Source: Cordylochernes scorpioides
Lineage: Eukaryota > Arthropoda > Arachnida > Pseudoscorpiones > Chernetidae
Assembly (NCBI GenBank): GCA_030710605.1
Contig: CP092864.1
Span: forward strand, 137,889,255-137,953,254
Direction: 5' to 3'
DNA length: 64,000 bases
The notes below the pieces were generated by a model. That model was not told the DNA's origin, ran no database searches, and worked only from the letters and a program-made list of their open reading frames with translations. The position numbers and the translations under genes were made by a program. Shown piece by piece: positions 1 to 64,000 of the stretch (position 1 is the stretch's first letter; the number at the start of each line of letters is the position of its first letter).

Positions 1-135
1 TGCAAAAGTCGAACTGCACATTCACATGTGTAGACATGTGTTGCACTTACAGTAAAAGCAGTCGCCTACTCCTACCCATCATGATTATCGGCGGATTTCC
101 CATGTAAATTCGAATGTTCTCCTTAAAAAAAAAAC
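1..135 (+). repeat. SINE fragment (3' body and A-rich tail)
   Basis: Matches the body of the tRNA-headed SINE seen complete at 51125-51434 on the other strand. Shared landmarks are the ACATGTGTAGACATGTG motif, a 'cttacagtaaaagcagtcg' segment, and the run of A at about 125-134. The tRNA head would lie left of the window. Confidence 0.6.
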
Positions 136-589
136 AATTAAAAATTTACATATAACCAAGTAATTAGGGTTGAACATGTATCGTACACTCGAAAAGAAGG
201 TTCAACGTATTACATAACGTAATTATAGTGGATTGTTCTATCCCTACTTGATACCTTACCTAGCAATCAATGGCTACAATCTGGATGGCGTGCAGGGGAT
301 TGTGGTGATCATAAAATGATGAAGCAGATGTTGGACGTGTCAACCTGGCAGGAAGGTGACAGAGGATGACTGTCACGTTGGTATGACATCCGGTAGTGAC
401 CCCCCAAGTTGAAGATAACGACCTCAACTCCCAGATATCAGACGACTACTCGATCTCCAACCAACCAACTTTGCTCTTTCAAAGAGAATGGAAGAATTTC
501 CCAACATTCTTCAATGCTTATGTGGTTAGCTTTTCTTTATTAATCATACACACGAGATAACCAAGAAGTCTTAGAATTCATAAATAGTC

Positions 590-2525
590 AAATCCGAATA
601 GTAAGGACTTTTCCAATCGACAGAAACCCCCAAACGGACAGGTTTTTACTGAAGAACCCTCTATAATCCTGACATTGTAAGGTGCTGAAATTGGGGGCTT
701 ATATCTCTAATCTCCAGAAGTCTCCAAACGAACAGGAACCCTTAGAGTCCTGACATTAAAGATGGTGAAGTCCTATTGAGGACTTATCTCTCCAATTCTC
801 AGAAGTCCTCACACGACAACGTTGTATTGAAGAACCTTCTAGAGCAGAGGTCGGCAAACTTTTGAGTCGGAAGAGTCAAAAATCACAATTTTCAAAGTTT
901 ATAAAGAGCCACAACATTTTCTCTTGCCAACAATTTATAGTACTAAATTAACACAAAGCAATAACGCGCCATCTATACATATAAAATGAAAGGTTTTAAA
1001 ATCACGAATGTTTCTTTTATACATAATGCGAACTTCTACTGAATTTCGTATTATGTATAAAGTTAATTTATGTCTAACTGACTTGTCTTTATTGTTTGCG
1101 GAAGAGCATTGCTCGATGCAAATATTTGATGTAATTCTACTGTCCTATAAGCTTATATCCATAGTTTTCTTGAAAACCATATCTGAGATTCCATCCTTCA
1201 GTGCTACGTATATAAGCATAATCGTCCAATACAGTATTAGAGCTCTGAGAAGCGGTCTGGTAGATTAAATTGGCGAAACCGCAGGGAGGGTTCACCACTG
1301 ATGAGCCAAGCCCTCCCAATATATTTTTTTCATCGCAGTAAGGGCAGTAGAAGTTCGTATTATGTATAAAAGAAACATTCGTGCTTTTAAAACCTTCCAT
1401 TTTATAATTTATAGTACTCACATAAATAATATTTACATATGGTACCATATAAAGAGCTTCACATCAAAGAGCCGCATGTAGCTCGCGAGGCGTAGTTTAC
1501 TGATCCCTGATCTATACCATGGGCTATGTCCATCATCAGTTCATGGGCGGCTTCGATTTCATAACATCATTCTTCATCATCATTAGTTAAGTCTTTTACT
1601 AGGATCATAAACATAGTGCGTCGTTCTGATGTATATTTAAAGGGAAAGATGCCTCTCTCTAGGTAAATATAGCTGTATATAACATATGCCGACCCCTGCT
1701 CTAGAGTCCTGACCTTGAAAGAAATCCTATTGACGGACTTATCTGTCTAATCCCCAGAAGTCCTTACAAGACCACGTTTTATTGAAGAACCTTCTAGAGT
1801 CCTGACATTGAAATCCTATTGACGGACTCATCTGTCTAATCCCCAGAAGTCCTTACAAGACCACGTTTTATTAAAGAACCTTCTAGAGTCCTGACATTGA
1901 AAGAAATCCTATTGACGGACTCATCTGTCTAATCCCCAGAAGTCCTTACAAGACCACGTTTTATTGAAGAACCTTCTAGAGTCCTGACATTGAAAGATAG
2001 TGAAATCCTATTGACGGACTTATCTGTCTAATCCCCAGAAGTCCTTACAAGACCACGTTTTATTGAAGAACCTTCTAGAGTCCTGACATTGAAAGAAATC
2101 CTATTGACGGACTCATCTGTCTAATCCCCAGAAGTCCTTACAAGACCACGTTTTATTGAAGAACCTTCTAGAGTCCTGACATTGAAAGATAGTGAAATCC
2201 TATTGACGGACTCATCTGTCTAATCCCCAGAAGTCCTTACAAGACCACGTTTTATTAAAGAACCTTCTAGAGTCCTGACATTGAAAGAAATCCTATTGAC
2301 GGACTCATCTGTCTAATCCCCAGAAGTCCTTACAAGACCACGTTTTATTGAAGAACCTTCTAGAGTCCTGACATTGAAAGATAGTGAAATCCTATTGACG
2401 GACTCATCTGTCTAATCCCCAGAAGTCCTTACAAGACCACGTTTTATTGAAGAACTTTCTAGAGTCCTGACCTTGAAAGAAATCCTATTGACGGACTTAT
2501 CTGTCCAATCCCTAGAAGTCCGCGA
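590..2525. repeat. Satellite array, ~93-bp monomer, split by a hAT-like insertion
   Basis: Repeat starts marked by 'ctagagtcctgac' fall at 1701, 1794, 1883, 1976 and 2075, giving periods of 89-99 bp. The length difference comes from a small indel after 'attgaaag'. About nine regular monomers run from 1701 to 2525. Two to three diverged monomers at 590-845 show that the array continues on the other side of the element at 847-1700. No coding potential is visible. Confidence 0.9.
847..1700. mobile_element. Non-autonomous hAT-like element with nested insertions
   Basis: The ends are CAGAGGTCGGC at 847 and GCCGACCCCTG ending at 1700, an inverted pair typical of hAT-type MITEs. It is flanked by ttctagag on the left and ctctagag on the right, a near-exact 8-bp target duplication as hAT elements make. 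The interior repeats the hAT MITE seen at 21313-21505. It also holds an inserted GATGAGCC-hairpin repeat (about 1262-1365) and, at 1500-1670, a fragment related to the hammerhead-bearing repeat at 57060-57360. No transposase is present. Confidence 0.7.
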
Positions 2526-2995
2526 TAAGAAACTGAGCCCCCTCTATTATCATGTTTACCACTGGCGGAAGTTGGCCATTACAGATCTCTTCACCTTTCA
2601 CAGGCCTCTTCCTCTAGCATCATCCCAAGCCATTATATAGGATGATAGAATACATTTCTTTATCCTGAGTACCGCCATCTATCAGAATAAATGACTGATT
2701 ATTGAGAGCTAATAACTCGAAATCCATTCAAGTAGTTTGCTTTCTCCATTTCACAAGAAAAGAGAGGTTCGGATATATCCAATCTCTGTCTTGAGGAGGA
2801 CTCTCTCTCAAGATAGAAGATCATTCTTCACTAAGAGAACAGCTGTACATATCCCATATAACCTAATTAGTTTATATATATTAACTTTAAACTATATAAT
2901 AATCAACTTTCCATATACCCACATGGACAAACCTTAAGGGAATTTCATTTTTGAGCATAAATAACTTTTTATTTATTCATTTATATAACGGCGGA

Positions 2996-3510
2996 TTTCC
3001 CATACATATTAATGTAGCGCTGTAGAAGGGCGTTAAATCCCGAAAGCTAGAATAGACGTTATAGTTAAGAACTCTCCTGTAGAAGGGCGTTAAATCCCGA
3101 AAGCTAGAATAGACGTTATAGTTAAGAACGCTCCTGTAGAAGGGCGTTAAATCCCGAAAGCTAGAATAGACGTTAAAGTTAAGAACTCTCCTGTAGAAGG
3201 GCGTTAAATCCCGAAAGCTAGAATAGACGTTATAGTTAAGAACGCTCCTGTAGAAGGGCGTTAAATCCCGAAAGCTAGAATATACGTTATAGTTAAGAAC
3301 GCTCCTGTAGAAGGGCGTTAAATCCCGAAAGCTAGAATAGACGTTAAAGTTAAGAACTCTCCTGTAGAAGGGCGTTAAATCCCGAAAGCTAGAATAGACG
3401 TTATAGTTAAGAACGCTCCTGTAGAAGGGCGTTAAATCCCGAAAGCTAGAATAGACGTTAAAGTTAAGAACTCTCCTGTAGAAGGGCGTTAAATCCCGAA
3501 AGCTAGAGAT
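2996..3510 (-). repeat. 57-bp tandem array, open on the - strand as a 19-residue repeat
   Basis: About nine copies of a 57-bp unit. Because 57 is a multiple of three, the - strand reads open for 197 codons (3570 to 2977), with eight near-identical repeats of the form SSFRDLTPFYR(R/S)VLN. Alternating variants (gaactctcct/gaacgctcct, ttatag/ttaaag) suggest higher-order duplication of dimers. An ATG is present, but there is no splice or promoter context. No protein family is recognised. It may simply be a period-of-three satellite. Confidence 0.85.
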
Positions 3511-3924
3511 ATTAATAATTGTATTTAAAGAAACATCCCCATGATGATTTCCTGCAAAATAATATAGCACAGGAGATTATTTTCTGATTTGAAGTCAAGT
3601 TTTATAATGTGTTTTAATAAAGGCCTTTTTGTGTTTGCTTTCTCAATATAACCATTTTGATGCTTAAGCCATAGTGATCACACAAAGGCGTTAATTGTTT
3701 TAGATAATTCTATTTCAGTGAAAATTGAGTAGTGAGGTGTCTGGAGAGAGAAAAAGCGTATTTCAGAGAGGATGGTTATCTTAAGGAGATTTACCTTCGA
3801 ATGTCAGGTAGGATGGGACGGATTAGACCTGAGGGAACATGTGGGGAATCCCAGATGACGAAATGATGCCAACGGAGAAAGAAATACAAATTCCCAATCT
3901 GACGTGTGAATCCTTCATATTCCT

Positions 3925-4035
3925 TTCACCAGGCAGCGCTCTCCCTGGCGTGATGCTTTGTATTCCGGCCTAGCACATGGTCAACCTAGGTTCGATTCCG
4001 GCAAGAGTCAAAATTTATTTATTTTTCTATTTTCA
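3925..4035 (+). repeat. tRNA-like SINE head with B box
   Basis: A polymerase III B-box match, GGTTCGATTCC, lies at about 3991-4001, preceded by a GC-richer stretch resembling a tRNA 5' half. It probably comes from a tRNA-derived SINE. No cloverleaf is convincing, so this is not called a tRNA gene. Confidence 0.35.
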
Positions 4036-4397
4036 CCCGGTAGGTTTAACCCTTCTCCAGCCGTCTATTTGGCTGAACATTTTCCTACTCTTCAACCTCA
4101 ATTTAAACATTTCCATGTCCAACTTCTCAGAATAACATTTAATTTTTTTCCGTTCATTTAATAAACTCCGAGAATGAATTTTGAGATTTAAAGATATTTT
4201 ATTAAAGTATCACACAAGTCAATGGTAGCAGATTGAGATTGAAGCTACTTTATTTAAACGTCCATGTATAAAAGGTTATGTAAAGTTAAATATAAATTTG
4301 AATAAATATAAAAAATAATAATTATTTTTTATCCATTTTAGCATTAGGTTTAATTTGAAAACTGTGGAAAAGCTTACAGCGTGCTGAAAGTTATCCA

Positions 4398-5440
4398 AGT
4401 ACACTCATGGACAAAACTTGAAGAGGTGGAAGGTATTTGATGGCGCCGGAAACAGAGGTTGTTCACACTTGGTTATCTCGTGTGTCTTCAATAAAGGTCA
4501 CTGTAATATCTTTCAGATTTATTGTCTGAATCCCGATATACATGCTAAAAGGTACAACTTCCTTAAGTTTTGTCCATGGGTGTATATTTCAGAGTTATTG
4601 TCTGAATCCCGATATACATGCTAAAAGGTACAACTTCCTTAAGTTTTGTCCATGGGTGTATATTTCAGAGTTATTGTCTGAATCCCGATATACATGCTAA
4701 AAGGTACAACTTCCTTAAGTTTTGTCCATGAGTGTATATTTCAGAGTTATTGTCAGAATCCCGATATACATGCTAAAAGGTACAACTTCCTTAAGTTTTG
4801 TCCATGAGTGTATATTTCAGAGTTATTGTCAGAATCCCGATATACATGCTAAAAGGTACAACTTCCTTAAGTTTTGTCCATGGGTGTATATTTCAGAGTT
4901 ATTGTCTGAATCCCGATATACATGCTAAAAGGTACAACTTCCTTAAGTTTTGTCCATGAGTGTATATTTCAGAGTTATTGTCTGAATCCCGATATACATG
5001 CTAAAAGGTACAACTTCCTTAAGTTTTGTCCATGAGTGTATATTTCAGAGTTATTGTCAGAATCCCGATATACATGCTAAAAGGTACAACTTCCTTAAGT
5101 TTTGTCCATGGGTGTATATTTCGGTTATTGTCTGAATCCCGATATACATGCTAAAAGGTACAACTTCCTTAAGTTTTGTCCATGAGTGTATATACACTTG
5201 GTTATCTCGTGTGCCTTCAATAAAGGTCACTGTAATATATTTCAGAGTTGTTGTCTGAATCCCGATATACATGTTAAAAAGTACAACTTCTAAGTTTTGT
5301 CCATGAGTGTATATACACTTGGTTATCTCGTGTGCCTTCAATAAAGGTCACTGTAATATCTTTCAGAGTTATTGTCTGAATCCCGATATACATGCTAAAA
5401 GGTACAACTTCCTTAAGTTTTGTCCATGAGTGTATATATA
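4398..5440. mobile_element. MITE with terminal 76-bp segment expanded into an array
   Basis: It begins with 'tacactcatggacaaaactt' and ends with the reverse complement of that sequence next to TA, as expected of a Tc1/mariner-type non-autonomous element. The internal 'acacttggttatctcgtgtg' block recurs in relatives at 39.6, 42.5, 50.9 and 58.85 kb. The terminal segment is repeated about ten times with a period of 76 bp (for example 4591 to 4667). Near 5190-5360 a longer unit carrying the internal block is duplicated. No transposase is present. Confidence 0.75.
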
Positions 5441-5754
5441 TAAAGCGAGAGGAGAAGAAGAGTTACATAAACTACGGCGCAGTTAGCTTCAAGGATCAGT
5501 TACCAGAATGGCCTCCAGTGGCCTATCATCCTGGACGAGGACACTTGACAAGGACTTTGTCAAACAAACCTTCCTTCTAAACGACAGATAGGATAAACAG
5601 CGACGTTGACTTCCCAACCCACTTCCGTATCACAGTCGGAGCTATAACCCTGTAGCTGCATATTTACCTTAATACATCATAAGAAATGGAGACGTCCGAG
5701 GCTCTTAATTGGACACAACAAAAACATCTTAAGAAATCTCCTGATCGTAAAACT

Positions 5755-6060
5755 AAAAGTTACTGATGGCTAGCGCCATCTATCAGAATAAATATAAACT
5801 ATTCGTTGATTTTTAAATTATTCCTGAATTGGACAATATTTATACTTGATTAATCAAGAAAAGCTAACCACGTACGCGTTTCGGGCTTTTGGCCCTCGTC
5901 AGCATGATGCGATCTGTACCTTAACGACAAAAATAAAAAAATAAAACTGGTCATTTAGGCATCCTGAAAAATCATGAAACGGGTAGTTAAAGCCAGAAGT
6001 GCTTGAAAGCGCCAAACAATGTGAATAAATAGTACATAAGTGAAATGGTACTGGGATCAG
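5755..6060 (-). mobile_element. SINE-like element carrying a hammerhead motif
   Basis: Same family as 19860-20210: a 'gatggctagcgccatctat' hairpin, a 'ttaatcaagaaaagctaacca' block, then a hammerhead on the - strand. The element continues into 'ggcatcctgaaaaatcatga'. No protein is encoded. A relative of the MITE terminal repeat follows at 6085-6165. Confidence 0.6.
5866..5906 (-). ncRNA. Hammerhead ribozyme motif (type I, short stem III)
   Basis: Read on the - strand: core CUGACGA, stem II GGGC/GCCC with loop CAAAA, core GAAA, a two-pair stem III (AC/GU around GC), then the cleavage position. Stem I closes with CAUG against CGUG, including one G-U pair. All catalytic core bases are present. 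Activity is inferred, not shown; a stem III this short often needs a dimeric form. Confidence 0.75.
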
Positions 6061-6228
6061 ATGAATAAATTAAGAATCTTTATCTAAGTATCTTTCAGAG
6101 TTATTGTATGAATCCCGATATACGTGCTAAAAGGTACAACTTCCTTAAGTTTTGTCTATGAGTGTATTTACATATGTTGGCTTTTTATCTATACTGTATT
6201 ACAATATATGGAAATATTTGAAAGAGGA

Positions 6229-6690
6229 TTAATATAGGAGTATCGTGAATGTCTTCACTTGTGTTGAAAATGTGTTAAGAATATGGGACGGATTTGCTTC
6301 TTCTTCTTTCTTATCTCCACTCAATCGTATTAGGGCATCAAGCTTGTAGAGCTTGAGACTTTCGATGGTGTCTTCTGGGGATGAGTAGAGCTTATCAATG
6401 GATGAGCCAATACAGTCAATGATGTGGTTTGGGGTTGCAGGTTGACACTTAGTACATAGTGGAAAAACCTTGCAACCATTCTGGAAAGTCATTGTCCATA
6501 GATGACCAGACTTAAGTCTGGAAATCAAGGACTGTTGTTCCCTTGGGAGGACAGAATTGGTGCTTGTCCCTTCTGCTCTGTACCAGTCTGTACCACTCTG
6601 TACCAGTAGATATCCATTCTTGCTGGCATTAGGTTTTGATGGTATTGAGGAGGTACGGATTTGCTGATATGCTGAAGTGCGAGTCAAAAA
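6229..6690 (-). pseudogene. LINE ORF2 C-terminal fragment
   Basis: A 152-codon open stretch. Residues around 45-60 read REQQSLISRLKSGHLW, followed by a zinc-knuckle-like CTKCQPATPNHIIDC. This 'LI.RL..GH' block plus C-x2-C...H...C is the usual tail of Jockey/I/CR1-type non-LTR retrotransposon ORF2, downstream of RT or RNase H. No RT domain is adjacent, so this is a truncated remnant. The clade cannot be fixed from this piece. Confidence 0.65.
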
Positions 6691-6745
6691 GGATTATGAT
6701 AGAGAACGAGTAGGTCGTTCTTTAGTCAAATCCTATCCATCTTGA

Positions 6746-7006
6746 ATGACATGCAATATGGTGGTGAAGTACTGGCCTCCTTTACTAGGGAAGAACAAAC
6801 GGCGATTTCAAGATTACGAAGATCTTAGAATGCTCAAATTTAATGGAATAATCAAAACATTCCCGAAATGCCCCAAATGCGATTCCCAACCAGCCAGTCT
6901 TGAACATCTATTGAATTGTATCAAATCCTCCAAAAAAGACCTCTGGGAAAACCCCAGGACTATAATAGGAAAGCTGAGACAATGGAACCTAATGCAGATT
7001 GTTTAA
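6746..7006 (+). pseudogene. LINE ORF2 C-terminal fragment, opposite orientation
   Basis: An 86-codon open stretch with CPKCDSQPASLEHLLNC, the same C-x2-C...H...C tail as the neighbour at 6229-6690 but on the other strand. The two therefore form a diverged inverted pair about 60 bp apart. It ends in TAA. The RT and endonuclease parts are missing. Confidence 0.6.
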
Positions 7007-7009
7007 AAG

Positions 7010-7910
7010 ACTTGAGTAATAAGCAACAACAACACAGTACTGGCCTCAAGTTCTGACCTAACGGGGAGATTTTCTTCCCAATCAGCTGCTCCACGAGGGG
7101 GCGGTGAAACCTCCCCCCTCTAAAAAAGATCTCAAATTACTTTCTCCTTCCCCCAACCCAGTTCCCTCCGGCGAGGGGATGCAAATCAATCTCCCCAAGA
7201 CTTACCTCCAGGAATAGCTCAGCTTCCTGCTCGACCTTCTTTTGCCTTGAACAGACAAACTGTCGAAAAACTCTTTCGAATTCCTCCATTATCCTTAATT
7301 CCATTCCTTTCCTGTTTGGTGTTCTTCATATTTCTGTTTTATGGTAAAATTTTTGTGTGATTGGGATTAAAATTAGGGCTTTTCGAAATGTTGGCCATTG
7401 TCAGCGTGGTTCAAACTGTATCTCAACGACCAAATAAAAACAGGTCTTTCAGGCATCCTATAAAGATTGCACCATGAGGTCCAAACCTTGAAATCATTGT
7501 AAACAGGTTGAATTTGGCCTGAATTTTCCAAAATTGCTGTCGTGACTCATTCTTTATTATTACTAGTAAAGTTTTTTACTAGGGTGATTTATTTTTTTAT
7601 TTATTTCAATTCAAAACGCTATGTCCCCCTAGGGACACTTGCGCTAAATGTACATACAAATAAATATAACAAAGAAAATATTCAGCATGGAAAGATATAC
7701 AGAAAGTAACTTAGAAAGATTCATAAATATTATTTACATATAGAGATATTCTTTGAAATTTTATTTACAGTTACATCATTAAATTTAAAATATGTACATA
7801 TATACATACATATACACGCATACACCTATATATTGTTTACAGCCATATAATATGTCCAATATTTCCTTGAGATCGTTACATCAAAGGGTGATGTACAGTT
7901 CCATCGTTCC
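7010..7910. other. Non-coding repeat relics
   Basis: A pyrimidine-rich stretch (7060-7310), then a badly eroded hammerhead-family remnant near 7375-7430 ('cgaaatgttggccattgtcag' on the + strand). AT-rich sequence with microsatellite-like tacata runs (7780-7850) follows. No gene is seen. Confidence 0.5.
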
Positions 7911-7914
7911 GATG

Positions 7915-8100
7915 TACAATTAAAGGGAGAGGCACATCTGATGAGGGCTAACAGCCCCAAATGCCTACGTAGCAAGCTTTTCTTTATTAACCAAGAATGA
8001 GTATTTAGACGATTCTGGAATAATTAAAAAAATCAATGATTAGTTGATATATATTCAGCAAGCCATCAGCAACTTTCAGTTGCACAATCAAGAGATGTCT
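7915..8100 (+). mobile_element. Degenerate hammerhead-bearing SINE-like element
   Basis: The + strand has CTGATGA at 7938-7944, stem II GGGC/GCCC, then CAAA where the ribozyme core needs GAAA. The conserved G12 is lost, so cleavage is not expected. The flank is the reverse of the family at 19985-20080, ending in the 'ccatcagcaactttcagtt' block. The preceding 'aaagggagaggc' links it to the 57-kb family. Confidence 0.55.
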
Positions 8101-8259
8101 TTTTTTAAATTTATCTACCTGTTCTCAGTACAATTTCACTTTTGTACTGTTTTCTATTGTATACTTCTATTATAATATATAGTAAGATTAGTAGTCGAAT
8201 AAATATTTTATAATTATCAATTGTTTCACTGAATTTATAACAGAGGGTATTAATACACG

Positions 8260-8760
8260 AACATGTAGCTTTATTAAGACTACCGGTCTTATACAGATTC
8301 ACCACAGGAAGGAAGCATAGATAGAGCTACTATACTCCAGGCAGCACAGAACCCAACAACATCCTCCAGGGTCTTATACAGATTCACCTCAGGAAGGAAG
8401 CATAGATAGAGCTCCTATACTCCAGGCAGCACAGAACCCAACAACATCCTCCAGGGTCTTATACAGATTCACCTCAGGAAGGAAGCATAGATAGAGCTCC
8501 TATACTCCAGGCAGCACAGAACCCAACAACAGCCTCCAGGTCTGACACATGTCCAGTGGACACACCGTACATAGTTTAGCGTATCACTGAAAAGACGAGT
8601 GTGGAATCAGCCGCGTTCTAGTCTTCACTTTCCTCATCCAAATGGACCACGACATTCGGCGATTCTATTAATCTCCTCCGAAAGGTGACTGCACCCTTGT
8701 AGAATTTATATAAACCAAAGAGAAGACCTTGATAAAAATAATTTCATTCATCCAATTCTA
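8260..8760. repeat. 145-bp-family repeat with partial tandem units
   Basis: Three partial units share 'cagcacagaacccaacaaca' and 'ggaaggaagcatagatagag'. A unique end follows, with 'gtatcactgaaaagacgagt' and 'gacattcggcgattctat'. The same organisation occurs at 11030-11300 (reverse), 20630-21160 and 59790-60720. It is a non-coding dispersed element whose internal unit amplifies in tandem. Confidence 0.75.
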
Positions 8761-9094
8761 ACAAAGGGCATTAACAAGTTGGGATCTGAGATGGAAGGTT
8801 TGTCTCTCAAGATGGGAATTTTAGAGTCGTCTGCATTGATATATTGCAGGCAGACGAACAAACAAACACACGTCTGCGCACACCGTTCTATATATATAAA
8901 CAGACGATTTATGTAGTGTCTGCTTCTCTTCTGTCATAATATCTTCCAGAACTTCCCAAAGTGGTTCGATGATGTTTCCCACCTCATTTAGAGTTCAATC
9001 TACAAAGTTGTCCCAAAGGTTCGTAAATACTTTCAAAAAACTGAAATGCCAATATTATTCGATGTATAATATCTTTGTATTATATATGATGTAA

Positions 9095-9350
9095 TTGTAT
9101 TATGTTGTTGTTGTGTTCATTGAAGAGCCTCAGATGTCCCCGTGCATCTCGATCACAGCAGTCACAATGTCCACTATCTTGGGTGTGTATACTGTATTGT
9201 TGTTGTTGTCGTGTCCAATGAAGAGCCTCAGATGTCTCCGTACATTTCTATCACAGCAGTCGCAATGTCCACCATCTTGGGTGTGTAAAGCTGCTGCTCT
9301 GGGTCCATGTCAATTTTATGCAAGGCTGCGGCCAAAGTTATTGCATGCCC
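9095..9350. repeat. Two diverged units of the 124-bp minisatellite
   Basis: Two copies of the 'cagatgtctcc...cactatcttggg' unit also found at 26960-27575 and 35180-35770. They sit immediately next to a LINE RNase H fragment. Confidence 0.7.
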
Positions 9351-9613
9351 TATAGGTTCTTGTGCCATATGGATGTATTGTCATTCCTTTATATTGTTTA
9401 ATTCTGAGTCTCGTTATTGTTTTTGTAATTCTTCTCTCAGAGTTTATTTCGCATATTGGATCTTTTCTTATTTTTTGTTGAATTATCTTGTATTTTGCCA
9501 AAGCATCAACGTCAAATACCGACATTTGTTCTTTCCTTTGGCTCAAATTCCTGACTTCCTTTGCTAAATCATCTACCATCTCATTACCCCCGATACCAAC
9601 ATGGGCAGGAATT
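9316..9613 (-). pseudogene. LINE RNase H domain fragment
   Basis: Read on the - strand from 9613, the frame gives IPAHVGIGGNEMVDDLAKEV, the C-terminal RNase H signature (H-V-G-I-x-G-N-E-x-x-D-x-L-A-K) of I/Jockey-type LINEs and related elements. It continues to a tail with ITRLRIKQYKG. The acidic D after NE is present. RT is absent. Fusion to the 124-bp repeat on its right-hand coding end marks truncation. Confidence 0.65.
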
Positions 9614-10020
9614 GTATTATGTATTATTATGTATTCGTCATAATAATATTATTCGCCAAGTAATAATAAAAACACGAACTTTTGGGGCAACCTTATAGTA
9701 ATCAAGGAACGACGTTCTTGTCAAATTTTTATTGCATACTAAATTTCTTTTAATCAAAACGTAAATTTATGTATTACAATTATTAGGTAATGCTATCATA
9801 TTCAATGGTTAATTTTTATATATCGAAATAGAATGATGGCTTTGAAGAGATAGGCAAAACGTTCAATTTATACAGAATTAGCACACGGCAATTTTATACT
9901 AATGAAAATTGATCATTAAATATAAAAATACACATAACAGTAACCTCTTGAATTGATGATTTAATAGGAATAGTTTCAAACACGCCTACAAATAAATTCT
10001 TATTGATAAATACATTGAGA

Positions 10021-10375
10021 GTACATGTAACATATACATGTGGTACATACAATAAATGTAATATATACATGTGGTACCTACGCATTAAATTTAAGATACA
10101 CATGTGGTACATACAATAAATGTAATATATACATGTGGTACCTACGCATTAAATTTAAGATACACATGTGGTACATACAATAAATTTTATATATACATGT
10201 GGTACATACAATAAATGTAATATATACATGTGGTACATACAATAAATGTAATATATACATGTGGTACATACAATAAATTTTATATATACATGTGGTACAT
10301 ACAATACATGTAATATATACATGTGGTACATACAATAAATGTAATATATACATGTGGTACATATAATTTGATGAA
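10021..10375. repeat. 31-bp minisatellite
   Basis: About eleven copies of an AT-rich unit with 'acatgtggtacatacaat', spacing 31 bp (for example 10036 to 10067). Ninety-three bases make a codon-multiple, so all - strand frames look open (YMYHMYI repeats). This is compositional, not evidence of a gene. Confidence 0.9.
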
Positions 10376-11029
10376 ATATATACGCATGTTAAATAGATGG
10401 GCGATGTTTTTGTTGTTTTCAAAGCAGAAGAAAAGTTGCAGACGAAACAATTTATTCAGACGAATAATGATTTCCACAGAGAAAATTGCGGCCTGAATAA
10501 CATTTCTTTCAATCGGAACAACAAGGAGGACACGTGTGAAAATTAAATTATTTGTTGGTTTCAATTTGTTTTCCTTATTTTTCTATTCGAGAATTTTAAA
10601 ATTGTTTTCTTTGCTTATTGTCTAATAATGGAGTTTATTCGGCATTTTAAAAACCTTTTTCTTTTGTGTATATCGTTCTCATTAATTTGATGATATAAGA
10701 TGTCTTTTAGAATATGTAGATATATGCAAATTAAATTGTAATACGATTTGTAAATTTGCGGAGAGTTAATTGCATATTTACATATGTATATATGTGTTTT
10801 GATAAATAAGATAATTTGAACTGGGCTTTTCCCCATTAATTTATACAATAGAATCTCTCATGAGAATCCAAGAAAAACTTGTTTGTTTCTTCTTCTTTTC
10901 CTGTAGGTGACTTATTAAAAGTTTGACTATAATCAGTTCAAATCATTTTTGATTTAACACAGTCGTTTTCAGATAGGTCGCCTATAAGGAAGGTTTTTAT
11001 TGTTACTTTTTACTATAACTGGTGAATCC

Positions 11030-11310
11030 AATGATGTTTGGTCAAGGTCTTTGCTTTATATAAATTCTACAAGGCCGCAGTCATCGTTCAGAGGAGATTA
11101 ATAGAATCGCCGAATGTCGTGGTCCGTTTGGATCAGGAAAACGAAGACTAGAACGCGGTTGATTCCACACTCGTCTTTTCAGTGATACGATAACTTTGAC
11201 GTATATACGGTGTGGCCACTGGACATGTGTCGGACCTGGAGGCTGTTGTTGGGTTCTGTGCTGCCTGGTAATATATAGGAGTTCTATCTATGCTTCCTTC
11301 AGGAAGATTT
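11030..11310 (-). repeat. 145-bp-family repeat, reverse orientation
   Basis: Reverse complement of 8320-8720: 'gaatcgccgaatgtcgtggt', 'cactcgtcttttcagtgata', 'gttgggttctgtgctgcctgg'. Only one internal unit is present, so it may be close to the unexpanded form. Confidence 0.7.
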
Positions 11311-11474
11311 TTATTGTTACCTTTATACTATTTCTGAGAAAAATCATACTGTCAAACAATGCCACATGTTTCTGGAGATGAATTTCTTTAATTATAAAAT
11401 AAACATATTTCCAGAAACCTGTGGCATTATTTGATTAATATCCAGGAGATTAAAATCAATTAAAATCATATTGT

Positions 11475-11646
11475 AGCAAAGTATTTTTTATTTTATTTTA
11501 ATAACAGAGAATCAATTTCGATATTTACTCTGTGAACTTCCCTCATTCCTTATCTTTTGTTTATTTTTTCTTACTTTGTTCTTGCCTCAAATAAATTGCT
11601 GTGCTATCCTGAAGTTTGTCTTCCCTAATTTTCCACGTGGCAATAT
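11475..11646. repeat. ~170-bp dispersed repeat, possible solo LTR/TRIM
   Basis: Begins TGTAGCAAAG and ends CCACGTGGCA, with an internal AATAAA. Close copies lie at 20434-20605 and 43885-44057. TG...CA ends with a poly(A) signal fit a short solo LTR, but no clear target duplication was found. Confidence 0.4.
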
Positions 11647-12050
11647 TCTATATACAGTTACGAGCGTCATTCTTCATCAGTCATCTCTGTCACCGTTTGC
11701 TTTTTTTTTGTTTTTAGAATGACGCCCTCCTATTGGTTGGCTTCGATCACGCCACCTTTGCCCCCTCCCCACTCGATTTTTCGTTTTTGTAACCATTGTG
11801 TTGGCGCGGGTCGCTCCTTAAATAAATGCATATATTAGTTAATAACCAAATGGAATCCTCTCTTTCTTTTTCCCAGTAAGAGACGCCTACGGAAGCCAAC
11901 AGTACATAGACAGATAAAGCACATAGGCTATAGTTATTAACTAACATATGCATTTATTTAAGGCGCCAATTTATAATTGTAACAAATAGTATTTGAATCA
12001 AAACATTCAATCGGGTAAAACACCTGCGTTGCCCGGGTCATTCGGCTAGT
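11647..12050 (+). mobile_element. Non-autonomous Helitron (~404 bp)
   Basis: Starts TCTATATACAG after T/A and ends ...TTGCCCGGGTCATTCGG-CTAG followed by T, as expected of a Helitron (5' TC, 3' CTRR, A/T target). A GC hairpin precedes the CTAG. Reverse-orientation copies lie at 33580-34014 and 42839-43245. The inner part contains an inverted AT-rich pair around 11810-11960. The short reading frame (LVNNYSLCALSVYVLLASVG) is shared by all copies and is not a protein. Confidence 0.75.
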
Positions 12051-12268
12051 GGTATCTAATGGATATGCTTTTTACTTAGCTACACCAAACCTATACAGAA
12101 TTAATCATCAAGAAATTTGACAGGTAGATAGTTAAGGATATAGTTAAACATATAGACTAGTTAACAAACTAGAACAATACTATGTGGTCCTTTTAATAAA
12201 TGGAAATACTAGAAGCCTTAGTTTAGTCTTTTTACCTAGGAGCATATCTCACTGTTTTCTTTTTTTTT

Positions 12269-12592
12269 TTATTCGTCAACCAGATGCGATATAGAAATAT
12301 TTACGCCTATTACAAAGGAAACAAACAAAACAACAAACAAATTATAACTTAAAATTAAATATTTACAATTTTTTTTAACATGTATATATCGACAGAGTAC
12401 ATAAAATTTATATAGACAAAGTGGCTGATGTAAGAGAGTTAAATGATTTAGATCAGGGAACAATCGATGTCTCACTTCTGTAAAGTTCGGACAGTCATAG
12501 ATAAGGTGAAGAGCAGTTTGGTCAGTTTCTCCACAGGAACAATAGTATAGCATTGTTAGTATATCCCTGAAAATTAGATATATTTTAAGCAC
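12269..12592 (-). pseudogene. LINE ORF2 C-terminal fragment
   Basis: A - strand reading frame with CSCGETDQTALHLIYDCPNF, the zinc-knuckle-like tail (C-x-C...H...C) of non-LTR retrotransposon ORF2. Upstream coding parts are absent and the remainder is low complexity. Confidence 0.6.
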
Positions 12593-12599
12593 TATTTAA

Positions 12600-13430
12600 A
12601 ATAAAAACATATATATTTGAAATCTATTTTTACATCACTTATACTGCAATGATTAACAATTTAAATAGATTTTTTTAAATATTTTTTTTTCTAATAATCG
12701 CAATCGCAGTCAACTTCATTTGTTTCTATTTTTATTTCGTTACATATTGTTTCAAAAAAACATTATATAAAATACTGCATTACTAATTTTACAAAAGCCT
12801 TTAATTTTTTCATAATAATTTTATTATTATTATTTTCAATTTTAATGTATTATTATCATAATTGACCTACAAGAATTTATAAATTAAGTTTAATACGCAA
12901 TAAATATTTTGAGAAAAAAAATTTTTTTTTTCTTTACAGATCCAGGTACGCTCTTTTATATAAATTGAAATAGAGATGTCATGGCTCGTCAGTGGTGAAC
13001 CCTTCCAGCTCTTTTTCCATTTTAAATTCCATGAGAGAGTTTAGCACCGATGAGCCATGCCTTCCCTATTTCAAATGTCACTCGTTGCAGTATAAGAGCT
13101 GTTGAAATTGATTTTAAAAATTGATTTCGAATGTCTTTAATTCAAATATTTGTCATGGTCCCTAGAATTTCCTATAAATAGAATTTTAGATTTTAATTAG
13201 CATTTTTGGATAATTCGAATTTTATTTTGGTCCATTGGGCTTTGAATTATTCAAAATCGATTGAAATGTATTGACGCAAATATCCCTGAGTTTGGGATAT
13301 CGCGTTATAGGATTTTAATACAGTTAAAGTTCGAATATATATATAAAATAATTGCGCTTAAAATATTTTTAATTTTCAGCGATAGAGGGCGCTAAATTTG
13401 ATGATGGTAGAATCCCTATCAGTTAGTACA
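12600..13430. other. AT-rich non-coding stretch with repeat relics
   Basis: Very AT-rich. It contains a diverged GATGAGCC-hairpin repeat (about 13000-13070). The segment at 13110-13260 is the reverse of motifs in the 43-bp array at 62940-63264 ('catggtccctag'). No gene is seen. Confidence 0.5.
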
Positions 13431-13438
13431 GTTAAACC

Positions 13439-13677
13439 TGTCTATAGCGCCCCCTCTTGGGACTCACCAAAATAGGGTGCTATAGAGAAGGGGTACTATA
13501 GACAGGTCACTTTTATGTAATTCGCATCGTACTACGTATTTAAAATCGGGTGCTATAGAGAAGGGGTACTATAGACAGGTCACTTTTATGTAATTCGCAT
13601 CGTACTACGTATTTAAAATCGGGCGCTATATAGAGGAAGGCGCTATTTAGAGGGGGCCCTATAGACAGGTTTAACTG
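13439..13677. mobile_element. Tigger/pogo-like MITE
   Basis: Terminal inverted repeats CAGTTAAACCTGTCTATAG and its complement at 13659-13677, flanked by TA on both sides. The interior duplicates a 'ctatagagaaggggtactat' segment. No transposase is present. Confidence 0.75.
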
Positions 13678-14308
13678 TATTTTAAAAAAGCAAATAAATA
13701 AAAGTATATAAAAGTGAATTACATTTTAAAGTTATTGTGTTTATTTATTTGTTGTCTTCCTCGTAGGTCGTGATCCGCAGTCTTCGTCTAGGTCCAATAA
13801 CCAATCAAGATATAGGTACAATAACAATATTACAAAAGGAATGAAACTATAAAAAGTAATGATGATAATGTAAATAATCTGTTTAAAATAAATATTAAAT
13901 ATCATAGAATATTTTGAATAAATGTAAGGCGCATTGATGCAAAAATAACATGATTCTTCATATTCATGCGAAATTTCTTAATGAATGAATTCAGTATTTT
14001 GGACAGTGAAAAGTAATATATATAGAGATTTAGCATTTCTTATAAAGATCTGCATAAAATATGTTATTAAGTAGTACCATAGAATTATTCTTCTGATTTA
14101 AAAAGGAGATTAGTATGAGAAAATTACTGTAAAATTTGAAATACGGGATCTGTACACAATATGTGCATATATTAAGAGCGAAAATAAAGAAACAATTTGT
14201 AAAGTTGTCCCAAAAGTTAATGTTTTTCTTATTACATGGCGAATAATATTATTACGTCGAATACATTATACAATTACTTTATACATAATACAAACACATT
14301 ATACATAA

Positions 14309-14380
14309 CTAGACGAATGGCCCGGGCAACGCCCGGGTTTACCCGAGTGCGAATATATTTTAAAAACGTTGTCTTGGGTG
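14309..14380 (-). mobile_element. Helitron 3' end
   Basis: On the - strand it ends ...CGTTGCCCGGGCCATTCGT-CTAG, a GC hairpin plus CTAG, like the 11647-12050 family. The rest of the element is replaced by, or merges into, the 74-bp array to the right. Confidence 0.5.
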
Positions 14381-16140
14381 ATCGCTATTGACAGGGTGGT
14401 CTGTATAGACAGGTGGATGTATCACACAGCTGATAACAGGGTTGTCTAGAGTGGTCGCTATAGACAGGGTGGTCTGTATAGACAGGTGAATGTAACACAC
14501 TGCTGATAACAGGGTTGCCTAAGGTGACCGCTATAGACAGGATGGTCTGTATAGACAGGTGAATGTAACACACTGATGATAACAGGGTTGCCTAAAGTGA
14601 CCGCTATAGACAGGGTGGTCTGTATAGACAGGCAGCTGATAACAGGGTTGTCTAGAGTGGTCGCTATAGTCAGGGTGGTCTGTATAGACAGGTGTATGTA
14701 TCACACTGCTGATAACAGGGTTGCCTAAGGTGACCGCTATAGACAGGGTGGTCTGTATAGACAGGTGGATGTAACACACTGATGATAACAGGGTTGCCTA
14801 AAGTGACCGCTATAGACAGGGTGGTCTGTATAGACAGGTGGATGTATCACACAGCTGATAACAGGGTTGTCTAGAGTGGTCGCTATAGACAGGGTGGTCT
14901 GTATAGACAGGTGGATGTATCACACTGCTGATAACAGGGTTGCCTAAGGTGACCGCTATAGACAGGGTGGTCTGTATAGACAGGTGAATTTAACACACTG
15001 ATGATAACAGGGTTGCCTAAAGTGACCGCTATAGACAGGGTGGTCTGTATAGACAGGCAGCTGATAACAGGGTTGTCTAGAGTGGTCGCTATAGTCAGGG
15101 TGGTCTGTATAGACAGGTGTATGTATCACACTGCTGATAACAGGGTTGCCTAAGGTGACCGCTATAGACAGGGTGGTCTGTATAGACAGGTGGATGTAAC
15201 ACACTGATGATAACAGGGTTGCCTAAAGTGACCGCTATAGACAGGGTGGTCTGTATAGACAGGCAGCTGATAACAGGGTTGTCTAGAGTGGTCGCTATAG
15301 TCAGGGTGGTCTGTATAGACAGGTGGATGTATCACACAGCTGATAACAGGGTTGCCTAAAGTGACCGCTATAGACAGGGTGGTCTGTATAGACAGGTGGA
15401 TGTATCACACAGCTGATAACAGGGTTGTCTAGAGTGGTCGCTATAGACAGGGTGGTCTGTATAGACAGGTGGATGTATCACACTGCTGATAACAGGGTTG
15501 CCTAAGGTGACCGCTATAGACAGGGTGGTCTGTATAGACAGGGGAATGTAACACACTGATGATAACAGGGTTGCCTAAAGTGACCGCTATAGACAGGGTG
15601 GTCTGTATAGACAGGCAGCTGATAACATGGTTGTCTAGAGTGGTCGCTATAGTCAGGGTGGTCTGTATAGACAGGTGTATGTATCACACTGCTGATAACA
15701 GGGTTGCCTAAGGTGACCGCTATAGACAGGGTGGTCTGTATAGACAGGCAGCTGATAACAGGGTTGTCTTGAGTGGTCGCTATAGTCAGGGTGGTCTGTA
15801 TAGACAGGTGGATGTATCACACAGCTGATAACAGGGTTGCCTAAAGTGACCGCTATAGACAGGGTGGTCTGTATAGACAGGTGGATGTATCACACAGCTG
15901 ATAACAGGGTTGTCTAGAGTGGCCGCTATAGTCAGGGTGGTCTGTATAGACAGGTGGATGTATCACACAGCTGATAACAGGGTTGCCTAAAGTGACCGCT
16001 ATAGACAGGGTGGTCTGTATAGACAGGTGGATGTATCACACAGCTGATAACAGGGTTGTCTAGAGTGGCCGCTATAGACAGAGTGGTCTGTATAGACAGG
16101 TGGATGTAGCACACTGCTGATAACAGGGTTGTCTAGAGGG
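14380..16140. repeat. ~74-bp tandem array with TIR-like half-sites
   Basis: About two dozen units around 'cagggtggtctgtatagaca' and 'ctgataacagggttgtctag'. Units alternate between tctagagtggtcgc and cctaaagtgaccgc forms, with some shorter units lacking the 'tggatgtatcacac' part. A larger block of about 426 bp is repeated (compare 14531-14860 with 14956-15290), showing higher-order duplication. The 'ctatagacagg' motif matches the termini of the MITE at 13439-13677. Confidence 0.9.
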
Positions 16141-16263
16141 GGGCAGGGAGGCCACGTGTTCGCTGGCAGCCAATGGGCGCGCATTCTATCCGTGAGCTTC
16201 AGACATACAGACAAACAGACAGAATAAGGCAAATATATAAGTAGATGGCGAATAATATTGGTA

Positions 16264-16429
16264 CAGTAGAACTACCTCCCTGCAAAAGACAACACCTAAT
16301 TGCAGAGCCAAAGTGTCTTTTAGGGGGAGGTGACCTCTTACAGGAGATTTGCTAAATTGTAAAAATGGTAATTTTGACAATGAAAGCTGTCCTTTGTGGA
16401 AAGGTGTCCGCTAAAGGGAGGTTTTACTG
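16264..16429. mobile_element. Tigger/pogo-like MITE (166 bp)
   Basis: CAGTAGAACTACCTCCCT at the left and AGGGAGGTTTTACTG at the right, flanked by TA. Same family as 34401-34578 and 36256-36563, with internal 'cctaattgcagagccaaagt'. Confidence 0.75.
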
Positions 16430-16439
16430 TATTTCAACT

Positions 16440-17220
16440 TTTTTCAAGTGTTTACGAACTTTTGGGTCAACCTTGTATATAAATATATATATAGTTTAGT
16501 TGAAATATTTGCATAGTTTTTAGAACTACAGAAAAACTTCAGTTTTTTTCAGTCATTTGCCTCTTGCTTTTCAACTGAATTTTTCTTTTTGAATACTAAA
16601 AGTCAGTATGAATAATCAAAGAAAATCTTTTTTCAGCTTCGAACAACAATTATTTTACTTCCATACAAACGATTCAACAAAAGATTGACAATTGAAAAAA
16701 GTGTAAATATTTGATTAAAACATTTTTTTTCTATTTATCAATATACGAAATAAGAATAGATATATAGAAATTGCAATCAAAAAAATAAATAAAAATATGA
16801 AGAAAAAAAAAGAGGAAAGATTGAATTTATTCAATGGGAAGGTAATTGAGGTTCTTCGCATTCTTGTTTGATGGGAGGGGGGTGACAAAAGATTTTTTTT
16901 TTGTTCCTCAGCGAGAAATTGGAAGCAGACGACCACCAAGAAATAGGATGGTAAAGTCTATTTATGTAAGAATGTACCTCTAATGAAATTCCCTTGTCAG
17001 ACCTAATTTTCACACAGGCTATTTCTTTCTTCCTTTTCCACATCCCATATTAGAATTAGTACATATTTATATTGACTTTTTTCATGACGTTTCATTTAGA
17101 TATCTTTATAGTTAAAATGCTGTTAGATAGTAATCATGCGTAAAAAAAGGCACTCCTTTCTCTTTTGATAAATACAATAAAAGTGAAACATTTCTATATT
17201 ATCTTCTATGATAGTGTGTT
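16440..17220. other. AT-rich non-coding stretch
   Basis: Low-complexity A/T-rich sequence. Two overlapping - strand open stretches at 16715-17043 are driven by poly-A/poly-T and show no domain. Nothing else is seen. Confidence 0.5.
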
Positions 17221-17230
17221 CATATCAACA

Positions 17231-18775
17231 AAGATTAGCATGGCTCCTGTGAAACCAATACAACTACCACAATAGGAGCGATACAGAGAAGATTAGCATG
17301 GCTCCTGTGAAACCAATACAACTACCACAATAGGAGCGATACAGAGAAGATTAGCATGGCTCCTGTGAAACCAATACAACTACCACAATAGGAGCGATAC
17401 AGAGAAGATTAGCATGGCTCCTGTGAAACCAATACAACTACCACAATAGGAGCGATACAGAGAAGATTAGCATGGCTCCTGTGAGACCAATACAACTACC
17501 ACAATAGGAGCGATACAGAGAAGATTAGCATGGCTCCTGTGAAACCAATACAACTACCACAATAGGAAGGATACAGAGAAGATTAGCATGGACCCTGTGA
17601 TACCAGTACAACTACCACAGTAGGAAGGATACAGAGAATATTAGCATGGACCCTGTGATACCAGTACAACTACCACAGTAGGAAGGATGCAGAGAAGATT
17701 AGCATGGACCCTGTGATACCAGTACAACTACCACAGTAGGAAGGATACAGAGAAGATTAGCATGGTCCCTGTGATACCAGCACAACTACTACAATAGGAA
17801 GGATACAAAGAAGATTAGCATGGATCCTGTGATACCAGTACAACTACCACAATAGGAAGGATACAGAGAAGATTAGTATGGCCCCTGTGATACCAGTACA
17901 ACTATTACAATAGGAAGGATACAGAGAAGATTAGTATGGCCCCTGTGATACCAGCACAACTACTACAATAGGAAGGATACAGAGAAGATTAGTATGGCCC
18001 CTGTGATACCAGTACAACTACTACAATAGGAAGGATACAGAGAAGATTAGTATGGCCCCTGTGATACCAGCACAACTACTACAATAGGAAGGATACAGAG
18101 AAGATTAGCATGGATCCTGTGATACCAGTACAACTACTACAATAGGAAGGATACAGAGAAGATTAGCATGGTCCCTGTGATACCAGCACAACTACTACAA
18201 TAGGAAGGATATAAAGAAGATTAGCATGGTCCCTGTGATGCCAGTACAACTACTACAATAGGAAGGATACAGAGAAGATTAGCATGACTTCTGTGATACC
18301 AGTTCGGCGGTACAACTGCTACAATAGGAAGGATACAAAGAAGATTAGTATGGCCCCTGTGATACCAGCACAACTACTACAATAGGAAGGATACAGAGAA
18401 GATTAGCATGGCCCCTGTGATACCAGCACAGCTACTGCAATAGGAAGGATACAGAGAAGATTAGCATGGATCCTGTGATACCAGTACAACTACTACAATA
18501 GGAAGGATACAGAGAAGATTAGCATGGTCCCTGTGATACCAGCACAACTACTACAATAGGAAGGATATAAAGAAGATTAGCATGGTCCCTGTGATGCCAG
18601 TACAACTACTACAATAGGAAGGATACAGAGAAGATTAGCATGACTTCTGTGATACCAGTTCGGCGGTACAACTGCTACAATAGGAAGGATACAAAGAAGA
18701 TTAGCATGGCCCCTGTGATACCAGTACAACTACTACAATAGGAAGGATACAGAGAAGATCAGCATGGCTCCTAAC
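17231..18775 (+). repeat. U6 snRNA-derived satellite array (58-bp monomer)
   Basis: About 26 tandem units with a 58-bp period (for example 17231 to 17289). Each unit carries the U6 snRNA central region: 'ataggarcgatacagagaag' then 'attagcatggcYcctg'. That includes the ACAGAGA box, which pairs with the 5' splice site in real U6. Two units (around 18300 and 18660) keep an extra TTCGGCGG, matching the U6 5' stem-loop, and are 66 bp long. Sequence changes along the array in blocks: ctcctgtgaaacc at the left, then ccctgtgatacc. The U6 3' half and any Pol III terminator are absent, so these are not functional snRNAs. Confidence 0.9.
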
Positions 18776-18779
18776 CAAG

Positions 18780-19860
18780 GATTTCAGGCAAAATGGTAAA
18801 GATATTCACATCAGCCAGTTAGGAATTCAATCCCCTCTCCCAGAAGAGCCAAAGTGGGTCACCAGCCCTACCCCAAAATGCTGTCTGAACGAGCTATTTC
18901 CAGCCACCACGGCAATGTCTCCCCCGACACAAGCAACTTATTGTCAGCATCTATTTAGTCCATCGGCGGGTAGACAAGACCTTCTTTGATCTTCGACCTC
19001 TCGGCTTCTTTGTCGGGCATTCAGACAAACTTGGTGTTCTACAGGCCCATGCTCGTGCGCGATTACATAACATTGTAACTTACAAAATTAGGAAAGACAA
19101 ACTTCAGATAGAGTTGCCTGGTCGGCATTCATAGCTTTAGAATCATACGGCAATTTAATTATATGATGCAAAACAATTTAAATATGATTAATTAGCGCGC
19201 CATCTGTTATGATAATTCTAAACTATTATAGACGTGAATGATTCTTTTAAGTTTAATCTACCATACCGACATAAGATTGCATGCAAGTAAGGACAGTAGA
19301 TAATCATTCAATATTTGAAAGAATGCGTCTATAATAGTTGAAATTTATAAAATACAATATAAGCAATGTGGGAAGTTTACAGAGTAGCAAAATATAGGTA
19401 TCAAAATTGATAATATATACATAAAATATAATTTGCTACATATTTCCTTCCATATGAGAGCTGTGACCCACAGCTTGCAATTATTATAGTTACTGACATG
19501 GATCTAACGTGCTTCTGCCAAGGATTCCATCGGAGTCTTGGAACTTTGTCCCTAATAGCTTTGTGTCCTTTTTCTTGCGGCGAGAAGAGCGGCTTTGTTG
19601 TTGTATCGTCTATAGAGACATTGTCATCTTGGAAGGAAGTCTTGGCTTTGACACGGCGGTGGAATCCTGGAGTCAGTCTCTGAAAATGTAGATCACAGCA
19701 CCCATGGCTTCAAGGTCTTCTAAGCGATCTTCAGTTTGTCTTCCCTAACTTACCCAGCATCTACATCAAAAATAACTAGAAAATTAAGAAAGACAAACTT
19801 GAAAATGATACGTCAATTTATGATACAAAGCAAATTACACCATCTTCCCCACAAGTTCGA
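18780..19860. other. Low-repeat stretch with a short open frame
   Basis: The 18780-19080 part is GC-richer than its surroundings. One frame is open for about 70 codons, up to a TGA at about 18991, without an evident start or family. It could be a lost exon or repeat interior. 19070-19400 holds a reverse relic of the TGTAGCAAAG repeat. 19450-19530 is the reverse of 43785-43870 and is therefore repetitive. Confidence 0.35.
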
Positions 19861-20215
19861 TGCTACTGAAGAAGAAAGATGAAAACGTGAAAAAATAGTA
19901 CAAATTTGAATTGTACTGGGATAAAGTGGATAAATTAAGAAAAGGCATCTCCTTATCGTTCAACTGAAAGTTGCTGATGGCTTGCGCCATCTATCGGAAT
20001 AAATATAAACTATTCTCTGGATTTTTAATTATTCCTGAATTGGCCAAATACCCTTTTTAGATTAATCAAGAAAAGCTAACCACCTACGCGTTTCGGGCCT
20101 ATATGGCCGATTCTAGAATAATAAAAAAATCAACAGAATAGTTGATATTTATTCCGACAGATGGCGCAAGCCATCAGCAACTTTCAGTTTCACGATAAGG
20201 AGATGCCTTTTTATT
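19860..20215. mobile_element. Inverted pair of hammerhead-family SINE-like elements
   Basis: 19980-20060 and 20107-20190 are inverted copies ('ttgctgatggcttgcgccat' against its complement). Between them lie 'ttaatcaagaaaagctaacc' and ACGCGTTTCGGGCC, the 3' half of the hammerhead (- strand GAAACGCGU). The CUGANGA half has been lost at the inversion junction (about 20107), so no ribozyme remains. Confidence 0.6.
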
Positions 20216-20433
20216 TATGTTGAAAACGTTATTTAGTGGTCTAGAAATCACGGAATCACAGCTACCAGAAATGATATTGCTAAAAGCCTCATTAATGTTT
20301 GATTTGCTCTAGGGAACACAATATAACAAACATAAATAATATAACAATCATTTAATACCCATATAGCCATTATATTCAGTTTCTTGGCCTTTATTTTTAT
20401 GGCTATGTCTGTAAGGTTAATGTAATATTGTAG

Positions 20434-20605
20434 CAAAGTATTTATTATTTTATTAATAGAGTATCATTTTTTTTAATGTTTTTATTTTGCTACTCTGTAA
20501 ACTTCCCTCATTGCTTATCTTTTGTTTATCATTTATAGTTTGTTCTTGCCTTAAATAAATTGCTATGTCATCCTGAAGTGTTTGTCTTTCCTAATTTTCC
20601 ACGTG
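20434..20605. repeat. ~170-bp TGTAGCAAAG...CACGTGGCA repeat
   Basis: Second full copy of the repeat described at 11475-11646, with the same ends and internal AATAAA. Confidence 0.5.
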
Positions 20606-20629
20606 GCAATACTATAAATTCTCTATCAC

Positions 20630-21160
20630 ACACATACAGCTTTATTAAGGCCACAGGTCTTAAATAGATTCACCACAGGAAGGAAGCACAGATAGAGATC
20701 CTATACTCCAGTCAGCACAGAACCCAACAACAGTCTCCAGGTCCGACACATGTCCAGTGGCCACAGAAAGTGTTTACACGCACATACAGCTTTAAGACCA
20801 CAGGTCTTATACAGATTCACCGCAGGAAGGAAGCACAGATAGATCTCCTATACTCCAGACAGCACAGAACCCAACAACAGCCTCCAGGTCCGACACATGT
20901 CCAGTGGCCACAGAAAGTGTTTACACGCACATACAGCTTTAAGACCACAGGTCTTATACAGATTCACCGCAGGAAGGAAGCACAGATAGATCTCCTATAC
21001 TCCAGACAGCACAGAACCCAACAACAGCCTCCAGGTCCGACACATGTCCAGTGACCACACCGTACATAGGTTAGCGTATCACTGAAAATACGAGTGTGGA
21101 AACAGCCGCGTTCTAGTCTTCACTTTCCTCAACTAAATTGACCACGACATTCGGCGATTC
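20630..21160. repeat. 145-bp-family array (three units) with unique end
   Basis: Three units share 'aagtgtttacacgcacatac' and 'ctccaggtccgacacatgtc'. The array ends in the unique 'gtatcactgaaaatacgagt' and 'gacattcggcgattctat' part. It is non-coding; the + strand frame stays open only because the unit repeats. Confidence 0.8.
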
Positions 21161-21312
21161 TATATCAATTCTCTATCGCCATATTTATCGATAACATTTG
21201 TAATTATTTAAATATATAAATAAATTCTCTTAAAAAATCGAATAAATGAAATACAGTATTGGATAACCTATATCCTAGGAACGTTTAGTTTAGTGTCTAT
21301 ATAGGTCTTGAT

Positions 21313-21505
21313 CAGGGGTTGACAAACCTTTGAGTCGGAAGAGTCAAAAATTATAATTTACAAAATATCAAAGTTTTTAAAGAGCCACAACAATCTTCTT
21401 GCCAACAATAAATAGTACTCACATAAATAATATTTACGTATGGAACTATATAAAGAGTTTCACATCCAAAGAGCCACATGTGGCTCGCGAGTTCGACGAC
21501 CCCTG
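21313..21505. mobile_element. hAT-like MITE
   Basis: CAGGGGTTGACAAACCTTTG at the left and CGACGACCCCTG at the right form imperfect terminal inverted repeats. The interior ('gtcggaagagtcaaaaatta', 'gccacatgtggctcgcgag') matches the element at 847-1700. A partial copy lies at 35940-36045. No clear 8-bp duplication was found here. Confidence 0.65.
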
Positions 21506-21664
21506 GGCTAGACATTTCGACTTTGTACTTAGTTGACATACAATCCTTGATGTAGCTACTTTCACATTCTCATGAGATTGTGTACTGTTCTACTGGATGT
21601 TTATAAACCCGAGTTCCTTTCTATAAATCCCAAGTGAACCTAGTATAGGCCATGATAATCTATA

Positions 21665-22369
21665 TCTATATATATAAAATTGAATGTCTGTCTGTCTGTT
21701 TGTCTGTCCTCTATAGATTCAAAAACCATACATCCAATCGCCGTGAAATTTTGGGATATTATTAGGTATATCACCGGGAAGGTTTTTGAAAAATAATTTC
21801 ATGAATATCTTGAATATCCTTAGAGTTATTTGCAGATTTGTAGATTTAACTCGCAAGCAGCCCCCCCCCCATTGTGACGATGATAACAAGTTTTCTTATC
21901 ACTAAGTTTGTTATCTTAAATATTATTTATCAAGAGTAAGATTATCTCAGGATGACACGGCAATTTATTTGAGACAAGAATAATGATACAATTCAAGGCG
22001 AAGATACTCCAGGAATCCAGGTTACCTAAATAAAAAAATAAAAAAGGCGAAGATACTATTCCTTTAACTTAAAATTACCGAGGGAACCAATTACTATTGA
22101 TTTTATTCAACTTATCGAGTATTTTTCAAGGGACCGGGAAAAATGCTCACTAGATAAAACGATGATTTTGTAATGTAGAAAATTAGGAAAGACAAAATTC
22201 ATGATGACAAGGCACACAAGGACCCAGGGACCGGGGAAAATGTTCACTTTATCGAGAGATTCAAATTTACGAGTTTCAAATTATCAAAATATATCTTGTT
22301 TTAACAAATGTTCGTTAGACAAACCTTTACTCGGGTAAAACCTCGAGCGAAGCCGGGTACATCCGCTAG
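21665..22369 (+). mobile_element. Non-autonomous Helitron
   Basis: Begins TCTATATATATAAAATTGAA after A and ends CGAAGCCGGGTACATCCG-CTAG before T: 5' TC, 3' GC hairpin, CTAG. It is collinear with 52184-52756. The interior includes 'ggaaagacaaaattcatgat'. No Rep/helicase is encoded. Confidence 0.8.
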
Positions 22370-22379
22370 TATATATATA

Positions 22380-23839
22380 TATATATATGAATGTATGTGT
22401 GTGTCTGTCCTTCATGCCTGACCAAACCACTCATTGGAACGCCATGAAACTTTGGGAAGTTATTTAGTATAGTACTGGGAAGGTTTCTAGCAAATAAAAT
22501 TTTTGAAATAACTTTTCGCCTAAAAATAATCAAGATAAATATTCTAATTTATCTGTTATAATTCAACAATCTGCTCTAAATATTATCATGATTTATTAAC
22601 TTTATTAACATCATGAAACGCGATATCCCAAACTCAGGGATATTAGCGTCAATACATTTCACTGCATTACAGAAATTCGGCTATATACAATCCTGTTCAA
22701 TTCATTATTTTACATAAATTAACTAAAGAAAATTGTCCAAAGAGAAAAACAAACAACAAAGCAAAACACACAGAGCAAGCATCGCAGTTCTTTTTTTTTT
22801 TTCTAAGATTCCTTCTCTTTTTTCCAATTCAAGAGAAAGTTGTATATGTATTTACAAAATTGATCAAAATTTTTATACTTTTCTTTTTTGTCTACAAATT
22901 CATCAAGCTGTCCAATACAACCAAATCTATTTTCCCTAAAATCCCGGAAAATTGGGCACTCCAGAAGTAGATGTCTCGCGTCTTGAATTTCACCTCCGCA
23001 GAAGCATCCTGGTTCCTTCACGGCGCCGATAGTTGCCAAAAATTTCCCAAAATTGCCATGATCTGTAATGAATTGGATATTATAAAAATTTGGACGGAAA
23101 AATCTTGGAATTCCTAATACGAAAAAGCTTCTGAAAATTTCATTAGTATTCTCAAAATTTTCATTCATTTTTGCGTGTAAGAATGATTTGACTATACTTG
23201 GAGCATGGGGTTCGTAAGTAATTAGATCTTCAATGGACAGTTGAGCTAGATCAAATTTGATTATTCTGGATTCTATAAAGTCTGTTAAGAGTGGAATTTT
23301 TGCCAAGCTATGCACACAGTTTGATGAAGTGGTTTTGTATGCTCTAACTGCCCATAAAATGATCTGGTACTGCATGGAGTTCAGTTTTTGTTTACAACGA
23401 TTGTTTAAATATTTGAACCAAATTTCAGAACCGTATGTAAGTACAGGCCTAATTATTGTTTTGAATAAAGTTAACCTCTTTTGAGTGTCTAAACCCCACA
23501 TATTGCCACTTAGTGAACATAATAAATTTTTCATACGTCCTGCCTTACACAGAATATCATTAACATGATGATACGATGATTTTGTAATGTAGAAAATTAG
23601 GAAAGACAAAATTCAGGATGACACGGCTATTTATTTGAGACAAGAATAATGATACAATTCCAAGGAAGATACTATTCCTTTAACTTCCAATTACCGAGGG
23701 AACCAAAATTAATAGTGATTTTATTCAACTTATCGAGTATTTTTTAAGGGACCGGGAAAAAATGTTCACTTTATCGAGAGATTCGTTAGACAAACCTTTA
23801 CTCGGGTAAAACCCGGGCGAAGCCGGATACGTCCGCTAG
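22380..23839 (+). mobile_element. Composite Helitron containing a LINE fragment
   Basis: A second Helitron-type 5' region ('gaatgtatgtgtgtgtctgt' and 'ccatgaaactttgggaagtt') follows the first directly. The matching 3' end, CGAAGCCGGATACGTCCG-CTAG, is at 23822-23839. Between them lies a - strand LINE ORF2 fragment. Either the Helitron captured it or the LINE inserted into it. Confidence 0.5.
22803..23609 (-). pseudogene. LINE ORF2 fragment: RT thumb and C-terminal tail
   Basis: 268 codons open on the - strand. Residues about 45-62 read RLTLFKTIIRPVLTYGSEIW, the conserved block just after the RT palm in Jockey/R1/I-type LINEs. The tail has CFCGGEIQDARHLLLECPIF, the C-x-C...H...C motif. The RT catalytic FADD region would be upstream and is missing: Helitron sequence begins near 23570, so the first 13 or so residues are not LINE. 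Reading is uninterrupted, suggesting relatively recent insertion or capture. Confidence 0.75.
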
Positions 23840-24060
23840 TCATTATATATAGTTAACTACTGATTTTACTGTAAGCGTATCACATGTCTACACATATAGA
23901 AGCAGTTCGAATTTTTAGCTCATTTGTATGCCCCGTTTGTGTACTCATTGGTAGAATTTGATTTTTGTGTGTGTGTGTGTGTGTAAGAATCGGGAACCAA
24001 TACAATTTTTCAATAAAAAAAAAAAAAACTTTATAATGACCTTACTGCAATGAAAAACAC
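23840..24060 (-). repeat. SINE fragment plus TG microsatellite
   Basis: Body of the 51125-51434 SINE family ('ttactgtaagcgtatcacat', 'cacatatagaagcagttcga') directly after the Helitron. A (TG)n run lies at about 23967-23984, then a poly-A run. Confidence 0.55.
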
Positions 24061-24342
24061 AACAACAACAACAAATAACAACAAAAAAGCCTTTATTTAG
24101 GGTCACTGACCCTATACAGGATTCACCAGAGGTATGCATAAGAACAAAGCAGTGAGACAAAGGAAACAACAATTTAAACAGAAAAAAATAAGAAAGAGAA
24201 AGAGGGAAGCAAGAAAAACAACACAAAAAGAGTAGCAGTAAGAAAGTGAGGAGTGAGTGTCACTTGGCCTTCTTCTGAGATATGGACTTGTGGAAACCAT
24301 AAAACGCCGTAGCAATATACTTATTCTGGGTCATATTGTCAA

Positions 24343-24549
24343 TTATTGATGGAAGTGAAGCACAGAGTTGCCCAGTTTTGAGCATAAGGGTTCTTCTTTC
24401 AGAGCAGAGCAATCAAAAATATAGTGAGTGATTTCATTTTTTAGTTTTGAATTACAGAAGGTACAAATCGGGTCCTCACCGCAGAGCATCCTGGTGTGGT
24501 TTTCTCTAAAAAAAACTTGAAAGTATTCTAACTTGTGCAAGTCGTACAA
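24343..24549 (-). pseudogene. LINE ORF2 C-terminal fragment
   Basis: The - strand reads CTFCNSKLKNEITHYIFDC, the C-x2-C...H...C tail of non-LTR ORF2, followed by a short stop-terminated end. It is isolated and 5'-truncated. Confidence 0.55.
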
Positions 24550-24596
24550 TGAAAAACTGTCCTAAAAATCTTATTTTCATATTATACTTATCTTTC

Positions 24597-24850
24597 TACT
24601 TATCCCAAGTGAACGTAATACAAACCATGATAATCATTGAATATAGTTAACGACTGATTTTACTGTAAGAGAGAGAGAGAGAGAGTGTATCATATGTCTA
24701 CACATATAGAGAGCAGTTCGACTTTTAAACTTACAAGTTTGTCAGAGCTCCGCTTGGTTAGGTTTTACACATTGGTGGAGTTAGATATTTGCAAGAATTG
24801 AGAACCAATACAAATTTTGAATTAAAATAAACTTTGTCATTACTGCAATG
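24597..24850 (-). repeat. SINE fragment
   Basis: Diverged copy of the 51125-51434 SINE: 'tcatatgtctacacatatag', 'agcagttcgacttttaaact' and 'ttggtggagttag'. An internal (GA)n expansion lies at about 24669-24684. The tRNA head is missing. Confidence 0.55.
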
Positions 24851-24913
24851 AAAAACTGTCCTAAAATATTATGTCCATATTATGTTTAAATACCATAACC
24901 AAGATTTCACCCA

Positions 24914-25360
24914 TCAGTGCTTTGTTTGTTTGTTATCTTGAATGGATGACTCATCGGTTTGGGTTGATTTGGTACTTTTAGTTTGAATTCTGTCTGAAAT
25001 ATATTGATTGTTTGGCTTATCTCTTGTCAAATTTTCTTCATTAAGGTTTTGAGCATCTCGTCTATTAATTATTTTCAGTAGTTCCTTTATATTACGAAGC
25101 TCTTTTTGAAGTTTTTCAATCTCTTTTCTGGATTCTTCAATCGTTATGTCTTGTCCTAGACATCGTCCTTCTGCTTGATCTCTCTGCTGAATCTCGCGGT
25201 CGAGGGATTTGCCCAGTCTAGCGTTGTCTTCGCGCAGTGTTTCAAGTTCTTCTTGAACGGTGTGGAGGGAATATTCGAGGTCGGCGATTTTTCTCAGGTA
25301 TCTAACGGCGATTTCCTCCCATATATGAGCAGAATCTTCCAATACAGTATTAGAGCTCTG
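24914..25360 (-). CDS. Coiled-coil open reading frame, unidentified
   Basis: Open on the - strand for 175 codons, of which about the first 40 come from repeat sequence also present at 1210-1260 and 37480-37510. The remaining 135 are strongly charged with heptad spacing (ADLEYSLHTVQEELETLRED, then EIEKLQKELRNIKELL), so a long coiled coil is predicted. A hydrophilic tail with STQTDESS precedes TGA. This is typical of LINE ORF1 proteins, but an exon of a host coiled-coil gene is also possible. No family is claimed. Confidence 0.4.
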   Translation of the reverse strand, partial: QSSNTVLEDSAHIWEEIAVRYLRKIADLEYSLHTVQEELETLREDNARLGKSLDREIQQRDQAEGRCLGQDITIEESRKEIEKLQKELRNIKELLKIINRRDAQNLNEENLTRDKPNNQYISDRIQTKSTKSTQTDESSIQDNKQTKH

Positions 25361-25374
25361 AAAAACAGTCTGGT

Positions 25375-25500
25375 GGATTAAATTGGTGGAATTTTTCTCA
25401 CATATGTAGACATGTGGTGAACTTACAGTAAAAACAGTCACTTTCTTCTACCCACCATGATTATCATGGCCACGTGTACTAGGAATAAGCAAAAAAAAAA
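25375..25500 (+). repeat. SINE 3' part with poly(A) tail
   Basis: Forward copy of the SINE body ending 'ctaggaataagc' followed by about 17 A residues, showing the true orientation of the family and its A tail. A GATGAGCC-hairpin repeat follows at 25505-25580. Confidence 0.65.
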
Positions 25501-25579
25501 AAAATTGGTGAAACTGCTGGGAGGGTTCAATACTGATGAGCCATGCCCTCCCAATATTTTTCTCATCGCAGTAAGGACA

Positions 25580-26385
25580 GAGTAGGGAATTTGTTGACTT
25601 TGCTTAGAATTATTAATGAAACTGATTCCAATAATTATTAATTAAACATTATATTTATTGATTTACAAGAGAGAGAACAAAATATAAAAGGGAAACTAAT
25701 ATTAAACAAAGGAACTTTTTTTCTGTTTTGGTTAGCGCCTATTTACCTGTGAGCTTACACACACTCTGTGGAACAATTAATTAATATATATATATACAAC
25801 AGAATTTGTCTTATTTGAATATAAAAAGTCGCTCTTAGTAGTAGTATTTCTAAAATATAGATGACGCAATATTTCCTTATGATTAAATCATGCATTATCC
25901 GTTCCTCTTGATTTCTCACCATTACTTTTGAAGAGATAATTGTTTAAAACTATTTTAAAGGCGTAAGATTCTTTTTGATATTAAACAATTTCTACTGCTC
26001 TTACTGCCCTTAAAATAGTTTTGAATTTTAATAACAGATGGCGCGCTAGTGCATCAGAATATTGTTTCTTTGAGAGTCCTTAGCTATTTGATTGGTTTTT
26101 TGTTTTCCTCTCTGCCTTTTTGTCTTCTGTTGTCCTTAGAAAATCTCACTTTTCGAGAAAATTCTTTGTTCTCATGATGTATCCAAAAGGAAAACCTATT
26201 ATGAAAGGTTAATGACTATTTCTATATTTTTGCCTTTTACCAAACCCAGAATTTTCTTCTGAAAAATTAGATATTGAAACATACGTGTGGTTAGGCGGAT
26301 TTTAATTTTATTTATTTATTACAAAACACACACACTCTATATCTTATGTGCTTGAAAATAGAGCAATCCATATATTACAATATTT
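25580..26385. other. AT-rich non-coding stretch
   Basis: Holds a relic of the 'gatggcgcgctag' repeat at about 26035-26050 and otherwise A/T-rich sequence. No gene is seen. Confidence 0.5.
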
Positions 26386-26389
26386 AAAA

Positions 26390-27775
26390 ATGCCTATTTT
26401 GGATCATAAAGTTTTTATTTCCGATATTTCGTGAGGCAACTCGCCAAACTTCCTCTGGGAACAAAATCGCTTTTAGAGAAGCTCGTGTATCATTTCGCGA
26501 GTATATACAACCGCTATAAAATTTAAATATCTAGAATCTACAATATGCATGCCTCTATGAATATAATTATTAATAATAATATAATATGTAAAACATTAAT
26601 ATATAGAGAATTAAAAGTAAATATATACATTTAAAATAAACGAATTGAAAATCAGCAATTTGCCATATATATACATATATACGTGTATAGTAGTGGGCTA
26701 TGTGGTTTTAAATTGTAAGTATAGTTGAGGAATGTCTATTTTTCGGTTGATACTGTTTTTATCTTCTATTGAGCTCCAGTTTTATAGAAAAATTCTTGAA
26801 TGTTTATCCTTGATATTTTGATATACTATTTCTGTTGAGTCGAAATTTGGTATGTGGTCCTGTTTCAGTGCGTGGTCTACTTTATCAGCCTTTTCTTCCT
26901 TTCTGCCGATATAGTTAGGTCTTTCATAGAACGTTTCTCTATTGATGTAACCCGGATTCCTGTGAAGAGTCTCAGATGTCTTCATACATCTCTATCACTG
27001 CAGTCGCAATGTCCACTATCTTGGGCGTGTGAAGCTGCTGCTCAGGGTCCATGTGAATTTCTGTTGTTGTTTTCGGGTCCAATGAAAAGCCTCAGATGTC
27101 TCCATACATCTCTATCACTGCAGTTGCAATATCCTCTATCTTGGGTGTGTAAAGCTGCTTTTCTGAGTCCATGTCAATTTTCTGTCGTTGTTGTTGCCGT
27201 GTCCAATGAAGAGTCTCAGATGTCTCCATACATCTCTATCACTGCAGTTGCAATATCCACTATCTTGGGCGTGTAAAGCTCCTGCTCTGAGTCCATGTCA
27301 ATTTTCTGTCGTTGTTGTTGTCGTGTCCAATGAAGAGTCTCAGATGTCTCCATGCATCTCTATCACTGCAGTTGCAATATCCTCTATCTTGGGTGTGTAA
27401 AGCTGCTGCTCAGGGTCCATGTGAATTTCTGTTGTTGTTGTCGTGTCCAATGAAAAGCCTCAGATGTCTCCATACATCTCTATCACTGCAGTTGCAATAT
27501 CCTCTATCTTGGGCGTGTAAAGCTACTGCTCTGAGTCCATGTGAATTTTCTGTCGTTGTTGTTGTCGTGTCCAATGAAGAGGGTTCTTTCTTCCAGAGTT
27601 TTTCCTGTCTCTCCTATGTATGTAGCTGGGCAAGATCGGCACGGTATTCTGTAGATGAGGTTGGATTTTTGACTGTTGTTTGTGTTATGTTTGGTATCGG
27701 GATGGCGGAGAAGTGTTTTCAAGTTGGATGGTGTCTGGTATATGGTCTTGATGTTATATTTCTTGAGGGTTCTGC
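26390..27775 (-). mobile_element. Inverted 5'-truncated Penelope-like element copy
   Basis: Reverse-oriented copy of the element to its right. 26390-26960 carries the 3' untranslated region and the end of the GIY-YIG domain (DHALKQDHIPNFDS...). 27580-27775 carries SRTLKKYNIK through YIGETGKTLEERT. Between them a 124-bp minisatellite has been inserted, splitting the endonuclease domain. The copy ends abruptly at about 27775, where the forward copy begins, so the two are head to head. Confidence 0.85.
26960..27578. repeat. 124-bp minisatellite inside the inverted Penelope copy
   Basis: Five units around 'cagatgtctccatacatctc' and 'tatcctctatcttgggtgtg', spacing 120-124 bp. The left part (26876-27300) is nearly identical to 35091-35510, including the Penelope flank, so one is a duplicate of the other. 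Confidence 0.9.
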
Positions 27776-29286
27776 TGAACATAATCAAAGAGTTCAATAG
27801 ACAATTGAACAAAATAAAACGTAATTATAAATTGGATAGCAAAACATTCGACAAACTAAAAGCCGCAAACACTAACTTGCCTATATTTTATGGCCTACCA
27901 AAGGTACACAAGCAAAACAGCCCTCTACGCCCCATTGTATCCTACGCCGGCACCCCCATATACCCCTTGTCGAAATACCTTTCCTCGATAATTTCACCTT
28001 TTCAGAAAGAATTACCTCATACTATTCCCAACTCCACAGCAGCAATAGAAATAATTTCAAGAACTCAGATAACGGAGAACAGTCGCCTGGTCTCCTTTGA
28101 TGTTGAATCACTGTATACCTCAATCCCACATGACGAAGCTATTGCAGAAATTTCAGAATTCTTGAATGCCCACCCCAACCTACCATTGTCTATACCAAAG
28201 GAAGCCCTCATAGACTTACTCAAACTGTGCCTATCATTCAGCTACTTTAACTACAAGAATCAATACTTCAAACAGATCAAAGGCCTCCCGATGGGCAACC
28301 CAATATCTTCAGCTTTGGCAAACATTTTCATGAATAATATTGACCAATCAATAATAGACAATAAGCAGCTAAAAATAACATTCTGGAAGAGATATATTGA
28401 CGATATTCTTTGCATAACCGAAAACAACAATACAACAAGCATTCTGAATTTCTTGAACAATATAAAACCATTTCTCACATTTACACATGAAATAGAAGAA
28501 AAAAACTCTTTATCATTCTTAGATATAATTCTCACCAGAAACAGCTCTAAAATAGAAACAGGCATTTACCGTAAGAAAACTCACACAGGTGGTTACTTAA
28601 ATTTCAGCTCATTCGGTCCTATTAACCATAAAATATCTGTTATAAAAACCCTCTCAAAAAGAATATCTACTCATTGCTCCAATAATCTAGAAAAGGCACA
28701 ACAAGAAAGAACAATACTAATGAATGAATTACAAAGCAATAGTTATCCCACAGAATTTATCAAAAGACAATTCCACAGATCAACATTCATCCCTCCTTCC
28801 AATAGCCAATCTCATAAATTATACTGCACACTTCCGTACAGCTACGGCATTGAAAGAATCAGCAGAACCCTCAAGAAATATAACATCAAGACCATATACC
28901 AGACACCATCCAACTTGAAAATACTTCTCCGCCATCCCGATACCAAACATAACACAAACAACAGTCAAAAATCCAACCTCATCTACAGAATCCCGTGCCG
29001 ATCTTGCCCAGCTACATACATAGGAGAGACAGGAAAAACTCTGAAAGAAAGAACCAATCAACACCGGACAGCCCTTAAAAACTATAGCCCTCTTTCCCTT
29101 TTAGTAGACCACGCACTGAAACAGGACCACATACCAAATTTCGACTCAACAAAAATAGTATATCAAAATATCAAGGATAAACATTCAAGACTTTTTCTAG
29201 AAAGCTGGAGCTCAATAGAAGATAAAAACAGTATCAACCGAAAAATAGACATTCCTCAACTATACTTACAATTTAAAACCACATAG
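27676..29286 (+). CDS. Penelope-like reverse transcriptase with GIY-YIG endonuclease (5'-truncated)
   Basis: Retroelement protein that copies its own RNA into a nicked chromosomal target. The 536-codon frame is Penelope sequence from about residue 34 (27776); the first part belongs to the inverted neighbour, so the ATG is not authentic. Visible blocks: GLPKVHK...PLRPIVS (73-88), motif A FDVESLYTSIP (141-151), motif B GLPMGNPISSALANIF (203-218), catalytic YIDD (240-243), LSFLDIIL (279-286). The C-terminal GIY-YIG endonuclease has LIYRIPCRSC (435-444), TYIGETGKTLKERTNQH (447-463) and a likely catalytic E509. Catalytic residues are kept and the frame is unbroken. The N-terminal few hundred residues usual for the family are missing. 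Endonuclease-positive Penelope-like elements are known; the exact clade is uncertain. Confidence 0.9.
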   Translation: MFVLCLVSGWRRSVFKLDGVWYMVLMLYFLRVLLNIIKEFNRQLNKIKRNYKLDSKTFDKLKAANTNLPIFYGLPKVHKQNSPLRPIVSYAGTPIYPLSKYLSSIISPFQKELPHTIPNSTAAIEIISRTQITENSRLVSFDVESLYTSIPHDEAIAEISEFLNAHPNLPLSIPKEALIDLLKLCLSFSYFNYKNQYFKQIKGLPMGNPISSALANIFMNNIDQSIIDNKQLKITFWKRYIDDILCITENNNTTSILNFLNNIKPFLTFTHEIEEKNSLSFLDIILTRNSSKIETGIYRKKTHTGGYLNFSSFGPINHKISVIKTLSKRISTHCSNNLEKAQQERTILMNELQSNSYPTEFIKRQFHRSTFIPPSNSQSHKLYCTLPYSYGIERISRTLKKYNIKTIYQTPSNLKILLRHPDTKHNTNNSQKSNLIYRIPCRSCPATYIGETGKTLKERTNQHRTALKNYSPLSLLVDHALKQDHIPNFDSTKIVYQNIKDKHSRLFLESWSSIEDKNSINRKIDIPQLYLQFKTT

Positions 29287-29760
29287 CCCATTACTATACA
29301 CGTATATATGTATATATATGGCAAATTGCTGATTTTCAATTCGTTTATTTTAAATGTATATATTTACTTAATTCTCTATATATTAATGTTTTACATATTA
29401 TATTATTAAGTAGAACTGCTCTTCACTGAAGGTTAATAACGAGTTTTACAAAGTGGGAAGAGGAGCTTCTTTTTACGTAAAAAGAAGCTCCTCTTCCCAC
29501 TTTGTAAAACTCGTTATATTATATTATTATTAATAATTATATTCATAGAGGCATGCATATTGTAGATTCTAGATATTTAAATTTTATAGCGGTTGTATAT
29601 ACTCGCGAAATGATACACGAGCTTCTCTAAAGCGATTTTGTTCCCAGAGGAAGTTTGGCGAGTTGCCTCACGAAATATCGGAAATAAAAACTTTATGATC
29701 CAAAATAGGCATTTTTAAATATCTATATCTTATGTAGATATTTGCGTGTAAATATTCAAA
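29287..29760 (+). mobile_element. Penelope-like element 3' untranslated region
   Basis: It matches the reverse complement of 26390-26700 almost base for base ('ggcatgcatattgtagattc', 'ttgcctcacgaaatatcgg'), so it belongs to the element. The forward copy differs by an insertion at about 29410-29517 that includes a perfect palindrome. No hammerhead core was found in this region. Confidence 0.75.
29436..29517. repeat. Perfect 82-bp palindrome
   Basis: The two 41-base arms are exact reverse complements with no spacer; the centre is TTTTACGTAAAA at 29471-29482. It lies within an insertion of roughly 110 bp that is absent from the otherwise matching inverted copy at about 26580. Confidence 0.95.
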
Positions 29761-30540
29761 TGATTTTATAATAATAAATAGTTATTTAATTTTATAGTCC
29801 AGTTTTGTATTAAGATTATCTTCACTATTATGATCATTTAAATTCAAATTATAAAATTTGTAAAATGTTATTAATTTGTAGATAGAGAGAGAAAAAAAAA
29901 TTCTTTACTTCTAATACATCCTCAAGTTGATTATATATTTATAATTAATAACAATAAAAATTAACAACGTAACGTCTATTACATCGGCTTTTACACGTCA
30001 AATGATTTTATATACATATTTTCAATATATATATATATATGTTATATAAAAATATCATTTTATTTTAAATTATAATTTCATAGATTCAAATATTGTTAAA
30101 TCGACCGCCAGAGGTCATGCTTCCCCTTTAAAAACTCGTTGTTGTTCTTCCCCGATGGCCGGCTCCAATCTTTGTACATTATGTAAATAATTATTTACAT
30201 AATGTACAAAGATTATAATCTTTTGTTTTCCTTGTTCTATTCGCCTTAAGCCAGGCGGTACTTTAATCAAATTATGTTTATTATATAATCCTTAAGCTCA
30301 ATTAAAGAAATCTCCGATCAAAACCATTGTTATTTTTATTTCAAGATTTTAACCACGACTGCATCACCAATACCATATAATACTAAAGGGAACCAGCAAA
30401 TAACTGCATTACCATAATTCTCAAGATGATCAAAATTCAAGCATTAAATTTCATTTGTTTTTATAACATATATATGTGTGGGTGAGGGAAAAATAATAAA
30501 GGCCAGTTGTTAATATGTAAAAACAAATTATGCTTATCCA
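29760..30540. other. AT-rich non-coding stretch
   Basis: Mostly A/T. It has a (TA)n run near 30025-30045 and a small inverted repeat at 30173-30212 ('gtacattatgtaaataatta' and its complement). No gene is seen. Confidence 0.5.
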
Positions 30541-30544
30541 GACC

Positions 30545-30850
30545 ATTAACATGAGCGTTTTTTAGATGGCAGAGCGCCATCTAGTGGAACAGAAATCAAC
30601 TAAACATTGATTTAACCTGTTCTCTCGGATATTTAGCCAACCCATTTTCTTGATAAATAAAAAGGCCTGCATCACGCTGAGGATGACCAACAGCCAGAAA
30701 CGCGTTCATGGTTGGCTTTTATTGATTTATATATAAAAAAATGAGTTGGCTAAATATTAGAGGGAACAGGTTAAATCAATGTTTAGTTGATTTCTGTTCC
30801 ACCAGATGTCATCTAAAAACGCTTATGCTAGTGGTTATATATATATATAT
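30545..30850. mobile_element. Inverted pair of hammerhead SINE-like elements
   Basis: Left arm 'gatggcagagcgccatctag' with 'aaatcaactaaacattgatt'; right arm is the complement ending 'ccaccagatgtcatct'. Between the arms is a + strand hammerhead remnant. The right part of the left element was lost at the junction. Confidence 0.7.
30671..30714 (+). ncRNA. Hammerhead ribozyme motif, weakened stems
   Basis: CUGAGGA at 30677-30683 and GAAACGCGUU at 30697-30706. Stem II (UGACC/GCCA) is imperfect and stem I (CACG/CAUG) has a mismatch. The core is complete. Probably decayed. Confidence 0.5.
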
Positions 30851-30884
30851 TAAAAATATAGAAGGCATCTCCTGACCACAAGCA

Positions 30885-31100
30885 CATGTGCTTTTTAGAT
30901 GGCAGAGCGCCATCTAGTGGAGTAAAAATAAACTAAACGTTTATTTAGCTTACTCCGAGATATTTGGCCAACCCAATTTCTTGATAAATCAAGAAAAGCC
31001 ATCCACGAACGCGTTTCGCGCTGTTGGCGCTCGTCAGCGTGGAGAAGGCTGTAACCATTGCGACCAAAAAGATTTTATCTTTTATTTTTTTCTATTATTT
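30885..31100 (-). mobile_element. Hammerhead-bearing SINE-like element
   Basis: Starts at 'gatggcagagcgccatctag', continues through 'ttgataaatcaagaaaagcc' to the hammerhead, and ends in a 'ctgtaaccattgcgaccaaa' block, then a (TA)n run abutting the 319-bp units. Relatives: 32105-32395, 59345-59610, 63420-63620. Confidence 0.7.
31003..31042 (-). ncRNA. Hammerhead ribozyme motif (type I)
   Basis: On the - strand: stem I CCACG/CGUGG (five pairs), CUGACGA, stem II GCGC/GCGC closing CAACA, GAAA, short stem III AC/GU, cleavage after GUU. All core residues are present. Confidence 0.8.
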
Positions 31101-31120
31101 TTTCATATATATATATATAT

Positions 31121-31588
31121 ATAGATGGAAAATTTGCCGGGAGGAAATTAATCCATAGAAGCAATGGGCGCCTCTCCCGTCAAAATAAACGTCAAAAACT
31201 GACGCCATCTATTGACCGTCGCCGCAACTAGCGGCCTCGGGTCGGTGACAAAGCCACAACACCAGCTTTGGCAAACTGAGAAGCGTCCACCTAGAGACCA
31301 TGGTTTCGGGCTAATGGCCCTCGTCAGTCTAGGGCGGACTTTATTCCATGAGATCCACACGGGATCTAATGGAATCTTCACAATCTACCAAAGAGGTGTT
31401 TTGCTGGCAATGTGGCTGGGCCAAATCTATGGCTAGAATATAGATGGAAAATTTGCCGGGAGGAAATTAATCCATAGAAGCAATGGGCGCCTCTCCCGTC
31501 AAAATAAACGTCAAAAACTGACGCCATCTATTGACCGTCGCCGCAACTAGCGGCCTCGGGTCGGTGACAAAGCCACAACACCAGCTTG
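31121..31588 (-). mobile_element. Retrozyme-like 319-bp unit, ~1.5 copies, - orientation
   Basis: The unit start 'atagatggaaaatttgccgg' recurs at 31121 and 31440, period 319. One complete hammerhead lies at 31285-31339. No protein is encoded. The left end abuts a (TA)n tract. At about 31588 the sequence flips into the opposite orientation. Confidence 0.85.
31285..31339 (-). ncRNA. Hammerhead ribozyme, complete type I fold
   Basis: On the - strand: outer stem I GUCC/GGAC, inner stem I CCUAGA/UCUAGG with a small internal loop, CUGACGA, stem II GGGC/GCCC with loop CAUUA, GAAA, stem III ACC/GGU with loop AU, cleavage after GGUC. Every invariant core base is present, so it is expected to be cleavage-competent. 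Confidence 0.88.
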
Positions 31589-31598
31589 TGGCACAACA

Positions 31599-31641
31599 CT
31601 GACGAGGGCCATTAGCCCGAAACCATGGTCTCTAGGTGGAC
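31599..31641 (+). ncRNA. Hammerhead ribozyme motif lacking its 5' stem I strand
   Basis: Core CUGACGA, stem II, GAAA and stem III are intact, but the sequence before the core is 'ggcacaaca' instead of CCCTAGA because the inversion junction lies there. Stem I cannot close in cis. Confidence 0.7.
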
Positions 31642-31905
31642 GCTTCTCAGTTTGCCAAAGCTGGTGTTGTGGCTTTGTCACCGACCCGAGGCCGCTAGTT
31701 GCGGCGACGGTCAATAGATGGCGTCAGTTTTTGACGTTTATTTTGACGGGAGAGGCGCCCATTGCTTCTATGGATTAATTTCCTCCCGGCAAATTTTCCA
31801 TCTATATTCTAGCCATAGATTTGGCCCAGCCACATTGCCAGCAAAACACCTCTTTGGTAGATTGTGAAGATTCCATTAGATCCCGTGTGGATCTCATGGA
31901 ATAAA

Positions 31906-31960
31906 GTCCGCCCTAGACTGACGAGGGCCATTAGCCCGAAACCATGGTCTCTAGGTGGAC
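31906..31960 (+). ncRNA. Hammerhead ribozyme, complete type I fold
   Basis: CTGACGA 31918-31924; stem II 31925-31928/31934-31937; GAAA 31938-31941; stem III 31941-31943/31946-31948; predicted cleavage after C31949. Stem I pairs 31912-31917 with 31950-31955 and 31906-31909 with 31957-31960. All core positions are conserved. Confidence 0.9.
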
Positions 31961-32104
31961 GCTTCTCAGTTTGCCAAAGCTGGTGTTGTGGCTTTGTCAC
32001 CGACCCGAGGCCGCTAGTTGCGGCGACGGTCAATAGATGGCGTCAGTTTTTGACGTTTATTTTGACGGGAGAGGCGCCCATTGCTTCTATATATATATAT
32101 ATAT

Positions 32105-32395
32105 TAAAAATGGCATATCCTGACCTGGAGCACATGAGCTTTACAGAAGGCAAAGCGCCATCTGGTGGAACAGAAATCAACTAAACATTGATTTAGCCTG
32201 TTCCCTGATATTTGGCCAACCCAATTTCTTGATAGATCAAGAAAAGCCATCCACGAACGCGTTTCGCGCTTTTGGCGCTCGTCAGCGTGGAGTAGGCTGA
32301 ACCACTGCGACCAAAAGATATTTTTTGGTCCCAATGGCTTCCCAAAAACCAAGAAATGGGTATTTAAGGCCAAACTTGCGTAAATATATATGATA
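32105..32395 (-). mobile_element. Hammerhead-bearing SINE-like element
   Basis: Contains the 'gcgccatctggtggaacaga' block, 'aatcaactaaacattgattt', the 'gatcaagaaaagccatcca' block, a hammerhead, and a tail with 'aaaaaccaagaaatgggtat'. That tail also ends the copy at 63610, so it probably marks one end of the element. Confidence 0.75.
32251..32290 (-). ncRNA. Hammerhead ribozyme motif (type I)
   Basis: On the - strand: stem I CCACG/CGUGG, CUGACGA, stem II GCGC/GCGC with loop CAAAA, GAAA, minimal stem III AC/GU, cleavage after GUU. Core intact. Confidence 0.82.
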
Positions 32396-32397
32396 CA

Positions 32398-32565
32398 TTA
32401 GCGCGCCATCTGTCATGATAATTCGAAACTATTATAGACGCGAATGCTTCTTTTTAAAATAAACAATTTCTACTGCCCTTACTGCAATGAAAAATTAATG
32501 GGAGGGCCTGGCTCATCAGTGTTAAACCCTCCCAACGGTTTCGGCAGTTTAATATATCTCTATAA
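32398..32565. repeat. GATGAGCC-hairpin dispersed repeat
   Basis: Family running from 'tagcgcgccatctgt' and 'gaaactattatagacgcg' through 'tttctactgcccttactgca' to GGGAGGGCCTGGCTCATCAGTG and a GGTTTCG block. GGGAGGG and CCCTCCC can pair around the CTGATGAG. Other copies: 1262-1365, 25505-25580, 34021-34275, 36800-36940, 37430-37510, 40710-40785, 54745-54830. Confidence 0.7.
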
Positions 32566-32660
32566 ATCATTTCTAATATTAGAAAGTGAAAGAGAGTGGT
32601 TCACAACATTTATGTTGAGTAATTTATGGTGATTCGTCACTATTGTAGACCTACATAACA

Positions 32661-33135
32661 AGATGGAAAATTTGCCGGGAGGAAATTAATCCATGGAAGC
32701 AATGGTCGCCTCTCCCGTCAAAATAAACGTCAGAATCTGACGCCATCTATTGACCGTCGCCGCAACTAGCGGCATCGGGTCGGTGACAAAGCCACAACAC
32801 CAACTTTGGCAAACTGATAAGCGTTCACCTAGAGATCATGGTTTCGGGCTAATGGCCCTCGTCAGTCTAGGGCGGACTTTATTCCATGAGATCCACACGG
32901 GATCTAATGGAATCCTCACAATCTACCAAAGAGGTGTTTTGCTGGCAATGTGGCTGGACCAAATCTATTGGCAAAACATAGATGGAAAATTTGGCGGGAG
33001 GAAATTAATCCATGGAAGCAATGGGCGCCTCTCCCGTCAAAATAAACGTCAGAATCTGACGCCATCTATAGATGGTCGACGGTCAATAGATGGCGTCAGA
33101 TTCTGACGTTTATTTTGACGGGAGAGGCGAACATT
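32661..33135 (-). mobile_element. Retrozyme-like 319-bp unit with terminal fold-back
   Basis: 'agatggaaaatttg' recurs at 32661 and 32980, period 319. The second unit stops after 'gacgccatctat' and is followed by an inverted segment ('atagatggcgtcagattctg'), giving a near-perfect palindrome at about 33030-33130. The copy is about 95 percent like the 31-kb copies by eye. Confidence 0.8.
32823..32877 (-). ncRNA. Hammerhead ribozyme motif with stem III mismatch
   Basis: CUGACGA, stem II GGGC/GCCC and GAAA are intact and inner stem I is intact. The cleavage-side sequence is GAUC instead of GGUC, so one of three stem III pairs is lost, and an outer stem I pair becomes G-U. Weakened. Confidence 0.7.
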
Positions 33136-33579
33136 GCTTTCATCTACATAACTGTAATGGTCACATGTGTTGATATTTGGTGACACAAACAGCCGTTTTT
33201 AGCTGAAGAATTCCACTCCCACACATCTCCTTCTGTCACTGCATACCAAAATGTATGTAAACTTCACTCGCTGAAAATATATTTTGAAGATATTTCAGAT
33301 ATGTCAGACAACTTTGGCGAATGTTAAAAAAAACCAATATAAGGTAGCCGGTTGAGTTTTTTTTTTTTTTTTGAAGGGGGGAAAGAAATTAAATATCGGA
33401 CGGTTATCGACTCACATGGGAGGTAAACTTGAAGGATGCCAGCGGCCATACAACCAGAATGGTAGAACGTGAATTGATAGAAAAACGTTTCGTAACCGAT
33501 TTTTAAAGTTTACATTCTATATACTTTTTTTTTATTTTAAAAATTCCTGAAAATTTTCAAGCTCACACATATACTTTGA
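33136..33579. other. Non-coding stretch
   Basis: Unassigned sequence with a poly-T run near 33357-33372. No gene or clear repeat family is recognised. Confidence 0.4.
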
Positions 33580-34014
33580 CTAGCCGAATGACCCGGGCAA
33601 CGCCCGTATTTTACCCGATTGAATATTTTGATTCAAATACTATTTGTTACAATTATAAATTGGCGCCTTATATAAATGTATATGTTAGTTAATAACTATA
33701 GCCTATGTGCTTTATCTGTCTATGTACTGTTGGCTTCCGTAGGCGTCTCTTACTGGGAAAAAGAAAGAGAGGATTCCATTTGGTTATTAACTAATAAATG
33801 GATTTATTTAAGGAGCGACCCGCTCCAACACAATAGTTACAAAAACGAAAAAGCGAGTGGGGGGGGGGGGTTCATGATGGGGGGGGGGGGCAAAGGTGGC
33901 GTGATCGTAGCCAACCAATAGGAGGGCGCCATTCCAAAAAAAAAAAAAAGCAAACGGTGACAGAGACGAAAACTGATTAAGAGATGAAGAATGACGCTCG
34001 TAACTGTATATAGA
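33580..34014 (-). mobile_element. Non-autonomous Helitron, reverse orientation
   Basis: CTAG at 33580-33583 (3' end on the - strand) with a GC hairpin next to it. The 5' TC appears as GA at 34013-34014. Same family as 11647-12050, with two G runs (about 33857-33890) that extend the element. Confidence 0.75.
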
Positions 34015-34020
34015 ATGAAA

Positions 34021-34275
34021 TTTCGAAACTATTATAAACGCGTATGATTATTTTATAAATGTAAACAATTTCTACTGCCCTTACTACAATGGAAAAATTA
34101 ATGGGCCTGGCTCATCAGTGATGAATCCTCCAAGCAGTTTCGCCAGTTTAAGCCAGGTCCTCCCATTAATTTTTCCATTGCAGTAAGGGCAGTAGAAATT
34201 TTTTAAATTTTAAAAGAATCATACGCGTCTATAATAGTTTCGAATTTTCATAACAGATGGCGCGCTAATGTATGA
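34021..34275. repeat. Inverted pair of GATGAGCC-hairpin repeats
   Basis: Left arm 'cgaaactattataaacgcgt' to 'atgggcctggctcatcagtg'; right arm 'cattgcagtaagggcagtag' to 'gatggcgcgctaat'. The pair makes a 250-bp imperfect palindrome. Confidence 0.7.
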
Positions 34276-34400
34276 TAATATACCTTTTATTGACATATTA
34301 TTGACAATTAACATAATTTTATTGACATCTTATCAATACATGCGAAAATGCACAGTCTGCTCTATTATTTTAACATAGTAATTAGATAATTACACAACTA

Positions 34401-34578
34401 CAGTAGAGGCTAAATGAGAGGACCCTCACATTAGAGGAGACCTCTCTATAAAGGACAGTTTTAATTTGCAAAATTACCATTTTTACAATTTAGCAACTCT
34501 CCGGTAAGAGGACACCTCTCTCCTTAAAGGACACTTTGGCTCTGCAATTAGGTGTCCTTTATAAGGGAGGTTCTACTG
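34401..34578. mobile_element. Tigger/pogo-like MITE
   Basis: CAGTAGAGGCTAAATGAGAGG at the left is diverged; AGGGAGGTTCTACTG at the right is conserved; flanked by TA. Interior resembles 16264-16429. Confidence 0.65.
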
Positions 34579-34695
34579 TACCTTTTTTATAGACATATTA
34601 TAGACAATTAATATAAATCATTAGCATCTTGTCAATACAGGTCAAAATACACAGTCTACATTATTATTTTAACATAATAATTAGATATATACACT

Positions 34696-34869
34696 ACTAC
34701 AACATCAATGAGAGGACACTCGCGCTAAAGGACACATCTCAATAAAGGACAGTTTTCATTGCCAAAATTACTATTTTCCTTATTTAGCAACTCTCCGGTA
34801 AGAGGACACCTCTCCCTAAAGGGCACATTGGGTCTTCAATTACGTGTCTTTTACAGGGAGGTTCTACTG
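34696..34869. mobile_element. Tigger/pogo-like MITE, left end eroded
   Basis: The right end AGGGAGGTTCTACTG plus TA is intact, the left TIR is degraded, and the interior is collinear with 34401-34578, about 290 bp away. Their flanks ('agacatattatagacaatta') also repeat, suggesting local duplication. Confidence 0.6.
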
Positions 34870-35090
34870 TACTGGGGATTGTTTCAGTATAATTTATAGA
34901 TAGCCTACTGTATAACATTGTCTGCAAGAAATTCCAGGTTCCCCGAGTAAAGAGATTTCTGGCGAGAGAATTCATCGTTATTTCTAACGGCCATTCTGGG
35001 CAGGAAGCGGCCCACCTCCTAATTAAATAAATTATTCACAGCGGATATTCTCCCTGCTGGGTTCGACCATCGTGTTGGAGCAGCCATTTC

Positions 35091-35770
35091 TACTTTATCA
35101 GCCTTTTCTTCCTTTCTGCCGATATAGTTAGGTCTTTCATAGAACGTTTCTCTATTGATGTAACCCGGATTCCTGTGAAGAGTCTCAGATGTCTTCATAC
35201 ATCTCTATCACTGCAGTCGCAATGTCCACTATCTTGGGCGTGTGAAGCTGCTGCTCAGGGTCCATGTGAATTTCTGTTGTTGTTTTCGGGTCCAATGAAA
35301 AGCCTCAGATGTCTCCATACATCTCTATCACTGCAGTTGCAATATCCTCTATCTTGGGTGTGTAAAGCTACTTTTCTGAGTCCATGTCAATTTTCTGTCG
35401 TTGTTGTTGCCGTGTCCAATGAAGAGTCTCAGATGTCTCCATACATCTCTATCACTGCAGTTGCAATATCCACTATCTTGGGCGTGTAAAGCTCCTGCTC
35501 TGAGTCCATGTGAATTTTCTGTCGTTGTTGTTGTCGTGTCCAATGAAGAGTCTCAGATGTCTCCATGCATCTTTATCACTGCAGTTGCAATATCCTCTAT
35601 CTTGGGCGTGTAAAGCTACTGCTCTGAGTCCATGTGAATTTTCTGTCGTTGTTGTTGTCGTGTCCAATGAAGAGTCTCAGATGTCTCCATGCATCTCTAT
35701 CACTGCAGTTGCAATATCCTCTATCTTGGGTGTGTAAAGCTGCTTTTCTGGGTCCATGTCAATTTTCTGC
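35091..35770. repeat. Duplicate of the Penelope/124-bp minisatellite block
   Basis: 35091-35180 is the reverse-oriented Penelope endonuclease segment found at 26876-26965. Five or more 124-bp units follow (starts 35186, 35306, 35430, 35554, 35678). The first three units match those at 27 kb almost exactly. Confidence 0.85.
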
Positions 35771-35779
35771 GGCCATTGC

Positions 35780-36170
35780 TGGACATGAGAATATGTGTTA
35801 GTTCCACACAAGGACAGTTGTTACATGTCCTGTAGGTTCTTCGCTATAAAGTATAAAATAAGAATATAAACAGTAGAGCAATGCGTTTCTTTATTACGCA
35901 TTAGAAACGCATATATTGCAACTGTTTATATTTTTATTTTAGTACTATTTATTTTTACAAGAAAACATTCTGTGGCTCTTTAAATACTTTGAAAATTTGT
36001 AAATTGTAATTTTTGACTCTTCCGACTCAAAAGGTTGCCTACCCCTGTCCTAGAAGGATATCACACAACGCTTTTTTTTTTGTTAAAATAAGAAATAGAA
36101 TTTTGAAAAAAAGGTTTGCATAATTTAACCGAGGGCTATCTAGGTTTGGAGATATTTGGAAAAAAAACTA
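35780..36170. other. Repeat relics including partial hAT MITE
   Basis: 35880-35930 holds a small inverted repeat ('aatgcgtttctttattacgc' / 'gcattagaaacgcat'). 35940-36045 is a partial reverse hAT MITE ending 'ggttgcctacccctg'. No gene. Confidence 0.5.
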
Positions 36171-36174
36171 TTTA

Positions 36175-36563
36175 AAGTAGAACCTCCCTATAAAGGACAC
36201 CTAATTGCAGGGCCAGTCCTTTAGAGAGAGGTGTTTACCGGAGAGTTGCTAAATACAGTAGAACCTCCCTGTAAAGGACACCTAATTGCAGAGCCAAAGT
36301 GTCCTTTAGGGAGAGGTGTCCTCTTACCGGAGAGTTACTAAATAGTAAAAATGGTAATTTTGCAAATGAAAACTGTCCTTTGTAGAGAGGTGTCCTCTTG
36401 CCGGAGAGTTGCTATATAGTAAAAATTATAATTTTACAAATGAAAACTGTACTTTGTAGAGAGGCGTTCTCTTATCGGAGAGTTGCTAAATAGTAAAAAT
36501 GGTAATTTTGTAAATGAAAACTGTCCTTTGCAGAGAGGTGTCCGCTAAAGGGAGGTTCTACTG
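36175..36563. mobile_element. Nested Tigger/pogo-like MITEs
   Basis: A partial copy at 36175-36255 is followed by a complete one at 36256-36563 (CAG...CTG flanked by TA). The complete copy has three internal repeats of 'gagagttgctaaatagtaaa', making it longer than its 166-bp relatives. Confidence 0.7.
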
Positions 36564-36944
36564 TAATAGATAATACAAAAATACATAGAGAATTTCAGAG
36601 AGTGGCATTTCTTTCTATTGAATTAGTCTTCAAGAGTTTCCACTTGGAGCGTCGAATCGTATTTAAGTCTCTCCAACCTGGGGCCGTCTGTAAGAAGATT
36701 TCTCGAGAACCTCTTAAAGGATTTCTCAAACTGTCCTAAATGTCACTGGGTCGAGATTTATTTCTGTAATGTATATCTCAAACACACACACATATATGTG
36801 AAAATTCGAAACTATTATCGACGCGTTTGATTCTTTTAAAAATTAAACAATTTCTACTTCCCTTACTGCAATGGAATAATTAAAGGGAGGGCCTGGCTCA
36901 TCAGTGGTGAACCCTCCCAGCGGTTTCGCCAGTTTAATCTATCA

Positions 36945-37312
36945 GATGGCGTCAGGTTTTGACGTTTATTTTGACGGTAGAGTCGCCCTATGCTTCTATG
37001 TATCAATTTCCTCCCGGCAAATTTTCCACCTATATTCTAGCCATAGATTTGGCCCAGCCAACTTGTCAGCAAAACACCTCTTTGGTAGATTGTGAAGATT
37101 CCATTAGATCCCGTGTGGATCTCATGGAATAAAGTCTGCCCTAGACTGACAAGGGCCATTAGCCCGAAACCATGGTCTCTAGGTGGACGCTTCTCAGTTT
37201 GCCAAAGCTGGTGTTGTGGCTTTGTCACCGACCCGAGGCCGCTAATTGCGGCGACGGTCAATAGATGGCGTCAGGTTTTGACGTTTATTTTGACGGGAGA
37301 GGCGCCCTATGC
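36945..37312 (+). mobile_element. Retrozyme-like 319-bp unit, ~1.15 copies
   Basis: 'gatggcgtcagg' recurs at 36945 and 37264, exactly 319 bp apart. It ends 'ctatgcttc' plus (TA)n. It carries one mutated hammerhead. The left border fuses to a GATGAGCC-hairpin repeat (36800-36943). Confidence 0.85.
37134..37188 (+). ncRNA. Inactivated hammerhead ribozyme (G8 to A)
   Basis: Collinear with 31906-31960 and with all stems present, but the core reads CUGACAA: position 37151, equivalent to the catalytic G8, is A. G8 acts as general acid in hammerhead cleavage, so this copy should be inactive. Confidence 0.8.
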
Positions 37313-38390
37313 TTCTATATATATATATACTATTTATTTAGAAGAATATATATATTTTATTTTTTATATTCCTGTACTTGGAATAATGTATTGTTTTTTA
37401 AAATCGTGTGCATTTTAAAATGGAGTTTATTTTTTAGCTTGGCTCATCAGTGGTGAACCCTACCAGCAGTTTCGTCAAATTAATCTACCAGACCACTTCT
37501 TTAGAGCTCTAATACTGTATTAGATCATTCTGATTTTATAGGCTACACTGAAGAGTGGAATCTTAGAAAAATGGTATTTAAGTAAACTATGGACATAAAC
37601 TTTTAAGACATTAAAATTGCATTTAAATATTTGCATCGAGCAATCCTCTTCCGCAAACAATAAGTGTTTCCTTCCAGTCATTACGATATAGCCTGATATA
37701 GTTTCATCCAGATAGATCAAATATTGTAGAATTCTAAAAGAGTCAAACAAAGCCGTAACCTAATGCTTCTTCTGGCATTCTAAATAGCTCTAGCAAACCA
37801 GACCTAAAGATCCAATTCCCCAGAGATGTTTGGTTGAGCTCCCTGTGATGCAAACAGTCATTGGACCCACTATAGTCACAAAGAACCATCCTTGGGATGT
37901 TCCCAGAATAAAAATGGTTGAAAGATTCAGAAGAAGAACAACATCTATTTAAAGCAGAAGACAAAGAAGTGTGAGAGCAGAAGAAACCAGGGCAATCAGG
38001 GCAACGAACTCTAGCTAGACGATATCGTCAAGGACGCCAAGAGAAGACAGATGGGCTCGTAAAAAAAAAAAACGGGAGAATGACCTTACAAGACACACGG
38101 AAGCTGACTCTAAAATAAACAACTTTTTCTAATCTTAAGCCTTGGCAAACGATACGATAGATATTTCTGGAGTCTAGTTGGCAACAGTACTTTGGACGAA
38201 GACATTGTCTGACACCATTGTCATGGACAAGAAAATGTCCCATGGCCTTGCTATCCTCAGCCAAAACAACCGCACTATTCTCAGAAGCTTTTGTCTTCAC
38301 TTTTTTTTCTTTGTCGTTGCTCGCCTTGATGTTCCACTTTGGTATAGAAGTCTTTGTCTGATGGCTTTGACTGTCACTTCCGGCAACTGG
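37313..38390. other. Mixed unassigned sequence
   Basis: 37430-37510 is a GATGAGCC repeat. 37500-37680 is the reverse of 1075-1210. The remainder is unassigned, including two short opposing open stretches at 38028-38486 without recognisable domains. Confidence 0.4.
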
Positions 38391-39420
38391 AATCTTCGGC
38401 TCTCAAAACTTTCTGTGGCTAGAACCTTCGGCAGTTGGAACCTTCGAGAATTTGAACCTTCAGATCCCAAAACCTTCAGTAGCTAGAACCTTCGGCATCA
38501 CAACCTTCAGTAGCTAGAACTTTCGACTCCCAAAACCTTCGGCTGTTAGAATCTTCGGTAGCTAGAATCTTCGTTAGCTAGAACCTTTGTCAGCTAGAAC
38601 CTTCGGTAGCTAGAATCTTTGACAGCTAGAACCTTCGGTAGCTAGAACCTTTGACAGCTAGAACCTTCGGTAACTAGAACCATTGACAGCTAGAACCTTT
38701 GGTAGCTAGAACCTTTGACAGCTAGAACGTTCGGTAGCTAGAACCTTTGACAGCTAGAACCTTCGGTAGCTAGAACCTTTGACAGCTAGAACCTTCGGTA
38801 GCTAGAATCTTCGTTAGCTAGAACGTTCGGTAGCTAGAACCTTTGACAGCTAGAACCTTCGGTAGCTAGAACCTTTGACAGCTAGAACCTTCGGTAGCTA
38901 GAGCCTTTGTCAGCTAGAACCTTTGACAACTAGAACCTTTGGCAGCTAGAACCTTCGGTAGCTAGAACCTTCGGTAGCTAGAACCTTTGTCAGCTAGAAC
39001 CTTTGACAACTAGAACCTTTGGCAGCTAGAACCTTCGGTAGCTAGAACCTTCGGTAGCTAGAACCTTTGTCAGCTAGAACCTTTGACAACTAGAACCTTT
39101 GGCAGCTAGAACCTTCGGTAGCTACAACCTTTGGCAGCTAGAACCTTTGATAGCTAGAACCTTTGGCAGATAAAACTTTTGGCAGCTAGAACCTTTGATA
39201 GCTAGAACCTTTGGCAGTTAGAACCTTTGGCAGCCTTCGGTAGCTAGAACTTTTGGAAGCTAGAACCTTTGACAGCTAGAACCTTTGGCAGCTAGAACTT
39301 TTGGCAGCTAGAACCTTTGGCAGCTAGAACCTTCGGTAGCTAGAACCCTCGGTTCCCAAAACCTTCTACAAACAGAACCTTCGACAACTAGAACTTTCGA
39401 AACTGCGAGTTTTCAGCCAT
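38390..39420. repeat. 16/32-bp minisatellite
   Basis: About sixty copies of a 16-bp unit AGCTAGAACCTTYGRY. Forms ending ttcggt and ttgac alternate, giving a 32-bp higher order and an occasional larger block (38890-39130). Edges are diverged ('tcccaaaaccttc'). All three frames have stops; no gene. Confidence 0.9.
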
Positions 39421-39599
39421 TAGAATCTTCTACAACTAAATCCTGGGCACGAGGCCCATGTTGAAGCAGGTTAGAAAGACAAATTGATTTTCAAAGCCCA
39501 TTATATTCTTGCACAAGTCCCACCAATATGTACAAGCGACTAGATGGAACACTGACTACTTGCGATTACGATATCGAACTGCTTTTATGTGGAACCCTT

Positions 39600-39800
39600 C
39601 CAGTAAATGTTGATGTCGCCAGTTGTCTATATATATATATTTTTCGAAAACAACAGAGACAATTTTATTCATACTTGGTTATCTCGTGTATCTTCAATAA
39701 AAGACACTGTGTATAAATTATATTTCAGAGTTATTGTCTGAATATCGATATACATGCTGAAAGGTACAACTTACATAAGTTTTGTTCATGTATGTACCTT
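39600..39800. mobile_element. Fragment of the 'cttggttatctcgtg' MITE
   Basis: Internal block plus one terminal repeat ending 'cataagttttgttcatg'. Diverged relative of 4398-5440. Confidence 0.6.
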
Positions 39801-40224
39801 TTCAAATTCCAAAACTAGTAAATATTTTTTTATAACAGAATATACAGTTTGACATATGATGACATTTGATTCACGTTTTGTTTTTGATCGAGGGAAATAT
39901 GTTTATGATCATGTAACAACAGATAAGACGTACATTTTTACCATTGCCAAATATGTAATGTACAAATTCTGGATAAGTATAGATTTTAACTATGACTATA
40001 ACATCGAGTTTGACTCACTTTTAGAGGCTCAATGTTTATATATAAATGGTTTGAATATATACTCTCTCAATGCCTCTATATTCATCATTACTTGCTAAAA
40101 GAACACTTGCCACAGAAAAATAACTTACTTTTAAAGAAATAGAAACAGTAGCCAAAACAAAAATAAACAAGAACTGAAGGATCCCACCTAAGCACAGTTG
40201 GTACAGTGGAGTGAACCCAGGAGG

Positions 40225-40445
40225 AGCTCTGAACATCAGAAATAGACAGCATCAAACAACACTAACAAGATTTAGAACAGGCCATCTCAAGCCATTGAAG
40301 ATAGAAAATAATAACAAAATGTAGCTTGGCACCTGCAGCTCCAGAACACATTTTGGCTTGCATTAGATGCACTAAACAGGACCTTTGGGAGAGGCCGCTA
40401 AACAGCTCGAGGAGCATGAACTCATGGAATTCGTGTAATCTTTAC
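40225..40445 (+). pseudogene. Broken LINE ORF2 tail
   Basis: One frame reads TTLTRFRTGHLKPLKIENNNK before a stop, and then a shifted frame resembles the C...C...H...C tail. The RFRTGH block matches LINE ORF2 C-termini. It is multiply interrupted. Confidence 0.45.
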
Positions 40446-40459
40446 ACAAGGGGATAAGA

Positions 40460-42060
40460 AACAACAACAACAAACTAAACCTTTACCTCATGTAAAACTG
40501 ACTTTACTATGTGTATATAGCTATGGATACTTTCATATGTAAATATTACTATATAAATAATGATATGTAGTTAATAATATGGTCTGAATAAAGAGTTTTA
40601 AAACTTAGCTTGACATAGGTTCAAGTTCATGTACGAGGTCACTAAAGGAACCCATAGAGTTTACTGTATTCAGCATAAAAAAAATGGCTTTCAAAATTCT
40701 TTTCAATTGGCGAAACCGCTGAGAGTGTTCACCACTGATGAGCCAAGCCCTCTCATTCAATAACTTTTATCATTTCAGTAAGGTCTAGAGAAAAAATCTG
40801 ATGATATTTTTGAAATTAATTGTTATAAATTTTATCGATAGAGAGCAAATCGAATTTATAAAAATCATTTTGCCATAGAAATAGATCAATTGATATAAGA
40901 ATCAATACAAAAATATTCCTAATATAAATTAACAAAAAGTGAAAATATAACCATAGTTCAAGATAAAATAGTGAAAAGAGCGTTTAAAAACAACAAAATA
41001 TTTCACACAATGAGTTTCTTTCTATTTTAAAATGCTAGCTTTCAAGCGATAATCGCTTTTCAACAGGCTTAATAAAAACATCGACTATATATATGTTCTG
41101 AAAATAGAGCACAATCCATATTTAAATATTTAGATAATAAAAAGGCAAATATTAGATTGAATAAAAGATTTATTTGCCAATACAAAAATGTAATGATTAA
41201 GGTTGGCATTCAGCCAAACGAAATATTGGCAAATAAATATATTTTTAAATCCAATATATACATTTTTTATTACCTATATATATGTGTGTACACAGTTCTT
41301 GTAAGATATAGTCGATAATTTTAATTAAGCCTTTTGAAGAGCGATTATCACTTGAAAGCTTTCATTATAAAATAAAAAGAAACTCATTATGAGAAAAAAA
41401 TTATAATTTTTATAACCTACTTTTATTTTAAATATCCAATTATATAGGTAAATAAAAACAAAATAAAATTGTTTTTATAAATTCAATTGTAATTTTCCAT
41501 GTCCATTTCCCAATACGTTGAAATCAAACGAACAAATAAGAAGCAGAAGAAGTTAACTGCTGGCAAGGCAGTGTTGCCCAACCGTTCACAGACAAAGAAA
41601 GCTCAACGTCCTCGGAAATATAAATAGCTGGCACCACGTACTGTAAAAAACATTAGTAAAATAGAAGGGGTCGTTGCTGAGTCGTCTGCTTGCGTCTTCT
41701 TACAGTTGATTATTTCTTTTGCTCACTCTCTAATTAGCTAGGCCTGACAGCTGTGCTGATCGTGGGAAACCTCTCACTTATTCTTTCTTTGTTTTTTAAA
41801 AATGATATTCACACACAAATTAAAATTTAGTTTTTTAAATTGTTATTTTTTCTTGTAGGTGAATGTACTACTTTGTTGAATTCATCACTCCGTCTCTCTG
41901 TGATGTCAATTTATATTTGTGATGATAAAATTGATTTAATAAAATCAACAAACAATCCAGGGCCAGGTTTCGTTAGCTATTTTTTTAAATATTATATAGT
42001 ATTCTTAGGCCTATATAACCTCCAACAGGAGAACTAGAATTATGACTTCCATCTAACTAT
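40460..42060. other. AT-rich region with small hairpin repeats
   Basis: A GATGAGCC repeat lies at 40710-40785. Hairpin-plus-GAAA motifs lie at 41035-41065, 41190-41240 and 41335-41365 ('agcgattatcgctt'; 'ggttggc...gccaaacgaaat'), arranged as inverted copies around 41100-41300. No gene is seen; short frames are compositional. Confidence 0.5.
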
Positions 42061-42069
42061 ATAAGCCGA

Positions 42070-42600
42070 CATTGGTATGCTCAAATATACACTCATAGAC
42101 AAAACTTAAGGAAGTTGTACCTTTTAGCATGTATATCGGGATTCAGACAATAACTCTGAAAGTTACTCATGGACAAAATCTAAGGAAGTTGTACCTTTCA
42201 GCATGTATATCGGGATTCAGACAATAACTATGAAAGATACACTCATAGACAAAACTTAAGGAAGTTGTACCTTTTAACATGTATATCGGTATTCAGACAA
42301 TAATTCTGAAAGATACACTCATAGACAAAACTTAAAGAAGTTGTACCTTTCAGCATATATATCGGGATTCAGACAATACCTCTGAATGATACACTCATGG
42401 ACAACACTCAAGGAAGTTGTACCTTTTAGCATGTATATCGGGATTAAGACAATAACTCTGAAAGGAGTGACCTTTATTGAAGACACGAGATAACCAAATG
42501 TAAACAAAATTGCTTCTGTCTCTTTAAAAACAACTGATAACTGGCGACATCAAAGACTTTTAATTTCCTTTAAGTTTTGTTCATGCGTGTATATATTTAC
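42070..42600. mobile_element. MITE with terminal repeats amplified, reverse orientation
   Basis: Five to six 76-bp-type terminal units ('aacttaaggaagttgtacct', 'gtatatcgggattcagacaa'), then the internal 'gaagacacgagataacc' block, and a far terminus 'aagttttgttcatgcgtgta'. Same structure as 4398-5440, inverted. Confidence 0.75.
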
Positions 42601-42838
42601 GCTAGTTTGTAGTTTTGCAGAGTAATCGACCTTGGTTTATTGGTATTGTACATGTTTCCTGAGCGGGTTTCCATAATAAAGGTAAATTAAAAGAAAGTAA
42701 ATAATGAAATAGTTACCTTCACAAGTTTATTTGTTGTCCTCGTAGTTGCCGTAGTCTCAGTTGTTCTGTCCTCCTCACGTCTATCTTCAGTGGTGTGTTG
42801 TAGTTCCCCCGCTGGTGTTTACTATACATTATAATCTA

Positions 42839-43245
42839 CTAGCCGAATGACCCGGGCAACGCCCGTGTTTTACCCGATTGAATGTTTTGATTCAAATACT
42901 ATTGTTACAATTATAAATTAGCGCCTTAAATAAATGCATATATTAGTTAATAACTATAGCCTATGTGCTTTATCTGTCTATGTACTGTTGGCTTCCGTAG
43001 GCGTCTCTTACTGGGAAAAAGAAAGAGAGGATTCCATTTGGTTATTAACTAATATATGCATTTATTTAAGGAGCGACCCGCTCCAACACAATAGTTACAA
43101 AAACGAAGAAGCGAGTGGGGGGGGGGGGGGGGGCGTGATCGTAGCCAACCAATAGGAGAGCGCCATTCCAAAAAAAAAAAAAAAGCAAACGGTGACAGAG
43201 ATGAAAAATTATTAAGAACGCATGACGCTCGTAACTGTATATAGA
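42839..43245 (-). mobile_element. Non-autonomous Helitron, reverse orientation
   Basis: CTAG at 42839-42842, GC hairpin, and GA at 43244-43245 for the 5' TC. Nearly identical to 33580-34014 and the reverse of 11647-12050. Contains a run of about 18 G at about 43117-43134. Confidence 0.75.
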
Positions 43246-43249
43246 ATTA

Positions 43250-43780
43250 TAATACATACTCTCTGTTTCGTTATATAATATATAATCTATATATGTAAAT
43301 TGTTAATTTATATTATTATTCAAATTAATTATATAAAAATACATACTGGGTAGTTGGCGATCTATGGATAAATTCCAGGAGCCTGGTTTTTTTTTACCTT
43401 TATGTTGCTACTACTTATAAAATACTATAAACTTTCATGAAAAAAGGTATAGAAATTATGATGCAGCAATATATATATGGGCTGAGTTTGTGCATACAAA
43501 AATGCCTCGATAAAGGTTGGCGTTCAGCCAACCGAAATATTGGCGAATAAATATTTTATTCAATCCAATATAGGCCTTTTTACTATATTGTTCAACTACC
43601 GATATGTAAATAATTAGTTAAACAATTGTAAATAGATATGCAAATTTCCAATATAGTGGCTTAAATACTTGGCTTATAACGCGTCTACGTGTCTGTATTG
43701 CATTCTAAAAAAAAAAAATAAAGAACATACTATATAATTTTTGATAATAAAAAGACATATATCGGATACTAGGGACAAAG
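43250..43780. other. AT-rich non-coding stretch
   Basis: Holds a hairpin-plus-GAAA motif at 43513-43547 (GGTTGGC/GCCAACC followed by GAAAT), related to 41196-41230. Otherwise unassigned. Confidence 0.5.
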
Positions 43781-43784
43781 TACA

Positions 43785-44060
43785 AAACTTGATGGAATCC
43801 TTGGCAGAAACACGTCAGATCCATGTCAGCAACTACAATAATTGCAAACTGTGGGTCACAGCTCCCATAGGGAAGAAGCTATGTATCAAAGTATTTATTA
43901 TTTTATTAATAGAGTATCAATTTTTATGTTTTTTTTTTGCTATTCTGTGAACTTACCTCATTGCTTATCTTTTGTTTATCATTCATAGTTTGTTCTTGCC
44001 TTAAATAAATTACTGTGTCATCCTGAAGTTTGACTTTTCTAACTTTCCACGTGGCAATAT
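43785..44060. repeat. Dispersed repeats just upstream of the TSP1 exon
   Basis: 43785-43870 is the reverse of 19450-19530. 43885-44057 is a copy of the TGTAGCAAAG...CACGTGGCA repeat. It ends only about 55 bp before the exon's splice acceptor. Confidence 0.6.
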
Positions 44061-44111
44061 TTAGGATTTTTAAAAAAAGTAGACGACCGCATGTCGGGGT
44101 GTGTGTGACAG

Positions 44112-44306
44112 TGCGGGACTGCGAAGTGACAGAGTGGGGCCCCTGGTCGAGCTGCAGCGCGGAGTGTGGTACCGGTGTGATGACCCGGGACCGAGCCGTG
44201 CGGAGACAACCAGAGAACGGGGGCACGCCCTGCCCTGAGCTGAGACAGGAGAGGACCTGCTCTGGCCAGCGGTGTGAGCTGCGGTCTTCGGACCACGTCT
44301 ATAAAG
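44112..44306 (+). CDS. Thrombospondin type-1 repeat exon of an SBSPON-like gene
   Basis: Internal coding exon of 195 bp, phase 1 at both ends. It encodes DCEVTEWGPWSSCSAECGTG followed by an R-x-R segment (MTRDRAVRRQPENGG), CPELRQERTCSGQRC and a short linker. W-x-x-W, the CSxxCG motif, the R-layer arginines and six cysteines are all present, so this is a complete TSP1 domain, an extracellular adhesion module usually C-mannosylated and O-fucosylated. Acceptor: gtgtgacag before 44112; donor: aaag/gtgggt at 44306/44307. GC content and codon use contrast sharply with the AT-rich surroundings. Its phase fits the exon at 53626. The somatomedin-B exon expected upstream was not found here. Confidence 0.85.
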
Positions 44307-44311
44307 GTGGG

Positions 44312-46672
44312 TAGTGCTTGATAATCTATAATAATAGCGTTATGTGATCTACAATGGGAGTGCTAGGTGATCTACAATGGAGTTGCTAGGTGATCTACAA
44401 TGGAAGTGCTAGGTGATCTACAATGGAAGTCTTAGGTGGTCTACAATGGAAGTGTTAGGTGATCTACAATGGGAGTGCTAGTTGATCTACAATGGGAGTG
44501 CTAGGTGATCTACAATGGGAGTGTTGCGTGATCTACAATGGTGTGTAGTGCTAGGTGATCTACAATGGGAGTGTTGCGTGATCTACAATGGTGTGTAGTG
44601 CTAGGTTATCTACAATGGGAGTGTTACGTGATCTACAATGGGAGTGATAGGTGATCTACAATGGGAGTGCTAGGTGATCTACAATGGGAGTGTTACGTGA
44701 TCTACAATGGGAGTGCTAGGTGATCTACAATGGGAGTGCTAGGTGATCTACAATGGGAGTGTTACTTGATATACAATGGGAGTGTTACGTGATCTACAAC
44801 GGGAGTGCTAGGTAATCTACAATGGGAGTGCTAGGTGATCTACAATGGGAGTGCTAGGTGATCTACTATGGGAGTGCTAGATGATCTACAATGTGAGTGT
44901 TAGGTGATCTACTATGGGAGTGCTAGATGATCTACAATGTGAGTGTTAGGTGATCTAAAATGGTGTGTAGTGCTAGGTGATCTACAATGGGAGTGCTAGG
45001 TGATCTACAATGGGAGTGTTAGGTGATCTACAATGGGAGTGCTAGATGATCTACAATGTGAGTGTTAGGTGATCTACAATGGGAGTGCTAGGTGATCTAC
45101 AATGGGAGTGTTAGGTGATCTACAATGGGAGTGCTAGATGATCTACAATGTGAGTGTTAGGTGATCTACAATGGGAGTGCTAGGTGATCTACAATGGGAG
45201 TGTTAGGTGATCTACAATGGGAGTACTAGGTGATCTACAATGGGAGTGCTAGGTGATCTACAATGGGAGTGTTACGTGATCTACAATGGGAGTACTAGGT
45301 GATCTACAATGGGAGTGCTAGGTGATCTACAATGGGAGTGTTACGTGATCTACAATGGGAGTGCTAGGTGATCTACAATGGGAGTGCTAGGTGATCTACA
45401 ATGGGAGTGTTACTTGATATACAATGGGAGTGTTACGTGATCTACAACGGGAGTGCTAGGTAATCTACAATGGGAGTGCTAGGTGATCTACAATGGGAGT
45501 GCTAGGTGATCTACTATGTGAGTGTTAGGTGATCTACTATGGGAGTGCTAGATGATCTACAATGTGAGTGTTAGGTGATCTACAATGGTGTGTAGTGCTA
45601 GGTGATCTACAATGGGAGTGCTAGGTGATCTGCAATGGGAGTGTTAGGTGATCTACAATGGGAGTGCTAGGTTATCTACAATGGGAGTGCTAGGTGAACT
45701 ACAATGGGAGTGCTAGGTGATCTACAATGGGAGCGTTGCGTGATCTACAATGGTGTGTAGTGCTAGGTGAACTACAATGGGAGTGCTAGGTGATCTACAA
45801 TGGGAGTGTTGCGTGATCTACAATGGTGTGTAGTGCTAGGCGATCTACAATGGGAGTGCTAGGTGATCTACAATGGGAGTGTTGCGTGATCTACAATGGT
45901 GTGTAGTGCTAGGTGATCTACAATGGGAGTGCTAGGTGATCTACAATGGGAGTGCTAGGTGATCTGCAATGGGAGTGTTAGGTGATCTACAATGGGAGTG
46001 CTAGGTGATCTACAATGGGAGTGCTAGGTGAACTACAATGGGAGTGCTAGGTGATCTACAATGGGAGTGTTGCGTGATATACAATGGTGTGTAGTGCTAG
46101 GTGAACTACAATGGGAGTGCTAGGTGATCTACAATGGGAGTGTTGCGTGATCTACAATGGTGTGTAGTGCTAGGTGATCTACAATGGGAGTGCTAGGTGA
46201 TCTACAATGGGAGTCCTAGGTGAACTACAATGGGAGTGCTAGGTGATCTACAATGGGAGTGCTAGGTGATCTGCAATGGGAGTGTTAGGTGATCTACAAT
46301 GGGAGTGCTAGGTGATCTACAATGGGAGTGCTAGGTGAACTACAATGGGAGTGCTAGGTGATCTACAATGGGAGTGTTTTGCGTGATCTACAATGGTGTG
46401 TAGTGCTAGGTGATCTACTATGGGAGTGCTAGATGATCTACAATGTGAGTGTTAGGTGATCTACAATGGGAGTGTTGCGTGATCTACAATGGTGTGTAGT
46501 GCTAGGTGAGAAACAATGGGAGTGCTAGGTGATCTACAATGGGGGGGCTAGGTGATCTACAATGGGAGTGTTAGGTGATCTACAATGGGAGTGCTAGGTG
46601 ATCTACAATGGGAGTGCTAGGTGATCTACAATGGGAGTGCTAGGTGATCTACAATGGCGGGTAGTGCTGGGT
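44312..46672 (+). repeat. 23-bp minisatellite in intron 1
   Basis: About 100 copies of 'gtgatctacaatgggagtgctag', with variants (gttacgtgat, gtgttgcgtgat, ggtgtgtagtgctag) and higher-order blocks (44690-44900 repeats at 45340-45560). It starts about 10 bp inside the intron. The intron's first bases, gtgggtagtgcttgataatct, resemble the ggtgtgtagtgctaggtgatct variant. Confidence 0.95.
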
Positions 46673-46705
46673 GATTAAGTACCAATGGTGTGAACTATAA
46701 AAAGA

Positions 46706-47060
46706 AAGGCCACCTCTCCCGTCAAAATAGACACTAAAACTAGAAGCCGGTGGACGAGTGGTTAAAACCCTCAATTCCCAACAGCCATGAACCGGGATCG
46801 AATCCTGTATTGTACACTTTTTTTGTGTGTGAAGAAACTGTTCATATTGTTCATTTTGTAAATAACATGAGTCACTTTTTTTTTTTGACACGTTCTTTAG
46901 ATATTTTAAAAAATATTTTAAATCGCGTGAGAACGCCATTTCAACCTCAGAATAATTTTTAACACCTTGCCAAATGCTTTAATTTTTATTTGTTCCTGAT
47001 GAAGACAAAAGATTTTGTCGAAATGTCGAACAATAAATATATTTACTGGCCGAGGTGTCT
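46706..47060 (+). mobile_element. tRNA-headed SINE with hammerhead-like tail
   Basis: The head at 46744-46805 has a tRNA-like GCCGGTGGACGAGTGGTTAA (A box) and GGGATCGAATCC (B box). The 3' part has 'ttgccaaatgctttaatttt' and CCTGATGAAGAC...GTCGAAATGTCG at 46997-47029, also present near 58670-58720. The 38 bp before the head ('cctctcccgtcaaaataga') match the 319-bp retrozyme unit. Confidence 0.6.
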
Positions 47061-47245
47061 TTTAACTAAGAATGCCTGTCAGGCAAACTTCATGTTTTGC
47101 CAGGAGAATAACCCGAAAGTGAGTTCAAACTTGTAGATTGTCTCACTATCCAACATAACATCATTTTACTACAAATTGCCTCTATACAGATAGCTTCCAT
47201 CAACGACACCAGTTCTTTAAAACCAGGAGGACTCTTCTGGGACTT

Positions 47246-47562
47246 TAAAAATTATTTTTATTATCCCTATACACGTGGTACAGTCCATGATAATCATGGT
47301 GGGTAGAAGTTGAAAACTGCTTTTACTCTATGTGCATAACATATCTATACTTGTGAAAAGCAGCTCGACTTTGCACTTACAAATGTGCCAAGGCCCTGTT
47401 TGGTTACTTTCACTCACTGGTCAGGTTGGACTTTTAAAGAATCGGGGACCATTGGAGCATTTATTTTATTAGAAAAAAGTGTCCAATGCGGAATTCGATT
47501 CCAGGTCGTAGCAGTCGAAAACCAACGGTTTAAACCATCCTTCCAACCACCCCATCGTCATC
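47246..47562 (-). mobile_element. tRNA-headed SINE, reverse orientation
   Basis: Diverged copy of 51125-51434. Poly-T at 47249-47257 marks the tail; the head with a degenerate B box is at about 47490-47560. A second partial relative of its flank occurs at 47620-47790 ('aggcaaactcttcatgtttt' matches 47092-47115). Confidence 0.65.
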
Positions 47563-47789
47563 CATATAATAAATATATTTAAAAACTGAGGTGTCATTTA
47601 CTATATATATATGAATGGTCAGGCAAACTCTTCATGTTTTACCAGAAGAATAACCTGAAAGTGAGTTAAAACTTGAAGATTGTGTGACCACATCCAACAC
47701 AACATCATTTTCCTACAAGCCGCCTCTACACAGGTAGCTTCAATCAACGACACTAGTTCTTTAAAACCAGGAGGAGTCTTCTTGGACTG

Positions 47790-48165
47790 AACCCAATTAA
47801 CTCAGCAGAGAGAGGGAGGGACAATGTCCCCTACCTCCCGACACTTGGCGACAAGGAGGGGGTGAAATTGAGAAGTCCCCTTAAAAGGGTCCTGTTGCAT
47901 CTCAAAGATAGGGAGGGACTTCTCAGCTGAATGGCTCTTTGAACCCTTCTCAAAAACCTCTCCCCTCCTTCTCTGAAGCCTCCTTGTTCTCGCCGTAAAC
48001 ATTGATACTCTTGGTGGAATTCTTGTTTGTTTCTTGTTCCACTACAAGGTTGGTGTTTTTTTCAGGCTTCCCTCTCTCTATATAAAAGTGTTGAGATGAC
48101 TAAGCTATTTAGATATGATTAATTATTCACTTCAATCTTTCTTTTTTTATATGGATACTTTAAAT
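47790..48165. other. Unassigned intronic sequence
   Basis: Mixed composition with a polypyrimidine stretch. A - strand open stretch at 47802-48002 shows no recognised domain. Nothing further is seen. Confidence 0.35.
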
Positions 48166-48169
48166 TATT

Positions 48170-48795
48170 TTATTCTTGATCAAACGTTGTGGCCCACTGT
48201 ACGTATTACATCCTAAACCGATAGGACGCCAGCCTGTTTTGAGCTCGATGTACCTACCATCTGGCTTAACGGTTGCCGAGAGGGTACATGAGCTCAAGAC
48301 AGAGATGGCGTCACATCGTGTTTGGGATGTAATACGCACAATGGGCCACAACGTTTGATCGGGAATAAAATGATTTAAAGCAGTCATATATTTTCCCAAC
48401 AAAAGTACGTATTATATCCCAAACACGACGCCAGCCATCTCTGTCTTGAGCTCGATTGTACCATCTCGTCGACCATTAAGCTAGATGGTACATCAAACTC
48501 AAGACAAAAATTGCTGGCGTCACATCGTGTTTGGGATGTAATACGTACAATTGGCCAAAACGTTCGATCGAGAATAAAATGATATAAAGCAGTCATATAT
48601 TTTTATAAAAAATGTACGTGTTACATCCCAAACACAATGCGACGCCAACCATCTTTGTTTTGAGCTCGATGTACCATCTCGGCGACCGTTAAACCTGATG
48701 GTACATCAAACTCAAGACAGAGATGGCTGGAGTCGCATTCTTTTTGGGATGTAATACTTACTGTGAGCCACAACGTTCTATCGCGAATATAATGA
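48170..48795. repeat. Three tandem ~210-bp fold-back units
   Basis: Each unit is an imperfect palindrome: 'cgtattacatccyaaac' on the left pairs with 'gggatgtaatacg' on the right, and 'gagctcgatgtacc' pairs with 'ggtacatcaaactc'. Units are joined by 'gataaagcagtcatatattt' at about 48366, 48577 and 48787. They resemble MITEs amplified in tandem. Non-coding. Confidence 0.75.
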
Positions 48796-48825
48796 TTCAA
48801 AATAGCCATATATTTCTACAAAAAA

Positions 48826-48940
48826 AGGCTACATTCACCAATTTTTTATTACCCTCCCCACATTTCATTGACAAGATGTCACTGAGGAGAGTGACACACT
48901 GAAACTTCGGGAAGGTACTAAAAAATTGGTGAATGTAGCC
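48826..48940. repeat. Small fold-back element
   Basis: 'ggctacattcaccaattttt' at the left and its complement 'aaaaaattggtgaatgtagcc' at the right enclose 75 bp. It lies directly against the Tc1-like transposon. Confidence 0.7.
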
Positions 48941-48945
48941 ATATA

Positions 48946-50364
48946 CACTGCGTGACATTGAAAATGGAACACCAAGAAATAGTGGCCAGAAAATTATGCA
49001 AATATCAGGGTAGACGCGCCTAACCGAGTTATGCAAATGATGTAAAATGCGCAGCTCTCGTGCGCACATGGAGTAAGATATAAGGAAAGGAACTTGCAGA
49101 AAGGACAGTATTCGTGTCGTTATTTCTTCAAGGAAAATCATTGTAGAAATTTTGTTCTTGTGTCAAAAGACACGTGTAATAACAGAGAATGCCAGGTCAT
49201 CGTAAACGGAGGCAGTTCAAGCAGACAGACGCTTTTACGAGGGGCATGGTGATCGGACTGAAAAGGGCAGGTTGGTCCATACGTCAAATCGCAGCTGATA
49301 CACACCTTGGTGCGTCCACGGTGCACCGACTGTGGAGAAGATGGTTGGAACATGGAAATGTGGCAATTTATAGGAATGTTGGTGCAACCAGAGTGACGTC
49401 AGCACGTGTGGATCGGCGTATCCTTCGACGAGCAGTGGCGGCCCCACAAGCCACTTGTACCGCCATCCTGCAACATGTGCAAGACACCCTAGATCATTCC
49501 ATCTCGACCAGAACCATTTCCCGTCGATTGGTTGCTAATGGCTTGCACTCATGCCGTCCGCTAAGAAGACTGCCATTGACCCCACCGAATAGGCGCCAAC
49601 GTTTGGAATGGGGCCGGGCTAGATCGACGTGGATGACGGAATGGCACAGGGTCGTGTTCTCAGATGATTCGCGTTTCTGCTTGTCCAGTGATAGTCGCCG
49701 TGTAAGCGTGTGGCGTCGACGTGGAGAAAGGTCCAATCCGGCAGCAATTGTGGAACGCCCCACCGTGCGACAACGTGGAATCATGGTTTGGGGCGCAATC
49801 GCGTATGATTCCAGGTCACCTTTACTTCGTATTCAGGGCACTATGACGGCCCAACGATACGTTGATGATGTGCTGCGACCGGTGACACTCCCCTACCTTC
49901 AGGGGGTACCCAATGCCCTTTATCAGCAGGATAACGCCCGACCGCACACTGCTCGCATTAGCCAACAAGCTCTGCAAGATGTACAGATGCTTCCCTGGCC
50001 ACCGTACTCTCCTGATCTCTCACCAATCGAGCACGTCTGGGACATCATTGGACGCCGTTTGCATGCCTTGCCACAGCCGCGTTCAGAAGACGAACTGTGG
50101 CAAATGGTTGAGAGGGAATGGAGAGCCATCCCTCAGGACGCCATCCGTACTCTGATTGACTCTCTACCTAGACGTGTTGCTGCGTGCATCGCCGTCCGCG
50201 GTGGTCATACTTGCTACTAAGCCGACGCCGTTCTCGCTCTGTATTATGACTATCATTTTGAAATAAAGATCACTTATTGTTCGTCCCTGTCTCTCTCTGT
50301 CTGCCGAGTTTCATCACTTTCTGGCCACTATTTCTTGGTGTTCCATTTTCAATGTCACGCAGTG
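48946..50364 (+). mobile_element. Intact Tc1-like DNA transposon (1419 bp)
   Basis: Perfect 47-bp terminal inverted repeats (48946-48992 and 50318-50364) beginning CACTGCGTGACATTG, flanked by TA at both sides as expected for Tc1/mariner insertion. One uninterrupted transposase gene fills the centre. TIR identity plus an intact gene imply very recent insertion. Confidence 0.95.
49189..50220 (+). CDS. Tc1-like DDE transposase
   Basis: 343 residues, the usual length for Tc1 transposases. Acts in the nucleus, binding the element's inverted repeats and cutting and pasting the DNA at TA. Residues about 15-55 and 75-120 form the paired-like helix-turn-helix DNA-binding half (GWSIRQIAADTHLGASTVHR; STRTISRRL). 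The catalytic half has FSDDSRF (D159), GGI-like RGIMVWGAI (196-204), LYQQDNARPHTA (D248) and SPDLSPIEHVWDIIGRRL (E281). All three acidic residues are present. The D248-E281 gap is 32 residues, two fewer than classical Tc1 DD34E, in line with a related group abundant in arthropods. The start ATG follows the left TIR by 196 bp. Stop TAA; AATAAA at 50262 could end the transcript inside the element. No breaks. Confidence 0.95.
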   Translation: MPGHRKRRQFKQTDAFTRGMVIGLKRAGWSIRQIAADTHLGASTVHRLWRRWLEHGNVAIYRNVGATRVTSARVDRRILRRAVAAPQATCTAILQHVQDTLDHSISTRTISRRLVANGLHSCRPLRRLPLTPPNRRQRLEWGRARSTWMTEWHRVVFSDDSRFCLSSDSRRVSVWRRRGERSNPAAIVERPTVRQRGIMVWGAIAYDSRSPLLRIQGTMTAQRYVDDVLRPVTLPYLQGVPNALYQQDNARPHTARISQQALQDVQMLPWPPYSPDLSPIEHVWDIIGRRLHALPQPRSEDELWQMVEREWRAIPQDAIRTLIDSLPRRVAACIAVRGGHTCY

Positions 50365-50790
50365 TATTTTCCCAGAAAACTTCCATCCAAAAAATGATTT
50401 TCAAAACTTTCTTTTTATTATTGGGAGTATAAATAAGTATGGGCGATTTTGATAAAGATGGCGCTACTAGTTTTTTTATTCCATTGTTTCATCTGGCAAG
50501 GCCATTATTTTGAAAAGTCATCATAAGGCTTCCTTTTTCAGTAACAGTCATTTCTCTGAAGTGTAAACAACCTAGTTTCTGTGTTTGCTCCTAAAATGTC
50601 AACCTTTGTACCAAATAAGGTGTTTTTGAGGGGTGTTTTACATCATTACTTCAATATGAAGAAAAAACTGCTGAGAGAAATTGTATTTTAGTGGAAGTTT
50701 ATCGTGACCATGCTCTAGCTGAACGAACGTGTCAGAAGTGATTTTTACGGTTTAAAAGTGGAAATTTTGATTTGAAAGACGAAGAATCTA
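50365..50790. other. Unassigned intronic sequence
   Basis: A broken + strand reading with 'cgtgtcagaagtgatttttac' and 'ggaaattttgatttgaaaga' (RTCQKWFxRFKSGNFDLKDE-like in spirit) at 50690-50790 resembles the N-terminal end of a mariner transposase, but it is short, with stops. Otherwise unassigned. Confidence 0.35.
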
Positions 50791-50792
50791 TA

Positions 50793-51085
50793 TACACTCA
50801 CATGGAGAAAAAATTAAGGAAGTGGAAAGTATTTGATGTTGTCAGTCATCTATTTCTTTCAAGGAGATGGGGGTATTTCTGTTCACACTTGGTTATCTCG
50901 TGTGTCTTCAATAAAGGTCACTGTAATATCTTTCAGAGTTATTGTCAGAATCCCGATATACATGCTGAAAGGCACAACTTCTTTAAGTTTTGTCGATGAA
51001 TGTATCTTTCAGAGTTATTGTCAGAATTCCGATATAATGCTAAAAGGTACAACTTCCTTAAGTTTTATCCATGAGTGTATATCAA
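50793..51085. mobile_element. MITE, near full length
   Basis: Starts 'tacactcacatggagaaaaa' and ends 'aacttccttaagttttatcc' plus atgagtgta: terminal inverted repeats of the 4398-5440 family. Internal 'cacttggttatctcgtgtgt' is present. Two terminal units only, so close to the unexpanded form. Confidence 0.7.
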
Positions 51086-51124
51086 TATTTTATAGAATTG
51101 TTCTTATTCTACGACAAAAATGTT

Positions 51125-51434
51125 TTGGTTTTTTTTTTGCTTATCCCTAGTACACGTGGTAAGGCCATGATAATCATGGTGGGTAGTTAGCGACTGCTTT
51201 TACTGTAAGCGCACCACATGTCTACACATGTGAACAGCAGTTCGACTTTGCACTTACAAATATGCCAGAGCCCCGTTTGGTTACTTGCACTCGCTGGTGG
51301 GGTTGGACTTTTGCAAGAATCGGGGGCCATTGGAGCATTTTTTTTAACAGAAAAAAGTGTCCAATGCGGGAATCGAACCCGGGTCGTAGTGGTCGAAGAC
51401 CAAACGGTTTAACCAGCCTTCCACCGACCCCCCC
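51125..51434 (-). mobile_element. Full-length tRNA-derived SINE
   Basis: On the - strand the head (51357-51434) has a perfect B box GGTTCGATTCC and an A-box-like GGCTGGTTAAACC. The body includes the ACATGTGTAGACATGTGG and CATGATTATCATGG palindromes. The tail is A-rich. It is flanked by AAAAATGTT on both sides (51116-51124 and 51435-51443), a target-site duplication that proves retroposition. Confidence 0.85.
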
Positions 51435-51999
51435 AAAAATGTTAAAGAACATAAGCCTGAATGCTACCCAAGTATAATTCAATAAACTTATCACTTTAAA
51501 AGGTATTGAACATTTTGATTATAAACCAATTAATAAACTAGAATTGAGATTGATTTTGATATAATGCGATGAAATTTAAATTATAGAGTTAATCAAACAG
51601 AAAAATAAGATATTTTTAACCCTATCCATAGAAAATTTACTTTTAAAACAAACATATAAAGAATAAAAGTAATCATTACGGAATTAAAGTATGAAAGAGT
51701 TAAATTGTTCCATTGAGGTAAGCCTACACGTGTACAGTACATATCACAGTGAGCCTGAAGAAACCTTTCCATTGTCAAGAACAAAGCAATTGAATCATCA
51801 GCGGGTGCAATTAGAGTTTCATCACAGGGCGTGGAGGTTACCTATGCAAATTGACCTTCTGACCGCAGAAGTGATTTCAAAAGAACTTTCTATCATTAGC
51901 ATACCATGAAGGTCACTCATCCTTTCGTCTGTTTCTCACTCTTTCTCGATTATAAAACTTATAAAAACTTTACAAGAACAAATATCCTTTTTTTATTTT

Positions 52000-52183
52000 C
52001 CCTAGTACACATGATACAGGACATGATAATCTGGGTGGGTAGGAATTGGCGACTGCTTTTACTGTAAGTATACCACATGTCTACACATGTGAAAAGCAGT
52101 TCGACTTTTGAACTTACAAATGTACCAGAGCTCCCTTTGGTTACTTGCACTCACTGATGGGGTTGGACTACACGCACAACTAA
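52000..52183 (-). repeat. SINE fragment interrupted by a Helitron
   Basis: Body of the 51125-51434 family, ending inside 'tggggttgga' next to the Helitron at 52184. The tRNA head is missing. Confidence 0.65.
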
Positions 52184-52756
52184 TCTATATATATAAAATT
52201 GAATGTCTGTCTGTCTGTTTGTCTGTACTCTATAGATTCAAAAACCATACATCCAATCGCCGTGAAATTTTGGGATATTATTAGGTATATCACCGGGAAG
52301 GTTTTTGAAAAATAATTTCATGAATATCTTGAATATCCTTAGAGTTATTTGCAGATTTGTAGATTTAACTCGCAAGCAGCGCCCCCATTGTGACGATGAT
52401 AACAAGTTTTCTTATCACTAAGTTTGTTATCTTAAATATTATTTATCAAAAATAAGATTATCTCAGGATGACACGGCAATGTGACACGGGAAAAAAAATG
52501 TTCACTAGATAAAACTATGATTTTCTAATGTAGAAAATTAGGAAAGACAAAATTCAGTATGACACGGCACACAGGGACCGGGAAAAAATGTTCACTTTAT
52601 CGAGAGATTCAAATTTACGAGTTTCAAATTATCAAAATATATCTTTTTTTTTTAAATAAATTTTTAGAGAATTGTTTTTTTTTTTTTTAAACAAATGTTC
52701 GCTAGACAAACCTTTACTCGGGTAAAACCTCGGGCGAAGCCGGGTACGTCCGCTAG
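52184..52756 (+). mobile_element. Non-autonomous Helitron
   Basis: Starts TCTATATATATAAAATTG and ends GGGTACGTCCG-CTAG before T. The first 250 bp are nearly identical to 21665-21915. Two AT-rich indels differ. Confidence 0.8.
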
Positions 52757-52944
52757 TCATATATACATTTATATGATGTATTAGCGCGTCATATGTATAT
52801 ACGAAATTTAAACTATTTTTGACGCATACGATTATATTATTTCAAAATGAAATTCCTTTTTCTCATACGAATTATAGAAATAGTTTTAGAATATTTTAAT
52901 ATTTATTTCGTTATATTGGGTTATAATAAAACAAACTTCTTTCA

Positions 52945-53095
52945 TTTTTGTTTATCCCTAGTACACGTGGTACAGGCCATGTAATCATGGTGGGCAAAAG
53001 TAGGCGACTGCTTTTACTGTAAGTGCACCACATGTCTACACATGTGAAAAGCAGTTCGACATTGCATTAACAAATGTGCCAGAGCAACAAACTTC
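52945..53095 (-). repeat. SINE fragment
   Basis: Poly-T-flanked tail and body of the 51125-51434 family up to 'acaaatgtgccagagc'. Head missing. Confidence 0.6.
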
Positions 53096-53228
53096 TTGCT
53101 TCCCTTAGCTGCGATAAATAAATATCATTGGAGTAAAGGCAGTAGAAAATTGTTTAATTTTAAAAAGGATCATACGCTTCAATAATAGTTTCGAATTCTA
53201 ATAACTTCATTGCTGAGGGTCTATACGC

Positions 53229-53580
53229 TTGTTCAGCGGTACAGCTACTACAATAGGAACGATACAAAGAAGATTTGCATGGCCCCTGTGATACCAGTTC
53301 GGCGGTACAACTACTGCAATAGGAACGACACAGGGAGGATTAGCATGGCCCCTGTGATACCAGTTCGGCGGTACAACTACTGCAATAGGAAAGATACAGA
53401 GAAGATTAGCATGGCTCCTGTGATACCAGTTCGTCGGAAAAACTCCTACAATAGGAACGATACAGAGAAGATTAGCAAAGCCCCTGGGCACCATTGGATA
53501 GTGGGCTACCTAGATCGAAGTCTTTACGCCTGTGGCCCCTGGGCAAGGATGACACGCAAAATCGTGAAGCGTTCATTGTT
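53229..53580 (+). repeat. U6 snRNA-derived array ending in a U6 3' half
   Basis: Four units of about 66 bp, each with TTCGGCGGTAC (U6 5' stem-loop region), 'aataggaacgatacagagaa' and 'gattagcatggcccctgtg'. After the last unit and a 55-bp unrelated piece, the sequence resumes as CCCCTGGGCAAGGATGACAC followed by GCAAAATCGTGAAGCGTTC (53536-53573), matching the U6 internal stem-loop and 3' end with few changes. No U-run terminator follows ('attgttgag'), so it is a U6 pseudogene with its 5' two-thirds repeated. The units sit 53 bp upstream of a coding exon. Confidence 0.9.
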
Positions 53581-53625
53581 GAGGGCTACCATGAGTAACG
53601 TTATCCTGACATCGGCATGTTCCAG

Positions 53626-53746
53626 AGGCCGCCATGATCCTCCCCGCGGCCTATTCCACCCCCCGAGTGGTGAATGCCTCCACGGACATCCGCAAGAACC
53701 TCCGACTCAAGTATCCCAAGGATCCCATCAAAGAGACCAGCAAGGA
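53626..53746 (+). CDS. Middle exon of the SBSPON-like gene
   Basis: 121-bp exon, phase 1 in and phase 2 out. Acceptor gttccag before 53626; strong donor GTGAGT at 53747. Joined to the TSP1 exon it reads ...HVYK-E-AAMILPAAYSTPRVV and then NASTDIRKNLRLKYPKDPIK, ending ETSK. It has no known domain itself. It would be the linker between the TSP1 repeat and the C-terminal domain, with a possible N-glycosylation site (NAS). The case rests on phase compatibility at both ends, a consensus donor, and GC-rich codon use within AT-rich DNA. Read without splicing, a stop follows at once. Confidence 0.65.
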
Positions 53747-54927
53747 GTGAGTAACTTTTATTTCATACTAGACGAACGGCTTCGCCCGAGAATTTCCCCG
53801 GTGCAATTTCCTTCATACTAAAAGTACATCAATAATAAATAGTAGAAGTGCCATAGAATAGCAATACAGAAGTAACACATAAACCACAGGCAAAAAGTTT
53901 GTATGATGGCAAAAATTGTATTTTATTAGTGTTAAGGTATTTGATTTAATTATTTTTTTGCAATCCATTTAGTTGTTTCAAAATCAATATTTATTAAATA
54001 ATATTAAATAGATGGCAACTTTTCCACCCGAACCCCGTCGTACCCGCCCCAGCGCATTAACCCCAGGAAGCTCATTGGTCGCTTAATTGGCCTGGTGTTG
54101 TTACTTCGCCTCGTATTTACTCCGCGTAAAAAAAGTCCTTCAAATGAAAAAAAAAATCCAAAAATACTAATCAAAATGTAGCCGAAAATTTTCCTCAGGT
54201 TTATAAAAAGCGACATGCAAAATTTGGTACCAATTGGTTCAGTAGTTTTTGAGTTTATCGCGAAACAGACAACAGACATTGACTTTTATATATAAGAAGA
54301 AAGATAACACAACAATCATTTTAAATATCCTGAGTGGATCATAGACTGTTCTTTATTCTGTGAGCCAAATAATACTATAGAGTTTGGTCTTGAATCTAGC
54401 TTTGAGAATTCCTTGAAACTATAGACAGTTCAGCCTTTCTAAAGCGTCCAACTCATGTCATAGATATGCCATATTAGGGTTAACAGTTTTTTCCATATTT
54501 ATCAATGATTATCAGTGATTATGCTTAGAGTCCAAGGACCTGCCAAAATAGGCACTAACCGTATATAGCCTGAAAGCTAGATATATGAAGGCCAATCCAT
54601 TCTTTTCAAGGGGAGTGCTAAGTGTATATTTCTTCCAACACAGCGCACTATGTATGTTGAATATTGAAACTTAAAAAAATATATATTTAATTTCAAATTT
54701 TAAGTCTAAATTCTCTCTCAGCAACGCGTGAGAACTAAAGATAAAAAGAGATTTGGGAAGGCTTTATTAATCAATGGTGAACCTTCCAAGCGATTTCACC
54801 AATTTAATCCATTAGATCACTACAAGAGTATTCACCGTTTGATTTCGATTAAAGAGTCTGCTCTTTATTCTTTCTGATGGTATTAACGAAACTCTGGAAT
54901 GGTTACATCAATGACAGGTTCTCACAG
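53747..54927. other. Intron 2 with repeats
   Basis: 53768-54300 looks like one dispersed element: 'gacgaacggcttcgcccgag' at the left and 'cagacaacagacattgactt' then 'atatataagaag' at the right, both typical invertebrate repeat termini. 54745-54830 is a GATGAGCC repeat. No gene inside. Confidence 0.5.
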
Positions 54928-54942
54928 CAACTGTATGTGCAG

Positions 54943-55213
54943 ATACTGCGTTGTATTCGAAGTGACCAAAGTCCGAAAGGAATGTGAATCTGAGGAAGCT
55001 TTGACCAAAGGCAGCCAAGTCTGTGTTCGCTGTGAAAGAGCTGCATGGCGTAAACATCTTGGCTATCGTTGCAACGGTCATGGAGTGGTCGGTAAACAGA
55101 CCCGTTGGATCACTCTGCCCAAGACAGGTTGTACTGGACGTTGGATGCGCAAGGAAGTGTCTGATAACTGCCCTTGCCATACCACCGGCCAGCCTGACTT
55201 TATCTTCGTCTAA
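54943..55213 (+). CDS. C-terminal exon of the SBSPON-like gene
   Basis: Last coding exon. Using the acceptor tgtgcag before 54943, the frame joins the previous exon in phase to give E-YCVVFEVTKVRKECESEEA and then SQVCVRCERAAWRKHLGYRC, NGHG, TRWITLPKTGCTGRWMRK, DNCPC, ending DFIFV-TAA. An alternative acceptor, ctcacag before 54928, is also in phase and adds five residues (NCMCR). The cysteine-rich layout (C-V-x-C, C-x-G-x-G, W...C-x-G-x-W, C-x-C) resembles the C-terminal domain of somatomedin-B and thrombospondin type-1 domain-containing proteins (SBSPON/RPE-spondin), secreted matrix proteins. That match is from memory of the family layout and is moderately sure. Frame unbroken; codon use is host-like. 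Confidence 0.72.
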
Positions 55214-56060
55214 CTACCTCAGCCATTTTGTCTGTACATATATCTTTGGCTTGTTGGTTCTATCTTACCTAATTCTTCCTGTCTATATATTATACTACCT
55301 TCATTGTGCCATGTAATGCCGTAGCTTTAGTTTTTTTGATCTTGAATATCTTGAGTTTTTGATTGAATGGGCTTTTTTTTGTAAGACGGGTTAATTTGGG
55401 TCCAAATGTTTTGCCTTTTTTTTTTTTTAATAGAAATTTGAAGGATCTCTCTTATGAAGAATGTGCCAAATATTTATTGGTCATTATTTTTATCAAAAGT
55501 TTTTTTCGTCTTTTTTATTTTAGTTTCACATGCATTATAAGGATTTGAAAATTTATTATATTGATAATGAAGGCTTGGATGAATACATATAAATTGATAT
55601 CTATATATAGAATGTAAGGTAAATTTTTGAATTAATTTCTTTAAATGTTTTTTTTTAGATGTCAAAAGATTTTTTTAGAATAATCAAAAGAAACGATAAA
55701 ACTTTTGTTTATTTATAAAATTTCGCTGAAAATAGTGCAATTTGAATTTATATTAGAAATACGTGTGAAAAGTTCTTTTTTTTTCATTGATATTATTTTG
55801 TTAAGTTTTGACTAATGCTACAGCATGTTGTTGTATTTCTGTTTACATGCGCATGTATGACGTAACTGTTGGCTTTATTTTGTAATGTACTCTTAATGCA
55901 TTTTTTATTTCATGTGTTGAGAACTTGTGTTTTTTTATATTAAAAACTTCTTCACATGCTCTGAAAAAAAAGTGTATTATTTTGTTCATTCACACATATA
56001 CACCAACACATATATGTAGATACATTTTGAAAGGTAATCCACATTCTCTTAGGTTCAACT
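55214..56060 (+). other. Probable 3' untranslated region and downstream DNA
   Basis: AT-rich, without a repeat family I recognise until 56065, which fits a long 3' UTR of the preceding gene. No AATAAA is placed with confidence here; the first clear ones are at about 56247 and 56360, beyond a SINE head. Confidence 0.4.
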
Positions 56061-56064
56061 AAAC

Positions 56065-56300
56065 TTTGTTAAAAATTGTCGGTGGACAAGTGGGTAACAC
56101 CCTCGATTCCCAACAGCCATTAACCGGGATCGAATCACGCGTTGGACCCTTTTTTTAATATATGAATAACATTCACATTTTTTGTTGCATTGTTGCACAT
56201 TGTTGCAAATATCATAAACTAGGTTTCTCTTTTTGAGCGTCACCTAATAAAGTGATTTTGGAACAAGAAAATTTGTTAAAGAGAGCGTGCCATCATTTGG
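56065..56300 (+). mobile_element. tRNA-headed SINE head
   Basis: GTCGGTGGACAAGTGGGTAA (A box) and GGGATCGAATCACG (B box) at 56079-56141, close to the head at 46744. The body after it is diverged. Confidence 0.6.
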
Positions 56301-56384
56301 AATACAAATTAACTAAATGTTCATATATATATCTTAATTTAAACAATGTGATATGTAAGTAATAAAGTATGAAGTCTTTTCTAG

Positions 56385-56765
56385 TCGTCTCAAAGTGACA
56401 CCAGCTTTCCACGGGACACCCGGGGGATCTAGAGAGGGACAAAAAGGGCGTTGGTCCGGATGTTGACAGTTAGGTTACAGTGGATATTTTCGGAGAGGCC
56501 CGCTCAGTGCTAGGTCTCACGGCGGCCCTCGTGGCCGCCGTTTTGGCTCCTCTCTGCCTCAGCGGCTTCATGCAGGACGCCGAGCTTTCCTCAGTTAATC
56601 CTCAACTTTCCCCTGGTCCTGGTGCCACGTGAGACGTACTAGGAGAGCGTCTTTTGATCACAAACTTTGTCCTTACGTTCCCGTGCGGACTTCCCACTCT
56701 GAACGCCTTGCCACTCAACCCCGACTGCTTCCAACTCACTTGTTGTCTTACCCGGGTTTACGACA
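56385..56765. other. GC-rich island with strong hairpin
   Basis: Markedly GC-richer than its flanks. At about 56518-56541 CGGCGGCC and GGCCGCCG pair perfectly around CTCGT, followed by TTTT. It has no long reading frame or recognised domain. It could be a retroelement 5' region or an unidentified RNA. Confidence 0.35.
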
Positions 56766-56769
56766 TATA

Positions 56770-57055
56770 TATAACATATTTGTGGTAGAATGTGTTATTT
56801 TGCTTATTAAATAATTTATTAGAAATAGTATAAACACAATTATTTTAAACAAAATAAAATATATCAGAACTTATAAAATAAAAGAAGTTTATTTACCTTC
56901 TTTAAAAATATTTACATAAAAGAAATTTAACAAAAAAAAAACAAATTTAATCCAAAAATTAAACAATCAAAATTTACGTATCTCTCGACAGAATGTGTTT
57001 ACTCTACTCCTAGTCAAAACCCAATAAAATAAATATATACAAAATTTAATTATTT
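56770..57055. other. AT-rich spacer
   Basis: A/T-rich sequence without recognisable features. Confidence 0.5.
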
Positions 57056-57059
57056 TTAT

Positions 57060-57365
57060 AAGTCCATTTACATCAGAATGATATCCATGCACCAAAAGAA
57101 GCACCTCTCCCTTTAATTATACATCAGAACGATGACACAATGCATCACCTTAGTAAAAGAACGTCACTAATGATGATACAGAATGAGCCCCAACACCAGT
57201 TTTGGAAAATTCAGACAAAAAACTAACAACCTGTATATCATTGTTTCGAGCTATGACCCTCATCAGTACAGGGGCAGCTTCGATTTCATAACTTACTACG
57301 AGAGGGGAGGTATATAATCGGTCGAATTTCCTAAACAGGTGTTTTTTTACTTATCCTTTAAAACT
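57060..57365 (-). mobile_element. Divergent retrozyme-like monomer with hammerhead
   Basis: Gene-less repeat whose layout parallels the 319-bp unit: 'cacctctcccttt', 'caacaccagttttggaaaa', hammerhead, then 'aaacaggtgttttttta'. Related fragments lie at 1500-1670, 7850-7935 and 57750-57830. Confidence 0.65.
57230..57272 (-). ncRNA. Hammerhead ribozyme motif
   Basis: On the - strand: stem I CCUGUA/UACAGG (six perfect pairs), CUGAUGA, stem II GGGU/GCUC with wobble pairs, GAAA. Stem III is weak (one pair certain) before an AUA cleavage triplet. The core is intact; activity is doubtful. Confidence 0.65.
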
Positions 57366-57745
57366 CCGCCATTGCCGGTCCCAAGCCCGGATGTAAAAGG
57401 AGGAAGGGAAGCAGTAACAAGCTCGTTAAAAAACCAGGTTTCAGTTGGCCCGACTGATAGCACCCTGTAAGGGCTCCTATTCTTGGGTTACAGGATATTC
57501 AGCAACGTCTGTTCTCCATGTTAGGAGCGGCTGCACAGGGCGTCTGTTCCTCATGTTAGAGGCGTCCATTTAATACCAGGTCAAAGTCCAAGTTACACCT
57601 CTCTGTAGGTGACCTCGGGGAAATGTTGGAAAAACCAGCGCACTAACGTAACTGGCATTTAACCTATATGGAGTCGTGCACAAACAGGTGTTTAAACTAT
57701 TGAAGTGACAAGGGCCGATTTTCAGACAAGAATACAACATAGAGT
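57366..57745. repeat. Dispersed retroelement segment
   Basis: 'gccattgccggtcccaagcc' and 'tgatagcaccctgtaagggc' recur in diverged form at 61090-61250 ('ggctgatagtaacctgtaag'). This looks like an untranslated or 5' part of a LINE family with no coding frame here. Confidence 0.45.
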
Positions 57746-58215
57746 TACGTAAGGATGATATTCATGCACATAGAGAGACACCTCTCCCTTCAATGATACA
57801 TCAGTACAATGTCACTGTGCATTAACCTAGTAATTATTCTAGAATTACCCAAATACGATTTTTTTTAATAATTAACAAAAGCTAATTACGCACGCGTCGG
57901 AAGCTTCTCCGGAACATATCATGCTCAGAACTGACAATAGAGGACTTATTTTCCAGGCCTATAACTACCATCGCAAAATTGGAGAGGAGTGGACTTCAGG
58001 AATTGGTTTAACATAGGAGATAAGCACTACCACCACCACTGATAAGCCAGGACTATATAGTAATACTTGAAATACAATAGTGCGGAAGCTTCTCCGGAAC
58101 ATATCATGCTCAGAACTGACAATAGAGGACCTATTTTCCAGGCCTATAACTACCATCGCAAAATTGGAGAGGAGTGGACTTCAGGAATTGGTTTAACCAT
58201 GGAGATAAGCACCAC

Positions 58216-58259
58216 CACCACGTACGTATTTCAGTCTGTTAGCCCTCATCAGCGTGGTG
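58216..58259 (-). ncRNA. Hammerhead ribozyme motif
   Basis: On the - strand: stem I CACCACG/CGUGGUG (seven perfect pairs), CUGAUGA, a weak stem II (GGGC.../GACU), GAAA, stem III AU-AC/GUA-like before the cleavage position. The core is intact; stem II is damaged. Confidence 0.68.
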
Positions 58260-58401
58260 CAAACTGTACCTCAATGATCAATAAATTCTTTCATGACTGA
58301 AAATAGAGGACCTATTTTCCAGGCCTATAACTACCATCGCAAAATTGGAGAGGAGTGGACTTCAGGAATTGGTTTAACAATGGAGATAAGCACCACCACC
58401 A

Positions 58402-58440
58402 CCACGTACGCATTTCAGTCTGTTAGCCCTCATCAGCGTG
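58402..58440 (-). ncRNA. Hammerhead ribozyme motif, second tandem copy
   Basis: Same core as 58216-58259 in the next 181-bp unit. Stem I is shortened to CACG/CGUG and stem III differs (GCAUUU). Probably weaker. Confidence 0.6.
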
Positions 58441-58494
58441 TTGCAAACTGTACCTCAATGATCAATGAATGCAATCATCAAGAAGATAAAGGCT

Positions 58495-58740
58495 ACCTGA
58501 CCTGCATTCATAGTTTTAGAATTGAGATACTTCGGCCAGAGAGTAAATCTTTTTATTCACTCAACGTTTCAACGATAATCTTTTGTCCTCATCAAGAATA
58601 AATAAATATTAAAGCATTTAGTAAGGCGTTAAAAATTATTCTGATATGATTATAATTTTTGACGATTTGCCAAATGCTTTAATTATTATTGTTCTTGACA
58701 AGGACTAAAGATTTTTGTTGAAACGTCGAGATGATAAAAA
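58495..58740. repeat. SINE 3' tails in inverted arrangement
   Basis: 58540-58600 ('cgtttcaacgataatctttt', 'gtcctcatcaagaa') and 58660-58730 ('ttgccaaatgctttaatt', 'gttgaaacgtcgagatga') are inverted copies of the tail seen at 46965-47040. Confidence 0.5.
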
Positions 58741-58744
58741 CATA

Positions 58745-59215
58745 GAATGACAGAAATGGACAAAACTTTAAGTAAGTGGAAAGTCTGTAATAAGTCAATC
58801 GTCTGTTTTTTTTTTTTTTTGAAAGAGACAGAGACTAATTTGTTATTTGTTCACACTTGGTTATCTCGTGAGTCTTCAATAAAAGTCACTGTGTATCAAA
58901 TATCTTTCAGAGTTATTGTCGAATCCCGATAATATACATGCTGAAAGGTACAACTTCCTCAAGTTTTGTCCATGAGTATCTTTCAGAGTTATTGTCTGAA
59001 TCCCGATATACATGCTGAAAGATACAACTTCCTTAAGTTTTGTCCATGAGTGTATCTTTAAGAGTTATTGTCAGAATCCCGATATACATGCTAAAAGGTA
59101 CAACTTCCTTAAGTTTTGTCTATGAGTGTATCTTTCAGAGTTATTGTCTGAATCCCGATATACGTGCTTAAAGATACAACTTACTCAAGTTTTGTCTATG
59201 AGTATCAAGATATAC
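58745..59215. mobile_element. MITE with four terminal repeat units
   Basis: 'tggacaaaactttaagtaag' at the left and repeated 'aacttccttaagttttgtcc' units at the right, with the internal 'cttggttatctcgtgagtct'. Same family as 4398-5440, with fewer repeats. Confidence 0.7.
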
Positions 59216-59344
59216 TATAATAAAATTTAAGGAATGAATCCAAGTGTATCTATAAGTATCAATATATATGCTTTCACATAAACACACAAAAAAGACAGTC
59301 TCTATTAACCTAATCTATCCTTCTTGAGGCCTAATTTTTGAATT

Positions 59345-59615
59345 TTTCAACACAACAGAATAAAAGGCATTTCCTGACCGCTCACATGGTCATTTTAGAT
59401 AGCAGAACGCCATCTAGTGGAACAAAAAATCAACTAAACGTTGATTTAAATTGTTCCATGTTATTTGGCCAATCCATTTTCTTGATAAATCAAGAAAATT
59501 CAATTACGAACGCGTTTCGGGCTGTTGGTCCTCGTCAGCATTGTGCAGGCGGTACCTTAACGACCAAAGGTTTGGTCCAAGAGGCTTCCATGTCTCGCCG
59601 AATGCCTTTCGAAGC
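59345..59615 (-). mobile_element. Hammerhead-bearing SINE-like element
   Basis: 'gcagaacgccatctagtgga', 'aatcaactaaacgttgattt', 'gataaatcaagaaaattc', the hammerhead, then 'ggcggtaccttaacgaccaa'. Diverged from the 31-kb copies. Confidence 0.65.
59500..59545 (-). ncRNA. Hammerhead ribozyme motif, partly decayed
   Basis: CUGACGA and GAAACGCGUU intact. Stem II GGAC/GCCC has a mismatch and stem I only three pairs. Confidence 0.55.
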
Positions 59616-59789
59616 ACTATCAACGTTTCTATAGCTGGAATTTCAGTTTTCGCAAAGAAACTAACCCATATAGAAATTAAGAATATTTATAGAATATAAT
59701 GTTTGTGGTTTTTAAAGGCTAATACGTTCACCGAGTGATATAAGTTCATATATAATTGTTAATAATAAAAACATCATTATGAAAATGCA

Positions 59790-60720
59790 CACATACATAC
59801 AGCTTTATTAGGACCACTGGTCTTATACAGATTCGCCGCAGGAAGGAAGCATATATGGAACACCTATACTTCAGGCAGCACAGAACCCAACAACAGCCTC
59901 CAGGTCCGACACATGTCCAGTGGCCACAGAAAGTGTTTACACACATACAGCTTTAAGACCACCAGTCTTATAGAGATTCACCGCAGGAAGGAAGCATAGA
60001 TAGATCTCCTATACTCCAGGCAGTACAGAACCCAACAACAGCCTCCAGGTCCGACACATGTCCAGTGGCCACAGAAAGTGTTTACACACATACAGCTTTA
60101 AGACCACAGGTCTTATACAGATTCACCGCAGGAAGGAAGCATAGATAGATCTCCTATACACCAGGCAGCACAGAACCCAACAACAGTCTCCAGGTCCGAC
60201 ACATGTCCAGTGGCCACAGAAAGTGTTTACACACATACAGCTTTAAGACCACCAGTCTTATAGAGATTCACCGCAGGAAGGAAGCATAGATAGATCTCCT
60301 ATACACCAGGCAGCACAGAACCCAACAACAGCCTCCAGGTCCGACACATGTCCAGTGGCCACAGAAAGTGTTTACACACATACAGCTTTAAGACCACAGG
60401 TCTTATACAGATTCACCGCAGGAAGGAAGCATAAATGAAGCTCCTATACTCCAGGCAGCACAGAACCGAACAACAGTCTCCAGGTCCGACACATGTCCAG
60501 TGTCCACAGAAAGTGTTTACACACACATAGAGCTTTAAGACCACAGGTCTTATACAGATTCACCGCAGGAAGGAAGCATAGATAGATCTCCTATACTCCA
60601 GGCAGCACAGAACCCAACAACAACCTCCAGGTCCGACACATGTCCAGTGGCCACACCGTACATAGGTTAGCGTATCACTGAAAAGACGAGTATGGAATCA
60701 GCCGTGTTCTAGTCTCTCCT
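59790..60720. repeat. 145-bp tandem array
   Basis: 'cagaaccc' marks at 59881, 60026, 60171, 60316, 60461 and 60608: five near-perfect 145-bp steps. It ends with the unique 'gtatcactgaaaagacgagt' segment shared with 8590 and 21080. Alternate units share ccaccagtcttatag or ccacaggtcttatac, indicating dimer duplication. Confidence 0.9.
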
Positions 60721-60870
60721 TATCAATCGTTATGGAAATAAGGTTGTTATGTAGAAACTCTCAATATCAAATATTGAGGTAGATAAATCAATAATGTAAC
60801 TCTACTGTTTATGTAAATTTTCGTTTTCAGTGATATAAGTTCTTTTTTTTTTTTTTTTAAAGGTAATAGC

Positions 60871-60988
60871 CTACAGCACCCGGTGTTCCCAGGTGGTCAC
60901 CCTCCCAAGTACTGACCGGGCCCGTCATTGCTTAACTTCGGTGATCGGACGAGAACCGGTGTTTTCAATGTGGTATGGCCGTAGGCAC
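60871..60988 (-). rRNA. 5S ribosomal RNA sequence
   Basis: The - strand reads GCCTACGGCCATACCAC at the 5' end and ends GGGTGCTGTAGGC, so the terminal stem pairs. The internal promoter includes AAGTTAAGCA (A box) and CTTGGGAGGGTGACC (C-box region, with GAG where metazoan 5S genes usually have GAT). Length is 118, close to the normal 119-120. Downstream, where a Pol III gene should have a T run, is TATTACCTTT followed by about 19 A. This suggests a retroposed copy or a 5S-headed SINE rather than a normal gene. Confidence 0.85.
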
Positions 60989-61039
60989 TTCTTAATTGAA
61001 GTGAAACATTATTTTTTGTTTAAAAATTAAATCATTCCA

Positions 61040-61330
61040 GGAAATCAATTGAAGTACTTCCAAGCCTTGGTGAAAAAAGAGGGGGAGCAGTTACAAGCTT
61101 TCCAAAAAACCTGGGCTCAGCTGGCCCGGCTGATAGTAACCTGTAAGGGCTCCAGGGATACAGGATGAGTCTGTACTTCATGTTAGGAGCAGCTGCACAA
61201 GACGTCTGTTCCTCATGTCAGAGGCGGCCATTTCATATTGGAGCTAAGTCGGCCTGCAACAGAGTAGTGCTCTAAGTCTTAATGACGAAGGTAGACGCAT
61301 TCTACTTCACCCAGTCATGATGGTTGTCAA
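61040..61330. repeat. Dispersed retroelement segment
   Basis: Diverged relative of 57410-57570 ('ggcggccatttcat', 'catgttaggagcagctgcac'), continuing into 'gtcggcctgcaacagagtag'. No coding frame. Confidence 0.45.
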
Positions 61331-61371
61331 AACACCATCAAAAGTCACAAGCTCTACAAGCTTTATACCCT

Positions 61372-61679
61372 TTTTTTATTATCATTCCTAGTACACGTGG
61401 TACAGGCAATGATAATCATGGTGGGTAGTTAGCGACTGCTTTTACTGTAAGTGCACCACATGTCTACAGATGTGAAAATCAGTTCGACTTTACACTTAAA
61501 AATGTACCAGATCTCCGTTTGGTTGCTTACATTTGCTAGTGGGTTGGATTTTGTAAGATTGGTGGTCCATTGGAGCATTTTTTTTTACTAAGAAATAAGT
61601 TTCCAATACGGGTTTCAATCCCGGGTCATAGCGGTCGAAAACCAATGGTTTAGACCATCCTTCCATCAAACCCCTTTGA
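61372..61679 (-). mobile_element. tRNA-derived SINE, full length
   Basis: Same family as 51125-51434: poly-T tail at the left, head with 'aatcccgggtcata' (mutated B box) at the right. ATACCCT flanks both ends (61365-61371 and 61680-61686), a likely target duplication. Confidence 0.75.
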
Positions 61680-61689
61680 TACCCTAATA

Positions 61690-62310
61690 TGATTGAGTGA
61701 AGATAAGAAAGTAGTAGAAGAATTAAAGTACCTTATACTTGCACAAGAATCGGGGACAGACAAAGTAAATTAAAAACAAAAATTATCATAAATTCGGTTT
61801 TTAACAGGGATAACGGTTTAAAAAAACGTTATTTAAAAAAAAACATCATCAGTTCTACCAACATTTAATAGGTAAAAAACGTGTTACCTTTAGTGTAACA
61901 GCTTAGTCCTTCTTACTCTAACTTGAGTAGCAGCGTTTAAATGGCTTTAAAAACCATTTCCTAAATAAAATGAAGAAAACTCCGCATCACTGCACCAAAT
62001 GATTAAGTTGATTCTTTTCCGGCATAAAATCGATTTATATAAAAAAAAAATCCATTTTAAAAAGCAATTTAAAACACAATCAATAATTATCAATGGAGTC
62101 ACATGACATTTAAAATATTGGAGTTTTTTTTTTTACTTGTCTTTATATCATTATCCGCTTGTGTGGCTTTTTTTTTTCTTTTTATATCATTATTTTTAAG
62201 GGGGATAGAATATTATTTATAAAAATAATGGAAAAAAGTGTATATAAATTTAAAAGGTTAAATTCTATAAGTTTGTTTATGTGTGGAGAAAATCCGTACT
62301 GCTATTAATA
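61690..62310. other. AT-rich spacer
   Basis: Long A and T runs. No gene or repeat recognised. Confidence 0.5.
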
Positions 62311-62898
62311 CAGGGTGCCTCAAAAAAATGTATACACACTTTGAACTTCCATAGAAAATTTATTTACCGTTCTACAAAGTTAAATTTCAGGAAAATAGAA
62401 AACTGAAAGTCCAATATAAATGAAACATAAATAACAAATGTTAATACTGTTCAAATTGGTGACCTGCAGCATCAATACAATTCTGAGTATGAGTCACCAC
62501 AGATTCTGTACATCGTATCAAAACGTCCAATGAGATTTCTCTACACACTGCTTGAATCTCATTCCAAAGAATGTCTAGGTTACGTGGTTTACGTTTGTAC
62601 ACCCCATCTTTTACTGTGCCCCACAAGAAGAAATCCAGTGGTGTAAGGTCTGGAGAGCGTGCTGGAAACTCGATTGGCCCCCTGCGTCCTATCCACTGGC
62701 CCGACAAATTTTTATCCAGGTAAGCTCGTACGTCCCTGTGATAGTGCGGCGGAGCACCATCTAGTTGAAAATAAAAATCATCATTACCATATAATGCACG
62801 AATGGCAGGAAATATAGAATCAGCAAGCATTGTTAGGTAATTAATACCAGTTACAGTGCCTTCAAATCGAAAAGTATACATTTTTTTGAAGCACCCTG
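62311..62898 (-). mobile_element. Internally deleted mariner-type (DD41D) transposon
   Basis: Terminal repeats CAGGGTGCCTCAAAAAAATG and, inverted at the right end, CAGGGTGCTTCAAAAAAATG (about 24 bp), flanked by TA. At 588 bp it is less than half of a full element. The transposase N-terminal half and first catalytic residue are deleted, while both ends survive. Confidence 0.85.
62441..62880 (-). pseudogene. DD41D mariner-type transposase, C-terminal half
   Basis: Open from the right TIR to a TAA: FRFEGTVTGINYLTML, then FYFQLDGAPPHYHRDVRAYL (second catalytic D), GQWIGRRGPIEFPARSPDL and TPLDFFLWGTVKDGVYKRKP (third D), then a helical tail. The second and third acidic residues are 41 residues apart, which defines the DD41D group of the Tc1/mariner superfamily. 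The DNA-binding half and first catalytic D are missing, so it cannot be active. No frameshifts in what remains. Confidence 0.85.
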
Positions 62899-62939
62899 TA
62901 TAGCCGATTTTGGATAACTCGAAGCCCAAGAGACCAAAA

Positions 62940-63268
62940 GAAAATTCGAATTAAAAATGTTTTGAATACTAGGGACCAAGATAAATATTCGAATTAAAGA
63001 CGTTTTGAATACTAGGGACCAACATAAATATTCGAATTAAAGACGTTTTGAATACTAGGGACCAAGATAAATATTCGAATTAAAGACGTTTTGAATACTA
63101 GGGACCAAGATAAATATTCGAATTAAAGACGTTTTGAATACTAGGGACCAAGATAAATATTCGAATTAAAGACGTTTTGAATACTAGGGACCAAGATAAA
63201 TATTCGAATTAAAGACGTTTTGAATACTAGGGACCAAGATAAATATTCGAATTAAAGACGTTCGAATT
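62940..63268. repeat. 43-bp minisatellite
   Basis: About 7.5 copies of a unit with 'attcgaattaaagacgtttt' and 'gaatactagggaccaagata', spacing 43 bp (62944 to 62987). It starts directly beyond 'ggataactcgaagcc' and ends 'gttcgaattatccaag', which look like inverted MITE termini. Confidence 0.9.
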
Positions 63269-63419
63269 ATCCAAGTCCTACTATGTTTATAATAATAATG
63301 ATAAAAATTAATATAGTGATGATAATAATAATGTAGTTAGAACGATATCGTTTGGTCAAAAATTCTAAATAGTCAATTTTGGTCGAAACCGGTTTATTCA
63401 TTTATAAAAATATATTAAA

Positions 63420-63625
63420 ATAATGAAGACATATTCTGACCAGGAGCACATGTGCTTTTTAGATGGCAGAGCGCCATCTAGTGAAACAGAAATCAACTAA
63501 ACATTGATTTAGCCTGTTCCCTGATATTTGGCTAACCCACGTTCGTCAGCGTGGAGCAGGCTGTACCACTGCGATCAAAAATAGTTTTGGTCCCAGAGGC
63601 TTCTTGAGAAACCAAGAAATGGGTA
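63420..63625 (-). mobile_element. Hammerhead SINE-like element with ribozyme deleted
   Basis: Collinear with 32120-32390, but between 'tggctaacccacg' and 'ttcgtcagcgtgg' about 60 bp are missing, removing GAAA and stem II. The left 'gatggcagagcgccatctag' and the right 'aaccaagaaatgggtat' ends are kept. Confidence 0.7.
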
Positions 63626-63629
63626 TCAA

Positions 63630-64000
63630 AATATATACTTGAAATTGAAGATTAAAAAAAAAAAAACGAAATAAAATGTTGATGATTACATCAATGGATA
63701 ATGGTCTACATAGACTGACGTCTGTACGCCAATCTGATAATCACAAAGATAAATGATCATTTTACCTGAAGATATCCCAAATAGGATGCATCATCTTCAA
63801 ATATGAAGCAAAAGAAACTTTTCAAGCTTATCATCATCATTATGTGCATAACCCGGACTTCTGAAGCATGCTAAAATTGCTAAAAAAAAACTCTTCCCTA
63901 AACGAATTTTCTTTTATTTGTAATTTTGTCGAAGGTATAATATTACCAAGGTTTTTCATGTTTATAGTGTCTTCATTTGGACCAAAGATTCTTGGAATTA
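63630..64000. other. Unassigned sequence at window end
   Basis: No gene, repeat family or RNA recognised. Confidence 0.4.

Follow-up and report, generated by a model that had tools for sequence, protein, structure and literature searches.

The non-LTR retrozymes of metazoans carry a type I hammerhead ribozyme in non-coding units of 170-400 nt, which occur as dimers or longer arrays (Cervera & de la Pena 2020, PMC7229834; this and the other papers identified by accession are cited here in excerpt). They are further described as present in many copies, with a strongly self-paired monomer, duplications of more than 4 bp, and a Penelope-like element (PLE) in the same genome. Based on this co-occurrence, on shared hammerheads, and on tandem copies, PLEs have been proposed to mobilize retrozymes (PMC7229834, PMC7761336).

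A typical Penelope insert contains inverted pLTRs, and a published example shows a 9-bp duplication (PMC3846280). A 31-bp tail is optional and located on one pLTR, and the commonest order observed is head-to-head. The same paper reports that an unrelated gene was moved in trans by a PLE through the pLTRs; cross-mobilization between PLE types was not seen in the part cited. A purified PLE enzyme was shown in vitro to cut both DNA strands and to extend them, with a preference for AT-rich DNA; it initiates at two neighboring sites inside the RNA, and the sequence between these sites forms the tail (PMC11167929). In the cited part of that work on the anole PLE enzyme, the start sites did not differ between strands, and hammerhead mutants were inserted equally well.

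A different hammerhead, the non-circularly permuted type-SGC, was first described from environmental RNA (Eckert et al. 2023, PMC10085705). According to the excerpted text, it was found in the genome of no known organism, and its stems I and II are typically, though not invariably, joined by a 3-nt linker.

Here, we followed up a 64-kb window (the whole stretch of DNA that was analyzed) on contig C2 of the 2.62-Gb Cordylochernes scorpioides genome, in which a first-pass annotation had pointed out retrozyme-like 319-bp units as the best candidate there for a little-described RNA system. These units, referred to as family A, share all the above-mentioned features of the metazoan retrozymes, and their assignment to retrozyme-like elements that carry type I hammerheads is right. 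The term little-described is too strong for A, as its class is already known from PMC7229834, and better suits a neighboring family (E); what is new for A is its insertion footprint. We consider it probable that family A is a non-autonomous retrozyme, inserted at AT-rich targets by a Penelope-like enzyme that primes on both strands.

Family A in the window

The spacing of exactly 319 bp was confirmed, as the unit starts 31121 and 31440 lie 319 bp apart and the units are 100% identical across the 104 nt they have in common. The inverted arms (31155-31587 and 31658-32090) measure 433 nt each, are 100% complementary, and enclose a spacer of 70 nt. When the unit is numbered from the first base 3' of the cleavage site, the 3' ends of the left and right arrays correspond to unit positions 177 and 141, respectively. 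Both arrays are longer than one unit (~1.5) and are oriented head-to-head (Table 1). The flanking (TA)n, of which 17 nt recur on the other side, is a target duplication that stays ambiguous within such a simple repeat.

Table 1. Coordinates of mobile-element and ribozyme features in the 64-kb window
Feature	Position	Strand	Remarks
Family E head-to-head insertion	945-1405		13-bp duplication AATTTATAGTACT; left end ~28-37 nt longer
Family E type-SGC hammerhead, all helices	1252-1324	+	Predicted cleavage after C1257
Other E copies with type-SGC blocks	25502-25580, 34025-34247, 40702-40792
PLE, head-to-head	26350-29721		Left end ~30 nt longer than the other
PLE open frame	27673-29286	+	RVT_1 E 3.7e-16; GIY-YIG E 1.3e-4, just above cut-off
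Small head-to-head palindrome inside PLE	29409-29515		Left end ~29 nt longer (by eye)
Family B head-to-head copy	30513-30838		Decayed hammerhead at 30677(+)
Family B copy, type I hammerhead	30840-31076	-	CUGA at 31037
(TA)n flank of A, left	31106-31122		17 nt recur at 32088-32104
Family A left array	31119-31593	-	475 nt; unit positions 177 back to 23, wraps
Complete type I hammerhead, A	31285-31339	-	Predicted cleavage after C31296
Family A right array	31598-32090	+	493 nt; unit positions 287 to 141, wraps
Incomplete A hammerhead	31599-31640	+	CUGA at 31599; stem I 5' strand lost at junction
Complete type I hammerhead, A	31906-31960	+	Predicted cleavage after C31949
Family B copy, type I hammerhead	32088-32324	-	CUGA at 32285
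Family E copy, 5'-truncated	32420-32556	-	G and C blocks
Second A insertion, head-to-head	32660-33143		- 173 to 72, + 75 to 137
Family E copy, 5'-truncated	36802-36943	-	Joined to A at 36944
Third A copy	36944-37318	+	1.18 units, 95% match, end at 141
Family E copy with S, G, and C blocks	37437-37663	-	One stem II mismatch, interaction helix lost
Minimal PLE-type hammerhead	46985-47035	+	Stem I GUUC/GAAC, by eye

Two further A copies in the window were absent from the first-pass annotation. The second insertion matches A at 92-96% in pieces, has 3' ends at 173 and 137, and is surrounded by a 9-bp duplication (CTACATAAC, at 32651-32659 and 33144-33152); its hammerhead (32823-32875, minus strand) has one mismatch in stem III. 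In the third copy, the G of the CUGACGA core (G8) is replaced by A, and this copy meets a family E copy head-to-head. The E(-)/A(+) joint at 36943/36944 unites two different ribozyme elements between TA-rich flanks that show no clear duplication, as though a different RNA had served at each of the two nicks in one target. At 57186-57345, a diverged relative of A carries a hammerhead-like motif (CUGA at 57266, minus strand).

The 319-nt monomer has a GC content of 49.5%, which is inside the limit in the text of PMC7229834 (<50%) and outside the one in its Figure 1 legend (<45%). The longest run of codons starting with methionine is 49 amino acids (three units scanned). The monomer folds at -131.1 versus -91.8 kcal/mol (z -8.1), with hammerhead stems I and II included in the minimum free energy structure. 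Several hallmarks of retrozymes were thus found in silico, namely, a hammerhead core with three stems, tandem units in the range of ~170-400 bp, low GC, no coding capacity, and duplications of more than 4 bp. Unlike the retrozymes of PMC7229834, A resides in an arachnid, and its sampled copies are mostly head-to-head pairs whose 3' ends fall into two classes, an arrangement that is not described in the excerpted part of that paper.

Hammerheads of family A

A strict type I descriptor (stem I of at least 4, stem II of at least 3, and stem III of at least 2 bp, core complete) gave five matches in the window compared with a mean of 0.1 (maximum 1) in 40 dinucleotide shuffles. Two belong to family A (CUGA at 31327- and 31918+) and three to another family (5902-, 31037-, and 32285-). 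As had been stated beforehand, both A motifs contain every core base and are fully paired in stems I (6/6), II (4/4), and III (3/3). The Rfam search suggested by the first-pass annotation did not retrieve the motif: among the families of Rfam 15, none of the hammerheads matched it even at E<=10 (3.6 kb and 111 nt queried).

Each array of the inverted pair at 31119-32090 contains one complete hammerhead, and none of the three A loci in the window (0 of 3) has two complete hammerheads on the same strand. It therefore appears that none of these loci could by itself release a 319-nt monomer through two monomeric cleavages, so the release of such an RNA from this pair, as envisaged earlier, is not supported. 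Furthermore, as the arms are fully inverted, a transcript across both of them could fold into a 433-bp hairpin. The short palindromic end of stem III (ACCAUGGU) suggests dimeric action. This end and the unit size are shared with the hammerhead repeats of newt and axolotl (~330 bp, as given in PMC7229834), whose integration signature is not described in the part of that paper cited; stem III of A is nominally 3 bp long.

Census and insertion footprint

The genome census that had been proposed revealed 21,399 matches to the A core (10,638 + 10,761 on the two strands, up to two mismatches allowed), a count of motifs rather than of elements; the reversed-pattern control gave 0 + 0. The exact A and E cores had 0 matches in viral contigs. 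A DNA search with the A unit likewise gave 0 matches, which says nothing about rarity, as such a search skips very common words. A sample of 48 loci (30 census loci minus two duplicates, plus 20 further), picked by the exact hammerhead core and all on contig C1, was inspected, and the sampled copies are separate insertions. Head-to-head composites make up 33/48 loci, the other 15 being single-armed or irregular. The large inverted pair noted by the first-pass annotation is thus real, with its 433-nt arms, but not peculiar to the locus, and its recurrence in the sample points to Penelope-type integration.

Two classes of 3' ends were found near positions 177 and 141, ~36 nt apart. With long ends defined as unit positions 168-182 and short ends as 130-152, the 33 composites comprise 28 long/short, one short/short, no long/long, and four other combinations; the rule of one long and one short end is broken in five (L012, L022, L068, L071, and L072). 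Adjacent arms in the window and 76 loci are oriented -+ in 36 cases, -- in three, ++ in one, and +- in none. The inner breakpoints differ between arms. Arms longer than 319 nt were counted in 23 of 87 cases, and many arms are shorter than two units; arms beyond one unit indicate a circular or multimeric template, circles as such not being implied. Duplications of at least 10 nt flank 20/33 composites compared with 12.8% of 1,056 mismatched flank pairs; the AT-rich flanks leave the A duplications ambiguous. AT-rich target duplications recur among the sampled loci, which bears out the earlier suggestion that the (TA)n marks the insertion site.

These data bear on three explanations that do without a Penelope-type enzyme. 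It is barely credible that A is ordinary satellite DNA spread by recombination, with a vestigial ribozyme. Tandem A units do exist, and three same-strand pairs at a distance of 319 nt occur among the 100 core matches listed; against these three, pairs within 1 kb among the same 100 matches are oriented -/+ in nine cases and +/- in none, and the copies inspected are dispersed single insertions flanked by duplications. The number of cores, the separate insertions, and the duplications also speak against DNA-level satellite spread alone, one of the outcomes that the first-pass annotation had named as its refutation. Inverted ends and target duplications would also fit a DNA transposon of the fold-back or MITE-like kind, bounded by long terminal inverted repeats and carrying a hammerhead by coincidence. 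This is very improbable, given that the ends of A are not identical terminal inverted ends but lie ~36 nt apart, that the inner breakpoints vary, that copies exceed one unit with a 319-nt period, and that E and A are united in one composite.

The third explanation is that a LINE moves the retrozyme and that the inverted pairs arise from twin priming. Twin priming by LINEs yields inverted 5' parts together with target duplications, and it leaves the RNA 3' end at one outer end only. In A, both outer ends fall within the 3' end classes, and two distinct sites are used once each in 28/33 composites, so that a LINE is an improbable vehicle, even if both LINEs and PLEs are left possible in the excerpted text of PMC7229834.

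Penelope-like element and other palindromes in the window

A PLE copy with an anatomy similar to that of an A composite is located 1.4 kb from the A pair and is flanked by a 14-bp duplication (TCTATATCTTATGT, at 26336-26349 and 29722-29735). Its open frame matches Cordylochernes scorpioides proteins with up to 95% identity. The first ~35 codons of the frame run backwards through the inverted left arm, which places the coding start near 27778 and marks the PLE as 5'-truncated. The left PLE arm also contains 5.1 copies of a 124-bp repeat (26963-27581), and a similar array is present at 35176-35769. The minimal hammerhead at 46985-47035 is one that we take, from its look, to be of the PLE family; the protein of the window's PLE had no match there.

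The small palindrome inside the PLE has its own 14-bp duplication (ATATTATATTATTA, at 29395-29408 and 29516-29529). The PLE, this palindrome, the A insertions at 31119-32090 and 32660-33143, and the E insertion at 945-1405 each combine a duplication with one end that is ~28-37 nt longer. Among the 43 inverted pairs scanned in the window, seven have flank matches of at least 9 nt. Clean duplications among these are those of the PLE (14 nt), of A at 32660-33143 (9 nt), and of E at 945-1405 (13 nt); the remaining four, from repeated sequence at 34-36 kb, were left uncounted. In a control with 359 mismatched flank pairs, matches of at least 9 nt were found in 11 and of at least 12 nt in none.

Family A resembles PLEs (PMC11167929, PMC3846280) in its head-to-head inverted copies, AT-rich targets, duplications of ~9-14 bp, and optional tail of ~30-36 nt at one end. 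It differs from them in that its hammerhead has all three stems and that the unit lacks an RT or GIY-YIG open frame, for which reason A is not itself a PLE.

Family B and the motif AGATGGCG

Copies of a further family, B, lie close to A on both sides. Their hammerheads were matched by the Rfam 15 model Hammerhead_HH9 (30988-31053-, E 4.5e-4, and 32236-32301-, E 3.8e-5), both below the gathering score. In the sequences used for the A orientations, adjacent B arms are oriented -+ in four cases and +-, --, and ++ in one case each, so the strict orientation of A and E was not seen.

The motif AGATGGCG, which may be a start-codon context or a CTCF-like core, occurs in 26 places in the window compared with 0.84 in mononucleotide shuffles. 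Most of these places (for example, 31210-, 30915-, 974-, and 26036+) are close to a 3' end of family A, B, or E, which have no other relationship, and a shared reverse transcription signal is among its possible readings. As the motif common to A, B, and E is missing from the window's PLE, this PLE may not be the one concerned.

A stem-loop common to the reverse transcription start sites of PLE, A, B, and E seemed promising on inspection and was then set aside, as pairs enclosing the short site are no commoner than at 2,000 random sites. The A RNA is stably folded at its start sites, where the anole PLE has a stem-loop, yet the enclosing pairs at the short site stay at this random level.

Probable insertion by a Penelope-like enzyme

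The features of Penelope-type integration found in A are head-to-head arms, a tail at one end, and an AT-rich duplication. Under the proposed mechanism, the 319-nt non-coding RNA unit with its type I hammerhead would be available as transcripts of more than one unit or as circles formed by cleavage and ligation in vivo. A Penelope-like RT/endonuclease would nick both strands of an AT-rich target, and the exposed 3' ends would prime reverse transcription inside the A RNA, with one strand starting near 177 and its counterpart near 141. Both cDNAs would extend 5'-ward, occasionally beyond one full unit, and would be joined head-to-head, leaving the target duplication behind. We infer the cleavage and circles, the two-sided priming, and the PLE identity of the enzyme from the anatomy of the insertions rather than from biochemistry, and in this sense the footprint of A supports the proposal that PLEs mobilize retrozymes. 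The cited part of PMC11167929, where the start site is alike on both strands, does not explain the rule of one long and one short end. In a search of literature on retrozymes with target-primed insertion or, since 2021, with PLEs, no such footprint was found in titles and abstract openings.

An alternative keeps the PLE-type enzyme but derives the inverted arm from a single RNA or cDNA, through self-priming or a template switch, instead of from priming at both target strands; the authors of PMC3846280 read their head-to-head PLE palindromes in this way, as self-priming on an antisense template. We regard this as a possible though rather unlikely route for A. The outer ends are separate start sites, 141 and 177, each adjoining the duplication; the inner breakpoints of the two arms are unlike; the composite at 36943/36944 unites two different elements; and extension on both strands was demonstrated in vitro (PMC11167929).

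It is also conceivable, if a shade more doubtful, that families A, B, and E represent PLEs with internal deletions (pLTR plus tail) that depend on their parents for movement, a view partly compatible with insertion of a retrozyme by a Penelope-like enzyme. The end geometry is the same as that of PLEs, and AGATGGCG as a possible start-codon context recurs in all three families. However, no PLE coding match was found in the 319-nt and ~370-nt units, 11 PLE protein queries matched in only 2/30 E loci and 3/50 A loci, and the starts of eight annotated PLE proteins had no counterpart by eye.

The A footprint offers a direct, countable test of which enzyme inserts retrozymes, and it favors PLEs. Thousands of small, easily scored copies would display the outcome of Penelope-type insertion at both target strands.

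Family E and its predicted permuted hammerhead

Family E has a unit of ~370 nt, is larger than A, and is found beside it. From its sequence, the predicted E ribozyme has its blocks in S-G-C order and shares a four-helix plan with the type-SGC hammerhead (PMC10085705, as excerpted). The blocks follow as GCGGUC/UGGU, UUGGC-GAA-ACCGC, and ACCA-CUGAUGA-GCCAA, and are complemented by the interaction GGGAGGG/CCCUCCC. Unlike the type-SGC described in that paper, E is encoded in the genome of an animal, and 8 nt (AGAUUAAA) instead of the typical 3 nt link its stems I and II. An SGC descriptor (CUGANGA, GAAA, NUH) gave a full match at 1298+, a relaxed match at 37450-, and none in 200 shuffles.

Covariation was assessed in eight E copies drawn from 16 matched stretches, where seven pairs were changed on both sides; no shuffle of 500 scored as high, and slid controls gave 1-4. 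In a wider set of 18 distinct copies (19 rows, obtained by BLAST with coverage from S to C required, decayed copies included, and one trimmed at 36943), 10 pairs were changed on both sides, 9/500 shuffles reached 10, and slid controls gave 4-7. The signal is weaker in the wider set, yet above the slid controls. Stem I showed no change on both sides in the smaller set and one cell in the wider set.

The S and G blocks as a pattern have 71,013 matches genome-wide (35,441 + 35,572; control 0), again motifs rather than elements. Thirty E loci were picked by this pattern, two insertions being counted twice (L042/L043 and L051/L052); since S and G are fixed by that selection, only the C block is free to vary in them. 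The core and stems I-III are kept in 21 of these loci, the interaction helix as well in 18, and CUGANGA is lost in eight. The tandem spacing is 368-371 nt in four loci and ~467 nt in L033 (hand arithmetic).

Among 57 E arms in the window and the 48 A loci, 35 reach position 120 or beyond; 17 of these end at 132-156 and 18 at 174-184, with the reference stopping at 184. Adjacent E arm pairs in the same sequences are head-to-head in 13/13 cases. Based on the two end groups and the head-to-head arm pairs, E appears to move like A. Long/short ends were seen in L038, L040, L041, L046, L048, and L051/L052; exceptions are L036, L047, and L059 (long/long-like) and L032 (short/short). The reference is AT-rich and the copies are older, and the long/short pairing is noisier in E than in A.

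Taken together, we think it probable, with less assurance than for A by itself, that E is a very large retrozyme family with a type-SGC ribozyme, that E and A are both trans-mobilized by a Penelope-like enzyme, and that the rule of one long and one short end reflects the action of this enzyme in vivo, the two nicks of a target being primed on a circular or multimeric RNA at two different, fixed sites separated by ~30-36 nt. E would then place the permuted hammerhead in an animal host and in a mobile element, with very many natural variants on which structure and activity could be studied. In the one literature collection searched, no later study of type-SGC was found except work on structure software, and no paper linking hammerhead ribozymes with pseudoscorpions was found.

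One reading of E was discarded. The 5' ends of four copies in the window had suggested a footprint of cleavage in vivo; only 4/32 starts (window, L001-L030, and L061-L080) fall at +7..+11 and the spread is broad, with 10/32 clustering at +64..+73, just past the ribozyme. Another reading, in which E represents the pLTR of an autonomous PLE, was not supported by the PLE matches in only 2/30 of its loci, though it is still conceivable.

Other features of the window

A 185-bp tandem repeat of ~3 copies (57921-58472) contains hammerhead-like motifs at 58436- and 58252- with a mismatch in stem II. Tandem arrays with units of 58-66 bp at 17231-18772 (26 copies) and 53231-53486 overlap matches to U6 snRNA, and a 5S rRNA gene-like sequence (115 bits) is present at 60868-60986. 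Moreover, an open frame at 49183-50217 encodes transposase domains of the Tc1/mariner type.
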